Notes under the pieces: generated by a model
Databases searched by the model: none
The model's input: only the letters and a program-made list of their open reading frames with translations
Told to the model about the DNA's origin: nothing
Part shown: in pieces, positions 1-64,000 of the stretch
How positions within the stretch are numbered: the first letter of the stretch is position 1
How the letters are laid out: each line of letters opens with the position of its first letter
Source of the DNA: Eutreptiella sp. 'Long Island Sound 2002'
Taxonomy: Eukaryota; Euglenozoa; Euglenophyceae; Eutreptiales; Eutreptiaceae
Assembly: GCA_964036045.1 (NCBI GenBank)
Contig: OZ038384.1
Coordinates: forward strand, 56,083,355 to 56,147,354
Length of the DNA stretch: 64,000 bases
Reading direction: 5' to 3'
Program-made: the position numbers and the translations under genes

Positions 1-495
1 CACATGTATGGGTATATGTGCTATTGGCATATCATGGATACCTTTATGTACAGAGCCAGACGAGGTGCTGAACTCAGTCACTTCTCCATGGGTTTCTGTC
101 ATCGTATGGGTAGTCCACTTCAACTCTTCTTCCAAGGCCAGTTGGCCCTGAGAAGGCAACAACGCAGGACCATATCGGGCTAAGAAAGGGTACCCCAGGA
201 TCACCCGGGGTCCCACAAAGGCAAGATGCAAAAATGCATTCACACACCGTGCCACTACCACTCCTGCGCGGGTGTGTACAGGCAGCACAATGGTCACCCT
301 GACCCCTAACTTACCTCCGTTCAACTCCATGTTGCCTGCTCCCAACAAATGAAACTGCACATCAGCAGGCTCGCAATATTTCTTATCTATCAGCTCCCAA
401 CCAATGACACCGAGAATCTCACATCCCGTGTCAATCAATGACTGCAGCAGGTATGGGCCCGCCTCAGGATACTTATCCAGCTGGTATAGAGCCTA
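1..495 (-). pseudogene. Element O protease region (retropepsin-like), truncated by window edge
   Basis: The minus strand encodes LIDTGCEILGVIGWELI with the catalytic-type DTG at 421-432. About 90 codons later comes VILGYPFLARYGPALLPSQG, matching the hydrophobic-G-hydrophobic flap/ILG signature of retropepsins. Such aspartic proteases cleave the Gag-Pol polyprotein during particle maturation. A TAG at 493-495 interrupts the reading frame upstream (...GIIL-stop-ALYQLDKYPEAG). The frame is still open at base 1, so reverse transcriptase, if present, lies outside. The protease assignment is good; the element's superfamily is not settled. Confidence 0.72.
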
Positions 496-1433
496 TAGTA
501 TGATGCCCCGCCGCGTCTTGCGACAAATCCCAGAACGGGGTTCCCTGAGGACGTCTATCTCCACATCCTGTAACTCAATATGCTGCACAGATGCACCTTT
601 CCATGTCGCCTCATAGTCCACCCGTATGGGTGGGCGTCTATGTGACAGTGGACCGCACAAAACACACTGTCCAGGCCTCTACTTCTTACAGCGGCGCTTA
701 TATTCCTCAGCCTTCTCAGGATAGGAAATAAAACAGTCTTCAGGCCAGTGATCCATTTTACCACAACCTGGAGTAGCGCAAGGGGGGTAACGTTTCTTTG
801 GAGGGGGTTTACCCCTGTCCGCTGGAGACCTGTTGGGTCCTCCTCCTGTATCTTGATGTGTAGGAGTAGTCCTGAGCTTCTCCAGCAGCGTTTTGGGCAC
901 CCTTACACCCTTAGGAATGAGCACAGGTTGTTTAAGCGAGCAATCCTTGACCATGTGTCCAGTGCGGCCGCAATGATGACGTGTGATGTCCTTTTTTTAT
1001 CCATCAGTGCAAGCACTTGGGCCTCATCAGGCTCGAACTCTGTGGGCAGTGAGGCAGCAGGAGTACCCTCCCCTGCCTCGGAACCCTGAATTTGTTGGAC
1101 CCTGCCATGACCCTAGTGATTGCGCCGGCGCCAATGGTCCTGCTTACTGTGTGCAGCATCACGGGCCATCAGTTCTGTCATAAGCACCAGGAAAATCTCC
1201 AAATAGTTATGCTTCTTACCCTTTCTTCTCTCCTCAGGGTAGAGCTTAGAAATAAAGTTCTCCTGCCGTGGGCCCAGTGCATCCAGCAACTGGTCCCTAG
1301 CGCCCCGATGGGTTACACCACCTTTAACCTGGCTTCCATAGTAGAGCCAATCGTCCATAAAACCTGCAGCATCCAGTGCAGTGGGTTGGGCAGGCAGTTC
1401 AAGTGCTTTCCATTTGTCAGATATGACATCTGA
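496..1433 (-). pseudogene. Element O gag C-terminal half with two zinc-knuckle motifs, frameshifted
   Basis: Reading down from 1433 gives SDVISDKWKALELPAQ..., a capsid-like stretch, then a TAG at 1113-1115. A run of seven T (992-998; A on the coding strand) marks a -1 shift, after which the frame shows two CCHC-type motifs. The first (about 940-981) reads RHHCGRTGHMVKDC and has lost its first cysteine to arginine. The second (about 735-782) is intact: CATPGCGKMDHWPEDC, spacing CX4CX4HX4C. These bind nucleic acid in Gag nucleocapsid. The stops, the shift and the lost cysteine mark it as a pseudogene. Confidence 0.75.
1429..1433. repeat. Target site duplication TCTGA, left copy, of element D
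   Basis: TCTGA directly precedes the CTTAG end of D and recurs right after the other end (20258-20262). Keeping one copy restores the gag frame of element O. Confidence 0.88.
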
Positions 1434-1531
1434 CTTAGCCCACGCAAACTGCACCCTGTTTTGCCCGCCGAACGCGCAGAAAAGGAACGTTTCGCAACAG
1501 GGCAAAAAAACTATTTTTTTGGATGTTTGAT
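1434..1531 (+). repeat. Left terminal inverted repeat of D
   Basis: The first 18 bases match the right end exactly. Similarity continues through ...ACCC..TTTTG. A second block at about 1504-1531 (an A-run, CTA, a T-run, GGA..TTTG) matches 20172-20201 in inverted orientation. The TIR is therefore about 95 bp, with a diverged middle. Confidence 0.85.
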
Positions 1532-2695
1532 GAACGTGATTTTAGACGTAGTGAAATGAATTTCTTTTTTAGTGTTGTGCAACTCCGTGTTCCTCAATGT
1601 GACGGTTTTTCCATTTCTCTGGCGTTCTGACTGCGTGAGGCCTCGCGCCCTCAAGATATTGAAAGTAGAGTTTACCACGAAACCTAAAAACCCGTAAGGA
1701 CTGGCGTTTGCGGAAATACACAGCTCGGTACACGGTTTGAAAAGTAGAATTGTGTTGCCCACGGAGCATTGGAAGTGTAGGACTGTCGGACTTCCCATCT
1801 TAGGGGAAACATATGTACTGTAAAGTGAAAAAAAATACAATTTTAGGCACCCGGAGTGCGCGAGGCCTCGCGCACTCAGGTCACGTCACGCGACAATGCC
1901 TTCCCAAGCACATGCGGGAGCGGCTCAAGAGGCACCTGACATAGGGCAGTGGGAGGGACAGGACGTCCCCTTGGTAAGACCTTCTTCCTGCAATGTCAAA
2001 GGAGGCATCCCGAGCTCCCGAAGATACCTACCTACCTACCTACCTCAGGTCACGTTATTTATTGAATTTGCAGAATGGAAATACCGCGTACAATTGTAGG
2101 TACAGTACCAGAAGAACAAACACATTTGATTTTTCCGGTGTATGTGTGTGTAGACACCATGTTGGTCAGATGTAACGAGGTATAGAACATTGTCCCACGG
2201 AAACAATCAGTGCGCGAGGCCTCGCGCACTCAAACGACGGAAGAAAATCAAAAAGCAGGCAGGTCAGGCTACACCGGTATTTACATTCCCTTTCACGGCT
2301 ACCACCTGTGACAGTCGATTATACATCGGTAACCTTCGTCATATTTTTCAGGGGATCAGGGGAATGATTTGCTTTTTTCCAACAGCCACTCAATGGCAGA
2401 CGTGTCCAGTTCTAATAGCAGCCGTAGCCTTCGCTGCCCGAGAGATATGGTTTTTTTTTCCAACTGGGTTTAAAGGCGGAAACAGAATAGGAAATTGTGG
2501 TTGCGAAAACGGTTTTCGGTTACTGGGAACGGAGCGCACGCAGACACCAAATACAATCTGCGGCGGCAGCACGCGCACCAGAAATGACGACAGGAAAAGG
2601 CCAGATGTTTTCAAACACACTTTTTTTAAGGATTGCTGTGCGAAACGATAACCAAAATATGTGCGCAAATCTAATTCCACAGAGAAAGACGCAAA
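1532..2695. other. 5' non-coding part of D
   Basis: No credible gene. It holds three copies of the D palindrome (degenerate at 1633-1648; perfect at 1855-1876 and 2209-2230), a 155-bp segment shared with the satellite region, and a CCTA microsatellite (about 2025-2045). Small ORFs here look accidental. It probably contains the gene A promoter or 5' untranslated region, but I see no defined promoter motif. Confidence 0.5.
1890..2045 (+). repeat. 155-bp segment shared, inverted, with 45797-45943
   Basis: It runs from GCGACAATGCCTTCCCAAG to GAAGATACCTACCTACC. The reverse complement at 45797-45943 differs at only a few bases. It links D with the satellite block and may be a small dispersed repeat. 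No coding content is evident. Confidence 0.8.
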
Positions 2696-4693
2696 ATGCC
2701 ACTTCGAGCCAGAAAATGCGTAACACATCAGATGATAGCAGAAGTAAGCAAAGGAGCAGCAGAACTACGAGAGGCATGCGCGGCAGAACCAGCATACCAA
2801 ACAGCAGACGACCTGTGGAAAGGACTCAAACGAAACGACCTGGCGGCGCAACTGGTTTTAACATTCGCACAGCGACTCATGTTAAACAAAAGAACGCGCC
2901 ACAGTTTACCAGCAGCTAGAAGACAGGAGGACAAGCGCTGGGTGCGCATTTTGCGACAGGAGGGCTGGAACCTGTACCTGTTGATGCGTCAACGGGCAGT
3001 ACCAAACAGGAAAAAACCGGGAAACAAAACAGGGTACCCAACGCAAACAGAAAGACGAACAAAAGTACGACTTGGGCAAGCACACGCTGCCGCAGATACA
3101 GTGGACGAACAGGCAGCAGCAGCACTTAAAGCAACGTGGTCACTCGTGCTTTCGTCGTGTTGCGTGCTGTGGATAGACAACTGGTACCGGGCACAATACA
3201 CGTCACACCCAGACTAAAGTGACCGGTCACAAAACTGTACTGCAATGGCAGTACTTCAACTGAAGCAGAGGCCCACGTATTGGGCAGGACATCCAGCCAT
3301 TGAGGACCTGGCAGCACGGATGACGACGGTCCCAAGGGCTCTGCAACAGCGTGAACGAAGAATCCCCCAGACTTTGCGTGACATGGGGTATGCAGATGGG
3401 TGTGCACCAGACACCGGAAACGTGAGTGCACCGTTGGATGTGAGGAGGGAAGCAAGGACTGTGCAGGCACCGGTGTGGCGCCCGTTTGCCCTGTCAAAAG
3501 AAAAGGTAACTGGTGGTGTTGGTCTGTCAAACTTGTTACACTTTGCAAAGGACGTAGCACAACAGACAAACAGAGTTGTACCGCTGTTGGTTGACAAATG
3601 AATACACTACCGGATCCTAAAGTTGTTGTACGGGGCCAAGAACCAACGATGGAACATGCGTGCGTACCTGCGTTACGTGCCTGTAGTTTACGGTGTCTGG
3701 CATGCCTACAAGTTCGTTGTTACTCATACTTTTCGGGTGTTCTGGCCTATTCTAACCTACCTACGGAAAGGTCTGCTACGACCTGGTTCCACCATACTAT
3801 CATACCCCAAACTGATAGTTATGGAAAAAACTATTGCTGCGCTGATGCTTGCCACACCCCAAATACTACGCCCGTATCGGCGCAAGGCACAAGCTGCAAC
3901 CGCGATCAGCGGTCGTGACACTGCGCATGCCAACAGGGCAGCAGTGGCAAACGCAGTTCTGCATTTGTTGTCGGAATCATGCCCGTTTTTGTTGTACTTG
4001 GGCCACGTGGTACGGGAATGCAATTGGTCGGGGGAAAACAACGGTACAGGGTCACGAGCTCAGGAGGTGTTGCAGTTGAGTTTGTGTCTTTTGAGGAGGG
4101 TGCGTCGAGGACCGTGTGCCACCGTACTGAAGTACGAACGCACAATCATGTGCACATTGTTGTACAACAGCAAGTGGCACCAGAACCTGCCCGGTCAGGC
4201 ACACTCAGAGGAGTTTGGAGAAGGGATGTTGAGCAAGTTGGTGCGGGACAAGGCGAGAAACACGGGTTCTGTTACTGTTGAGGAGTTGGAAAACCATTAC
4301 TTGTTACTAAAGGTTGGTCCTGGTGGCAAACACGTGGGGGTGCAAAACGTTCCCAAGAACCTGGTACACAGGATGCGACAACGACTGACAAGATTTTTGG
4401 CGACAGACCGGATTTTCATGGCCTATGTGGAATGGGAGTCGGACAGAGTCAGCACCGTTGCAACTTCGTGGCCGCGGAGGTTACCGAGATTTCCACCCTC
4501 ACCTACACAACCCCTTGGTTACGACCACTGACGGCTACTTGGTCACAGCGTACTGGATGCCCTCATTGACCAGAAAACAAATCCCACCAACCAACTGAAA
4601 AGCAAACTGGATGCTGTTGTGGGGCGGAGAACAGATATGGATGCCGACAGACAGGAAGCAGCAACACACAACGTGCGGCAACGCTTGGGGTAA
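2696..4693 (+). pseudogene. D gene A, copy 1 (unknown protein, three in-frame stops)
   Basis: The only copy with the native 5' part: ATG at 2696 (MPLRARKCVTHQM...), one frame to TAA at 4691-4693, about 665 codons. It is broken by TAA 3215-3217, TGA 3599-3601 and TGA 4529-4531, at sites where copies 2 and 3 have sense codons. I do not recognise the family. A conserved patch VLWIDNWYxAQYxSHPD, then NCTAMAVL, faintly resembles the D/N motif of some DDE transposases. Hydrophobic and aromatic stretches follow (RYVPVVYGVWHAYKFVVTHTF...). As the larger part of D outside gene B, it is a reasonable transposase candidate, by position only. Confidence 0.6.
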
Positions 4694-4942
4694 CTGACGC
4701 CCGCAGTGCGCAAGGCCTCGCGCACTAAACGTTACGAAAAACAGGTATGTAATGCGATGTGAGTGCGCGAGGCCTCGCGCACTGCGTAGTTCGCTAAGTG
4801 CCGTAGATTAAGTCACAACAAAGACAGTTGTGGAACAGATTTGCGAAAACGACCTGCAAAATACCGTTTCGACTGAACTCAGAGTTCAAATGACCGTGTT
4901 TCATGTCATGCAATTTGCCCTTTTTAGGTATTTTTTGACATC
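4694..4942 (+). other. Gene A-gene B interval with two palindromes and abutting splice-like sites (copy 1)
   Basis: The sequence runs GTAACT (right after gene A), palindrome 4705-4726, AAAAACAG, GTATGT, palindrome 4762-4783, CTAAGTG/TTAAGT stretches, then CCCTTTTTAG before ATGAGT of gene B. AG and GT abut at the end of the first part, like a zero-length exon or recursive splice site. The same layout is in copies 2 (9736-9984) and 3 (14773-15021). It may be an intron joining A and B or a spacer with promoter and 5' UTR of B. No transcript evidence is available. Confidence 0.45.
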
Positions 4943-5371
4943 ATGAGTGAACCAGGGTCCCCAGAACGTCCAGCACCAGACGCAGAGGCCATGGAGTCGT
5001 CACCAGGGACCAACCAAGGGGACACGCCGAAGAGAGGACGCAAGAACAAGGGTGAGAAGAAGCCAATACCGGAGATGAAGCTCACAGTCGACGTGCAACA
5101 GTGGCCGCGGCAGGAGAATGGTAAAGCCGTGAAGGTAAAGATTGCTGAGTTGAGAATTGACAAGACCAAGGAGCGCGGACAGATCCGATCCATCAACCTT
5201 GACGATGTTGCCAGGAAAGTGACAGGATACCAAGCACTGCCACCAGCTGGACCTTTGCGCGTAACGGCGTGGGAGGATAGTGGTATGACTCGCTTCGCGT
5301 TCGATCGAAGACGTTTCTTCTCTTTGCTTCGGTACATGATTCGCTTTGCAGATGGCTCACTTTACGTTCTG
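4943..5371 (+). pseudogene. D gene B, copy 1, 5' fragment cut at the spacer
   Basis: Starts MSEPGSPERPAPDAEAMESS and follows the full gene B (15022 onward) through ...FADGSLYVL, then runs into GC-rich spacer, where a read-through of about 20 unrelated codons ends. The cut falls just before the HGQHG motif found in the complete copy. Without that motif and the rest of the protein it is unlikely to function. Confidence 0.8.
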
Positions 5372-8066
5372 GGACACGGGTCGCGGAACCCCGGCCGCCC
5401 GCCCCAGAGGGCGGGCGGCCGGGGGAGGGACAGCGCCTGACACCTGACGCCCCTCACAACGGTGGCAGGCCACGCCCCGCGGGGACGGCCCCCCACCACC
5501 CCCGCGGCACGCAGCCCCTAGAGGGCATGCAGGCCAAGGGAACAGTGTTGGGCCCCCACACCCACACGCCCAGGCCCACAGCATGTGGGTGGCGGACCCC
5601 AACAGCCCGCCCAGTGGGCGGGCAGTTCAGGGAGGGGGAGCGCCTGACCACAGACGCCCGTCACAACGGTGGAAGGCACCCCCCCTGGACCGTCCTTCCG
5701 CCAGCCCTACAGGGAGCAACGCCGGCCCGCAAGGGCGCACGCTTTGGGGCCGGTGCTGGGTCCCCACGCCCGCACCGACCGCACCCGGGACACACGGGTC
5801 GCGGAACCCCGGCTACCCGCCCCAGAGGACGGACGGCCGGGGGAGGGACAGCGCCTGACTCCAGACGCCCCTCACAACGGTGGCAGGCCAACCCCCCCGG
5901 GGACGGCCCCCCACAACCCCCACGGCGCGCAGCCCCAACAGGGCATGCAAGCCAAGGGGATTGTGATGGGCCCCCACATCCACACGCCCGCGCCCGCAGC
6001 ACGTGGGTGGCGGAGCCCAACAGCCCGCCCAGTGGGCGGGCAGTCAGGGGAGGAGGAGCAACTGACCTCAGACGCCGGTCACAACGGTGGAAGGCAACCC
6101 CCCAGGGGACGCCCTTCCGCCACCCCCACAGCGAGCAACGCCGGCCCGCAAAGGCGCACGCTCTGGAGCCGGTGCTGGCTCCCCACGCCCGCACCGACCG
6201 CGCCCGGGACGCACGGGTCGCGGTACCCCGGCTGCCCGCCCCAGAGGACCGGCAGTTGGGGGAGGGACAGCGCCTGACACCAGAAGCCCCTCCCAACGGT
6301 GGCAGGCCACCCCCCCGGGGACGGCCCCCCACCACCCCCGCGGCACGCAGCTCCCACAGGGCGTGCAGGCCAAGGGGACAGTGTTGGGCCCCCACACCCA
6401 CACGCCCGCGCCCACAGCACGTGGGTAGCGGACCCCAACAGCCCGCCCAGTAGGCGGGCACTCGGGGGAGGGGGAGCGCCTGACCTCAGACGCCCCTCGC
6501 AACGGTGGAAGGCACCCCCCCCGGGGATGCCCTTCCACCACCCCCAGAGCGAGCAACGCCGGCCCGCAAGGGCGCACGCTGTGGGGCCGGTGCTGGGTCC
6601 CCACGCCCGCACCGACCGCACCCGGGACACACGGGTCGCGGAACCCCGACCGCCCGCCCCAGAGGACGGGAGGCAGGGGGAGAGACAGCGCCTGACACCA
6701 GACGCCCCTCGCAACGGTGGCAGGCCGCCCCCCCGGGGACGGCCCCCCGCCATCCCCGCGGCACGCAGCCCCCACAGGGCATGCAGGCCAAAGGGGCAGT
6801 GATGGGCCCCCACACCCACACGCCCGCGCCCACAGCACGTGGGTGGCAGACCCCAACAGCCCGCCCAGTAGGCGGGCAGTCGGGGGAGGGGGAGCGCCCG
6901 ACCTCAGATGCCCCTCACAACGGTGGAAGGCACCCCCCCCGGGGACGCCTGTCCGCCACCCCCACAGCGAGCAACGCCGGCCCGCAAGGGCGCACGCTGT
7001 GGAACTGGTGCTGGGTCCCCACGCCCGCACCGACCGCACCCGGAACACACTGGTCGCGGTACCCCGGCTGCCTGCCCCAGAGGACGGGCGGTCGGGGAAG
7101 GAACAGCGCCTGCCACCAGACGCCCCTGACAACAGTGGCAGGCCACCCCCCCCCCGGGGACGGCCCCCAACCACCCCCGCGGCACGCAGCCCCCACAGGG
7201 CGTGCAGGCCAAGCCAGGTAGGGAGGAACCGGGACCGGACCGCCCCCCCCCCAAGCACGCCAGACGGAGCAAAAGACCGGGGCAGGACACGCGGAGGGGC
7301 ACGGACCACGTGGAACGGCCCTACCAGCGCCCAGTGCCGGGACCGCGCGAGGTGCGCACGCCACACCACCCAGGGGGGTGGGGAGCAGACGCTGCGGGAG
7401 CGCGAGCGCACACACACGCAAAGGGCACGCGGGGACTACCAGAAGGGCAACCGGACCGAGCTCGCGGAACGCACAGACCGCGTGGAATGGCGTACCAGCG
7501 AGCGAGGGTAAGGGACACCCGGACGGGACGGCCCGCCACACGCAGCGCGGGACACGCGGGGCGGGAAGGGGGAAACGGGAGAGACACAACACCAGGTAGC
7601 GGCCGGAGCCCCCCGAACCAGCCGCGAGCGCCGCGCACACACGGACGGGGCACTGCACCCGCCAAGGCAGTAGTGGCGCACTGCGCCACGCCCCAACCCC
7701 TGGGCAAGGCAGCCTCCGCGCCAGCCCAAGGGGGGCCCCACTGGCGACAAGCCAGTAGCACGGGCCCGGCAGCGCCGGCGCCTCAGGCGACCACGCATTA
7801 GGCGGGCGACGCGGTGGGTAAGCGCCCGCAGCCACGGCTGCGAATTGATGCACTGACCGGGGAGTGGCAAAACGGGGAAGCCAGGGAGGGACGGGGCTCC
7901 GAGCCCTGTGAACCCGGGGGACTCCGCTACAGGCAGCAGGTGCGTCTTGGAGGGCCCCCCACTAGGACCCGGTGGGGAGGATATCACCTGGCCCGACCAG
8001 GTGGCCCCCCGGGGCCGAAAGGCGTCTAGTACCCGTAAAATCAAACCTCAAACCTCAAACCTCAAA
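5372..8066. repeat. GC-rich spacer 1: ~417-bp repeat array plus unique end
   Basis: From 5372 to about 7214 a ~417-bp unit, itself two related halves of about 208 bp, repeats about 4.5 times (marker CACGGGTCGCGG at 5376, 5795, 6212, 6630 and, altered, 7047). Runs of C and GC-rich palindromes such as CAGCCCGCCCAGTGGGCGGG occur throughout. From 7215 to 8066 the sequence is non-repetitive and ends in CTCAAAC repeats. Long ORFs on both strands come from the lack of stops in GC-rich repeats and are not genes. Confidence 0.88.
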
Positions 8067-9735
8067 ACAGGGTACCTAAGGCAAACAGAAAGACGAACAA
8101 AAGTACGACTTGGGCAAGCAGACGCTGCCGCAGATACAGTGGACGAACAGGCAGCAGCAGCACTTAAAGCAACGTGGTCACTGGTGCTTTCGTCGTGTTG
8201 CGTGCTGTGGATAGACAACTGCATGGTACTGGGCACAATACACGTCACACCCAGACGAAAGTGACCGGTCACAAAACTGTACTGCAATGGCAGTACTTCA
8301 GCTGAAGCAGAGGCCCACGTATTGGGCAGGACATCCAGCCATTGAGGACCTGGCAGCACGGATAACGACAGTCGCAAGGGCTCTGCAACAGCGTGAACGA
8401 AGAATCCCCCAGACTTTGCGTGACATGGGGTATGCAGATGGGTGTGCACCAGACACCGGAAACGTGAGAGCACCGTTGGATGTGAGGAGGGAAGCAAGGA
8501 CTGTGCAGGCACCGGTGTGGCGCCCGTTTGCCCTGTCAAAAGAAAAGGTAACTGGTGGTGTTGGTCTGTCAAACTTGTTACACTTTGCAAAGGACGTAGC
8601 ACAACAGACAAACAGAGTTTTACTGCTGTTGGTTGACGAAAACATACACTACAGGATACTAAAGTTGTTGTACGGGGCCAAGAACCAACGATGGAACATG
8701 CGTGCGTACCTGCGTTACGTGCCTGTAGTTTACGGTGTCTGGCATGCCTACAAGTTCGTTGTTACTCATACTTTTCGGGTGTTCTGGCCTATTCTAACCT
8801 ACCTACGGAAAGGTCTGCTACGACCTGGTTTCACCATACTATCATACCCCAAACTGATAGTTATGGAAAAAACTCTTGCTGCGCTTTTGCTTGCCACACC
8901 CCAAATACTACGCCTGTATCGGCGCAAGGCACAAGCTGCAACCGCGATCAGCGGTCGTGACACTGCGCATGCCAACAGGGCAGCAGTGGCAAACGCAGTT
9001 CTGCATTTGTTGTCGGAATGGTGCCCGTTGTTGTTGTACTTGGGCCACGTGGTACGGGAATGCAATTGGTCGGGGGAAAACAACGGTACAGGGTCACGAG
9101 CCCAGGAGGTGTTGCAGTTGAGTTTGTGTCTGTTGAGGAGGGTGCGTCGAGGAACGTGTGCCACCGTACTGAAGTACGAACGCACAATCATGTGCACATT
9201 GTTGCAAAACAGCAAGTAGCACCAGGACCTGCCTGGTCAGGCACACTCAGAGGAGATTGGAAAAGGGATGTTGAGCAAGTTGGTGCGGGACGAGGCGAGA
9301 AACACGGGTTCTGTTAATGTTGAGGAGTTGGAAAACCATTACTTGTTACTAAAGGTTGGTCCTGGTGGCAAACACGTGGGGGTGCAAAACGTTCCCAAGA
9401 AGCTGGTACACAGGATGCGACAACGACTGACAAGATTTTTGGCGACAGACCGGATTTGCATGGCCTATGTGAAATGGGAACCGGACAGAGTCAGCACCGT
9501 TGCAACTTCGTGGCCGCGGAGGTTACCGAGATTTCCACCCTCACCTACACAACCCCTTGGTTACGACCACTACCGGCTACTTGGTCACAGCGTACTGGAT
9601 GCCCTCATTGACCAGAAAACAAATCCCACCAACCAACTGAAACACAAACTGGATGCTGTTGTGGGGCGGAGAGCAGATATGGATGCCGACAGACAGGAAG
9701 CAGCAACACGCAACGTGCGGCAACGCTTGCGGTAA
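8067..9735 (+). pseudogene. D gene A, copy 2 (5'-truncated, frameshift and TAG)
   Basis: It aligns with copy 1 from codon 112. A 4-bp insertion at about 8220 (CAACTGCATGGTAC where copy 3 has CAACTGGTAC) shifts the frame just inside the WIDNW patch. TAG 9217-9219 replaces the TGG tryptophan of copy 1. The frame otherwise stays open from 8287 to TAA at 9733-9735. It has no native start because spacer sequence precedes it. Confidence 0.75.
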
Positions 9736-9984
9736 CTGACGCCCGCAGTGCGCAAGGCCTCGCGCACTAAACGTTACGAAAAACAGGTATGTAATGCGAT
9801 GTGAGTGCGCGAGGCCTCGCGCACTGCGCAGTTCGCTAAGTGCCGTAGATTAAGTCACAACAAAGACAGTTGTGGAACAGATTTGCGAAAACGACCTGCA
9901 AAATACCGTTTCGACTGAACTCAGAGTTCAAATGACCGTGTTTCATGTCATGCAATTTGCCCTTTTTAGGTACTTTTTGACATC

Positions 9985-10413
9985 ATGAGTGAACCAGGGT
10001 CCCCAGAACGTCCAGCACCAGACGCAGAGGCCATGGAGTCGTCACCAGGGACCAACCAAGGGGACACGCCGAAGAGAGGACGCAAGAAGAAGGGTGAGAA
10101 GAAGCCAATACCGGAGATGAAGCTCACAGTCGACGTGCAACAGTGGCCGCGGCAGGAGAATGGTAAAGCCGTGAAATTAAAGATTGCTGAGTTGAGAATT
10201 GACAAGACCAAGGAGCGCGGACAGATCCGATCCATCGACCTTGACGATGTTGCCAGGAAAGTGACAGGATACCAAGCACTGCCACCAGCTGGACCGTTGG
10301 GCGTAACGGCGTGGGAGGATAGTGGTATGACTCGCTTCGCGTTCCATCGAAGACGTTTCTTCTCTTTGCTTCGGTACATGATTCGCTTTGCAGATGGCTC
10401 ACTTTACGTTCTG
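9985..10413 (+). pseudogene. D gene B, copy 2, 5' fragment cut at the spacer
   Basis: The same N-terminal fragment as 4943-5371, with a few substitutions (for example FHRRRFF for FDRRRFF). It is cut at the same base before the spacer. The identical cut in two copies shows that the spacer junction existed before the amplification. Confidence 0.8.
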
Positions 10414-13107
10414 GGACACGGGTCGCGGAACCCCGGCCGCCCGCCCCAGAGGGCGGGCGGCCGGGGGAGGGACAGCGCCTGACACCTGACGCCCCTCACA
10501 ACGGTGGCAGGCCACACCCCCCGGGGACGGCCCCCCACCACCCCCGCAGCACGCAGCCCCCAGAGGGCATGCAGGCCAAGGGAACAGTGTTGGGCCCCCA
10601 CACCCACACGCCCAGGCCCACAGCATGTGGGTGGCGGACCCCAACAGCCCGCCCAGTGGGCGGGCAGTTCAGGGAAGGGGAGCGCCTGACCACAGACGCC
10701 CGTCACAACGGTGGAAGGCACCCCCCCGGGACCGTCCTTCCGCCACCCCTACAGGGAGCAACGCCGGCCCGCAAGGGCACACGCTTTGGGGCCGGTGCTG
10801 GGTCCCCACGCCCGCACCGACCGCACCCGGGACACACGGGTCGCGGAACCCTGGCTACCCATCCCAGAGGACGGACGGCCGGGGGAGGGACAGCGCCTGA
10901 CTCCAGACGCCCCTCACAACGGTGGCAGGCCAACCCCCCCGGGGACGGCCCCCCACAAACCCCACGGCGCGCAGCCCCCACAGGGCATGCAAGCCAAGGG
11001 GATTGTGATGGGCCCCCACACCCACACGCCCGCGCCCGCAGCACGTGGGTGGCGGAGCCCAACAGCCCGCGCAGTGGGCGGGCAGTCGGGGGAGGAGGAG
11101 CACCTGACCTCAGACGCCGGTCACAACGGTGGAAGGCACCCCCCCAGGGGACGCCCTTCCGCCACCCCCACAGCGAGCTACGCCGGCCCGCAAAGGCGCA
11201 CGCTCTGGAACCGGTGCTGGCTCCCCACGCCCGCACCGACCGCGCCCGGGACACACGGGTCGCGGTACCCCGGCTGCCCGCCCCAGAGGACGGGCAGTTG
11301 GGGGAGGGACGGCGCCTGACACCAGACGCCCCTCCCAACAGTGGCAGGCCAGCCCACCGGGGACGGCCTCCCACCAACCCCGCGGCGTGCAGCTCCCACA
11401 GGGTGTGTTGGCCAAGGGGACAGTGTTGGGCCCCCACACCCACACGCCCGCGCCCACAGCACGTGGGTAGCGGACCCCAACAGCCCGCCCAGTAGGCGGG
11501 CACTAGGGGGAGGGGGAGCGCCTGACCTCAGACGCCCCTCGCAACGGTGGAAGGCACCCCCCCCGGGGATGCCCTTCCACCACCCCCAGAGCGAGCAACG
11601 CCGGCCCGCAAGGGCGCACGCTGTGGGGCTGGTGCTGGGTCCCCACGCGCGCAGCGACCGCACCCGGGACACACGGGTCGCGGAACCCCGACCGCCCGCC
11701 CCGGAGGACAGGAGGCAGGGGGAGAGACAGCGCCTGACACCAGACGCCCCTCGCAACGGTGGCAGGCCGCCCCCCCGGGGACGGCCCCCCGCCATCCCCG
11801 CGGCACGCAGCCCCCACAGGGCATGCAGGCCAAAGGGGCAGTGATGGGCCCGCACACCCACACGCCCGCGCCCACAGCACGTGGGTGGCAGACCCCAACA
11901 GCCCGCCCAGTAGGCGGGCAGTCGGGGGAGGGGGAGCGCCCGACCTCAGATGCCCCTCACAACGGTGGAAGGCACCCCCCCCGGGGACGCCTGTCCGCCA
12001 CCCCCACAGCGAGCAACGCCGGCCCGCAAGGGCGCACGCTGTGGAACCGGTGCTGGGTCCCCACGCCCGCACCGACCGCACCCGGAACACACTGGTCACG
12101 GTACCCCGGCTGCCTGCCCCAGAGGACGGGCGGTCGGGGAAGGAACAGCGCCTGCCACCAGACGCCCCTCACAACAGTGGCAGGCCATCCCCCCCCCGGG
12201 GACGGCCCCCAACCACCCCCGCGGCACGCAGCCCCCACAGGGCGTGCAGGCCAAGCCAGGTAGGGAGGAACCGGGACCGGACCGCCCCCCCCCAAGCACG
12301 CCAGACGGAGCAAAAGACCGGGGCAGGACACGCGGAGGGGCACGGACCACGTGGAACGGCCCTACCAGCGCCCAGTGCCGGGACCGCGCGAGGTGCGCAC
12401 GCCACACCACCCAGGGGGGTGGGGAGCAGACGCTGCGGGAGCGCGAGCGCACACACACGCAAAGGGCACGCGGGGACTACCAGAAGGGCAACTGGACCGA
12501 GCTCGCGGAACGCACAGACCGCGTGAAATGGCGTACCAGCGAGCGAGGGTAAGGGACACCCGGACGGGACGGCCCGCCACACGCAGCGCGGGACACGCGG
12601 GGCGGGAAGGGGGAAACGGGAGAGACACAACACCAGGTAGCGGCCGGAGCCCCCCGAACCAGCCGCGAGCGCCGCGCACACACGGACGGGGCACTGCACC
12701 CGCCAAGGCAGTAGTGGCGCACTGCGCCACGCCCCAACCCCTGGGCAAGGCAGCCTCCGCGCCAGCCCAAGGGGGGCCCCACTGGCGACAAGCCAGTAGC
12801 ACGGGCCCGGCAGCGCCGGCGCCCCGGGCGACCACGCATTAGGGGGGCGACGCGGTGGGTAAGCGCCCGCAGCCACGGCTGCGAATTGATGCACTGACCG
12901 GGGAGTGGCAAAACGGGGAAGCCAGGGAGGGACGGGGCTCTGAGCCCTGTGAACCCGGGGGACTCCGCTACAGGCAGCAGGTGCGTCTTGGAGGGCTCCC
13001 CACTAGGACCCGGTGGGGAGGATATCACCTGGCCCGACCAGGTGGCCCCCCGGGGCCGAAAGGCGTCTAGTACCCGCAAAATCAAGCCTCAAACCTCAAA
13101 CCTCAAA
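10414..13107. repeat. GC-rich spacer 2, near-identical to spacer 1
   Basis: Same ~417-bp array (about 10414-12255) and unique end (12256-13107) as 5372-8066, with scattered single-base differences. The high similarity between spacers suggests recent duplication or gene conversion. Confidence 0.88.
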
Positions 13108-14772
13108 ACAGGGTACCTAACGCAAACAGAAAGACGAACAAAAGTACGACTTGGGCAAGCAGACGCTGCCGCAGATACAGTGGACGAACAGGCAGCAGCA
13201 GCACTTAAAGCAACGTGGTCACTGGTGCTTTCGTCGTGTTGCGTGCTGTGGATAGACAACTGGTACTGGGCACAATACAAGTCACACCCAGACGAAAGTG
13301 ACCGGTCACAAAACTGTACTGCAATGGCAGTACTTCAGCTGAAGCAGAGGCCCACGTATTGGGCAGGACATCCAGCCATTGAGGACCTGGCAGCACGGAT
13401 AACGACAGTCGCAAGGGCTCTGCAACAGCGTGAACGAAGAATCCCCCAGACTTTGCGTGACATGGGGTATGCAGATGGGTGTGCACCAGACACCGGAAAC
13501 GTGAGAGCACCGTTGGATGTGAGGAGGGAAGCAAGGACTGTGCAGGCACCGGTGTGGCGCCCGTTTGCCCTGTCAAAAGAAAAGGTAACTGGTGGTGTTG
13601 GTCTGTTAAACTTGTTACACTTTGCAAAGGACGTAGCACAACAGACAAACAGAGTTTTACTGCTGTTGGTTGACGAAAACATACACTACAGGATACTAAA
13701 GTTGTTGTACGGGGCCAAGAACCAACGATGGAACATGCGTGCGTACCTGCGTTACGTGCCTGTAGTTTACGGTGTCTGGCATGCCTACAAGTTCGTTGTT
13801 ACTCATACTTTTCGGGTGTTCTGGCCTATTCTAACCTACCTACGGAAAGGTCTGCTACGACCAGGTTCCACCATACTATCATACCCCAAACTGATAGTTA
13901 TGGAAAAAACTCTTGCTGCGCTGATGCTTGCCACACCCCGAATACTACGCCTGTACCGGGGCAAGGCACAAGCTGCAACCGCGATCAGCGGTCGTGACAC
14001 TGCGCATGCCAACAGGGCAGCAGTGGCAAACGCAGTTGTGCATTTGTTGTCGGAATGGTGCCCGTTGTTGTTGTACTTGGGCCACGTGGTACGGGAATGC
14101 AATTGGTCGGGGGAAAACAACGGTACAGGGTCACGAGCTCAGGAGGTGTTGCAGTTGAGTTTGTGTCTGTTGAGGAGGGTGCGTCGAGGAACGTGTGCTA
14201 CCGTACTGAAGTACGAACGCACAATCATGTGCACATTGTTGCAAAACAGCAAGTAGCACCAGGACCTGCCTGGTCAGGCACACTCAGAGGAGATTGGAAA
14301 AGGGATGTTGAGCAAGTTGGTGCGGGACAAGGCGAGAAACACGGGTTCTGTTAATGTTGAGGAGGTGGAAAACCATTACTTGTTACTAAAGGTTGGTCCT
14401 GGTGGCAAACACGTGGGGGTGCAAAACGTTCCCAAGAAGCTGGTACACAGGATGCGACAACGACTGACAAGATTTTTGGCGACAGACCGGATTTGCATGG
14501 CCTATGTGAAATGGGAAGCGGACAGAGTCAGCACCGTTGCAACTTCGTGGCCGCGGAGGTTACCGAGATTTCCACCCTCACCTACACAACCCCTTGGTTA
14601 CGACCACTACCGGCTACTTGGTCACAGCGTACTGGATGCCCTCATTGACCAGAAAACAAATCCCACCAACCAACTGAAACGCAAACTGGATGCTGTTGTG
14701 GGGCGGAGAACAGATATGGATGCCGACAGACAGGAAGCAGCAACACGCAACCTGCGGCAACGCTTGGCGTAA
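13108..14772 (+). pseudogene. D gene A, copy 3 (5'-truncated, one TAG)
   Basis: The best-preserved body of gene A. It is open from the spacer junction to TAG 14254-14256, then in the same frame to TAA 14770-14772. The patch VLWIDNWYWAQYKSHPD and the following NCTAMAVL are intact here (about 13245-13335). The TAG lies where copy 1 has TGG. Joined on paper with the 5' end of copy 1 it would be about 666 codons. Gene B follows after a 249-bp interval with two palindromes (14784-14805 and 14841-14862). Confidence 0.65.
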
Positions 14773-15021
14773 CTGACGCCCGCAGTGCGCGAGGCCGCGC
14801 GCACTAAACGTTACGAAAAACAGGTATGTAATGCGATGTGAGTGCGCGAGGCCTCGCGCACTGAGTAGTTCGCTAAGTGCCGTAGATTAAGTCTCAACAA
14901 AGACGGTTGTGGAACAGATTTGCGAAAACGACCTGCAAAATACCGTTTCGACTGAAGTCAGAGTTCAAATGACCGTGTTTCATGTCATGCAATTTGCCCT
15001 TTTTAGGTATTTTTGGGCATC
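14773..15021 (+). other. Gene A-gene B interval, copy 3 (native junction to gene B)
   Basis: Same layout as 4694-4942: GTAACT, palindrome 14784-14805 (one altered arm), ACAG/GTATGT abutment at about 14823, palindrome 14841-14862, and a pyrimidine-rich CCCTTTTTAG ending at about 15006, 15 bases before the gene B ATG. Confidence 0.45.
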
Positions 15022-15792
15022 ATGAGTAAACCAGGGTCCCCAGAACGTCCAGCACCAGACGCAGAGGCCATGGAGTCGTCACCAGGGGCGGACCAAGGGG
15101 ACACGCCGAAGAAAGGACGCAAGAAGAAGGGTGAGAAGAAGCCAATACCGGAGTTGAAGCTCACAGTCGACCTGCAACAGTGGCTGCGACAGGAGAATGG
15201 TAAAGCCGTGAAGGTAAAGATTGCTGAGTTGAGAATTGACAAGACCAAGGAGCGCGGACAGATCCGATCCATCAACTATGACGATGTTGCCAGGAAAGTG
15301 ACAGGATACCAAGCACTGCCACCAGCTGGACCTTTGCGCGTAACGGCGTGGGAGGATAATGGTATGACTCGCTTCGTGTTCGATCGAAGACGTTTCTTCT
15401 CTTTGCTTCGGTACATGATTCGCTTTGCAGATGGCTCACTTTACGTTCTGCATGGTCAACATGGCACAGAAACATGCAGAAAGATTCAGGAACTGCGTCT
15501 CCCAGAAGGCAAAGAATTGGAGGACTGGCAGGAGTTCTGCTACGTCGACATTCTGAAGTACGAAACGCCTTGGAGGATCCGGGCCAAGGTTGCAGGATTG
15601 CAACAAGCTGGCAGCCAGTCTGTGACGTCGATTTAGCTGTCCGAGGCGCTGGACAACGTGTTGTTGTACATTGAGGACCAGAAGCGGGAAAAAGAGCCAC
15701 AAGATTTCGAGCGGTTCAAGATTGCTGTTGTCCAGGCTGCCGTCAACTCTGCGTTTCTTGCACACGTGGCTTTGGAGGAAGCAGGACACACA

Positions 15793-15865
15793 GTATGTAT
15801 TCGTGTATCGCACGGTTACAGTGCGCGAGGCCTCGCGCACTCCATGACACTGTTTTCCCTCGCAG
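15793..15865 (+). other. Gene B intron 1 (73 bp) with central palindrome
   Basis: GTATGT donor, CTCGCAG acceptor, phase 0 (...AGHT / DSTFKNW...). The perfect 22-bp palindrome at 15820-15841 fills the middle. Splicing is supported by the continued reading frame. Confidence 0.8.
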
Positions 15866-15905
15866 GACTCGACTTTCAAGAACTGGAGGGACATCTTCTC
15901 CCTGG

Positions 15906-15910
15906 CGTAT
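15906..15910. repeat. Target site duplication CGTAT, left copy, of element d
   Basis: CGTAT precedes the CTTAGG terminus and recurs at 17619-17623. Keeping one copy restores gene B as ...FSLAYYCGREAV.... Confidence 0.9.
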
Positions 15911-15934
15911 CTTAGGCGGCTCAAGTTGCATGGT
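15911..15934 (+). repeat. Left TIR of d
   Basis: 24 bases identical to the reverse complement of 17595-17618; the two ends diverge immediately inside. Confidence 0.9.
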
Positions 15935-17377
15935 CAAACTCACACCAAATGCACCCAATTTGGACCATGCAAAAGAAAAATTTTTCACAGGCTCTGTTTT
16001 TTGAAAACAGAACATTAGTCCAAAGAAAGTATCTTTCTTACCATTTGTGCCATTTTGTCCCTTTTTTCAGACAGCCGAAAACAAAGAAAATTATAAAAAT
16101 ATAATTAAATATTATGATTTTAGTGGAAAATGATGTGCTTTTAGCGGAAATTGGCCAAAAAATACATTTTGCGTTCCCCTTGTTTTTTGGATGAACATGG
16201 TCTGCAGAAAAGATGATTGCAACATCATTTTCTGTTCTTCATGTTCATTGCATACCTGGAAAAATGATTTACTGATCGAATTCTATGCGCGAGGCCTCGC
16301 GCAATGAAGACCAAGGATCATTAAAACAGAAGCATGGCGGATGAAATATCAGTGCAAAGCATATGCAACATGTGGTTCAAGGGCTGCCCCATGCGCGAGG
16401 CCTCGCGCATAACTTACTAAACCACAAACCTCACCCGATTCATTTTCCTCTGGAAAGACGGCTTCAGGGTCGAGTGGTCTTACTACCCACCCCACGGTTT
16501 GATTTTTGATTTGCACTGCCTGAAGAAAGAGGTATAGGTTGTGACTTTCAAGTTCTGGGACTGCATTGCAGTCTTCATTGTGCGAGGCCTCGCGCAAAAA
16601 AAGGCCCAGAAAATATATTCTTTGTACCATTGTGATGGGTTCTCATCTGATAGCGCTTGTGCACAACTTTCACTGAAGCAACGAGTACCTAAATTGTCGT
16701 TGAGTCATTGAAATTTACCAGAAGCTTGCCCCCCCCGGAGGCGGAAAAACTGTTTTTGGGCTTGGTCAGCCCCTGCGCTTGGCAGACTGCTTCCCCCAGG
16801 GCACCTTCTTTCTCCAGGTATCAAACATAATCTTGATAATTGGTGTGGTTTGCACTACATTGCATTTTACTCTCCAAAAAATTAATTTTCTTTCGCCAAA
16901 ACAAACGCTCAAAAAAGTGCAACGCATGGCAAATTCATATTTTCTTTGCACATTTTACTTTGATCCATAGTCAACAACGGAAGGATCAGTTTTTCTTCAG
17001 CCAAAGCAACAAGGGGGGTCCCTGTCCAGCTCAGCGTCATTTGTTGAGTGGACATGCTTCATGTGTTACCAGTGATACTCTTTTTTTTGCTTGACACTCC
17101 CCATAACTTGTGGCAGGTGTGCATCATGAGCAATGCTGAAGGATGCACCCGGTGCAACACCTCCAACGTATGTGCTCCTTTTGTTAGGAATGCAACAACA
17201 TTAGAAATGATTTCTTCAGTCATCAATTAGATTTACAAGGCTTGTTTAGAGCGCTGAATGTCCGCCCGCGTAAACATATTGTACAATGTGATCAAGTCAA
17301 GGGTGCCTTTAATGTCACTCCAGTGTAGGCGCCTGCTTGATTCCTCAATTCTACCATCATTACCTGACTTTGGAGGG

Positions 17378-17427
17378 GCAATGGACTGCTCCTTGCGCGA
17401 GGCCTCGCGCAAGGAACAGTCCATTGC
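17378..17427. repeat. 50-bp palindrome in d
   Basis: Arms beginning GCAATGGACTG close around the common GCGCGAGGCCTCGCGC core with one mismatch (C/T at about 17390). It is the longest version of the family and could form a 25-bp-stem hairpin or cruciform. Confidence 0.88.
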
Positions 17428-17594
17428 GCCAAAAAAAGCATTTTTTGGACCCATGAGGACCAAGAAAAGGCCAAAATTCCTTATATAAGAGTTCTTTTGG
17501 TGTTTCAAAAACGGCTTGATTTTTTGCAAGCCAAAGAATGGTTATTTTGATGTTTTTTGAGGTCCTGTATTTTGGGCACTTTCTGTCGTTTTAT

Positions 17595-17618
17595 ACCATG
17601 CAACTTGAGCCGCCTAAG
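17595..17618 (-). repeat. Right TIR of d
   Basis: Reverse complement of 15911-15934, followed by the second CGTAT (17619-17623). Confidence 0.9.
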
Positions 17619-17882
17619 CGTATTACTGCGGTCGTGAGGCGGTTACTGGCCTGAAGAACCTCAAGAATAAGAGCCGGAAAGAGGAAGTTACAAGGAATGC
17701 CTTCAAGAAGCCCGAGGGGCTGCATCTACCGAGCTTATTGCAGAAAGTCTCTGCGCACATGAACCTGAAGGACTCGACCTTACGCACCACCCAGAACTAC
17801 ATTGACGCGCAGATTACGGATCCATGGGTCATTTTCCATCTTGACCATCCGGACAATAAGCAGTATGTCAACCAGACCGCAG

Positions 17883-17953
17883 GTATGTTTCAGTGTCGCA
17901 GCTTCAGTGCGCGAGGGCTCGCGCACCCAACCACCGTTTTTACATCTCAACAG
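17883..17953 (+). other. Gene B intron 2 (71 bp) with central palindrome
   Basis: GTATGT donor, CTCAACAG acceptor, phase 1 (GCA G / CT GCT). The palindrome at 17906-17927 has one changed base (GAGGGCTC). Confidence 0.78.
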
Positions 17954-18651
17954 CTGCTGATGCAAAGATCCGAGCAGAAATTGCAGCACTGGGCACGCCG
18001 CAATTGAAAATTGGGCTGGGAAATTGGGGTTACTGGCCGGACGCAACAAGTACGAAGTATCGGTCGCCGTGGCCAAAATGCAAGACGTTGACCAATGCAC
18101 CTCTGTGGCGGACTGGGGACAAGGGCGCACCTCCATTACCGCAAACGCTGGCCGTGCGGAAACAACTGCAAAGGAACACTGAGGCACCATCATTGGCACC
18201 GTCACAGACGCAGCTGAGTACTGGCGATGTGATCAATGTCTCCAAGCAGGACGAGCAAGGGAGCAAATTCGCTTTGACGGCCTGCCGTATTGAGGATATT
18301 GAAGAGATACTGCCAGCCCGTTTCCGGGATCTGCAGTACCTGTTGTGGGTCATCAACGCTGACCTTTTCGTTGAATATGACACTGCATGATTTGTTCCGA
18401 AGTGGCTGTTCGATGTGATGATGCTGGGGAAAGACGTCATTTTCTATGGCGAGGCTGATGTTGTGCACCGTATTGGCCGCGACATACAGAGGCTGTGGCG
18501 TATGGAGAAGGACAAGGATCCAAGCACAGTGCCATTCTACCATGTTCGGTTGCCGGTATACTCTTGGTTATTGGGTCCCGTGACCAGCAGTACGTATCAG
18601 TTGGACGAGCACTGTATTTCGATCGGAACAACGAGCCGCTGGGATAAGCAG

Positions 18652-18748
18652 GTATATCTGCTTCTTTCGCCTGTTACGATGCCGTTGTGTGCGCGAGGCC
18701 TTGCGCACTGCTGCCTCCGTTATTCGCCTTTATATATCACATTTACAG
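18652..18748 (+). other. Gene B intron 3 (97 bp) with palindrome
   Basis: GTATAT donor, TTTACAG acceptor, phase 0 (...RWDKQ / LPNYVSY...). The palindrome at 18689-18708 has one arm change (CCTTGCGC). Confidence 0.78.
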
Positions 18749-19687
18749 TTGCCGAACTATGTGTCGTATTCCGCTGGACATTTCGAAGAGATGCAGAACA
18801 AGAACCTTGGTGGTTTCATGCCTCTGATTCACGTGCTGTGGTACCTGGACAAATATCTCTTGGGCAATGGGTATGCTGATGCAGTGGTTGTTGTGGACGA
18901 CACGCCTGCCATGGTCGCAAAGATTGCAATGTCCGACGTCCAAACTAAAGTGGCGTTTCTGGCTGTGTCAGCGATCAAGCAAAAAGACCTTGGGGATGCC
19001 GTTGGAGGTGCTCTGCAGCATGCAATCATCATGCGGTGCATGTTGGAGGCTTATCAGACGGAGCAGGGAGCAACAGCTCCAACTTGGGATACTCAAGAAG
19101 AGTGGCTTCAGCGTGGCATTCCACTGTGGGTTTTGGACAGCAACCGAGGGCATGAAGGGCACCAGAAGGTGCATGCTGCGGAGGCCGTCCAGGAAGATGT
19201 CGTGACTGAGGCCCCTGCTGACGACACTGAGCCTGTTGCGCCTGCACCTACCTTGCCAATGCAAGCCAAGGTGAAGAAGACTGCCAAAGTTATACCAACT
19301 CAGGGTACTGCAGCCGGAAAGGGAACCCCCTCGAGTAGCAAGAAGCAGGCAAAAGGAAAAGAGAAGGAATCGGACAAGCCCGCGGAATCAGACGACAACG
19401 ATGCCAACGATGAGGAGGAAGAAGACGATCCGGAGCAAGTACTGGAGACCCAGCAGAAGCGCAAGCGGGTACCCGCAGCTCACTTCGATGCAAGCCCCGC
19501 ATCTGGTAAGGAACAGCCGAAGAAGAAAGCGAAGACTGCTGCCACCGCTAGTGCAGAGTTCAAGCCGCCCTCGCGTTCTGGTGCCCAGCCGTCTTGTGGT
19601 ACCCTTGCCTCTCCAAGTGGGACAAGTGCAGTGGCAAGAAGCCTGGTTTCCAGGTTGGCTAAGGTTGCTGGACCGAAGAAGAAATAA

Positions 19688-20159
19688 GTCACCATTAACC
19701 AAAGTGTTTCGCCTCTTTTTGCAGTCATGCGTGCGCGAGGCCTTGCGCACTCGCCTTCGACGCGAATGGAATTATATGCTCTTAAGGGCTTGTACATTTT
19801 TGCCGAGCTTTTATTTCAGTGTTTATATGTTGTGCACTTCCTGTCCTGTTTTGGTTGCCTTCTGTACACAATTGTTTCCATGACCTTGAGTGCGCGAGGC
19901 CTCGCGCACTCAGGGACATAAAAAAGCAATTAATTTTGCAGGACAAACATAGGTGCAACTGGAGACCCGCAGAATGTCATTTTCGAAAATGAGCTCCCGA
20001 ACAGGCACGCACCAGTTGGGTTTTGAAATACAAAAACGACAAGATTGGTAAAACACACAATCCAATTCAAACCAGACAAAAAAATAGTTTATTTTAATAA
20101 ACAAAAAGTGGAAAAAAGCAGCAAATTGGGTAAAATTGAATTTTTCCGGTGGTATCTGG
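19688..20159. other. 3' non-coding part of D
   Basis: No gene. Two palindromes (19731-19750 and 19887-19912, the latter 26 bp) follow the gene B stop. The AT-rich remainder leads into the right TIR. A polyadenylation signal is likely here but I see no clear one. Confidence 0.5.
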
Positions 20160-20257
20160 GTCATGTGTGCTGCAAATGTCCAAAAAAAATAGTTTTTTGG
20201 GCGGTCATTTTTTAGGTCCTTCTCGTCCAAAAGGGGGTACAGTTTGCGTGGGCTAAG
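20160..20257 (-). repeat. Right terminal inverted repeat of D
   Basis: Its last 18 bases are the exact reverse complement of 1434-1451. The inner block 20172-20201 matches 1504-1531. Followed by TCTGA (20258-20262). Confidence 0.85.
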
Positions 20258-20880
20258 TCTGAATTTGCACGCCTGTCAACCTCATCGAAGACTAGCTTCT
20301 CCAGCGCTGCATAGCCACGACGCCGTCGATCGATGTGCTTCCCAAACCTATTGGCTAGATCCTTGGGGATGGCTGCCCGCAGCACCCGGCGCCTGACTGC
20401 ATCTCCTAGGGCCCTGCCATAATCATTATCCCACACCGAATAGGACTCCTTCCACGCTACACCAGATTCCCCCTTTTCATCCCTATGTGGCACAGTCATC
20501 AATGCCTGGGTCTCTATGAGCGATTTAGGGTTCAAATACGGCGTGGCTGCTGTGCCATACAAACCTGGACGAGGATTTCCTTGGTGAAAAGAATCCTTAA
20601 CATCTGTGGTTCCCTCATCCTCCTCATGAGGTTGTACCTCAGCAAATGCTGCGCCAAAAGAAGGAATCCCTGTGGACCTTACTTTAGGTAGCTGGGTCTC
20701 ATCCTTAAAGTCCAATGGCAAAAAGAAATTCAAAAATAAATTATCACCGAAAAATTGAACGTCCAATCCCTTACAATGACGCCAATCACCCTGTGGATTA
20801 GCGTGGGGAGGAGGAGAAGCGGTATGCGTTGTTGGATTGTTCACTTCCACACTTGACCGGCTGTGATAAGATTCCCCTCG
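20258..20880 (-). pseudogene. Element O gag, central capsid-like part
   Basis: Minus-strand frame NPTTHTASPPPHANPQ... through WKESYSVWDNDYGRALGDAV to FDEVDRRANSD, where D is inserted. It continues at 1433 as VISDKWKALELP. The charged helical character and position between coiled coil and zinc knuckles suggest capsid. Upstream the frame carries a TAG (PYAPP-stop-HATQIQ, about 20955) and shifts relative to 21174-22100. Confidence 0.65.
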
Positions 20881-22100
20881 TGGGCATGCCCGCTTTGGAT
20901 CCAGGTATGTGAAGGACGGTTGAGCCTGATCCTGAATCTGTGTGGCATGCTATGGAGGTGCATATGGAGTGTGAACCTGAGCTATCGCAGCGCTCTTGGA
21001 GGTAACTCCTCGTCGCTCATTGATACGAACTCCTTGCCATTCTGTACTTCTTGAGCACGAAGCTCGTCATATTGTAGATCTGGGAGATCAGATGAAATGT
21101 AAGCACAATTGGGTGACTAGGGGTTACCCTTCGCATCCACTCCAAACGTAACTGACCCTGATGGCTGTGATCCTCACCGTGCACGTGAAGACTGCATTGA
21201 TGTCATGTGTGCACCCAATTCCCCTTTGAGTGATGGATGGTTCTCAATGGAATCCATTAATTCACCACGTAACGACGCACAATCTTGTAAGCATCCCAAC
21301 ACATCAACCTGTGCCTTGGAAGATTTATCCTTAGCAACCCTACATAGGTTGTGCAATTTAGCCAAGTCAATCCTATCAATGGCCTCAGTCGGTACTTTAG
21401 GAGATGGATTTGTACCCTGAGGACTCACCGAAGACAGCTCCGCACGCACATGTTGCAACAAGGATTCATTGGCCTCTGAATCTATCCTAAGCTTGGCCAG
21501 GCTCAACGTGAGCCCACTGAATTCCGTCAAGTGTTTCTGAAAACTTATGGATAATTGATTGAGTTTGGGTGCACGCTGTGTATCATACGCAAGGAAACGC
21601 TCCTCCAATGCACTCAAAGACTGATGCACACTGTCAAAATGTACCTTCAGCACCTGGATCTCAGCCGCTAAAGATGCAACTTGAATCAAAACACCATCAC
21701 CAGGTGCTTTTATGCCAGAAGAATGTTGCACGCCACGCTTATTCTCCAAATTCTCAATGAGTGCAACAAGAGAAGAGATTTGTTGCTCCAAATGTTTTTT
21801 TTCACTTTCACGCGAGCTCTTCTCCATTCAGAGCTGAGGTCGAAAAGTGTGCACTTCGTCAAGACATTTGGCCCTGTCCCTTTCCAATTGGTTATCCATT
21901 TTTTGACGAATCTTATTAAGATTGGTGGCAATTTCCAATTGGAATTTGGGGAAGGCAGTTTTGTTTGCACCGACTTCACTTTCCATCATGTCTACGGTCA
22001 ACCTGAGTTGATTAACCTCAACCTCAAAAGCATTGAATGCTTGTTTGAGGTTCCCAATTTCACCATTTAGTTCTTCACGCTCACGGGCCATGGAAACTAC
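20881..22100 (-). pseudogene. Element O gag, coiled-coil part
   Basis: MARERE from 22091 continues the frame from across R. It is heptad-rich (EIGNLKQAFNAFEVEVNQL, KKHLEQQISSLVALIENLEN), predicting a long coiled coil for Gag assembly. TGA at 21828-21830 lies between RPQL and MEKSS in the same frame. The frame is lost near 21174. R is inserted nine bases upstream of the ATG at 22091. Confidence 0.65.
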
Positions 22101-25068
22101 TGAAGCGGTACCCAGAACCCCATGGCCAGGTTACGGCATACAACAGGTCTCCGGTCCACTAACCCCATGTACGGAAGGGAAGACGCCCGTTGACGCTCCA
22201 TTCCGTGTCGTAAAGCCCCGCATCGGCAACCGATGCACCGCCAGCGGAGATTTGTGTATCAGAATATCAGGAATCAACAGGGTTTTATTTTCATATTGTT
22301 TCCGTCAATTTTTACGCTTCCGCTCTGATACTCACTGTTTTGACTGCTGGCGGTTGGATCGCGACTTTACCGTAACCGCCAGTTTAACTGTAATTAATGG
22401 AAATTTTAACGCTATCCGCGACGAAGGCTCCAAAGCCTTCAGGAACTGCATGGATGCTTCCGCAATTTTCACATTCTACACTCGCAACCTTAATCCGAAT
22501 TTTTCAGGATGTCGAAATCGGATTTTCGACTTCGACATCCCCGCACTTGATTTGACCTCTTTCGAGTGGACCTACGTGCTTCCCTATGCACGAATCAACT
22601 TCCCTTCTATCCTGCCCTCCATTTGTCTTAAAGATATGGGCAAAACAAAGTTGATTCGTGAGGCCACTTGTGAAGGTCATATCTCGTGTTGCTTGCGAGG
22701 AATTACGATAAGGAAACGTGGGATGTATTCACAATACTCCTGACGTAATTTAGGAAGCATAATATGCCTTGCGTCTCCACACGTGCGCGCTGGTGTAATG
22801 GATCATGGTCAATAGGGTAGAGTTTGCGTTATAACTCTTTGGCCATGACATTGCGTGCGTTAAGATAACTTTCGAGTGTAGCGCGCAAGTGTTGGTGTTG
22901 CATAGGAACTCTCCTTGAGTTCCTATGAGCGATTGACACAAAGTTATGCCCTTGGAGGGGCATGACATATCGTGGTGGGAGCCACCTTTTTGGGCAATAT
23001 GTGGTATGTGCCATGTGTTGTGTTGCGTGCCCATTTGGCGGGTCCATTGCTCCAAGCCGAACCCGCCAATGGACCTCATATTGTGCAAGCCCCTTCTCCA
23101 TACTCCCTACGGTCAATTGCAAGCCTAACCTTCGTGAAGGGAAGCTTGTGTGGTGAACCCGAAGCGATGCGTTGGGAGCAAGGTGTGTATTTTGCAATTT
23201 TCCATATTTTCATGTGCCCACTTGGGAAGTAGCGCTCGTAACCTTTCAAGGCGCCCCAAGTGGAGCACATATGTGGGATCAAAGGTCATTGGTGTCAAGT
23301 CATTGTGTTTAGAAGGATTAAGTGATTGCACGATCCAAGCCGAAGATATTATAATATAATTATGCACCTTTCAAGGCACTTTTGTGTGTGCTTGTGCCAA
23401 TTTTGCCATTTTTGGCCCGTCATGATGTCAAGTGGCGACCGTGTATCTCAACGTTGCGCTCAATTGACATCATGACCCAAGTATGATATGGGGGTACATA
23501 CTTCGGTGCCCAACATATCTTGGATCCGGCGAATAACTCCTCTTAGGCTTGGCATACCGTGGCCGCCATGTTGGCGATTTGGGACTATCCCAAATCATGG
23601 GCTCACTTGGCGACCCTGCCATTCCCAATATCGGAGGAGTTGGGCAACGCCCAAAAGATATGTTGCACCAACATGACTTGATACCAATCCTATGGCACAC
23701 TCAGGTCCGAGTCGGGCATGTGCCTCATTTGCCCCAACCATGAGTGTGCGCATTTTTGGCCATTTTGAGCAATTTTCCACTTTTGCTGCCCGCCGTGCAC
23801 TATGTTCTAACCCTCGTGCAAGCCGGACGCATGGACCAATGGACCATATATGACATGGGTGTTATGGGTAATGGTCCCCATGGTCCACACACCACGTGGG
23901 CGAAGCGGAGCCACCTTCGTTAAGGCGCTAGCCCAAAGTGAGTGTGGGCAATTTTGCAATTTTGGCATTTGTGGACCCAATTGGGATCGTCACCACGCCG
24001 AGTGGCATGGAGATCTTTGAGAGCCAAGGGCATGGGAGTCTTCGTTGGACTCCTGGTGGATCGCGTGTGGAATGGGGGATCCGATCTCCAAGCCGGCGTG
24101 GAGATATACTATTGGGAGCACACCGAATTTTGGCTCATTTCAAGCAGCCAAAATGACCAAATTTTGGGACCCCAATTTCCCCCTTCCGTGTGGTCAATTG
24201 GCGGCCCCATTTCTCTAAGCCCATAGGGAGCCTGGACCTAAATGCAAGTTGTACACTCAGATATAAGTCCTAAGTCCTGCCTCCTACCCTGTGAGCCATT
24301 GGCCTTACCTTGGCCGGGCGAGCCACGCGTGGGAATGACGCCAATTTTGGTGATTTTGGCATCATGACCCCACTTGACTCATCCGTGTTGCCCTGATGCC
24401 GGGACCTCAGAGGGAACCAGGTTGGGTGAGGGCTCCAGGGAGTTCGTACTCGAAGGGCATAGGGTCAGTTGCCTCGTCCCTACCTCTGGCGGGTCCGGAC
24501 GAGGGGTCAATTTTGGGGATTTTTGAGTCAATATCAGTTTGGGCTGAAACAGCCCATTTTCAGCTACCAACTCCTGGGTGATAATGGCGGGGCCATATCT
24601 CTCGCTCAGAGAGGAGTTGGGACCTGCCGTTAAGGGAGCATAGGGAGCCACTGTCGGCTGGCCCTGGAGCCCCTTGGTTGCCAGGAACTCGCCTGTGGCT
24701 GGGCGGGACACCTCTGCCATTGACAGGGTTTCAGGGTCCGGACTGAGCAGGGCATGGGTTGTGTTTGAGCCCCCGCCCCCATCAGCCACTGAGAGGGTCG
24801 GACCTGGGGTTGGGATGTGAGGTGGGACTGAGTGTCTATGGTCCTGTGATGCCCTTACCCCAGTCCAGTCTTAACCCCATGTGTACATATCCTGATGTGT
24901 CGTTGTACATACTTTTGTTCCCTCTTTGCAGAGTGGCAAGGATTCTGAAACGCTTTGTCACATGACACGAGCGTATTGATGCCCTTGTGAGCGTAGTGCC
25001 TTGCCTGCCTGCTCACCTGTGCGTGTCACCGCAGCGTCCCGTGGCCGGCCCCCCACGGGAACGCGTCA
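22101..25068 (+). repeat. 5' LTR of R
   Basis: 2,968 bp, begins TGAAGCGGTACC, ends ACGCGTCA. No coding content. It is rich in short perfect hairpins, for example 22508-22541 (10-bp stem), 22901-22928 (11-bp stem) and 23419-23476 (13-bp stem), also present in the 3' LTR. Confidence 0.93.
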
Positions 25069-25520
25069 AAAGCGTTTCACCGCCGCGGGGTTACCCAACC
25101 CTCGCGTGCCACTCGGGGCCACCAACCCCGAGCAGCGCGTCGCAGCAGCGCGGCGCAGCTCGCAGCTCGCAGCGCAGCGCAGCGGCTCGCAGCGCAGCGC
25201 AGCGGCTCGCAGCGCCACCCAGCGACAGCGCCGAGTTCGTCACGGAGCCAGCAGCGCCGTCCAGAGCATCGCCCTGACCGCGCAGCGTCCGTGAAAGAGG
25301 TGCACAGACCAGGACTCCTGCATCAGCCCCATTGGCCGACCCGGAGTCCCATCGGCCGACCAGCAAGGCCGCGTCAACCACCTCCACAACCACCGGCTGA
25401 CCAGCACCAGCCGCACACCCAGCCCAGTGCTGCAGCACCCGCCTCAACAACCACCACAAGTTCGTTGAGTAGAACGAGTGCACACCAAGGACCTCAAGAC
25501 CAAGTACGCCCCCCGCTGCC
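25069..25520 (+). other. R leader with GCAG-type microsatellite
   Basis: Untranslated stretch between LTR and gag. 25129-25216 is a CAGCGCAGCG-like tandem tract. The expected tRNA primer-binding site starting TGG is not seen at the LTR edge (it reads AAAAGCGTTTCACC). Confidence 0.6.
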
Positions 25521-28500
25521 ATGGTGAATTGGCAGGAAGCGGGCAGGCTGTGGCCGCGGCCCCACCCCCATGCGGCACGCCTGCTGCGTGGGTTGGTCTG
25601 GGACGAGCATTACCGCCACAGCCACCCCCAGTGTGAAGGCGGCATGCCCGGGAGCTTCGAGCTCCGCGAGGACATGGGGGAGGACCGCCTGCGGGCAGTG
25701 GAGGAGTGGCTGCGGGCGGAAGGCTACGAGTGGTGCTTCCGCCGCAAGCGCTGGCGGACCTGGACCCGGCCGGACAGGCCCGGCGAAGGGTTGCGCCCCG
25801 ACGGGATCGAGGAGGACGAGACCCCCAACGAGTACCCGTCGGGGGCCTCGATCAACGTCTCCATGTGGGACGTGATCGAGAAGAAGTTCCCAGAGCTGGG
25901 GAACGAGCGCAGGCTGCAGGGCAGCAGCAGCGCGTCTCCGGCGACGGAGAAGCGGTCCGCCGGGGACAGGAAGCGGGACCGGAGGTGGCGGGAGTACCAG
26001 GAGTCCCTGGCCGCCGAAGCCGCCCAAGGCGCCAGGGGCGGAACCCCAGCCCCCAGTCCCCAACGGGCCAATGGTGGTCATCACCCCGGCTCCACCACCC
26101 TTGGCGACTACATCAAAGTCGCCAGGCAGTCCAAGGCCAAGCCCCGTCCGCTGCTCCTGAAGCCCCAGCAGGCCTCAGCAGGCCCCAGCAGCGACGTGGA
26201 GTCGGCCCACCGCGGGAGGATGCCCGCCGACCAGGCCAGCTCCAGCAGCAGCGCCGCTCCCGCCCAAAGGGACGTGGCGCGCGCCTGTGAGCGCGTCTGT
26301 GGGGCGCCCTGCAACCTTCGGGTTGTCCGGCAACGGGCCACGCAGCAGAACGCTGCCGTGGAGGGCGCCATCGGCATCGCCCATGAGGAGGACACCGAGT
26401 GGGGCAGAGGCATGGACTACCACGCCTCGAAAGTGGCAGCCATCGCGGCCGGTCTCACGGCTGCGGCCGCCTATGAGGCAGTGGCTGCCCGGATCAGGGC
26501 AACCGACGAGGAAGCCCGCCGGACGCAGGAGGCCATCGCCTGCAAGGAGGCCGAGGTGAAGGCGCTGGAAGAGGCGCTTGCCCAAGAGAGGGCAAAGAAG
26601 GTGGGGGAGGAAAGGGCCCACGCCGAAGCAACGGCTAAGGCCCAGGAGGACGCCGCCAAGAAGGAAGCCATCAAGGCCGCGCGACGGAAGGTCGCTGAGG
26701 AGAAGGCCAAGACGGAGGCGGAGCTGGCAGCGTTGGAAGCGCAGAAGGCGCAGCTGCAGCAGGCCCGGGAAGCCGAGGCGGCTCGTGCTCGGGAAGAAGC
26801 CGAAGTGCGAGCTGCCGCAGCCACCGCCGCCGCAATGGAGGAGGCAGAGGCCAAACTCCACCGCGAGACTCCCCCGGGAGGATCACGTGTGGAGACCCTT
26901 CGAAAGCTTTTCGAAGGGGACGCCTCCTCCAGGATGACGCTGGATGAGGCGGACACGGGCAGCAGTGGGAGCAGTGGCACCACCGCCCATCGACGGAGGA
27001 AGGGCAAGGGGAAGACCCCCGAGAGGCTGCGGAGGCCAGCGGGTGGACACCCCCACAACAGTGACCCCTTCTTCACCGCCAGTGACGGGGATGAACGAGG
27101 CCGCCGACATCGCCAAGTGGTGGCTTGGACGGGCGGAGGAGGCGGAGACGTCCCCATGGAAGGTGAGGATGAGGATCCCCCTCCTCCCTACCGGAGCTCG
27201 GAGTCTTCCGAGACCGAGACGCCCAGGTGGGGCAACATGGACGAGGATGACGACATGGACTTCGGCATCACGCGCCCATCCTCGGACCCACCGAGGCGAC
27301 CCGGCGGAGACCCACCAGGACCCCCTGGCGGAGGACCATCAGGACCCCCTGGAGGACGCCCACCGAGTGGACCCCCTGGAGGCGGACCACCGGGCGGGGG
27401 AGGACCCCCTGGACCGGGCGGACCCGGCGGAGGCCCTCCTGGAGGACCCCCTGGGGACCCCGACGACCCACCAGGGAACGGTGACCCGGATACCACCTGG
27501 CGGTGGATTGTCTACCTCCGCAGGAGGGTCTTTTCCCTCGAGTGCGAGGTAGACACGGGCAAGGTCGAGATGGCTCGCATCTCCGGGGTCGCCGCGCGCG
27601 CGCAGAAGGAGCTGGACATCGCCAGGGCCGAGACCAGGTCGCTGACCAACGTCGTCAGCGGCCTGCAGGAGAGGCTGGATGCGCTGGAAGCCCGTGGGAG
27701 CGTCGGCAGCGACCACCCACCCCTGGAGTCTGGCTCGTCGGACGACGGCTGGGGACCCGGACCAGGTCCAGGCAGACCCCACGCCCCCGGCGGAGCCCCC
27801 AGGAGTCGCCCCAGCGCCAGTGCCCCCTCTCTCACCGCCCCCTCTCACCACAGCGCGGGCCGCCGCAACGAGCGCGTGCCGCCCGGCAGTGGCAGTGAGG
27901 AATGGCGCGATGAGTGGCTCAGCGCGGACTACCACAACCGCCGTGCTCCACCGCGGACGCCTGTACGCCCCCGACGCCCAGCACCAGCCCCGGTGCCAAT
28001 CCCCAGGGCTGGAGGACGTTATGGTGGACTCAGGGATGAGGTCCCCAGAGGAGACGTGGAGTGGGATGTCGGCGAAGGTGAGGACCTGGACCTGGACCTG
28101 GAGGAGTTCGACATCAGCCCGCCGCGTGGTGTACGACGGGAGGCCGCTGAACGCAGCCGCCGGCGCCGTGATGAGGATGCGTACATGGATGCAGTACGGC
28201 GTGAACATTTCGGTTCAGCGTACGTGGAGGAACCGCGGCGTAGCCACAGGGATTCCATGGAGGAGATGGACGTGGCGGCCGTGGGAGTCCGTGGGCGAGG
28301 CCGATGGGAACCTCGGTCGACCTCGCGGCCGGCGTTCATGGTCTCTAAGGCCGCGGATGCCGCCGTGTGGGAAGACTTGAAGGACATCAAGCCCCCCATG
28401 TACGACGGCAACCCCCTCAACCTCGACCGCTTCTTGGAGAAGCTGGACGATTTGGGGCTGACCGTCACTGAAGACCTGCCTCCCGCTGATGCGGAGAAGT

Positions 28501-29786
28501 AGGTCTTCAAACGGTTCAGGTACCGCCTGCCGGAAGTGCTCGGCGAGCTATACTTCATGGCGACCAAGGAGGGGAAAATCAAGACCCTCAAGGAAGCCAA
28601 GAAGTGGCTCAACGAGCAAGAGCGAGTGGACGCTCCGCAGGTGGCTGCCAAGCGCTGGAAGTCCATCAAGCTTGAGCATGATGGACGGGAGATCCGCCTA
28701 CGGGACTGGCGTGACTTCCGAGGGAAATACACCCTCTTCCGCCGCAACGTGGAGGATTGGAACGAGGGTGACGAGCAGGCTCGCCTGCTCTCCATGCTGC
28801 CGGAAGCATGGATCAAGAGGGTCACCAAGGAGGAATCCAAGAGGGCCAAGTCCAACCACACGGTCAAGATGATGCTCCCCAAGGAGTATCATACGAACGT
28901 GGTGGCTTGGGCGAAGAAGAACGTGGCCCGGGATGTCAAACGGCACTCCCTGCGGAACGCTCTTCTCATCACCGTCCCGGGCGATCGCGAGAAGACCGCG
29001 ATGTGGCGCCTTGACGATTGTGAGTTGAGCGGCCAGACCATCCGTCTGCAGCCCATCCCGGCGCAGATGAGCTGCGACGAGATCCTGGAGTGGGTTGGCG
29101 AGGAAGTACTCAAGGAGTACCGAAACCTCCACCACACCCGCGGGTTGAGGCCCGGCGACCGCGACGTCAACTACGTTGGCGAGGGACCTGGCGGGGAAGA
29201 TGCCATGGACCCAGCGGGAGCCGGCGGCGATGGGACTCTCGTCGACGATGACGACGACGATGAGCCCGCCGAAGTGGCCGTTTGTGCCTTCGTGGCCAGG
29301 AACCTGAGCGCGGGGAGCAAGCTGGGAAACTGGAAGCCCTTGCAGCAGGGTTGGAGGAAGCAGGAGAAGAGGGACCCTCGCCGCATTGGCGACCCTCCGC
29401 TGTCCTTTGGGGAGTTCATACGAGCTCACCCGCAGGGCTGTTTCGTGTGTTATGGGAGGAAGAAAGGCTTCAACCATGACCACCGAACATGCCCCGTCCA
29501 CAAGGCCGACACGGAGGCTTACAAGAAGGCGCACGGGTCGAAGAAGCGTGCGCCCGCGGGTATCCGGGAAGCCAAGATGGAGGTGGACAAGGACGAGCTG
29601 GCCAAGCTGATGTCGTCGGTGGGAACCGAGTTGGCCAAGGAGATCCAGGAGATCAAGCGGAACTGGGTCCCCAGATCGGACAACAAGAACAAGGAGAACA
29701 AGGGTAAGAAAGGGGGAAGGAAGAAGAGCATCAACGACGTTGAGGCCGAGGAGAACACCCCCTCTTCCACAACCGACGCCCCCTAG
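25521..29786 (+). CDS. gag: R gag (about 1,420 codons, one internal TAG)
   Basis: ATG at 25521, single frame to TAG 29784-29786, interrupted by TAG 28500-28502 (DAEK-stop-VFKRFRYRL). Order: basic N-terminus; long Ala/Glu/Lys coiled coil (about residues 310-450); Gly/Pro tract (PPGGGPPGG..., about 590-650); second helical part; conserved capsid-like region (KPPMYDGNPLNLDRFLEKLDDL... after the TAG); and a zinc knuckle CFVCYGRKKGFNHDHRTC (CX2CX8HX4C, about 29437-29490). Gag assembles the particle and packages RNA. The internal TAG fits a CAG-to-TAG change or suppression. It is far longer than typical Ty3 Gag. Confidence 0.8.
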
Positions 29787-32700
29787 CGGAGCCCCTGCAG
29801 CCAAGGGCCCCAGCTAGGGCGGTCGCAGGATGGTGACGTGGGAAGCGCCGAACCATCCCAGTCGGGAGTCGATAAGCACAAGGGGACTGCCGCGGGCGGA
29901 AGGCCCGGTCCGGCGCCCAGTCGCGGAGGCGGGGTGAGGGCAAGTGAAGGCACGAACCCTTGCACCCGCCCGTCCTTCGCGACCAAGAATGTGTTTGATG
30001 TACTACAGGATCTATCCGAGAGTATCGGAGGATCACCCGGACCGCAGCTGGATGCTGCAGATGGGCAGCCTGAGCCCATTGTCCACGACCTGCACCAGTC
30101 GCTTGTGGAGCTTCTGGAACGGCCGGAGATCCTGAGTTTGCACGCCGTGCGCCGTGTCGGTCGCCAGCGGCAGTTGCATCTTAAGGTCCGTGCCCTATGC
30201 GGGGAAGTGGAAAAGGTTTTCGACGTGTTGGTCGACACGGGAGCTCAAGTCAGCTTGGTCAAGGCTGGCCTACTTCCACCAGAGTGTCTGACCGACAGTC
30301 GGAAGCCTGTCAGGCTGAAGGTGGCGAACGGCCAGTACATGGTGGGAGGCACGAAGGAAGCGGCCATTGGGCTGCAGTTCGTGAACCATCGTGAGCTGAG
30401 CCGCCCAGACCTCGGCAAGGAAATCCTCCTGCACGGTCGCTTCTACGAGGCCGAGATGGACTGGGACATGATCGTCGGGTACGACTTCATGATGGAGACG
30501 GACTCCGGCGTCCTCCCGGCCCAGGCTTCCATGACCCTGTACCAGGACGACCAGCTCTCGTGGCTTTCGTCACCTGAGCATCATGTGGAATGCCAATGGA
30601 TCCACCCCGAACGCAATCAGCTCGAAGTGGCCGCGCTGGACACTGAGCCAACGGGTCCCGCAAACCAGGAGTACGGCGTAAGGCCGGAAGTGGCGAGCCG
30701 AGTTGTCGCGGACTTGGGAGCTTCGGATCTGGCCCTGGATGCGTTCTCTTCAGGAACCTCCGCCCATCTGCGGGTGTGTGAGAAGTACTGGAGCGCACAG
30801 GACTCCGCGTGGAAGAAGCACTGGGGTCCGCATCAGGGATTGATGTGGATCCATTGCCCCCGTTGGGACATTCCAAGAGCGATAGCGAAGATTCGCAAGG
30901 ACCGCTCCAAGGCAGTGCTGGTTGTTCCTATGGGATGCAACGAGGAGGAGAGTACCCGACATTGGGTAGCCTCATTGACCAACATGACCCTGAACAAGGT
31001 CGTCCTACCGGCTGGAGAGAGTGTCTATCAGGACGCTAAGGGACAGCCCATGCCACCCCAGAGATGGCCAACGGAATTCCACTATGTGGATGGGGGCCTT
31101 GATCAGGCCGACACCACGGGCTTCGTGTGTGTCAACCGCATCATAGCGGAGCCTTGGAGGCAATGCTTTGCGGTTCCCCCTGTTGACATCGAAGAATCGG
31201 ATTCGGAAGAGCCCCTCACTGAAGAGGAGTGGGATCTGGTTCGGGGGTATATGGATCAGCCCTTTCACGACTGGGGAAACCAGCGTGAGGGCAAAGGCCA
31301 GGACAAAGCCTGGTGGGAAGTGGACTCGATCGTCTCTGGTTCCTATTATGGAGATACCTTCGTAAGGAGGGTACTGGACCACCTGTCCAGCCAGGACGAG
31401 CCAATCGGGGGTAACCCACCCACCTACGGCGATCTATTCCGAGGCAAGACCAGAGATGGCCCTTTGGGCCACCTGGGAAGACCGCCTGAGCCGAAAGCGA
31501 GCGGGGTCGCTACCCCTCAAGTAAGCTCCGTGGTTCAAGTGCCCGGAAAAGCCAAGGCGGAGTCCGATGACTGCCCCAAGATCCAGGCGTTGAGGGCCAG
31601 GCTGAAGCAGAAGTATGGTGACACCTTCTTCAGCGGTAAGCCTGTGTTTCCCCCACCGGTGCGTGGACCGTATGGCGAGGCCAAGATACGACTGAAGCAG
31701 GACCCCCGTGTGTACCGGCACCGGGAGTTTGCCCTGAGGGGCGAGAGGAAAGAGGCCATGGAGAAGATCCTCCGTGACTTCATCCAGAGAGGCTGGCTCG
31801 AGCCGTGCCACTCCGAATGGGCCTCTCCTTGCTTCGTCGTCCCCAAGAAGGTTGCGGGTGAGTGGCGGCTCGTGGTCGACTACCGCGGCCTGAACGCCCA
31901 AACGCAGCACGACAGCTATACGCTGCCCCTCATTGAGGACATGCTGCAGAAGCAACACCGGCGGAGGATCTTCACGGTGATTGACCTGAAACATGGTTAT
32001 CATCAGATGCCTCTCGCCCAAGAGTCCCGTGCCTGCACAGCCATGAGCACCCCACTTGGACCTCTCCAGTGGAAGGTGATGCCTATGGGCGTTACCAACG
32101 GCAATGCGGCTTTTCAGCGGATGCTGGAGAACCTGCTTGAGCCGGTGGGCGACTGTGCGGACCCCTTCGTGGACGACGTGATCATCGCGTCCGGGGACCC
32201 CAGCATGAGCTACGAGGAGCTCCTGGAGGCACACGAGAGGGACGTCACTCGAGTGCTGGACCTTCTGGTTCGGCACAAACTCACGGGCAGCAGTGACAAG
32301 GCCACCATTGCGGTAAGCGAGGTGGTCTTCGCTGGCCACGTGGTCGGGAACGGGCAGCGAAAGCCCATACCTGGCAAGGTGGCTGCGATTGAGCACTGGG
32401 AAAAGCCCAAGACGGTCTCTGAGCTACGGGCGTATCTGGGGTTCTGCAACTACTACTCGGGGTGTATCAAGATGTATGCCGAGTATGCAGCCCCCATGAC
32501 GACCATGCTCAAGGGCAACCGAGAGGAGACCAAGAAGGGGTCCAAGAAGGCTCTGGTCTGGACAGCTGAGTCCGACCGTGCCTTCCAGGGGATGAAGCAG
32601 GCGCTGCTATCCGCAGTGGGTCTGCACCTCGTGGATCCCGACCGAGGGTTCGTCCTACGCACCGACGCTTCCGACTACGCCATTGGCGCTGTGTTGGAGC

Positions 32701-33326
32701 AAGTGCTTGACGACGGGAGGCACGTGCCCGTGGCCTTCTGGAGCCGAGTCCTGGCGGAAGGCCAGAGACGGACGTGGACGCCCCGTGAAAAGGAGGCGTA
32801 TGCCATCGTCATGGCTCTCAGGAAATGGGCTGGGTACATAGCCCTCCATCCTGTCACCGTCTGCACCGACCATCAGAGTCTGCAGTCGTGGCACAAGGAG
32901 CACGTGGACACCCCCTCGGGTCCCGCCTCCCGACGGGCAAGATGGCATGAGACCTTGGCCAAGTTCGACCTTACGGTTGTGTATATTCCTGGAAAGGATA
33001 ACACCGTGGCGGACTGTCTCAGTAGGTGGGCCTATCCCGCCAGCAAGGGCATGACGGACATCTCTGCCCATGGCGATGAGGCTGAGACCGCTGAAGCCAA
33101 GAGAATCATCGAAATGGAGCGCCTGATGGAGGAGGAGGGTGCCAAATGCTTCGTCGTCATGGCCGCAGATGCCCCCCTCGCAACGAGGGTGGCAGAGCGG
33201 TCAGAGTACTCGCCCCTGAGGGGTCTGAGTCCGACAAGCACCTCTTCCCGGAGTCTTGCCTCCAGGACGACTGGACCGACGATTACGCCAAGTCTGAGGC
33301 CTTTGCGGCCGAGTATAGGGCTGTGA
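29787..33326 (+). CDS. pol: R pol, part 1: protease, Dam-like domain, RT, RNase H
   Basis: In frame with gag, opened by the TAG at 29784-29786; the first ATG is 29838. Retropepsin: VLVDTGAQVSLVKAGLLP (D at 30234), then MIVGYDFM. About 30710-31160 resembles the methyltransferase-like block seen in some retroelements (LDAFSSGTSAHL, WIHCPRWDIPRAIAKIRK, VLVVPMG). RT: RLVVDYRGLN, IDLKHGYHQMPL, MPMGVTNGNAAFQRM and catalytic FVDD (about 32166). RNase H: LRTDASDYAIGAVLEQ...REKEAYAIVMAL...CTDHQSL. The frame fails shortly after LATRVAER (about 33200), where the integrase continues in the -1 frame. Confidence 0.9.
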   Translation, partial: RSPCSQGPQLGRSQDGDVGSAEPSQSGVDKHKGTAAGGRPGPAPSRGGGVRASEGTNPCTRPSFATKNVFDVLQDLSESIGGSPGPQLDAADGQPEPIVHDLHQSLVELLERPEILSLHAVRRVGRQRQLHLKVRALCGEVEKVFDVLVDTGAQVSLVKAGLLPPECLTDSRKPVRLKVANGQYMVGGTKEAAIGLQFVNHRELSRPDLGKEILLHGRFYEAEMDWDMIVGYDFMMETDSGVLPAQASMTLYQDDQLSWLSSPEHHVECQWIHPERNQLEVAALDTEPTGPANQEYGVRPEVASRVVADLGASDLALDAFSSGTSAHLRVCEKYWSAQDSAWKKHWGPHQGLMWIHCPRWDIPRAIAKIRKDRSKAVLVVPMGCNEEESTRHWVASLTNMTLNKVVLPAGESVYQDAKGQPMPPQRWPTEFHYVDGGLDQADTTGFVCVNRIIAEPWRQCFAVPPVDIEESDSEEPLTEEEWDLVRGYMDQPFHDWGNQREGKGQDKAWWEVDSIVSGSYYGDTFVRRVLDHLSSQDEPIGGNPPTYGDLFRGKTRDGPLGHLGRPPEPKASGVATPQVSSVVQVPGKAKAESDDCPKIQALRARLKQKYGDTFFSGKPVFPPPVRGPYGEAKIRLKQDPRVYRHREFALRGERKEAMEKILRDFIQRGWLEPCHSEWASPCFVVPKKVAGEWRLVVDYRGLNAQTQHDSYTLPLIEDMLQKQHRRRIFTVIDLKHGYHQMPLAQESRACTAMSTPLGPLQWKVMPMGVTNGNAAFQRMLENLLEPVGDCADPFVDDVIIASGDPSMSYEELLEAHERDVTRVLDLLVRHKLTGSSDKATIAVSEVVFAGHVVGNGQRKPIPGKVAAIEHWEKPKTVSELRAYLGFCNYYSGCIKMYAEYAAPMTTMLKGNREETKKGSKKALVWTAESDRAFQGMKQALLSAVGLHLVDPDRGFVLRTDASDYAIGAVLEQVLDDGRHVPVAFWSRVLAEGQRRTWTPREKEAYAIVMALRKWAGYIALHPVTVCTDHQSLQSWHKEHVDTPSGPASRRARWHETLAKFDLTVVYIPGKDNTVADCLSRWAYPASKGMTDISAHGDEAETAEAKRIIEMERLMEEEGAKCFVVMAADAPLATRVAERSEYSPLRGLSPTSTSSRSLASRTTGPTITPSLRPLRPSIGL

Positions 33327-34687
33327 CCGACCCTGATGACGGGCAGAAGTGGCCAAAGGGGCTGACTGAGGAAGATGGCAAGCTCTACCGGAATGGTAAG
33401 CTGCTGATACCAGAGTCCCGGGTGCTCGAGCTTTGTGAAGCTTGGCACCACCACATGCTGCACCCAGGGGTCAAGAAGCAAGCTCTTGACATGCAGCGTC
33501 GGTTCGAGATCGACCATATCGTTCTCTACACCGCCATCAAGAAGGTCAGGAAGGGTTGCTCGGTCTGTCAGGCCTGCAATCCCGATAACCGGAACGTCAA
33601 GGGGGAAGCCCAATGGACCCCGGTTCCTGACCAGCCCATGGAGAGCGTGGCCATGGACGTCTTCTCCATGCCCGAAGTGCACATTGGCAAGGAGACCTTT
33701 GACTGTGTGGTTCTCTGTGTGGACCGCCACAGCGGCTACGTTGTAGCCGTTCCGGCACGCAAAAAGGGGTTGCTTGCCAAGGAAGTGGCAGTCATGATGA
33801 TTCGTCATTGGCTGACCGTCTTTGACATCCCCCGCACCATTTGCAGTGACCGAGGGCCCCAGTTTACTGGTGGCTGGTTCAAGGCTATGTGTTCCCTCAT
33901 GGGAATACGTCATGCCAAGAGCGTCGCCTATCTCAGCCGGTCTAACGGCCGTGCTGAAGTGGCTGGACGGCAGCTGTTCGAGAAGCTGCGCAAGATCCAC
34001 ATCACCAATCCACGTCGGAACTGGTTTGAGGAGATGTGGCCTGCTCTGAAGGCCCATCATGACAGCCCCACTCCGGGCGGTTTGTCCCCTCACCAGATTC
34101 TCTTCGGCAGGGACCCCCTGGGTAGGGGACTTCCCTTGTCTGGTGATGGCATGGCTATGGATGCCAAGGAGTTCTTCGCGCGGCAAGAGCAAACGGCGCG
34201 GGACATCCGCCAGCAGCTTGAGAAGGAGCATGCTGAGCGTCAGAAGTCCGCCCCGAGCTCGACGGCGCAGAAGTTCAGGGTGGGAGACCCGGTGTGGGTG
34301 ATCAGACCCCGCCCCATGGGCACCCACCGCACCAAGACCTGGTTCACGGCGGGCGAGGTGGTCCGCAGGATTGGTGAGGACACCTACCCCATCAAGGTGG
34401 GTCACGGACAGTTCCGGGAGCGCCACGAGAGTCAACTCCGTGTGCGGGAACCCGACCTCCGTGGCCAACATGTGTCCCTGAGCTATGCCGCACATGAGGC
34501 CGATTCGGACGACGACTATGCTGAGCAGGACAACTATACAGTCGAGAAGATCCTGGCTCAGCGTCCGAAGGCCTCGGCACCCGGAGGTCTGGAGTTCAAG
34601 GTTCGTTGGCGAGGCTATGGGCCGTCCCACGACACCTGGGAACCCGTCTCCTCGTTCGTGCTGCGGGTCAATACTCCCTTCATGGAG
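33200..34687 (+). CDS. R pol, part 2: integrase and chromodomain (frameshifted)
   Basis: The frame is open from about 33146; homologous sequence starts near 33220 (SESDKHLFPESCL). It has the HHCC zinc-binding domain (WHHHMLHPGVKKQAL...CSVCQAC) and the DD35E core: MDVFSMPEV, SDRGPQFTGGW (about 33847) and NGRAEVAG with exactly 35 residues between the last D and E. A GPY/F-like region (FRVGDPVWVIRP) and a chromodomain follow (YTVEKILAQRP...FKVRWRGYGPSHDTWEP), which would target chromatin. It ends at VNTPFME where r is inserted; the last 26 codons lie at 37587-37667. Confidence 0.9.
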
Positions 34688-35636
34688 TGAAGCATTTTCG
34701 GCGGGGGTGATGTCCGTGCGTCCACAGAAAAATTGGAAAAATTGAAAATCCTTCAATCCATCACCCCAACCCCTCCAAGTACTACATGAAGTCTATACCA
34801 AACTTCGATTCCATTGGAGTTGCGTAAATGGTCTTGGAATCCTTGCTCGCCCCATGGGGAGCGTCCGCGGACACAATCTGGCGTCTATGGACAAAGAGAA
34901 GGTATATGTGATATAAATATGCAAAATAAATGCGTTAACATGTACAATGTATGAGTAACAATTCTATACTATAAAATAGCATAAAAAAGAAGACGAAATG
35001 AAGGCGACGGCGTCGCCGCCATCAGAAAATCTGACGGCTACGAGGCGTCGCCATCAGGATCTCCACTGAGATCCTGCCCAAACTGGGCCAACCAGTGGTT
35101 TCTGGGCGAAAAACAACAAAATAAAGTGACTTTTGAGTCAAAAACACTCATTTTGCGCGTCTCCCCCCAACGCGTCGCGTAGCCGACACGACGCGTTTCT
35201 GCGCCAATTCAACCTACATATGAAAAGGCCCACTGTTGGGCTACGCCATAGGCGTCTGAGCGATTCCTGGAATCGCCTCAGCATTTTTTGAAAAATGCGT
35301 GAACGCGCCTTTTTTCGCAAAAATGGACCTTCGCGGAACGCCGCGAAAAAGGTCACGCTATAATCTTTTATTCCTAAAAACGATAAAACAATAATAAAAT
35401 TGCCTAAAATCTTTAGAAATCGAGAGTTAAATTCTCGATCTGGAGCTGCGTCGCGCAGGCGACGACTGTCGTCGCCAGTCCAGAAAAGACGTAAAATGAC
35501 GATTTCTGGGGTATTTTACAGAAATCCCACAGAAATTAAGATGCCGTAGCATCAACAGGAAAATTCCTGATCTGGCCTGGCGAAGAGCGCCACAGGCTGT
35601 GCAGCGGGTATGGGTGAAGCACCCCATACCGCTTCA
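34688..35636 (-). repeat. LTR of r (3' LTR in its own orientation)
   Basis: Near-identical to 36634-37582. Contains AT-rich TATAAA-like stretches and several GC-rich inverted repeats (for example GGCGACGGCGTCGCC). Confidence 0.92.
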
Positions 35637-35647
35637 CCCCCCTCCTT
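35637..35647 (-). other. Polypurine tract of r
   Basis: AAGGAGGGGGG on the minus strand directly before the LTR; the same 11 bases precede the R 3' LTR. Confidence 0.75.
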
Positions 35648-36069
35648 AGAAGCCTTGCCTATATCCAAAGGAAGGCAAGGCCAAGGAGGCGCTCTGACCC
35701 CTGCAGTGTCCTGGTTTCAATATTGATTCATCAGAACAGTGGGGGGGGGGGGGCTTCGTGAGTAATTTACATGGGGGGGAGCACCACACACATGTAAAAA
35801 AAAAATTATTTTTTTTTTTTTTTGATCTTGAAATATTCATAGGGCAATTGCCCCTCAGGCGACAACGCTGGTCCCTGGCACTCCTCTTAGCCTCTGGTGA
35901 CCAGACCAGGGGCGCTGCAGGGCCTTCCGCCCTGACTGATGGCGCTTAGGCGCACATATTGGCCCTTTTTCTCCATGGGCATGGAAATCAATAATTCAAT
36001 AAATTCGGAAAATTCGGAAAAAATTATTTAGGGTCAAACCCAAGGCAAGGCCTTCCACCGAGCCTGAAT

Positions 36070-36588
36070 TTAGGGCCATTTCCTGCCCAAGGCGACGAAT
36101 TCCTCGTGCCTTTTAGGGTCCATTCCCAACCCAAGGTGACGAATGAACGCACCTGATTTGGGGGATTTAGGGTAATTTCCTACCCAAGGCGCCCCACGCC
36201 TATTTAGGAAGGGACCTCCCAGAGGGTCAACCAACCCAAGGCGACGAATTAACGCGCCGGATTTGGTTACTGGTGGACGCGGGGCGCTTACCGCGCGACC
36301 TGCTGTCTTTGCTCTTGGGATTCGCCATCCACTCCACTTGTCGAGCTGCTGCAGGGTCCAGATTTCCTGAAGACCTCTGCTGGGATCGTCGTCGTCGTCG
36401 CAGGAGCTCCTGGAGCTGATCTCAGGGCTGTCGTCGTCGCTGCTGTTGCCTTGGGGGCCAGTCTTGGCCCAGGCGTCCCTTCTTGCACTGTATTTCCACC
36501 AGGGCAATACCTTAGGCTGCAGTCTGTTGCGCTGCGGGAGTCGTCGAAAACCAGGCAGCAGGACACCACTCAACGTCGTGGGAGCCAT
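36070..36588 (-). CDS. Small ORF of r, 172 codons, unknown
   Basis: ATG at 36588 lies just after the putative primer-binding site; stop at 36070. The protein starts MAPTTLSGVLLPGFRR and contains an acidic run (CDDDDDPS) and two similar GALIRRLGL/GAFIRHLGL repeats. No retroviral domain is recognisable. It could be a remnant or a Gag-like leader, or simply chance; position right after the PBS is the only argument for function. Confidence 0.35.
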   Translation of the reverse strand: MAPTTLSGVLLPGFRRLPQRNRLQPKVLPWWKYSARRDAWAKTGPQGNSSDDDSPEISSRSSCDDDDDPSRGLQEIWTLQQLDKWSGWRIPRAKTAGRAVSAPRPPVTKSGALIRRLGLVDPLGGPFLNRRGAPWVGNYPKSPKSGAFIRHLGLGMDPKRHEEFVALGRKWP

Positions 36589-36610
36589 CGACAGGTCCGC
36601 CAGTGAACCA

Positions 36611-36630
36611 CGCGGACAGCGGCAAGACCA
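36611..36630 (-). other. Putative tRNA primer-binding site of r
   Basis: On the minus strand TGGTCTTGCCGCTGTCCGCG begins three bases after the LTR end, as expected for a site complementary to a tRNA 3' CCA end. The tRNA is not identified. Confidence 0.6.
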
Positions 36631-36633
36631 TTT

Positions 36634-37582
36634 TGAAGCATTTTCGGCGGGGGTGATGTCCGTGCGTCCAAAGAAAAATTCGAAAAATTGAAAATCCTTC
36701 AATCCATCACCCCAACCCCTCCAAGTACTACATGAAGTCTATACCAAACTTCAATTCCATTGGAGTTGCGTAAATGGTCTTGGAATCCTTGCTCGCCCCA
36801 TGGGGAGCGTCCGCGGACACAATCTGGCGTCTATGGACAAAGAGAAGGTATATGTGATATACATATGCAAAATAAATGCGTTAACATGTACAATGTATGA
36901 GTAACAATTCTATACTATAAAATAGCATAAAAAAGAAGACGAAATGAAGGCGACGGCGTCGCCGCCATCAGAAAATCTGACGGCTACGAGGCGTCGCCAT
37001 CAGGATCTCCACTGAGATCCTGCCCAAACTGGGCCAACCAGTGATTTCTGGGCGAAAAACAACAAAATAAAGTGACTTTTGAGTCAAAAACACTCATTTT
37101 GCGCGTCTCCCCCCAACGCGTCGCGTAGCCGACACGACGCGTTTCTGCGCCAATTCAACCTACATATGAAAAGGCCCACTGTTGGGCTACGCCATAGGCG
37201 TCTGAGCGATTCCTGGAATCGCCTCAGCATTTTTTGAAAAATGCGTGAACGCGCCTTTTTTCGCAAAAATGGACCTTCGCGGAACGCCGCGAAAAAGGTC
37301 ACGCTATAATCTTTTATTCCTAAAAACGATAAAACAATAATAAAATTGCCTAAAATCTTTAGAAATCGAGAGTTAAATTCTCGATCTGGAGCTGCGTCGC
37401 GCAGGCGACGACTGTCGTCGCCAGTCCAGAAAAGACGTAAAATGACGATTTCTGGGGTATTTTACAGAAATCCCACAGAAATCAAGATGCCGTAGCATCA
37501 ACAGGAAAATTCCTGATCTGGCCTGGCGAAGAGCGCCACAGGCTGTGCAGCGGGTATGGGTGAAGCACCCCATACCGCTTCA
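36634..37582 (-). repeat. LTR of r (5' LTR in its own orientation)
   Basis: TGAAGC...GCTTCA, matching 34688-35636; followed on the + strand by the second GGAG. Confidence 0.92.
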
Positions 37583-37586
37583 GGAG

Positions 37587-37667
37587 TACATCCGCAAGCA
37601 CAAGACCAAGATCCACGTTTCGGACTTGGCAGCACTCACCCGGGCGATTGCAGCCAGGGGTGCCTGA
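37587..37667 (+). CDS. R pol C-terminal 26 codons, displaced by r
   Basis: After the second GGAG the frame continues from ...NTPFME as YIRKHKTKIHVSDLAALT... to TGA at 37665-37667. This completes the region after the chromodomain and proves the r insertion point. Confidence 0.82.
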   Translation, partial: YIRKHKTKIHVSDLAALTRAIAARGA

Positions 37668-39151
37668 TCAGCGCCCTGAGCTCTCCCCTGATGTGTTTTC
37701 AGCGCTTGTGAGGTCGACGGATCGTCCCTTACTTGCTTGCTCTCTTCCATCTTTCGGTGACAGAGTGGCCATATACCCCCCCCTGCTGAATCCAGAGGAG
37801 GATGGCCCCTCTCTTTTTCTATTCGTCACTCACCCCCCTGCTGAATCCTTGGGAAACCAGGTAGGGCGACTGACCTTCATATTTCTGAGCTCTTGGGGCC
37901 TTGAAGCCCATACGACGTTGCGCAACGGATGCTGCTGTCATCGGCATTGCGAATTTTTGGTGTGTGGTCTGGTTCCATGGCACTTGCGGAATCCGGACCA
38001 GTCGACGTGTGTCTCGAGACTATATATGGCCTGAACTCAGGCATTTTCTTTTCCACCCTCCTGCGTTGCCTTATCCTGACCGTGGCGTGGTTTGGCGCTC
38101 TGTCCAGAGCGTGTTTACACGCCTATTTACCCGAATTGTTGCTTGTTTTTCTGCCCTCCAGGATATGTGCATCTGTATGTTAAGTGTCATCAGCCCATCG
38201 CTGAGGGATGGACTGTTTTTCACCACGAATCGGGATACAGAGGCGCCTTCAGTCGCCGTGTACATGTTCATACAGCCTGGTCCAGCCTGGACCAGTACCC
38301 GAATACAGATTCTACTGTTTGAGTGCCTGTGATACCGTGTTGCCCTATTCGCTGTGATGTGTGGAGATCCTGATGGCGCCAGGCGGGAAGCCCAGTTGCC
38401 TGACTACACTCCCAGCGGTCCGCCACTGTCAGTCCCAGTGTGAGCCTACCGATTCGCAGACGCACTTGCGTTCGGATGGCGGCCTCCGGTGCTCCTGACC
38501 TCGGTCAGTCTGCCTGGGAAACTGGTGGTTTGAGGAGTCGACGCCTCCGCCCACACTGCATGAGGACTCCCTCATGTATGGCCTTCGTGGCAGTAGGGCG
38601 AGGGAAAAGACGGCCTTGATGCCCGATCCCTTCAGGAGGAGTTCCCTTAAGATTTGGGGTTCTTAAGGAGATCGACTATGGCACTCTGGACTCGCGTCGT
38701 ATGGATATGGACATGGTGCGCCCGAGGAAGGACCCGTGGGGACTCTCCCCAGTCGGCGGGCCTTGGGAAGCTTGGGGTAGCCTGATGGATCTTTGTGGTC
38801 GCTCTCGACTTGTGGGACCACCTCGGTCGTCGTGTGTTGCCTATGTTGGCCGTGTATGCCACTGCCACTGTGGTGGTGACCGTAGCAGCCGGCACCCGGT
38901 GCGCCTGGTATGGGTTAACGGGTCCTTTGGATGCCGAACAATCGCCGCCATGACCCTGGACATTGATACTTGATACTATACATGTGCTACGAGCTTATCA
39001 GCATCATACCTATCTTACTGTGTCTTACTGTGATTTGACAGCCTAGCCTGAATCAGCCTGAAGTGAGGATGTGACACCCCCCCTTCAGGATATGGTCCTG
39101 GGTACCCGCTGCCATGCTTGGGTGTTATTGAGCCCCCCCAGGGTTTGCTCT
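37668..39151 (+). other. R 3' non-coding region
   Basis: 1.5 kb between the pol stop and the polypurine tract. No ORF looks genuine. It would be the 3' untranslated part of the R genomic RNA. Confidence 0.6.
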
Positions 39152-39162
39152 AAGGAGGGGGG
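39152..39162 (+). other. Polypurine tract of R
   Basis: AAGGAGGGGGG immediately before TGAAGC of the 3' LTR; primes plus-strand synthesis in LTR retroelements. Confidence 0.85.
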
Positions 39163-42126
39163 TGAAGCGGTACCCAGAACCCCATGGCCAGGTTACGGCA
39201 TGCAACAGGTCTCCGGTCCACTAACCCCAAGTACGGAAGGGAAGACGCCCGTTGACGCTCCATTCCGTGCCGTAAAGCCCTGCATCGGCAACCGATGCAC
39301 CGCCAGCGGAGATTTGTGTATCAGAATATCAGGAATCAACAGGGTTTTATTTTCATATTGTTTCCGTCAATTTTTACGCTTCCGTTCTGATACTCACTGT
39401 TTTGACTGCTGGCGGTTGGATCGCGACTTTACCGTAACCGCCAGTTTAACTGTAATTAATGGAAATTTTAACGCTATCCGCGACGAAGGCTCCAAAGCCT
39501 TCAGGAACTGCATGGATGCTTCCGCAATTTTCACATTCTACACTCGCAACCTTAATCCGAATTTTTCAGGATGTCGAAATCGGATTTTCGACTTCGACAT
39601 CCCCGCACTTGATTTGACCTCTTTCGAGTGGACCTACGTGCTTCCCTATGCACGAATCAACTTCCCTTCTATCCTGCCCTCCATTTGTCTTAAAGATATG
39701 GGCAAAACAAAGTTGATTCGTGAGGCCACTTGTGAAGGTCATATCTCGTGTTGCTTGCGAGGAATTACGATAAGGAAACGTGGGATGTATTCACAATACT
39801 CCCGACGTAATTTAGGAAGCATAATATGCCTTGCGTCTCTACACGTGCGCGCTAGTGTAATGGATCATGGTCAATATGGTAGAGTTTGCGTTATAACTCT
39901 TTGGCCATGACATTGCGTGCGTTAAGATAACTTTCGAGTGTAGCGCGCAAGTGTTGGTGTTGCATAGGAACTCTCCTTGAGTTCCTATGAGCGATTGACA
40001 CAAAGTTATGCCCTTGGAGGGGCATGACATATCGTGTTGGGAGCCACCTTTTTGGGCAATATGTGGTATGTGCCATGTGTTGTGTTGCGTGCCCATTTGG
40101 CGGGTCCATTGCTCCAAGCCGAACCCGCCAATGGACCTCATATTGTGCAAGCCCCTTCTCCATACTCCCTACGATCAATTGCAAGCCTAACCTTCGTGAA
40201 GGGAAGCTTGTGTGGTGAACCCGAAGCGATGCGTTGGGAGCAAGGTGTGTATTTTGCAATTTTCCATATTTTCATGTGCCCACTTGGGAAGTAGCGCTCG
40301 TAACCTTTCAAGGCGCCCCAAGTGGAGCACATATGTGGGATCAAAGGTCATTGGTGTCAAGTCATTGTGTTTAGAAGGATTAAGTGATTGCACGATCCAA
40401 GCCGAAGATATTATAATATAATTATGCACCTTTCAAGGCACTTTTGTGTGTGCTTGTGCCAATTTTGCCATTTTTGGCCCGTCATGATGTCAAGTGGCGA
40501 CCGTGTATCTCAACGTTGCGCTCAATTGACATCATGACCCAAGTATGATATGGGGGTACATACTTCGGTGCCCAACATATCTTGGACCCGGCGAATAACT
40601 CCTCTTAGGCTTGGCATACCGTGGCCGCCATGTTGGCGATTTGGGAGTATCCCAAATCATGGGCTCACTTGGCGACCCTGCCATTCCCAATATCGGAGGA
40701 GTTGGGCGACGCCCAAAAGATATGTTGGACCAACATGACTTGATACCAATCCTATGGCACACTCAGGTCCGAGTCGGGCATGTGCCTCATTTGCCCCAAC
40801 CATGAGTGTGCGCATTTTTGGCCATTTTGAGCAATTTTCCACTTTTGCTGCCCGCCGTGCACTATGTTCTAACCCTCGTGCACGCCGGACGCATGGACCA
40901 ATGGACCATATATGACCTGGGTGTCTTGGGTAATGGTCCCCAAGGTTCACACACCACGTGGGCGAAGCGGGGCCACCTTCGTTAAGGCGCTAGCTCAAAG
41001 TGAGTGTGGGCAATTTTGCAATTTTGGCATTTGTGGACCCAATTGGGATCGTCACCACGCCAAGTGGCATGGAGATCTTTGAGAGCCAAGGGCATGGGAG
41101 TCTCTGTTGGACTCCCGGTGGATCGCGTGTGGAATGGGGGATCCGATCTCCAAGCCGGCGTGGAGATATACTATTGGGAGCACACCGAATTTTGGCTCAT
41201 TTCAAGCAGCCAAAATGACCCAATTTTGGGACCCCAATCCCCCCCTTCCGTGTGGTCAATTGGCGGCCCCATTTCTCTAAGCCCATAAGGAGCCTGGACC
41301 AAAAACCAATTTGTACACTCAGAAATAAGTCCTAGGTCCTGCCTCCTACCCTGTGAGCCATTGGCCTTACCTTGGCCGGGCAAGCTACGCGTGGGAATGA
41401 CGCCAATTTTGGTGATTTTGGCATCATGACCCCACTTGACTCATCCGTGTTGCCCTGATGCCGGGACCTCAGAGGGAACCAGGTTGGGTGAGGGCTCCAG
41501 GGAGTTCGTACTCGAAGGGCATAGGGTCAGTTGCCTCGTCCCTACCTCTGGCGGGTCCGGACGAGGGGTCAATTTTGGGGATTTTTGAGTCAATATCAGT
41601 TTGGGCTGAAACAGCCCATTTTCAGCTACCAACTCCTGGGTGATAATGGCGGGGCCATATCTCTGACTCAGAGAGGAGTTGGGACCTGCCGTTAAGGGAG
41701 CATAAGGAGCCACTGTCGGTTGGCCCTGGAGCCCCTTTCCAGGAACTCGCCTGTGGCTGGGCGGGACACCTCTTCCATTGACAGGGTTTCAGGGTCCGGA
41801 CTGAGCAGGGCATGGGTTGTGTTTGAGCCCCCGCCCCCATCAGCCACTGAGAGGGTCGGACCTGGGGTTGGGATGTGAGTTGGGACTGAGTGTCTATGGT
41901 CCTGTGATGCCCTTACCCCATTCCAGTCTTAACCCCATGTGTACATATCCTGATGTGTTGTTGTACATACTTTTGTTCCCTCTTTGCAGAGTGGCAAGGA
42001 TTCTGAAACGCTTTGTCACATGACACGAGCGTATTGATGCCCTTGTGAGCGTAGTGCCTTGCCTGCCTGCTCACCTGTGCGTGTCACCGCAGCGTCCCGT
42101 GGCCGGCCCCCCACGGGAACGCGTCA
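39163..42126 (+). repeat. 3' LTR of R
   Basis: 2,964 bp, collinear with 22101-25068 with scattered substitutions and a few small indels; ends GTCA, followed by CTAC. Confidence 0.93.
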
Positions 42127-42574
42127 CTACTAACTCATTGATGGACAAACACAATTGTTTAAGGGACAACAATTCATTCTCAAATGAGCATTGTGCTTCC
42201 TTCTTAACCATGGATGATAGCAAAGCATTTAGTCCATTGTCAATTTGTGCAAAATTCTCCTTGCACCAGCCCTCAATGTGCCCAGTCAAATCATGTAGTC
42301 GTTCTCCTTGTTCATCAACAATACCCTGGAGTTCGGCCTTCACCATAAACTCCATCAACATGTTCTTGTACTTGTCCTCGAAGTCGATCCAAAGCCATTT
42401 TGGCTTCACGAAAGGTTTTGGCAACTGCGTGATGTACCCAGGAGTGGCCGGAGCCGCTGCAGGCGGCAGTGGATTATTTCGCCAGTTGCGGGCTGGGCCG
42501 CGAATCGAATCCCCGCGGCACCAGACAACGTAGCCTACGTAATGTGAGGAACGTTTTCGACAACTTTCGGCCAT
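42127..42574 (-). pseudogene. Element O gag N-terminal part
   Basis: Minus-strand frame running ...KPKWLWIDFEDKYKNMLMEF...SLKQLCLSINELV to the R insertion, then in frame to 22096. Helical, Glu/Leu-rich, consistent with the coiled-coil Gag downstream. The true start could be MLMEF (about 42363) or upstream; the frame is open to 42574 but passes through a primer-binding-like sequence, so the first codons are doubtful. Confidence 0.6.
42505..42524 (-). other. Possible primer-binding site of element O
   Basis: On the minus strand TGGTGCCGCGGGGATTCGAT is complementary to a tRNA-like 3' end (the + strand ends ...CGGCACCA). If right, the O LTR lies just above 42525. The LTR boundary itself is not visible. 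Confidence 0.35.
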
Positions 42575-42599
42575 TTATATTAGATTTTACGTCAAAACT

Positions 42600-44360
42600 A
42601 TTCATCAATACCCAGCGAAGTAATACATTTAATAATATAGCACTTGAGTTTCCTTTTGTCTGTCCCGATCCAACTTCTCAGAGATGCAGCGATACCTCAC
42701 CAGATGCGAGCCCTCGTCATTCAGCTCGCAGACCTCACAGTCCCAGTCCTCACAGTCCCAGTCCTCTCAGTCCCAGTTCCAAGCCTTGCAGAACTTTGTC
42801 ATCTCGCAGCCTTCCTTGTCCTCTGCCGCACCAGCGGTAGCGTCCAGCCCGAAGCCTCGTCCAAGAGCTGTGCAGTTGGTAGCGGGTTCAACGCGTGCTT
42901 GGTTGAAGTGGTCCGCAAGTCAGCGTGAGGAGTGTGCCACCTTGATGGAACAGCAAGGATACCAAGCCGTCTGGGTACAATATGGTGTGAATACACCACC
43001 AGCTGCTACAGTTAGGACGCGGATCAGTCGTCGAAGAGAAGTATGTGCGCCTGTTGCAAGCATATAGGTCACCGTCAGGCAGTTGACGGCCCCCCCTACC
43101 CTCCACCGACCAGCGGTAGGCCGGTCAAAGTCACTTGAAGGCCGCTTCTACTCTTCCGTCACCTGGCGTAGGCCGCCGTCAGAGTCAGCGTCAGGTGGCT
43201 GGTACCCTCCGATCACTGGCCGCGGGCACCTCATGCATTGTCTTTCAGGGCTATGGCCTTCATCACCGCTGGGGAGGCAGCACCACCCTGAACACGGAAG
43301 AGGAGTGCAAGGTTTCGGAGTATGTGAGGACGCTGGGAACTGAGGGCGTGCCTGTGGACATTGATACCTTGATGGTGGTTGCAGTGCACGTAGGCAGCTT
43401 CACAAGGCCTATTGGCGAGCAGCCGACCATCACGAGAAGCTGGGCGCAGTCATACAAGCGACGTATGCAAATGAGTCCCTTGAGGAGTGTTCAGACAGAC
43501 TGAATGCCTTTGTCAGCAACTGAAACCATAGAGGTGAACGTGTGGCGCCGTGACCTCTCTCTGCTACTTGCCAGCCCACATGACTATGGTCTGATGCTGC
43601 CTGATGGCTTTCACGGTGGGCATCTCCCGTCCACAATGGTCCTGCGTGCTGATGAAACACCGCTGCAGTATGGTTCTCGTGGCATACGTGGAACGTGCAC
43701 AACAGGTGGCCGTGTGGTGGATGGCATGAGCAATGACAAGCGCTAGGCCAAATGCACGCCGGTTCTCTCAATGAGCAGTAACATCATCACGGTGCAGATA
43801 ATCTGGCGCGGCACAACGCAGAAATGCCACGTCAAGCTCCCTGATGGAGTTGTAGTAGACCTCAGAATCTATCAGACACCCTCAGCTAAGAAGTGCCAGA
43901 CCGGTTCTACCTTTGAAGACCTCCTTGTCAGAGTCCACCAAGACCTCCGTCTTGCACGCACCAAGTACTGCCTGGGCTTGCAGCTTCCTGCTCTCATTGT
44001 GATGGACCACGTCATGTCTCATGACAAGAACCAACTCGAGGAGGTGCAGGGCGGCACGTTCTGCCGGAAACTGTTCAAATGGCGCAAGGGACCGTTGTAC
44101 GTGTACTTCACCATCCGCAACAGGTCACACTGATGCAGCACTGGCTTCCAGCGCTGAAGAGGAGGATCCCTTTGCACCTACACTTCTGTTAGACCCACCC
44201 GCTGCACCTGCCATGCATCCGCACATCGTCCTAAGCCGAAGCCTAAGCCTGCTCGGTCGCCACGTTATAAATCTGCTGCTGTTGTCGCACTGCTCCGTAA
44301 GAAACGGCGTGAAGAGGCAGCTGAGGCGCGCAGTGCACGAGCCACAGCAAAACAGACACA
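42600..44360 (+). pseudogene. Pogo-like DDE transposase copy P1 (damaged)
   Basis: Fragments in order: Ser/Gln-rich N-terminus (42684-43067); a helix-turn-helix CENPB-like stretch (TLNTEEECKVSEYVRTLG...PTITRSWAQSYKRRM, 43135-43503); first catalytic motif LRADETPLQYGSRG (about 43640); and second, LPALIVMDHVMSHDKN (about 44000). 43135-44133 is one frame with TGA 43501-43503, TAG 43744-43746 and TGA 44131-44133. Relative to P2 a piece holding the third acidic motif is deleted; a shifted tail encodes a basic nuclear-type C-terminus (RPKPKPKPARSP...LLRKKRREE). Such enzymes cut and paste Tc1/mariner-class transposons. Confidence 0.75.
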
Positions 44361-45078
44361 GCGCGGCGAGACACAACAAAACGCAGCGCCGGAAGGCACA
44401 GGACCCCAGGACGACAAACAGCGACAGGACACACCACACAACAGCACCAAACAGAGCAAAACGAAACCACACAACTCGGGGCGGCACAACGCGCAGCAAC
44501 ACGGCGCAGCACGGCACCCAGGGACGCACCACAGCACACCACCGAAACACGACACCAGGAGCCACCAGGACCCACCAAGAGACAACAGAGGACAGCAGGC
44601 CCAACAGCCAACACGCAAACACAACAGACAACAACACAAAACAACAGCCAGCGCCGCACGGGCAAGAGAGCAGCGCACAGAGAGCATCCACGCAGGCACA
44701 CCAGCACAGCACCGCGCAAGCAGAGCACAGAAACAGAAACAGCACGGAGCACCACGGAAATGCAAGGAACAACGCAAAAAAAAAACCAGCAGAGAACGCA
44801 GCAACGCACGAAAGCAAAGCACAACAACAACAGCGCAACACGACCCAGCACAAAACGGCGCAAGAACACAAGCACGCCACACAACAACGGACACAACACA
44901 AGACACACCACAGACCGCAGCATCACACCACACTACGCACGACAAACCACAACACAGGACAGCGCAGCCAGCCGCCGAAAAGGGGGGGGGGGACAACCAG
45001 CACAAACCCGACGCAAAAGAAAAAAAAAACCCCCCGCGCCAAGCGCCCGAGGGGTCGGGCGGGCAACACCACAAGGCA
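44361..45078. repeat. A/C-rich low-complexity tract
   Basis: The + strand is almost free of T and poor in G (ACAACAGCACC-type words). Long ORFs on both strands follow from the composition. It is related, inverted, to the G/T-rich tract at 49600-50830. Confidence 0.75.
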
Positions 45079-45796
45079 GCAAGGGGAAGAGCAACGCCGC
45101 CAGCACGGCGCTGACGGGCACACACAACACAACAGGCAACAACACACAAAGGGAGGGCACAGGCAAGGGGCACCGAACAACAGAGCGCAAGCGCACACCG
45201 GCCCCCGCCCAAGCACAAGGCCCACAACAACACACACCAACACCCCCAAAAGACCAGGACACACCAGCCCGGCACCGCACAGCCAGCACAGCACAAAAAA
45301 AAAGGGAGGAACAAACAAACCCGGAAAAAGAAAACAAAACGAACAACCAAACACGCAGGGGGGGGACAGAAAAAAAACAAAAGAGAGGGGGGGGAAGGAC
45401 CACAAGACGCCAAGGCCCAAGGCACCTCGGGGCCGGGAAACATGTAACGCCGGAGACAAGGGGGGCGCACAAGAGGGGAGAAAAACCCAGAAACAGCACA
45501 AGCAGGGCAACCCCAGCCTGGAGGGGGCCGAGCAGACAAAGAGAGCAACAAGAACAGCCACAAGAAAAGGTGAGGCGCACCAAAACGCGCCCGGGAGGCC
45601 GGCCCGTTCAACCCGGCCAAGAAAGCACGCACACGCACACACGCGGAGGACCCGGGCGTGGCGTCCTCCGACCCGAAAGGGGCGGTGTCGGCGTCCACAC
45701 AAAAGAGCCCCGGTGCACCGGCCGAGTCCCCCGTCGAAGGACGGGCGGTACGGGAAACCTGACGCGTCAGTGACGTGGTCCACACTCGCAAAACAG
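45079..45796 (+). repeat. 0.7-kb direct repeat, copy 1
   Basis: GCAAGGGGAAGAGCAACG through CCACACTCGCAAAACA. Copy 2 is 51391-52108, with scattered differences. No credible gene; the translated frames are Lys/Arg/Pro-rich because of composition. Confidence 0.85.
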
Positions 45797-45943
45797 GTAG
45801 GTAGGTATCTTCGGGAGCTCGGGATGCCTCCTTTGACAATGCAGGAAGGAGGTCTTACCAAGGGGACGTCCTGTCCCTCCCACTGCCCTATGTTAGGTGC
45901 CTCTTGAGCTGCTCCCGCATGTGCTTGGGAAGGCATTGTCGCG
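45797..45943 (-). repeat. Inverted copy of the 155-bp segment at 1890-2045
   Basis: Begins in GTAGGTAGGTATC microsatellite and ends GGCATTGTCGC. Few mismatches with the copy in D. Confidence 0.8.
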
Positions 45944-46369
45944 GCCACCCGGTCCATGTGTCCCAGGTGGGAGGGTGTCCCCACATGTATCCATGAGTAG
46001 GGCCACATGCCCCCTCATTTGGGCGGCAGCTCTAGGGGCTGTCCAGCCGTGTGGAGTATCTCTCACCACAAGGGGTATTGCTCCCGCTTGTCTACGGTAC
46101 GACCGTCTCACCCTTGTGGCTTGAGTTGCGGGGCCGCTCCGCTTGGCAGGCGACCCCCTCCTGGACTGTGTACCGGCGCGCCTGTCACTGGTTGTTTCCA
46201 TGGCTCCGGGTGACGTTTGCCCTGGTCCCCGATGCAGCCTGGCCGGGCTCGGACCAGTGGCCGTGGAGTACCGCTCCTGCCACTGGCCCGTTGGGTTGGC
46301 TGGGTAGCCCCAGTGTGTCCGAACTATGGGGTGTTGGTTCTTTCCTGTCCCTCGGCCGCCCTATGTGTG
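45944..46369. other. Unique sequence before minisatellite 1
   Basis: About 0.43 kb with no repeat, gene or motif that I can support. Confidence 0.4.
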
Positions 46370-48780
46370 TGCAGTGTCCTGGGCCACTTGGCTCCTGTTC
46401 ACCGGTGTGCCCGCTCGGTGTGTTGTTTTGCGTGTGCGGTGTCCTGGGCCTCCTGGCTCCTGTTCACTGGTGTGCGCGCTCGGTGTGTTGTGTTGCGTGT
46501 GCAGTGTCCTGGGCCACTTGGCTCCTGTTCACCGGTGTGCCCGCGCGGTGTGTTGTGTTGCGTGTGCGGTGTCCTGGCCCACCTGGCTCCTGTTCACCGG
46601 TGTGCCCGCTCGGTGGGTTGTGTTGCGTGTGCGGTCTCCTGGGCCACTTGGCTCCTGTTCACCGGTGTGCCCGCCCGGTGTGTTGTTTTGCGTGTGCCGT
46701 GTCCTGAGCCTTTTGGCTCCTGTTCACCGGTGTGCCCTCTCAGTGTGTTGTGTTGCGTGTGCGGTGTCCTGGGCCTCCTGGCTCCTGTTCAGCGGTGTGC
46801 CGGCTCGGTGTGTTGTTTTGCGTGTGCGGTGTCCTGGGCCTCCTGGCTCCTGTTCACCGGTGTGCCTGCTCGGTGTGTTGTGTTCCGTGTGCAGTGTCCT
46901 GGGCCACTTGGCTCCTGTTCACCGGTGTGCCCGCGTGGTGTGTTGTTTTGCGTGTGCGGTGTCCTGGGCCTCCTGGCTCCTGTTCACTCGGTGTGCCCAC
47001 TCTGTGTGTTGTGTTGCGTGTGCGGTGTCCTGGGCCACTTGGCTCCTGTTCACCGGTGTGCCCGCGCGGTGTGTTGTGTTGCGTGTGCGGTGTCCTGGGC
47101 CTCCTGGCTCCTGTTCACCGGTGTGCCCACCCTCTGTGTTGTGCTGGGTGTGCGGTGTCCTGGGCCACTTGGCTCCTGTTCCCCGTCGTGCCCGCGCGGT
47201 GTGTTGTGTTGCGTGTGCCGTGTCCTGGGCCTCCTAGCCCCTGTTCACCGGTGTGCCCGCTCGGTGTGTTGTTTTGCGTGTGCGGTGTCCTGGGCCTCCG
47301 GGCTCCTGTTCACCGGTCTGCCCGCTCGGTGTCGTGTGTTGCGTGTGCGGTGTCCTGGGCCACTTGGCTCCTGTTCACCGGTGTGCCCGCTCGGTGTGTT
47401 GTTTTGCGTGTGCGGTGTCCTGGGCCTCCTGGCTCCTGTTCACCGGCGTGCCCGCTCGGTGTGTTGTGTTGGGTGTGCGGTGTTCTGGGCCACTTGGCTC
47501 CTGTTCACTGGTGTGCCCGCTCGGTGTGTTGTTTTGCGTGTCCGGTGTCCTGGGCCTCCTGGCTCCTGTTCACCGGTGTTCCCACTCGGTGTGTTGTTTC
47601 GTGTGTGCTGTGTCCTGGGCCTCCTGGCTCCTGTTCACCGGTGTGCCCGCTCGGTGTGTTGTTTTGCGTGTGCGGTGTCCTGGGCCTCTTGGCTCCTGTT
47701 CACCGGTGTGCCCGCTCGGTGTGTTGTGTTGCGTGTGCGGTGTCCTTGGCCTCCTGGCTCCTGTTCACCGGTGTGCCCGCTCGGTGTGTTGTTTTGCGTG
47801 TGCGGTGTCCTGGGCCTCCTGGCTCCTGTTCACCGGTGTGCCCGCTCGGTGTGTTGTGTTGCGTGTGCAGTGTCCTGGGCCACTTGGCCTCTGTTCACCG
47901 GTGTGCCCGCTCGGTGTGTTGCTTTGCGTGTGCGGTGTCCTGGGCCTCCTGGCTCCTGTTCACCGGCGTGCCCGCTCGGTGTGTTGTGTTGGGCGTGCGG
48001 TGTCCTGGGCCACTTGGCTCCTGTTCACCGGTTTGCCCGCTCGGTGTGTTGTTTTGCGTGTGCGGTGTCCTGGGCCTCCTGGCTCCTGTTCACCGGTGTG
48101 CCCGCTCAGTGTGTTGTTTTGCGTGTGCGGTGTCCTGGGCCACCTGGCTCCTGTTCACCGGTGTGCCCGCTCGGTGTGTTGTTTTGCGTGTGCGGTGTCC
48201 TGGGCCTCCTGGCTCCTGTTCACCGGTGTGCCCGCTCGGTGTGTTGTGCTGGTTGTGCGGTGTCCTGGGCCTCCTGGCTCCTGTTCACCGGTGTGCCCGC
48301 TCGGTGTGTTGTTTTGGGTGTGCGGTGTCCTCGGCCTCCTGGCTCCTGTTCACCGGTGTGCCGGCTCGGTGTGTTGTTTTGCGTGTGCGGTGTCCTGGGC
48401 CTCCTGGCTCCTGTTCACCGGTGTGCCCGCTGGGTGTGTTGTTTTGCGTGTGCGGTGTCCTGGGCCTCCTGGCTCCTGTTCACCGGTGTGCCCGCTCAGT
48501 GTGTTGTGTTGCGTTTGCGGTGTCCTGGGCCTCCTGGCTCCTGTTCACCGGTGTGGCGGCTCGGTGTGTTGTTTTGCGTGTGCGGTGTCCTGGGCCTCGT
48601 GGCTCCTGTTCACCGGTGCGCCCGCTCGGTGTGTTGTGTTGCGTGTGCGGTGTCCTGGGCCACTTGGCTCCTGTTCACCGGTGTGCCTGCTCTGTGTGTT
48701 GTGTCGCGCGTGCGGTGTCCTGGGCCACCTGGCTCCTGTTCACCGGTGTGTTCGCTCTGTGTGCTGTGCTTTGGGTTGCG
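46370..48780. repeat. Minisatellite 1: ~65-bp unit, about 37 copies
   Basis: Unit: GGCCTCCTGGCTCCTGTTCA, then CCGGTGTGCCCGCTCGGTG, then a TTG/CGTGTGCGGTGTCCTG part. Spacing of TGGGCC markers is 65 (for example 47291, 47356, 47421, 47486). Two main variants alternate irregularly (CCTCCTGG and CCACTTGG). Because 65 is not a multiple of 3 and the unit lacks stops, long ORFs appear in several frames; they are not genes. Confidence 0.92.
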
Positions 48781-49030
48781 CGTGGTGTGTTGCTGTGCGG
48801 GGCGTCGCTGCGGGGCGCTCACTCGTCCATCCGGACGGCGGCCGTTCGTAGCCGGCAGGGGCTGGGTACCCTCTGGGCGCGCACTCGTCCATCCGGACGG
48901 CGGCTGTTCGTAGCCGGCAGGGGCTGGGTACCCTCCGGGCGCGCACTCGTCCATCCGGACGGCGGCTGTTCCGTAGGCGGTAGCTGCTGGGTACCCTCCG
49001 GGCGCGCACTCGTCCATCCGGACGGCGGCT
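48781..49030. repeat. Short array of ~62-bp units
   Basis: CACTCGTCCATCCGGACGGC recurs at about 48820, 48882, 48944 and 49007: about four copies. Confidence 0.85.
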
Positions 49031-50830
49031 GTTCGTGTGCGTGCTTTGCTTGGCCGGGTCGGGCGGGCCGGCCTCCCGGGCGCGTTCTGGTGCGCCTCAC
49101 CTTTTCCTTTGGCCGCTTTGTCTTTCTGCTTTGCTTGGCCCCCTCCGGGCTGGGGTTGCCCCCCTCTCTCTCTCGCTGCTGTTGCCGTTCCTCGTTCCCT
49201 TGGCGCTGTGTTTTGGTCGTTTTTCTCGGCCTCCCGCTGCCTGGCTCTCCGTGCGCTCGCGCCTCGTTTGTGTCTGCCGCTTGGCCGTTGGCTGCTCTTT
49301 GGTGGTTGCTCCCCCCCCCCCCCTTTTTTGTCTCGCGGTTTTCGTCGCTCCTGCTTGGTGCCTTGGTGTGTTTTTTTTTTCTTTTTTTCTTCTTCTTCTT
49401 CCTCTGTGCGCTCCGGTTGTCTCCGGCTTTGTCTGGTTTCCGGCCCCGGGTGCCCTGGGCCTCGGCGCTGTGCGTTGTTTGCTTTGTTGGCCTTCCGCTT
49501 CTCAGCTCTCCGTGCGCTTGTCCCTCTTTCGTGCTTTCCGCCTGGCTGTTGGCTGCTCCCTGGTGGTTGCTGCCCCCCCCCCCCTTTGTGTCTCGCGGTT
49601 TTCGTCGCTGCCGCTGTGTTGTGCTGTTCGTCGCTGCTGCGCGTTGTGTCGCCCGGTGTTGTGCCGTCGTGTGCTGTGTTGCACTCGTTTGGTGCCGCTG
49701 CTTGTTGCGCCCTGCCCTCTGGCGCTGCCCGTCGCCCTGGGGCCCTGTGCTCTGCGGCGCTGTGTTTTGCGGTGTTCCCCCGCGCTGTGTGCTCTGTGCT
49801 GTGTGTGTTTTGTCGTGGCGCGGTGGTGCTCGCTGTTGCTCGCCGCTCTGCTTTGTGCTGTGTGTGTCCCGGGGTGCTGTGCTGTGCGTTCCCTGTCCTC
49901 TCCGCTCTGTGCGGTGCTGTGCTTCGCTGTGCTGGTGCGCTCGCGTTGTGCTGTTCGTGTGGTGCGTGCTGTTGCTGGCGCCTGGTGCTGTGGTGTGCTG
50001 CTGTGTGTTGTGCTGTTTCCTGTGGTGTGCCGTGGTGCGGTGCTGGGTCTGGTGGCCCGTGGTTGTCTGTTGGTGGCGTATTTCGGTGTTGGTGTCTCTG
50101 TCTGGCCGCGTGGTCTGCTTCCCTGTGGTTGGTGTGGTTTGCTGTGGTGCCCTGCTGTCCTGTGTCGTGTTCTGTGGTGCTGTGCTGTCGCGTGGTGCTG
50201 TGCTGTTGTGCTCTGCTGTCGTGTTGCGGTGCTGTTGGGGCTTGCTTTGCCCTCCTGTGGGCTGTTCCGCTGTGCTGTGTTGTGCTGTTGGTTGGCTGTG
50301 CTGTTTTTTGCCCGGTGGTGGTGTCTGCGTGCTGTGGCCCTCTTTTCCTCGTGCTGTGCGTTCCGTGTCTTCTCCGCTCTGTGCGCTGCGGTGCCTTGTT
50401 GTGCTGGCTGTGGTGCCCTGCTTCCCTGTGTCGTGTGCTGTGGCGCTGTGCTGTCGTGTGGTGCTGTGCTGTCGTGCTCTGCTGTCGTTTTGCGGTGCTG
50501 TTTGTGTTTGCTTTGCCCTCCTGCGGCCTGTCATGCGGCGCCAGTGTGGTCTGCGCTAGTGTTGGTGCCTCGTGCTGTGGCGTGTCCCTGTGCGTTGTGG
50601 TGTCTCCCTGGGCGTTCTGCGGTGTGGTGGTGCTGCTCTGGTGTGTCGTGGTGTCTTGCTGTGCTGTGCGTTGTCCTGTGGTGTCCTGCGCCCTGTGCCG
50701 TGTCCTGCGGTGCCGTGCTGCCCTGCGGTGCTGTGCTGGTTGGCTGTGCTGTGCGGTTGTCTGCGCTGCTGGTGTTTGTTTTTTCTTTTGTCCTCTTTTC
50801 CTTTGCTTAAAACCCCTGCCGTTTTTCCGT
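49031..50830. repeat. G/T-rich low-complexity tract, partly inverted copy of 44400-45680
   Basis: 49031-49190 is the reverse complement of the end of the 45079-45796 repeat (GTGCGTGCTT...GGTGCGCCTCACCTT). The remainder is TGTGCTG-type simple sequence. ORFs over 500 codons exist on both strands and are compositional artefacts. Confidence 0.75.
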
Positions 50831-51390
50831 GCCTTTGAAAACTTTCTGAAAACCAAAAATTAAAATGTTTCTCTTTAGAAAATCAAACTCTACGCAACTC
50901 ACGCACGCAGGCAAGCAGCAATACCAAGGTGAAATTTCTTACTTACGTGTTGCCACGCGACCGCGAAGATGGTGGTCTTGCTTGCTAGGGGTTGACCGCT
51001 TTTCCCCCAGGGCCGGTCGCCTAAGCTGACGAAAAGGGGTGAGGGGGGGGCAGGAGGGAGGGGAGGTAGGTGCATTGAGAAGGAAAGAAAAGGAAGGGAA
51101 GCAGGGCGGAGGGACGGGGCGGCTTAGAAAAACGTTCGGAGTTTTACGCGCTGCTCGTGACGCGTTTTTCTTTGCGCCTACGGCTGGTTAGACGACGGGA
51201 GGGACGGCGTTAGGGTCCTACGAGCGTTACGGTTGTTACGGTGCTAACTATTCACCTATTTCACGTCGAAAAATTTCTCGGCGCGTTTTTACGCGTTTCG
51301 CAGCGCGCTTTTTGGCCTAAGCGTTTTTTATGCTAATTAGCCTTTTTTTCAGCTATTCAGAAAATTTATTCGTCGTGTTTTACCTATCTA
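50831..51390. other. Unique sequence between low-complexity tracts
   Basis: About 0.56 kb of ordinary composition, including a G-run near 51040. No gene or known RNA recognised. Confidence 0.4.
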
Positions 51391-52108
51391 GCAAGGGGAA
51401 GAGCAACGCCGCCAGCACGGCGCTGACGGGCACACACAACACAACAGGCAACAACACACAAAGGGAGGGCACAGGCAAGGGGTACCGAACAACAGAGCGC
51501 AAGCGCACACCGGCCCCCGCCCAAGCACAAGGCCCACAACAACACACACCAACACCCCCATCAGACCAGGACACACCAGCCCGGCACCGCACAGCCAGCA
51601 CAGCACAGAAAAAAAAGGGAGGAACAAAAAAACCCGGAAAAAGGAAACAAAACGAACAACCAAACACGCAGGGGGGGGAAAGAAAGAAAACAAAAGGAAG
51701 GGGGGGGAAGGACCACAAGACGCGAAGGCCCAAGGCACCCCGGGGCCGGGAAACATGCAACGCCGGAGACAAGGTGGGCGTACAAGAGGGGAGAAAAACC
51801 CAGAAACAGCACAAGCAGGGCAACCCCAGCCTGGAGGGGGCCGAGCAGACAAAGAGAGCAACAAGAACAGCCACAAGAAAAGGTGAGGCGCACCAAAACG
51901 CGCCCGGGAGGCCGGCCCGTTCGACCCGGCCAAGAAAGCACGCACACGCACACACGCGCAGGACCCGGGCGTGGCGTCCTCCGACCCGAAAGGGTCGGTG
52001 TTGGCGTCCACACAAAAGAGCCCCGGTGCACCGGCCGAGTCCCCCGTCGAAGGACGGGCGGTACGGGAAACCGGACGCGTCAGTGACCGGGTCCACACTC
52101 GCAAAACA
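51391..52108 (+). repeat. 0.7-kb direct repeat, copy 2
   Basis: Matches 45079-45796 up to CCACACTCGCAAAACA, then diverges. P-P variation such as CATCAGACC for AAAAGACC shows the copies are not identical. Confidence 0.85.
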
Positions 52109-52559
52109 CCGCAGCGCACGCAGCCCAAGACCGACGCCGGAGGGACCCGCCAGGGACAACCCCATCGCGGGGCCCCGAACGGGTACGACGCGGAGCGAGC
52201 CCAGCGCCCCTGCCTCGGCGGGGGCCAGCGGCAGGCACAATGAGCCCGGTTCTGGGCCGGCCTCCGCGTGCCCCGCGCAGCCACCCAGTAAAGCCGGGGG
52301 CGCAAGCCCTCGGGGTGGGGAAAGGCACCACGGCGACGGGAAAGCCGACCTGAGCACTGAGAGCGACCGGACCGGACGAGGCGCGGCGCACCTACGCGGG
52401 GCCACGAGGCACGCCAGAGATGCACGCCGCCGGCCACAACCACGGCATGAGGACAGGTGCCAGGCAACAACGGCCACCAGGTGCTGCAAACGCGGGCAGC
52501 GCGCACAACAAAGAACGAACCACGGTACAGGAACAGGTGCGAGGCAACAGCCAACCAAC
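52109..52559. other. GC-rich unique lead-in to minisatellite 2
   Basis: About 0.45 kb, C/G/A-rich, no repeat structure and no supported gene. Confidence 0.4.
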
Positions 52560-54600
52560 ACACCACACACCCCAGCCAGGAGTGGCGGGGCGGAGTCAAA
52601 ATCAGAGCCCGAGCACACACCGCCACAACGCACACCCCAGCCAGGAGTGGTGGGGTACAGGAGGAGCACGCACACCAGCACACACACACCCAAAAGCCCC
52701 AGCCAGGAGTGGCGGGGCGCAGCCAAAACCCGAACCCCAACACACACGGCCATGCGACACACCCCCGGCCAGGAGTGGCGGGGTACAAGCGGAGCGCAAA
52801 CACCAGCACACACACACCCCAACACCATAGCCAGAAGTGTCGGGGCGCAGCCGAAACCCGAGCCCAAGCAAACACACCCACGCCGCACGCCCCAGGCAGG
52901 AGTGGCGGGGTACAAGCGGAACAGGAACACAAGCACACACACACCCCAACACCCCACCAGGAGTGGCGGGGCGCAGCCGAAACGCGAGCCCAAAGAGACA
53001 CACCCACACCGCACATCCCAGCCAGGAGTGGCGGGGTACAAGCGGAGCGCGCACACCAGCACACACAAACCCTAACACCCCAGCCAAGAGTGGCGGGGCG
53101 CAACCGAAACCCGAACCCAAGCACACACACCCACGCCGCACACCCCAGCCAGGAGTGGCGGGGTATCGGGGGAGCACGCACACCAACACGCACACCCAAA
53201 CACCCCAGCCAGGAGTGGCGGGGCGCAGCCAAAACCCGAGCCCAAACACACACACCCACACCGCACACCCCAGCCAGGAGTGGCGGGGTTTGGCCTGGCC
53301 AGCCACAAAAGGCGCAGTTCAGTGCAAAAAAAGCCAGGAGTGGCGGGGTACAAGGGGAGCGCCCACACCGGCACACACACACCCCAACACCCCAACCAGG
53401 AGTGGCGGGACGCAGCCGAAACCCGAACCCAAAGACTCACACCCACGCATCGCGCCCCAGCCAGGAGTGGCGGGGTACAAGGGGACCCCGCACACAAACA
53501 CGCACACCCCAACACCCCAGCCAGGAGTGGCGGGGCGCAGCCGAAACCCGAACCCCAACACACACACCCACACCGCACACCCCAGCCAGGAGTGGCGGGG
53601 TACGAGCGGAGCACGCAAACCAGCACAAACACACACCAACAACCCAGCCAGGAGTGGCGGGGCGCAACCGAAACCCGAGCCCAAGCACACACACCCCCCC
53701 TGCACACCCCAGCCAGGACTGGCGGGGAACTGGGGGAGCACGCACACAAACACGCACACCCCAACATCCCAGCCAGGAGTGGCGGGGCGCAGCCGAAACC
53801 CGAGCCCAAACACCCAGATCCACACCGCACAGCCCAGCCAGGAGTGGCGGGGTACAAGGGGAGCACGCACACCAGCACAGAAACACCCCACCACTCCAGC
53901 CAGGAGTGGCGGGGCGCAGCCAAAACCCGAGCCCAAACACACACACCCACGCCGCACACCCCAGCCAGGAGTGGCGGGGTACAAGCGGAGCGCGCACACG
54001 AGCACATACACAGCCCAACACCCCAGCCAGGAGCGGCGGGGCGAAGCCGAAACCCAAACCCAAACACACACACCCACGCCGCACACCCAAGCCAGGAATG
54101 GCGAGGTACAAGGGGAGCACGCACACAAACACGCACACCCCAACACCCCAGCCAGGAGTGGTGGGGCGCAGCCGAAACCCCAGCCCAAACACACACACCC
54201 ACACGGCACACCCCAGCCAGGAGAGCCGAGTACAAGGGGAGCACGCACACCAGCACCCACACACCCCACCACCCCAATCAGGAGTGGCAGGGCGCAGCCG
54301 TAACCCGAGCCCAAACACACACACCCACGCCGCACACCCCAGCCAGGAGTGGCGAGGTGCAAGCAGAGCGCGAACATAAGCACACACAAACCCCGACACC
54401 CCACCCAGGAGTGGCGGGGCGCAGCCGAAACCCGAGCCCAAGCACACATACCCACGCCGCACACCCCAGCCAGGAGTGGCGGAGTACAAGCGGAACAGCC
54501 CCAAAGCACACACACACCCCAACACCCCAGTGAGGAGTGGCGGGGCGCAGCCGAAACCCAAACCCAACCACAAACGAGACCCAAACGGAAGCGCCACGCA
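52560..54600. repeat. Minisatellite 2: alternating ~61-bp half-units, about 33 copies
   Basis: Each half-unit starts CCAGCCAGGAGTGGCGGGG. One type continues TACAAGCGGAGC..CACACCAGCACACAC, the other CGCAGCCGAAACCCGAGCCC. They alternate regularly, giving a ~122-bp higher-order unit. One irregular insert at about 53290-53330 carries GTTTGGCCTGGCC. The + strand is C/A-rich. ORFs in all frames are artefacts. Confidence 0.92.
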
Positions 54601-55075
54601 ACAGTAGGAAACTCAGTGTCCATAGCCCGGGCACTGAGGCAGCCCGTGCCATGCAGGTGACCAAGCGAAATGAGATCCGGAGCCCGGGGGTAAGGCTGCA
54701 TCCTAAGGCCTGCGCTGCTCTGGGACTCGAGGCGGAGCGTGCGACACCCAAGAACCTCGGCACCCTAGTACCAAGAACATGCATGCATGCCTTGGGAACG
54801 GAATACGCCAGAAAGTCCGGTGAACCCCTAGGGTTCCGCCCAAAGGAGGGGACGTGCACAAGCACGGATGCACACGCTCCCGGCATGACAAGCAGTCACG
54901 CTGGCGGCGATCAGCCCTCCCGGTGTTGCCCGGGGCCGCTTTGTTGGGGGCCACCAGTCAGGTCTAGCGGGATGTAAGCCGCCTCCCCTCCTCAAGCGCG
55001 GAGCCTCTTCCTGTTCGTCACAGTGGCAACGCCAGCGGGAACCATGGGGTGCCTGTCCACGACCGAGTGCACCTA
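54601..55075. other. Unique sequence between minisatellite 2 and P2
   Basis: About 0.47 kb with no supported gene. It ends in CCTACCTACCC directly against P2, echoing the CCTA microsatellite of the 155-bp segment. Confidence 0.4.
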
Positions 55076-55827
55076 CCTACCCATCTCTGCTACTTGCGAG
55101 CTCACATGACTTTGGTCTGATTCTGCCTGATGGCCTTCACGGTGGGCATCTCCGATCCACAATGGTCCTGGGTGCTGATGAAACACCGCTGCAGTTTCGT
55201 TCTCGTGGCGTACGTGGAATGTGCACAACAGGTGGCCGTGTGGTGGATCGCATGAGCAATGACAAGCGCTAGGCCACATGCACGCCGGTTCTCTCAATGA
55301 GCAGTAACATCATCACGGTGCAGACAATCTGGCGCGGCACAACGCAGAAGTGCCGGGTAAAGCTCCCTGATGGAGTTGTAGTAGACCCCAGAATCTATCA
55401 AACACACTCAGCTAAGAAGTGCCAGACCGGCTCTATCTTTGAAGACCTCCTTGTCAGAGTCCAGCAAGACCTCGATGTTGTACGCACCAAGTACTGCCTG
55501 GGCTCGCAGTTTCCTGCTCTCATTGTGATTGACCACGTCATGTCTCATGACAAGAACCAACTCGAGAAGGTGCAGGGCGGCACATTCTGCCGGAAGCTGT
55601 TCAAATGGCGCAAGGGACCGTTGTACGTGTACTTCACCATCCGCAACAGGTCACACTTATGCAATCCGGGCGATCAAATGGTTAACCAGTCACTGCGCAC
55701 TACAATCAGGTCTGCTTGCCGAGGACATGAAATCCGTCACGCCATGAATGTTCACGATCGGGCTGCGCCTTGGAGGACGGGTGTTGAAAAGTCGTGCAAA
55801 GTCATCAAGAGTCTGCTTCTGCAGTAG
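55076..55827 (+). pseudogene. Pogo-like DDE transposase copy P2, C-terminal part
   Basis: It aligns with P1 from 43556. First motif VLGADETPLQFRSRG; TAG (55269-55271) at the same place as in P1; second motif LIVIDHVMSHDKN; then the part missing from P1, LCNPGDQMVNQSLRTTIR, giving the likely third acidic residue about 47 residues after the second. It ends KSCKVIKSLLLQ and TAG at 55825-55827. The N-terminal half and DNA-binding domain are absent; the left edge abuts CCTA repeats. Confidence 0.75.
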
Positions 55828-58800
55828 ATCTCTCGGTGAAACCAGACCGGGTGGTCAGGAGGAGAGGTCGCAGTGGCATGGGCAGCAACATTGCTTGGCA
55901 CAGAAGACATAACGATAGTGTTGACTGAATAGTATCCTGCAAACAGATATGGTACACATAGCCAATGAAATACCTGATATGCACATATGAGAAATCCACC
56001 CTATCACCCACTAATTGATATAACTACTAAACATCCAAGATTGCCTTATCTATCCCACATCCTATGTTCCTAACAAGGAAATGTAATATGATATACCCTG
56101 TCCCACATATATCCCATATATAGGGCCATATAATGCTCCCTTAGGGGTAAAATGCCAGGGTAGGGTTGTGACCTGCTTCACCCCCCCACTTAAATCGACT
56201 GCCACAGGCAGGAAGTACATGCCCAAGAGGAACGTAGCAGTCACAAACAGCAGCAAATCACAGTTTCCCTCCCACAGGGAATCGAACCTGCGCAGACAAT
56301 CCTGGAGCCGGCCGCACGGCCGCTGAAGTAGCTCCGATCGGTGGGAATTGAACCACCGCCGAAATCAGGAATTCTACGAACGGGATCCCGCAGGTCCCGC
56401 AATAAGTAGTAGGCGAAATCGCGAGCTGTTGCGCGCAGAGTCTGGTCACCGCGTGTCGCATAAGGCATGTGGATTCCAGCAGGTAAGGGCAGGTAGTTTT
56501 TCAAAGAATTAAAACTAAAGGCAAAGTGAAATCACACTTTTAAACAAAACTGAAGGTAATGGTACATGCGAAGCGGTGCGGCGCGAAAGTGCAAAAAGTT
56601 CACTTTTTGAAAAAACTGCCAGGAGAATTGACGGGAGTGTCAAACAGCAACGTAGGACTGTACCTGCACAAGGGAGCACGAGGGATAAAAGAGATAGAGG
56701 CCAGGGAAACATTCACAAGGGACACAACAAAACTTGATGGCCTTCGGCCAGGGGACTGTTACCACGGGGGGCTAACGGTCCTGTCTCGCAGTGTGATCCG
56801 GGGCAACCGTGGTAACAGTCCTTACAGCCACCACAGCCCTTTTTTCACACTTTGGAACAGTGAACACTGTGATCTTGTCACATTGTTGCCTTAGGATGCA
56901 TCACCGTCTTGTGCCTGCCTCTGTCTTGTGCATGCTTAGCCCCACTAATAAACACGGCCACGATGGCCCCACAGTGCGCGCGGTAGCTCACTAAGTAGAG
57001 GAAAGAGGTCACGATGGCCTCAGGGTAAATGATCGACGATCATTTAGGCACAAACAAAAACATGGGTACGATGCCCACACCTTGCAACCACGTGCTTTAG
57101 ATCGTTTATGAGGGCTTGATGTGCTTGATGTTCTTGATGTGCTTGCCCATAACGCTTGTAGTAATGAGTGAGCTCTTGCTTGTAAGATGTAAACTTGCTT
57201 GATTACTTGTTTGTAAAAGACCGAGACAAGGCCTAGCCAAAGGCCCACTTGTCAAACAGACCAGACACCAAAGAACAGAAACAAAGCAGTCGGATCGTGA
57301 GTGGATCCGGGACCGTGAAACGCCACGGCTGTGGCTGGTGTGTTGATGGGCACGGCTCAGCCAAGGGTCGTGCCCTGGTCCCTGTTTAATTGTAGCATAC
57401 GTGTCACACGTGATGCACCACTTAGATGGTAAAGGGGGAGGTACAGAGATGGGATGAGGGTGTGAGTCGACACACTTAATTAGACAAACCTCTTAACCAT
57501 ATAATAATAATCTGACCTCACTACTAACCCCTCACCTAGGAGTCATACTACGTATATATATCATATACACACATAATAGAGCGATGCACGCTAACAAACA
57601 CAAGACACACTTGTGCGCACACCCATTGGCAGGGCCCGGGGGCACACACTCGCCCGGAGGGCATCAAAGAGTGTGGGTCTCGCGGTGGCGGCCTTGGGGC
57701 ACGTGATGGGGGCACTCCACACATACGGCCCGTGCAAGAGCTTCCACAAACTACTCACGTACACACAACAAACAGTAAGCAAATCCACAATAGAACACGT
57801 GTCTAGATACGCCACCTTGTTGCTTGGTGTTCGTGTGTGTCTTGCAGGCGTGTGTATAAACACTTAGGTTAGCTTGCGTGTTACCTTTGTCAGTGGGTGT
57901 GCCACAGGCGGGCCGTAGCGCAGGGGGTCACCTCCAGGTTGCAAATTGGGGAGGTCGCCCGTACGGTCCCGCTGGTTTATCAGCCCACCCTACTCCCCGG
58001 GGGCACGATGACACGCCCCGAAGGAGTTTTACTCCCCCAACCCCTCTACCCCGTGTATTACGGTTCATGTTTACACCTCCGTGTGGAAACTTGGGCCGGT
58101 GTACAGGGCTACAAAACCCCAAAGGTAGGTGTCAACCTAGGTCTTGCTTGTTCGGGGGGGCGGGTGATAACCAACGTAATAGGCAACCATATAATCCTGT
58201 AACTAAATTAATGACATGCGCACACACACGCTACCATTGGCCACCGGCACACCCGGTTTTGGTGTGTCTCGGAAACAGAGACTCGTGTGTGTTGTGGAAA
58301 TCCAACTCCACGCACGGCCCTCTATAAAGAAAAATGCCACGCCCATATCCTAACCCGTTTGGTTGGGTGTTGGGATAGAGGACCCCTCGGGTGTTGTGGA
58401 AATTGAAGTCCACTAGTGGGGAACTCTAGAGAAAAAATTAATATACATATTCTCTCATAAACATATGCATGTGCACACTCGCCCTTTTCATCATATTGTT
58501 TGTTCCCTCTCGTTGCAGGCAGGAATTCCCCCGCGAAATTCATCAAGGACATGAAGAGCACACCCAGCCAGCATGCGGCCCCATGCAATGGTAATGGAGG
58601 GTACCCACTCCCCACCCGGGCACTCATAGCGACCGGGGACAAATACCCAGGCGGCAGAGACGGCCCAAATCCGCAACGCCACTCTTTGCCTTTGAAGACC
58701 CCACCCACTCATAGAGTAACGGGGCAAAGGCACCCATTGCAATTCATATTAGAATACTTGTATTGTAGACAACGACCCCTCCCTCTAGGCTTAAGTCCTC

Positions 58801-59435
58801 GCCGTATGTAGTGGCAATTTTGCACGCCACGAAATTTGTTCCACGTAATGTGAGCCACACAAGTACTTAGTACCTTGTATACCTACCCTCGTGTGGACAG
58901 GGGCAAATCGGTGGAAAACCATCACACCCAACACAAAAAGGGAAAATGGGTTGTACCCGCCAACCCAACGAAGTTTTCAAGCCTTCGCCATTTTGAGCAA
59001 ATGATTTAGCTCGTTGGCTTGGGTCACGGGTCAGGGACGGTCGTGGGGTCCTGGTTTCGGTACGGGGCGGCACTCCGAAACCTTGCAAACACCACCATGC
59101 GCACAACCCGGTAGAGTCTTCGGGAAGTGCTTGCCACGTTGTTAGCACCCTTGACGGGGGGCGTCATCGAGGGCAGGACTTGTGGCAGTAGTCCTGGTGG
59201 TGGTAGGAGAGCTCCAGTAAGACCCAAGGATAGGGGTTTGAATGGCATTAAGACCCCCGAAAGAACACGTCCCACTTCCGCCCCAGGCTATATGCCACGC
59301 CACCCCACCCCAAGGATTCTCAAGCCTTTAGCGATGAGAGAGGTAGACGGTGGGGTAAACCTGCGGTACCCATAGCCCTGCTCCGGTGGGAATTTTGGTA
59401 ACCGAGGAGCGCGCCGTGCATGCACATTTTCTTTC
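55828..59435. other. 3.6 kb without a supportable gene
   Basis: Mixed-composition sequence. Notable: a 15-bp perfect stem GGACTGTTACCACGG/CCGTGGTAACAGTCC (56753-56767 / 56807-56821, 39-base loop); an imperfect palindrome AAATGATCGACGATCATTT near 57030; and tRNA-like fragments near 56280-56370 that do not fold into a full tRNA. ORFs of 60-150 codons show no recognisable domain. Part of it may be the 3' LTR of element E. Confidence 0.45.
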
Positions 59436-59475
59436 CTGTCTCCCACCGCTTCTCGCTCTCTCTTCCCCTCCCCAA
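59436..59475 (-). other. Candidate polypurine tract of element E
   Basis: The minus strand has two purine runs here, GGGGAGGGGAAGAGAGAG and GGGAGACAGGAAAGAAAA, the second followed by TGTGCATGC, which could be an LTR start. No second LTR is in the window to confirm it. Confidence 0.3.
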
Positions 59476-59521
59476 ACAATAATATATCCATATTGGTTAG
59501 GGCTTTCTTTTCGTGGCACGC

Positions 59522-60644
59522 TCATGGGAGCGGTCCACCAAGGTGGGCAAGGATGTCAACGGTTTGGGTGAGATTCTCTTTCTGCAAGTAATCTCTCCAA
59601 ACTTTGTTGTAGGACGGTAAGAAGCTTTTAACGGGTTCCTCGGTATCCCAATCTTTGGTATAACCCTCCCACCGCACCTTGAAGATAAGTCTCTTGCGGT
59701 AAGTACGGTGACTTAATATTTTCTTGACATTATAGGTGTCCTCCTCAAAACTGGGCGGGCACTCTAGCAACCTCCTCTGTGTAATGTAGAGGCACGGGGG
59801 AGCGAGGGGAGTTGATTCTTTTCATTAAACAACCAACGTGGACGTCAACTAACCTTCGTTGGTCCACTTGAATAACATAGAGGTCGTGCGCCTTCTTGGC
59901 CACAACCTCATAGGGCCCATCCCAATAGGGACAAGTCTTATCGCCAAGATTTTTGCGTTGGCGACGGACCCATACGCGGTCCACTTTTGAGAAATTGAGG
60001 GACATCCTCCTACTCTTATTATATTTATGAGCCATTGTCTCTTGCACTTGAATCATAGCCCTCCGTGCAAGAGCAATAAGCTCCTCACGCCGTTGGAAGT
60101 AGTGAGCGGCGTCTTGGGCCACCCCCTTAGGCTCAGCAAGAGGAGGCCCCTTAGTACGGTTGTGTTTACCAAACACAATCTCGTTAGGTGTATAACCTGA
60201 AGGACCTGTAGTCTCATGCCACGCTCGTACAACGGCGGGCAAAACCTCTACCCAATTGTTGCCTTTCCTCAAGGTAAGGGCTTTGGCAACGGCAAGCCTT
60301 AGCTGCTTGCCAGTATTTTCGGCTTTGCCATTACCTTGGTGCCTACCCGCGAGACACATAGTTGAGCGGGCACCAATCTTAGAACAAAGGGTTTGGAAAT
60401 ATTGGCTCACAAATTGTGGCCCACGGTCGGAGCATATTTCACGAGGGGCTCCGAACCTATCCATCCAGCGCTCCATTACCAAATGGGCTGCTCTTCTCCC
60501 CGTTAGCCCTTCATCCTTGTCTTCATGACGGGGTTTTAGGAATAGGGATCGCGATGAGGTAGCCGGAAAGCCGGCATACACATAGGAGCATTCGGTCATA
60601 CACCTCTCCATCATGGGAGGGGGAAGGGTAGTGAAATACATCAA
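59522..60644 (-). pseudogene. Element E integrase C-terminal half and chromodomain
   Basis: Integrase: CSDRGPQFVSQYF and GNGKAENTGK with 35 residues between D and E, then KVDRVWVRRQRKN and HDLYVIQVDQRRLVDVHVG. After a one-base insertion in a T run (about 59755) the frame continues EEDTYNVKKILSHRTYRKR...FKVRWEGYTKDWDTEEP, a chromodomain, ending at 59522. A second insertion in an A run (about 60535) separates this part from the upstream integrase. Confidence 0.85.
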
Positions 60645-63205
60645 GCGCTATGGAATCCATGGCCTCCATAGGTATAGGCATAGGGGTCATGTACCCTTGT
60701 TTGCGCTTGGTGTCATGCGTGTGAATGGCACATGAGGGACACGTTTGACATTGCAGTTCCACTGCTTTGTACAACCCCTCACTTTCCACGCCATGGTTAA
60801 TTTCCTTCGAGTGTTTTTCCACACTGGAGGTAGTTAAGTGAAGTGCATCATGGTATTTGGCTACCAAACGATGCACTAGCGGCATAGGAACACACCACCG
60901 TCCATTACGGACGAGCTTGTTAGCCACCAACCTCACTCCATCTTGGAAGCTCCCATTCAAGGCATCCTGCCACAGTTGTTTGTAGCGTTGACAATTTGGG
61001 TAGTGTTTAGCCCAATTTATCTCAAAAACATTGGGAGCATCCTCCCAATGTATAGGAGTTGCCTTCTTGTGGGACTTCCAAGATTTTTTTATCTTGACAA
61101 TTCGCTCCAGTCTCCGAAGCTTTCTCTTTTGCTTCGTCCCCCCCCCCACTGGAGGCGAAACCAGAGGGGGTGGATCACAAACGGGCGCCCCTTGAGCCCG
61201 AGGCGCCGCTTTAGACCTAGTAACAACGGGCGCCACAACCGCCCTAAATACAAGGGGGCGGGCGAGAAGTTCCTCCTTCTCGGCCGCCATCATGTCCCGC
61301 ACATCCCCGGCCGCTTGGGCCGTCCCATGTATGGACACATCACCCAACGCCGGGTTAGCAGGGTAAGCCCAACGGGACAAGAAATCACCCAGGGGGTTCA
61401 CTGGCCCCGGAGTGTAAACCACATGGAGGTCGAATTTAGAGAACAACTCATGCCAACGTGCTTGGCGTGGAGAGGGACCCCCCACGGTTTTGAGGTCCTC
61501 CGTAGCCCAATTTTCAAGGCTACGGTGGTCCGTACGGACCTCCACCCGCTTGTTCCCCACCCAACCATGCCATTTTAAAAGCGCCGCCACTATGGCGTAG
61601 CATTCTTTCTCCCGAGGGCTCCAATTCAATTGGCTGCCTGACAATTTGCGGGAGAAAAAGGCAAGGGGGCGTAGGGCACCATCGGAACCTTCCTGCTGTA
61701 GGGACGCCCCCACCGCCCAACTACTAGCGTCCGGGGTGAGGACAAAGTCCTTATCCCAATCAGCTTATTGGAGGGGAACAATATCCGTAATAGCACGCTT
61801 GAGCTTCAAAAAGGCCTCGTTAGCCGAAGCATTCCATGTGAGGCCTATCTTTTTGCCATTCTTATGCTTAGGCAAATTCTTCAACATCTCAATCAAAGGA
61901 GTAGCTATGCAGGCGTAGTTTTGGAGATACCCCGAATAATAGTTGGCGAGCCCCAAGAACCCCCGGAGCTGCCGAAAATTATCCGGTTTGTCCCAACGCT
62001 CAAGCGCCAACATTTTCCCTGGCGCCGGCCGACGTGTGCCATTTTCCAACACATGGCCACAAAACTCAACCGAACGAACATAGAAATCGGTTTTGCTAAC
62101 CGAAGCAACCAACTCCTCTTTTCGTAGCCTATCCAACACTGCACGCACGTCGCGGTCGTGGTTAGCCAATAGCTCCTCCTCCGTCGCACCGGAGGAACCA
62201 ATAATAATATCATCAATATATACGTCCGCACAATCCAAACCCTGCAAAACATGGTCCATGACCCGTTGAAAAATAGCGGGCCCATTCTTGATACCCATAG
62301 GCATAACACGCCATTGGTATCGCTTACCCGCCAAATTCATGGCGGTCTTAGCCCGGGACTCAGGGTGAAGGGGACTTTGATGAAACCCTTTACTCAAGTC
62401 CACAATAGTGAAAATCTTGTGTTTGGATTGATTTTCCAACAAGTTTTCTATGAGGGGGAGGGGGTGTGCGTCGGGCAAGGTAGCCTCATTAAGTTGGCGA
62501 TAGTCCACCACGAGGCGCCATTTTCCTTTCTCTTTCTTGGGCACAACGAAACCGTTGGACGCCCATTCGGAGGCAGGGCACGGCTCAATCCAGCCACGAG
62601 CCAAAAGGTCCTCCACCTTTTCCTGCTCCGCCGCGGCACGCTCCCCCACCAACCGTATAGGTTTCACGGACTTGGGTTTGGCGTTCGGGTATGGGTCAAG
62701 TTTAGCCAACCCCAACTGCTCCGTACCACAGACCTTAGGGTGTTCCTGGCCCGGACAGAGACGAACCTCCCCACTAAAAACATCCTGTCATCGTCCGCGA
62801 GGATGCGCCTCCTCATGAGCTCCACCTCCGGAGACACAAAAGGCTCTTGGGTGGTGACAGCGCCACCCACACGAGAAGCCACCAACAATCGTGTGGCGCC
62901 TTTAGTTTTTCGGTACCGCTTAACGGTAGTGGCCCTCCCACCCAATAACTCTCGTTCAATTTTCGCAATGCGTGAAGGCACGCATTCTTGTGCCTCCAAA
63001 TCTTCGGGGGTAGGATCAAGAGTAACGGGTGCGAGGAGTTTTTTATGGGTCGCCTGATACGTGAGGGTGCGCACCGAAACCAAATGGTTAGGCACCCTTT
63101 CATCCTCCGACTCTTCCTCCGAGGTCATGCCCGGCTCGCCATCCGTGTTGGGGTTAGAGACGACCGGTGCCAAAACGGAGGCCACATGACATTTAGTGGC
63201 CGCCA
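60523..63205 (-). pseudogene. Element E pol: RT, RNase H, integrase N-terminal part
   Basis: From about 63205: a charged linker; a frameshift near 62720; RT (PKSVKPIRLVGERAAAEQEK, RLVVDYRQLNEATL, IVDLSKGFHQSPL, MPMGIKNGPAIFQRVM, YIDDIIIG with YIDD at about 62206-62220, FLGLANYYSGYL); TAA at 61765-61767 between VPLQ and ADWDKDF; RNase H (LTPDASSWAVGASLQQ, SPREKECYAIVAAL, RTDHRSL); HHCC zinc domain (HRLVAKYHDALH...CQTCPSC); and the first integrase aspartate (MDSIALDVFHY). The breaks make it non-functional. Confidence 0.88.
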
Positions 63206-64000
63206 AATTTTCCTCCGCAATACCAAGCCGTTCCCCCCCAAGCCCTTCCCCCCGGGGCGGGCGCGGCACGTCCGCCCCCCGGCGCCCCAGCGCTCGCCGC
63301 CGGGCGTCACGCTGCCGCAGCTGCAAAGACAGCGGGACGCCCGGCGCGTGATCCAGGAAGGAGGGGAGGGCGCGCAGGCAGAGCTGCGTGCCAGCCACGG
63401 GAGCGCGGAGCGGGGGGCAGGAGGCGACAGGGGAAGTGCCCAGGAGCGCGCGCAAGGAGCAGGCCAGGGCACGCGCGGCAGAGAGCAAGGGCGCAGCAGC
63501 GGGGGGGAGCAGAGCGCAGGCAGCGGACGGCGCGACTCAGGGCAGGGGGCCGGGAAGGGACCAGGGCACGGGAAGGGCGCGCAGGGGCACGGGCAGGGAG
63601 CCCAGTTGCAGGGGGCAGGGCGAGGGGCGGTGGGTGAGCGGGCGGGCCAGGGCGTGGGGGATGGGGGGCGGGACCCGCGGCACGGGCAGGGTGCTGGAAA
63701 GGGGCCCAAGGCCAAGGGCAAGGGCGCCGCGGGCCCCAAGGGACAGGCGGGACGGGGCATGGGAGCCCAGGGGGGAGGGCGGGACGAAGGGAGGGGTTCA
63801 GGTTCAGGTTCACGATGGCCGTACGCTATTGGCTTACCTCGGAGGCAGCCTCACGCCTTGCCGGTTGAGAGCGGCCGCCGGCGGTCACGAGCGCGGCTTT
63901 ACCCAGAGCCACCCATAGCGACGGGAGGGGTGCAGCCCGTCGCGTCGCTCTGCTGGTAAGGCGTGCGCTAGCGGCGCACGACGTCGTTGCGGCTGGTCCG
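63206..64000. other. G-rich tract at right edge
   Basis: GGGCAGG/GGGCACGG-type sequence, open in several frames on both strands because stops are rare at this composition. It may be the gag/linker region of E or a G-rich satellite replacing it. No domain is recognisable. Confidence 0.4.

Follow-up and report, generated by a model that had tools for sequence, protein, structure and literature searches.

The ends of the transposable element D raise the question of whether it belongs to a known superfamily of eukaryotic DNA transposons or, as a preliminary description of the locus had suggested, to an undescribed one. It lies in a window (the whole stretch of DNA analyzed) of 64,000 nucleotides from contig OZ038384.1 of the euglenid Eutreptiella sp. 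'Long Island Sound 2002'. A search with COX1 pointed to a euglenid host, and RAG1 gave no hit, nor did its controls. Genes, terminal repeats, arrays, and the nested element are all on the + strand, while target duplications and palindromes are given without strand.

Element D and its copies in the host genome

Direct reading of both ends bore out the limits of D at 1434..20257. Its terminal inverted repeats (1434..1451 and 20240..20257) are perfect over 18 bp, as had been noted, and imperfect over about 30 bp; comparison of the ends gave an inverted repeat of 35 nt at 89%, with 5 of these nt inside the TCTGA target duplication. Both copies of this duplication are present (1429..1433 and 20258..20262), and the empty site was also recovered, since joining the flanks (300 bases each, with one TCTGA removed) gave a single open frame over 200/200 codons (...RRANSD/VISDKW...).

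When the host genome was searched, each of the two ends recurred at hundreds of candidate positions (694 and 675 at first look, of which 40 were scored), and paired copies were abundant. Among 20 loci fetched, 14 had both ends and six had the left end alone within the stretch fetched. The 5-bp duplication was perfect in all 15 paired copies (14 loci and the window copy), and 5 bp alone fitted all of them when sizes from 1 to 12 were tried. In ten extra pairs tried by expected position, the right end was found in four, each with a perfect 5-bp duplication, and was absent from that position in six. The tally for this family (D1) stands at 19/19 copies with both ends showing a perfect 5-bp duplication, at insertion sites with no evident consensus. 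The usual length is about 6,858 bp, with 10 of the 14 paired loci measuring 6,833 to 6,859 bp and the remaining four 1,161, 2,063, 5,431, and 7,965 bp. The 18.8 kb reported before holds for the window copy and is not the family size. The family is very young and of high copy number, and its intact, near-identical copies suggest recent or present activity.

The window copy is swollen to 18.8 kb by the partial triplication of its sequence, by GC-rich arrays, and by a nested relative of 1.7 kb. The element segment 1423-3769 is found in triplicate. Gene A copy 1, which encodes the predicted transposase (665 amino acids in the family consensus, broken here), occupies 2696..4693, the end being placed by its spacing to copy 3; copies 2 (8063..9735) and 3 (13104..14772) are both 5' truncated at element position 1423. 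Gene B copy 1 (4943..5371) is ended by a GC-rich tandem array of 418-bp units (5374..7213) that the 6.86-kb copies of standard length used for comparison do not have, and copy 2 (9985..10413) is ended by a second GC-rich array of 418-bp units (10416..12255). Gene B copy 3 (15022..19687) is split by a nonautonomous element at 15911..17618, with ends of a second family, D2, and a 5-bp duplication, CGTAT.

D2 is one of two further families detected in the host genome, the other being D3, with gene A identities of 45% and 30%, making a lineage of at least three families. Both have CTTAG ends and 5-bp duplications: seven of eight D2 duplications (including that of the nested window copy) are perfect, the eighth matching at 4/5 positions, and the one D3 pair compared also has 5 bp. 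Ends of the type CT..AG are common to D1, D2, and D3, while the terminal repeats of D1 and D2 differ beyond CTTAG.

Gene A as a predicted DDE transposase

The preliminary description had recognized neither gene as a known transposase, and neither had a significant match in Pfam, NCBIfam, or PDB sequences. For gene A, a Pfam scan of 21 members, with program filters that remove most matches above 0.1, had a best E value of 0.12, with hAT families in 0/21 members at E values up to 10 and the P-element family in 0/21; NCBIfam was scanned with three members. Searches for relatives produced 12 pattern matches in viral contigs and 35 in prokaryote genomes, none of which was confirmed.

Structure prediction, which had been proposed as a check, added what the preliminary description could not have seen. 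The AlphaFold model has a predicted RNase H fold resembling DDE transposases of the hAT/P/RAG type, and P-element, Hermes, RAG1, ISCth4, and Transib transposases took ranks 1 to 17 in the structural ranking. A Foldseek search against PDB had no DDE transposase among the best 50 of 226 matches and no match of any kind at E values of ≤0.001. Since the model aligns best with known DDE transposases, gene A most likely encodes a DDE transposase that contains an alpha-helical insertion and represents a superfamily-level lineage. Among the traits of DDE cut-and-paste transposons, D has terminal inverted repeats and a fixed-size duplication, and gene A combines the modeled RNase H fold with three acidic positions conserved in the alignment (D161, D300, and E506/E509). 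The predicted protein would use D161 and D300 as likely catalytic residues, followed by a WH motif at 335-336, the alpha-helical insertion, and a glutamate, E506 or E509, in the motif PGxAxxEExxE. It would act at the CTTAG...CTAAG ends, inserting D with a 5-bp stagger. We infer catalysis by gene A, these residue roles, and a cut-and-paste rather than copy-out mode.

Gene B and the dispersed palindromes

The family model of gene B comprises five exons and 880 amino acids; a version with intron 0 read as coding (903 amino acids) was dropped after comparison with D2. Matches to Pfam, NCBIfam, and PDB sequences were at chance level. A single homologue was found in a protein collection, perhaps because the genes of that collection were called without introns. 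The structure predicted for exon 1 had no usable fold (pLDDT of 37). One lead is the motif (N/S)GQHxxEx, which we take to resemble that of ParB/DGQHR proteins and which points to a ParB-like reading of gene B.

The D consensus contains ten palindromes, none of them in coding DNA, that is, about ten separate sites of 20 to 22 bp per element. In the window, they are located in the 5' noncoding region (GTGCGCGAGGCCTCGCGCAC at 1856..1875, and 2210..2229), between genes A and B (4763..4782, with further copies at 9805 and 14842), in gene B introns 1 (15821..15840), 2 (17907..17926, one mismatch), and 3 (18689..18708, one mismatch), and in the 3' noncoding region (19890..19909). The core is common to D1 and D2, the sequence considered for these two families being TGCGCGAGGCCTCGCGCA, and D3 has another palindrome. 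We propose binding to these palindromes as the most likely role of gene B. By doing so in the noncoding parts it would mark the DNA of its own element, and the mark would serve either to lift silencing, in the way of VANC in VANDAL elements, or to help in transposase assembly.

The palindromes might instead be binding sites of the transposase or transcription or RNA signals, rather than a target of gene B or an anti-silencing mark. CACTA elements use subterminal repeats, and the palindromes of D are found near both ends, besides introns. However, they extend along the entire element, short introns included, and D1 and D2, with terminal repeats that differ after CTTAG, have the core in common. 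We regard such sites or signals as a serious possibility, at somewhat less than an even chance.

Binding by gene B could be part of a wider scheme, which we put forward tentatively and would not yet call probable, namely, an independent DDE superfamily with an address code. The B protein of each family would read its own palindrome in the noncoding stretches, among them short introns, coat or de-silence only its own kind, and coevolve with the palindrome. If so, this coevolution would let several families amplify together in one genome. The dispersed palindromes offer a directly testable case of what may be a code by which transposons outside plants recognize themselves.

Position of D among transposon superfamilies

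The proposal of an undescribed superfamily is supported within the scope of Pfam, NCBIfam, PDB, and the literature searched, where no description of D was recognized. Neither of the two outcomes named beforehand as refuting it, a lack of further paired copies or a clear profile match of gene A, occurred. One argument given for it, the size of the duplication alone, is weak because hAT families with 5-bp duplications (hAT5) exist according to PMC12730594. These families, together with the P element and Hermes being the best structural matches to gene A, could indicate that D is a very divergent hAT or P-group lineage rather than a separate superfamily. Against this, the 21 gene A members had no significant Pfam match, a profile of 35 gene A sequences had no match in PDB at E values up to 5 with Hermes and P-element chains present there, and the ends of D are CTTAG. 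We consider such an affiliation unlikely.

The CMCT group (CACTA/Mirage/Chapaev/Transib) has duplications of 2 to 5 bp, mostly 5'-CA..TG-3' ends, and C(2)C and H(3-4)H motifs between the second D and the E. Only the duplication size of D falls within this range. The ends are CT..AG, C(2)C appears between the second D and the E in only 1 of 33 alignment rows of gene A, and H(3-4)H is found in part of the 33 rows at differing positions and is not conserved, so that membership appears very improbable. Virus-like or Polinton-type elements are also long, with terminal repeats and 5-to-6-bp duplications, but D can be set apart from them with hardly any doubt, since in its 6.9 kb two genes were found, the Pfam scans of gene A members and of gene B models gave no significant match to a polymerase, capsid, or integrase, and there was no confirmed gene A relative among the 12 pattern matches in viral contigs.

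Taken jointly, the explanation that D is a cut-and-paste element with a DDE transposase of a superfamily-level lineage in gene A and a palindrome binder in gene B is, in our judgment, probable. If true, the few known superfamilies of eukaryotic DDE transposons would gain another, in a euglenid. The combination of a 5-bp stagger with a predicted fold like that of P, hAT, and RAG would allow the question of how transposases with an insertion domain determine their cut distance to be put to the test.

Comparison with known systems

The P element and hAT transposons (Hermes) have an alpha-helical insertion ahead of the final catalytic glutamate, as in the predicted RNase H fold of gene A, but their usual duplication is 8 bp versus 5 bp in D, the ends of D are CTTAG, and gene A gave no sequence-profile match to them. 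Transib/RAG1 (CMCT) shares the 5-bp duplication and is a weaker structural match; it differs in its CA..TG ends (CT..AG in D), and gene A has neither a conserved C(2)C or H(3-4)H nor a Pfam match. Zisupton/KDZ elements, according to PMC12730594, are transposons of eukaryotes in which, as in D, an accessory gene can be present, although these (Kyakuja, Dileera, and Zisupton) have duplications of 7 to 8 bp and gene A had no Pfam match to them. For gene B, PMC12477816 describes a ParB-like accessory protein in Sola1-1_Ec32 of Ectocarpus. The likeness is that both are accessory genes of transposons. The two differ in that gene B has no profile match, and therefore no methyltransferase domain was found in it. 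In VANDAL21 of Arabidopsis, PMC5735166 describes VANC21 as binding short family-specific motifs that diverge between families. A VANC-type system is defined by an accessory protein that binds the dispersed motif and reduces DNA methylation. The VANDAL21 motifs are 9 bp long and stand in tandem arrays, whereas D has its 20-to-22-bp palindrome at about ten separate sites; the likeness to VANC-type anti-silencing is one of motif and gene layout alone, both systems having an accessory gene and motifs in noncoding regions and introns.

Copies, genes and sister families of the transposon

The DNA transposon D occupies positions 1434 to 20257 of the window (18,824 bp), and the ends, TCTGA target duplication and empty site given for it in the preliminary description all held when checked in the window sequence. 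Searching the host genome (2.28 Gb) with 167 bases of each end yielded 40 scored matches per end (from 694 and 675 first-look candidates), and both ends were present in 14 of the 20 loci fetched, the other six having only the left end inside the stretch fetched. The 5-bp target duplication was perfect in all 15 paired copies (window copy counted), and other sizes failed to fit them all. Ten further pairs were tried by expected position; the right end was found in four, each with a perfect 5-bp duplication (4/4), and was absent from that position in six. By eye, no sequence common to the 19 target duplications was seen.

In the family consensus, gene A (the predicted DDE transposase gene) is a single frame of 665 aa, and the accessory gene B encodes 880 aa in five exons separated by introns of 69, 73, 71 and 97 nt. 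Of the gene B splices, the first three are supported by the counterpart gene in the sister family D2, whose protein is 42% identical over 355 aa with matching splice places. Both genes were free of stops and frameshifts in four of 12 copies tabulated (L021, L032, L033 and L035), with gene B scored under an earlier 903-aa reading. Ten standard copies are 93 to 100% identical, and three of them, each on a different chromosome, 99.9 to 100%; the family was thus active very recently.

Two sister families, D2 and D3, are 45% and 30% identical to D in gene A, respectively. D2 (67 scored copies from 8,590 first-look candidates) measured 6,393 bp in one copy, with perfect 29-bp terminal repeats starting CTTAGG; of eight pairs tried, the right end was found in seven (six perfect 5-bp duplications and one matching at 4/5) and not at the expected place in one. 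D3 (99 scored copies from 6,953 candidates) measured 6,519 bp in one copy, flanked on both sides by AATCA, and comparison of two copies places its start at CTTAGGCGG. The three families formed separate, well-supported tree branches (17 of the 35 sequences, with a program warning of long-branch joins). All share CTTAG ends and 5-bp duplications, and therefore these ends and the 5-bp stagger mark the group. Within the sequence libraries searched (Pfam, NCBIfam and PDB), the evidence supports D as a member of a new transposon superfamily, a possibility already raised in the preliminary description.

Composition of the window copy

In 10 of the 14 paired loci, D is 6,833 to 6,859 bp long. Compared with one standard copy (L018), the window copy starts with element positions 1 to 3769, with about 160 additional bases near 450, followed by a GC-rich array of 418-bp units (window 5374 to 7213), element 1423 to 3769 repeated, a second such array (10416 to 12255), element 1423 to 4229, a 1.7-kb insert and element 4224 to 6858. 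Neither array was found in the standard copies compared, and both are perhaps captured host sequence. The breakpoint at element position 1423 is common to the window duplications and an internal deletion in another copy (L026). The 1.7-kb insert, at 15911 to 17618 in exon 2 of gene B, is a nested non-autonomous element with D2 ends and its own 5-bp duplication, CGTAT. At almost the same place, copy L019 has a different 1.1-kb insertion (element 4191 to 5319) with G-rich and C-rich ends and without CTTAG ends.

Elsewhere in the window, retroelement reverse transcriptase and RNase H domains were found at 29787 to 33326 (+) and 60523 to 62787 (-). The assembly contains 86 COX1 matches spread over dozens of contigs. 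The copy tested, on a 25-kb contig, matched PDB chain 8iuf_C1 at 684 bits without being identical, well ahead of the next chain (423 bits). As 8iuf is the Euglena gracilis respiratory supercomplex, the host probably belongs to the euglenids but is not E. gracilis itself. One COX1 unlike the many others (contig C42, 17856 to 19199) has seven in-frame TGA codons, which perhaps marks the presence of another organism or organelle among the assembled contigs.

Conserved palindromes in the noncoding regions

With up to three mismatches, GTGCGCGAGGCCTCGCGCAC occurs at 18 sites in the window, where none are expected, all within D and four of them inside the nested D2 element. The consensus has 10 palindromes with the core TGCGCGAGG[C/G]CTCGCGCA: the 5' region holds three, the 3' region and the stretch between the genes two each, and three of the four introns of gene B one apiece. 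Coding sequence, which accounts for 4,641 of 6,858 bp, contains none. Palindrome positions are less variable (10/200) than both the remaining noncoding (230/1,937) and the coding positions (469/4,641).

In one D2 copy, seven sites lie within the left 5 kb and the right part has two more, all at places corresponding to those of D; five of the nine have the exact D core, and outside it there is usually T..A, not G..C. The D3 palindrome differs, being near TTGGGCACTGCAGTGCCCAA; the end regions of one copy, assumed to be noncoding, contain four near-copies of it, and a second copy has a 32-bp perfect version. Counting near-palindromes of any sequence, the left part of D3 has three, two of them the TTGGGCACTGCAGTGCCCAA motif (shuffled mean, 0.2; maximum, 2), and the right part two (shuffled mean, 0.52; maximum, 2), so that the count alone is not outstanding in the latter. 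Being conserved, excluded from exons and different between families, the palindromes point to a sequence-specific dimeric binder.

Comparison with known transposons

The gene B motif (N/S)GQHxxEx is presumably ParB-like, which provides a lead. An algal transposon with a ParB-like accessory protein is mentioned in PMC12477816. According to PMC5735166, the noncoding regions of Arabidopsis VANDAL21 contain short motifs that are bound by its accessory protein VANC21, with removal of silencing, and these motifs diverge in sister VANDAL families. By analogy with VANC21, the gene B product is suggested as a candidate palindrome binder.
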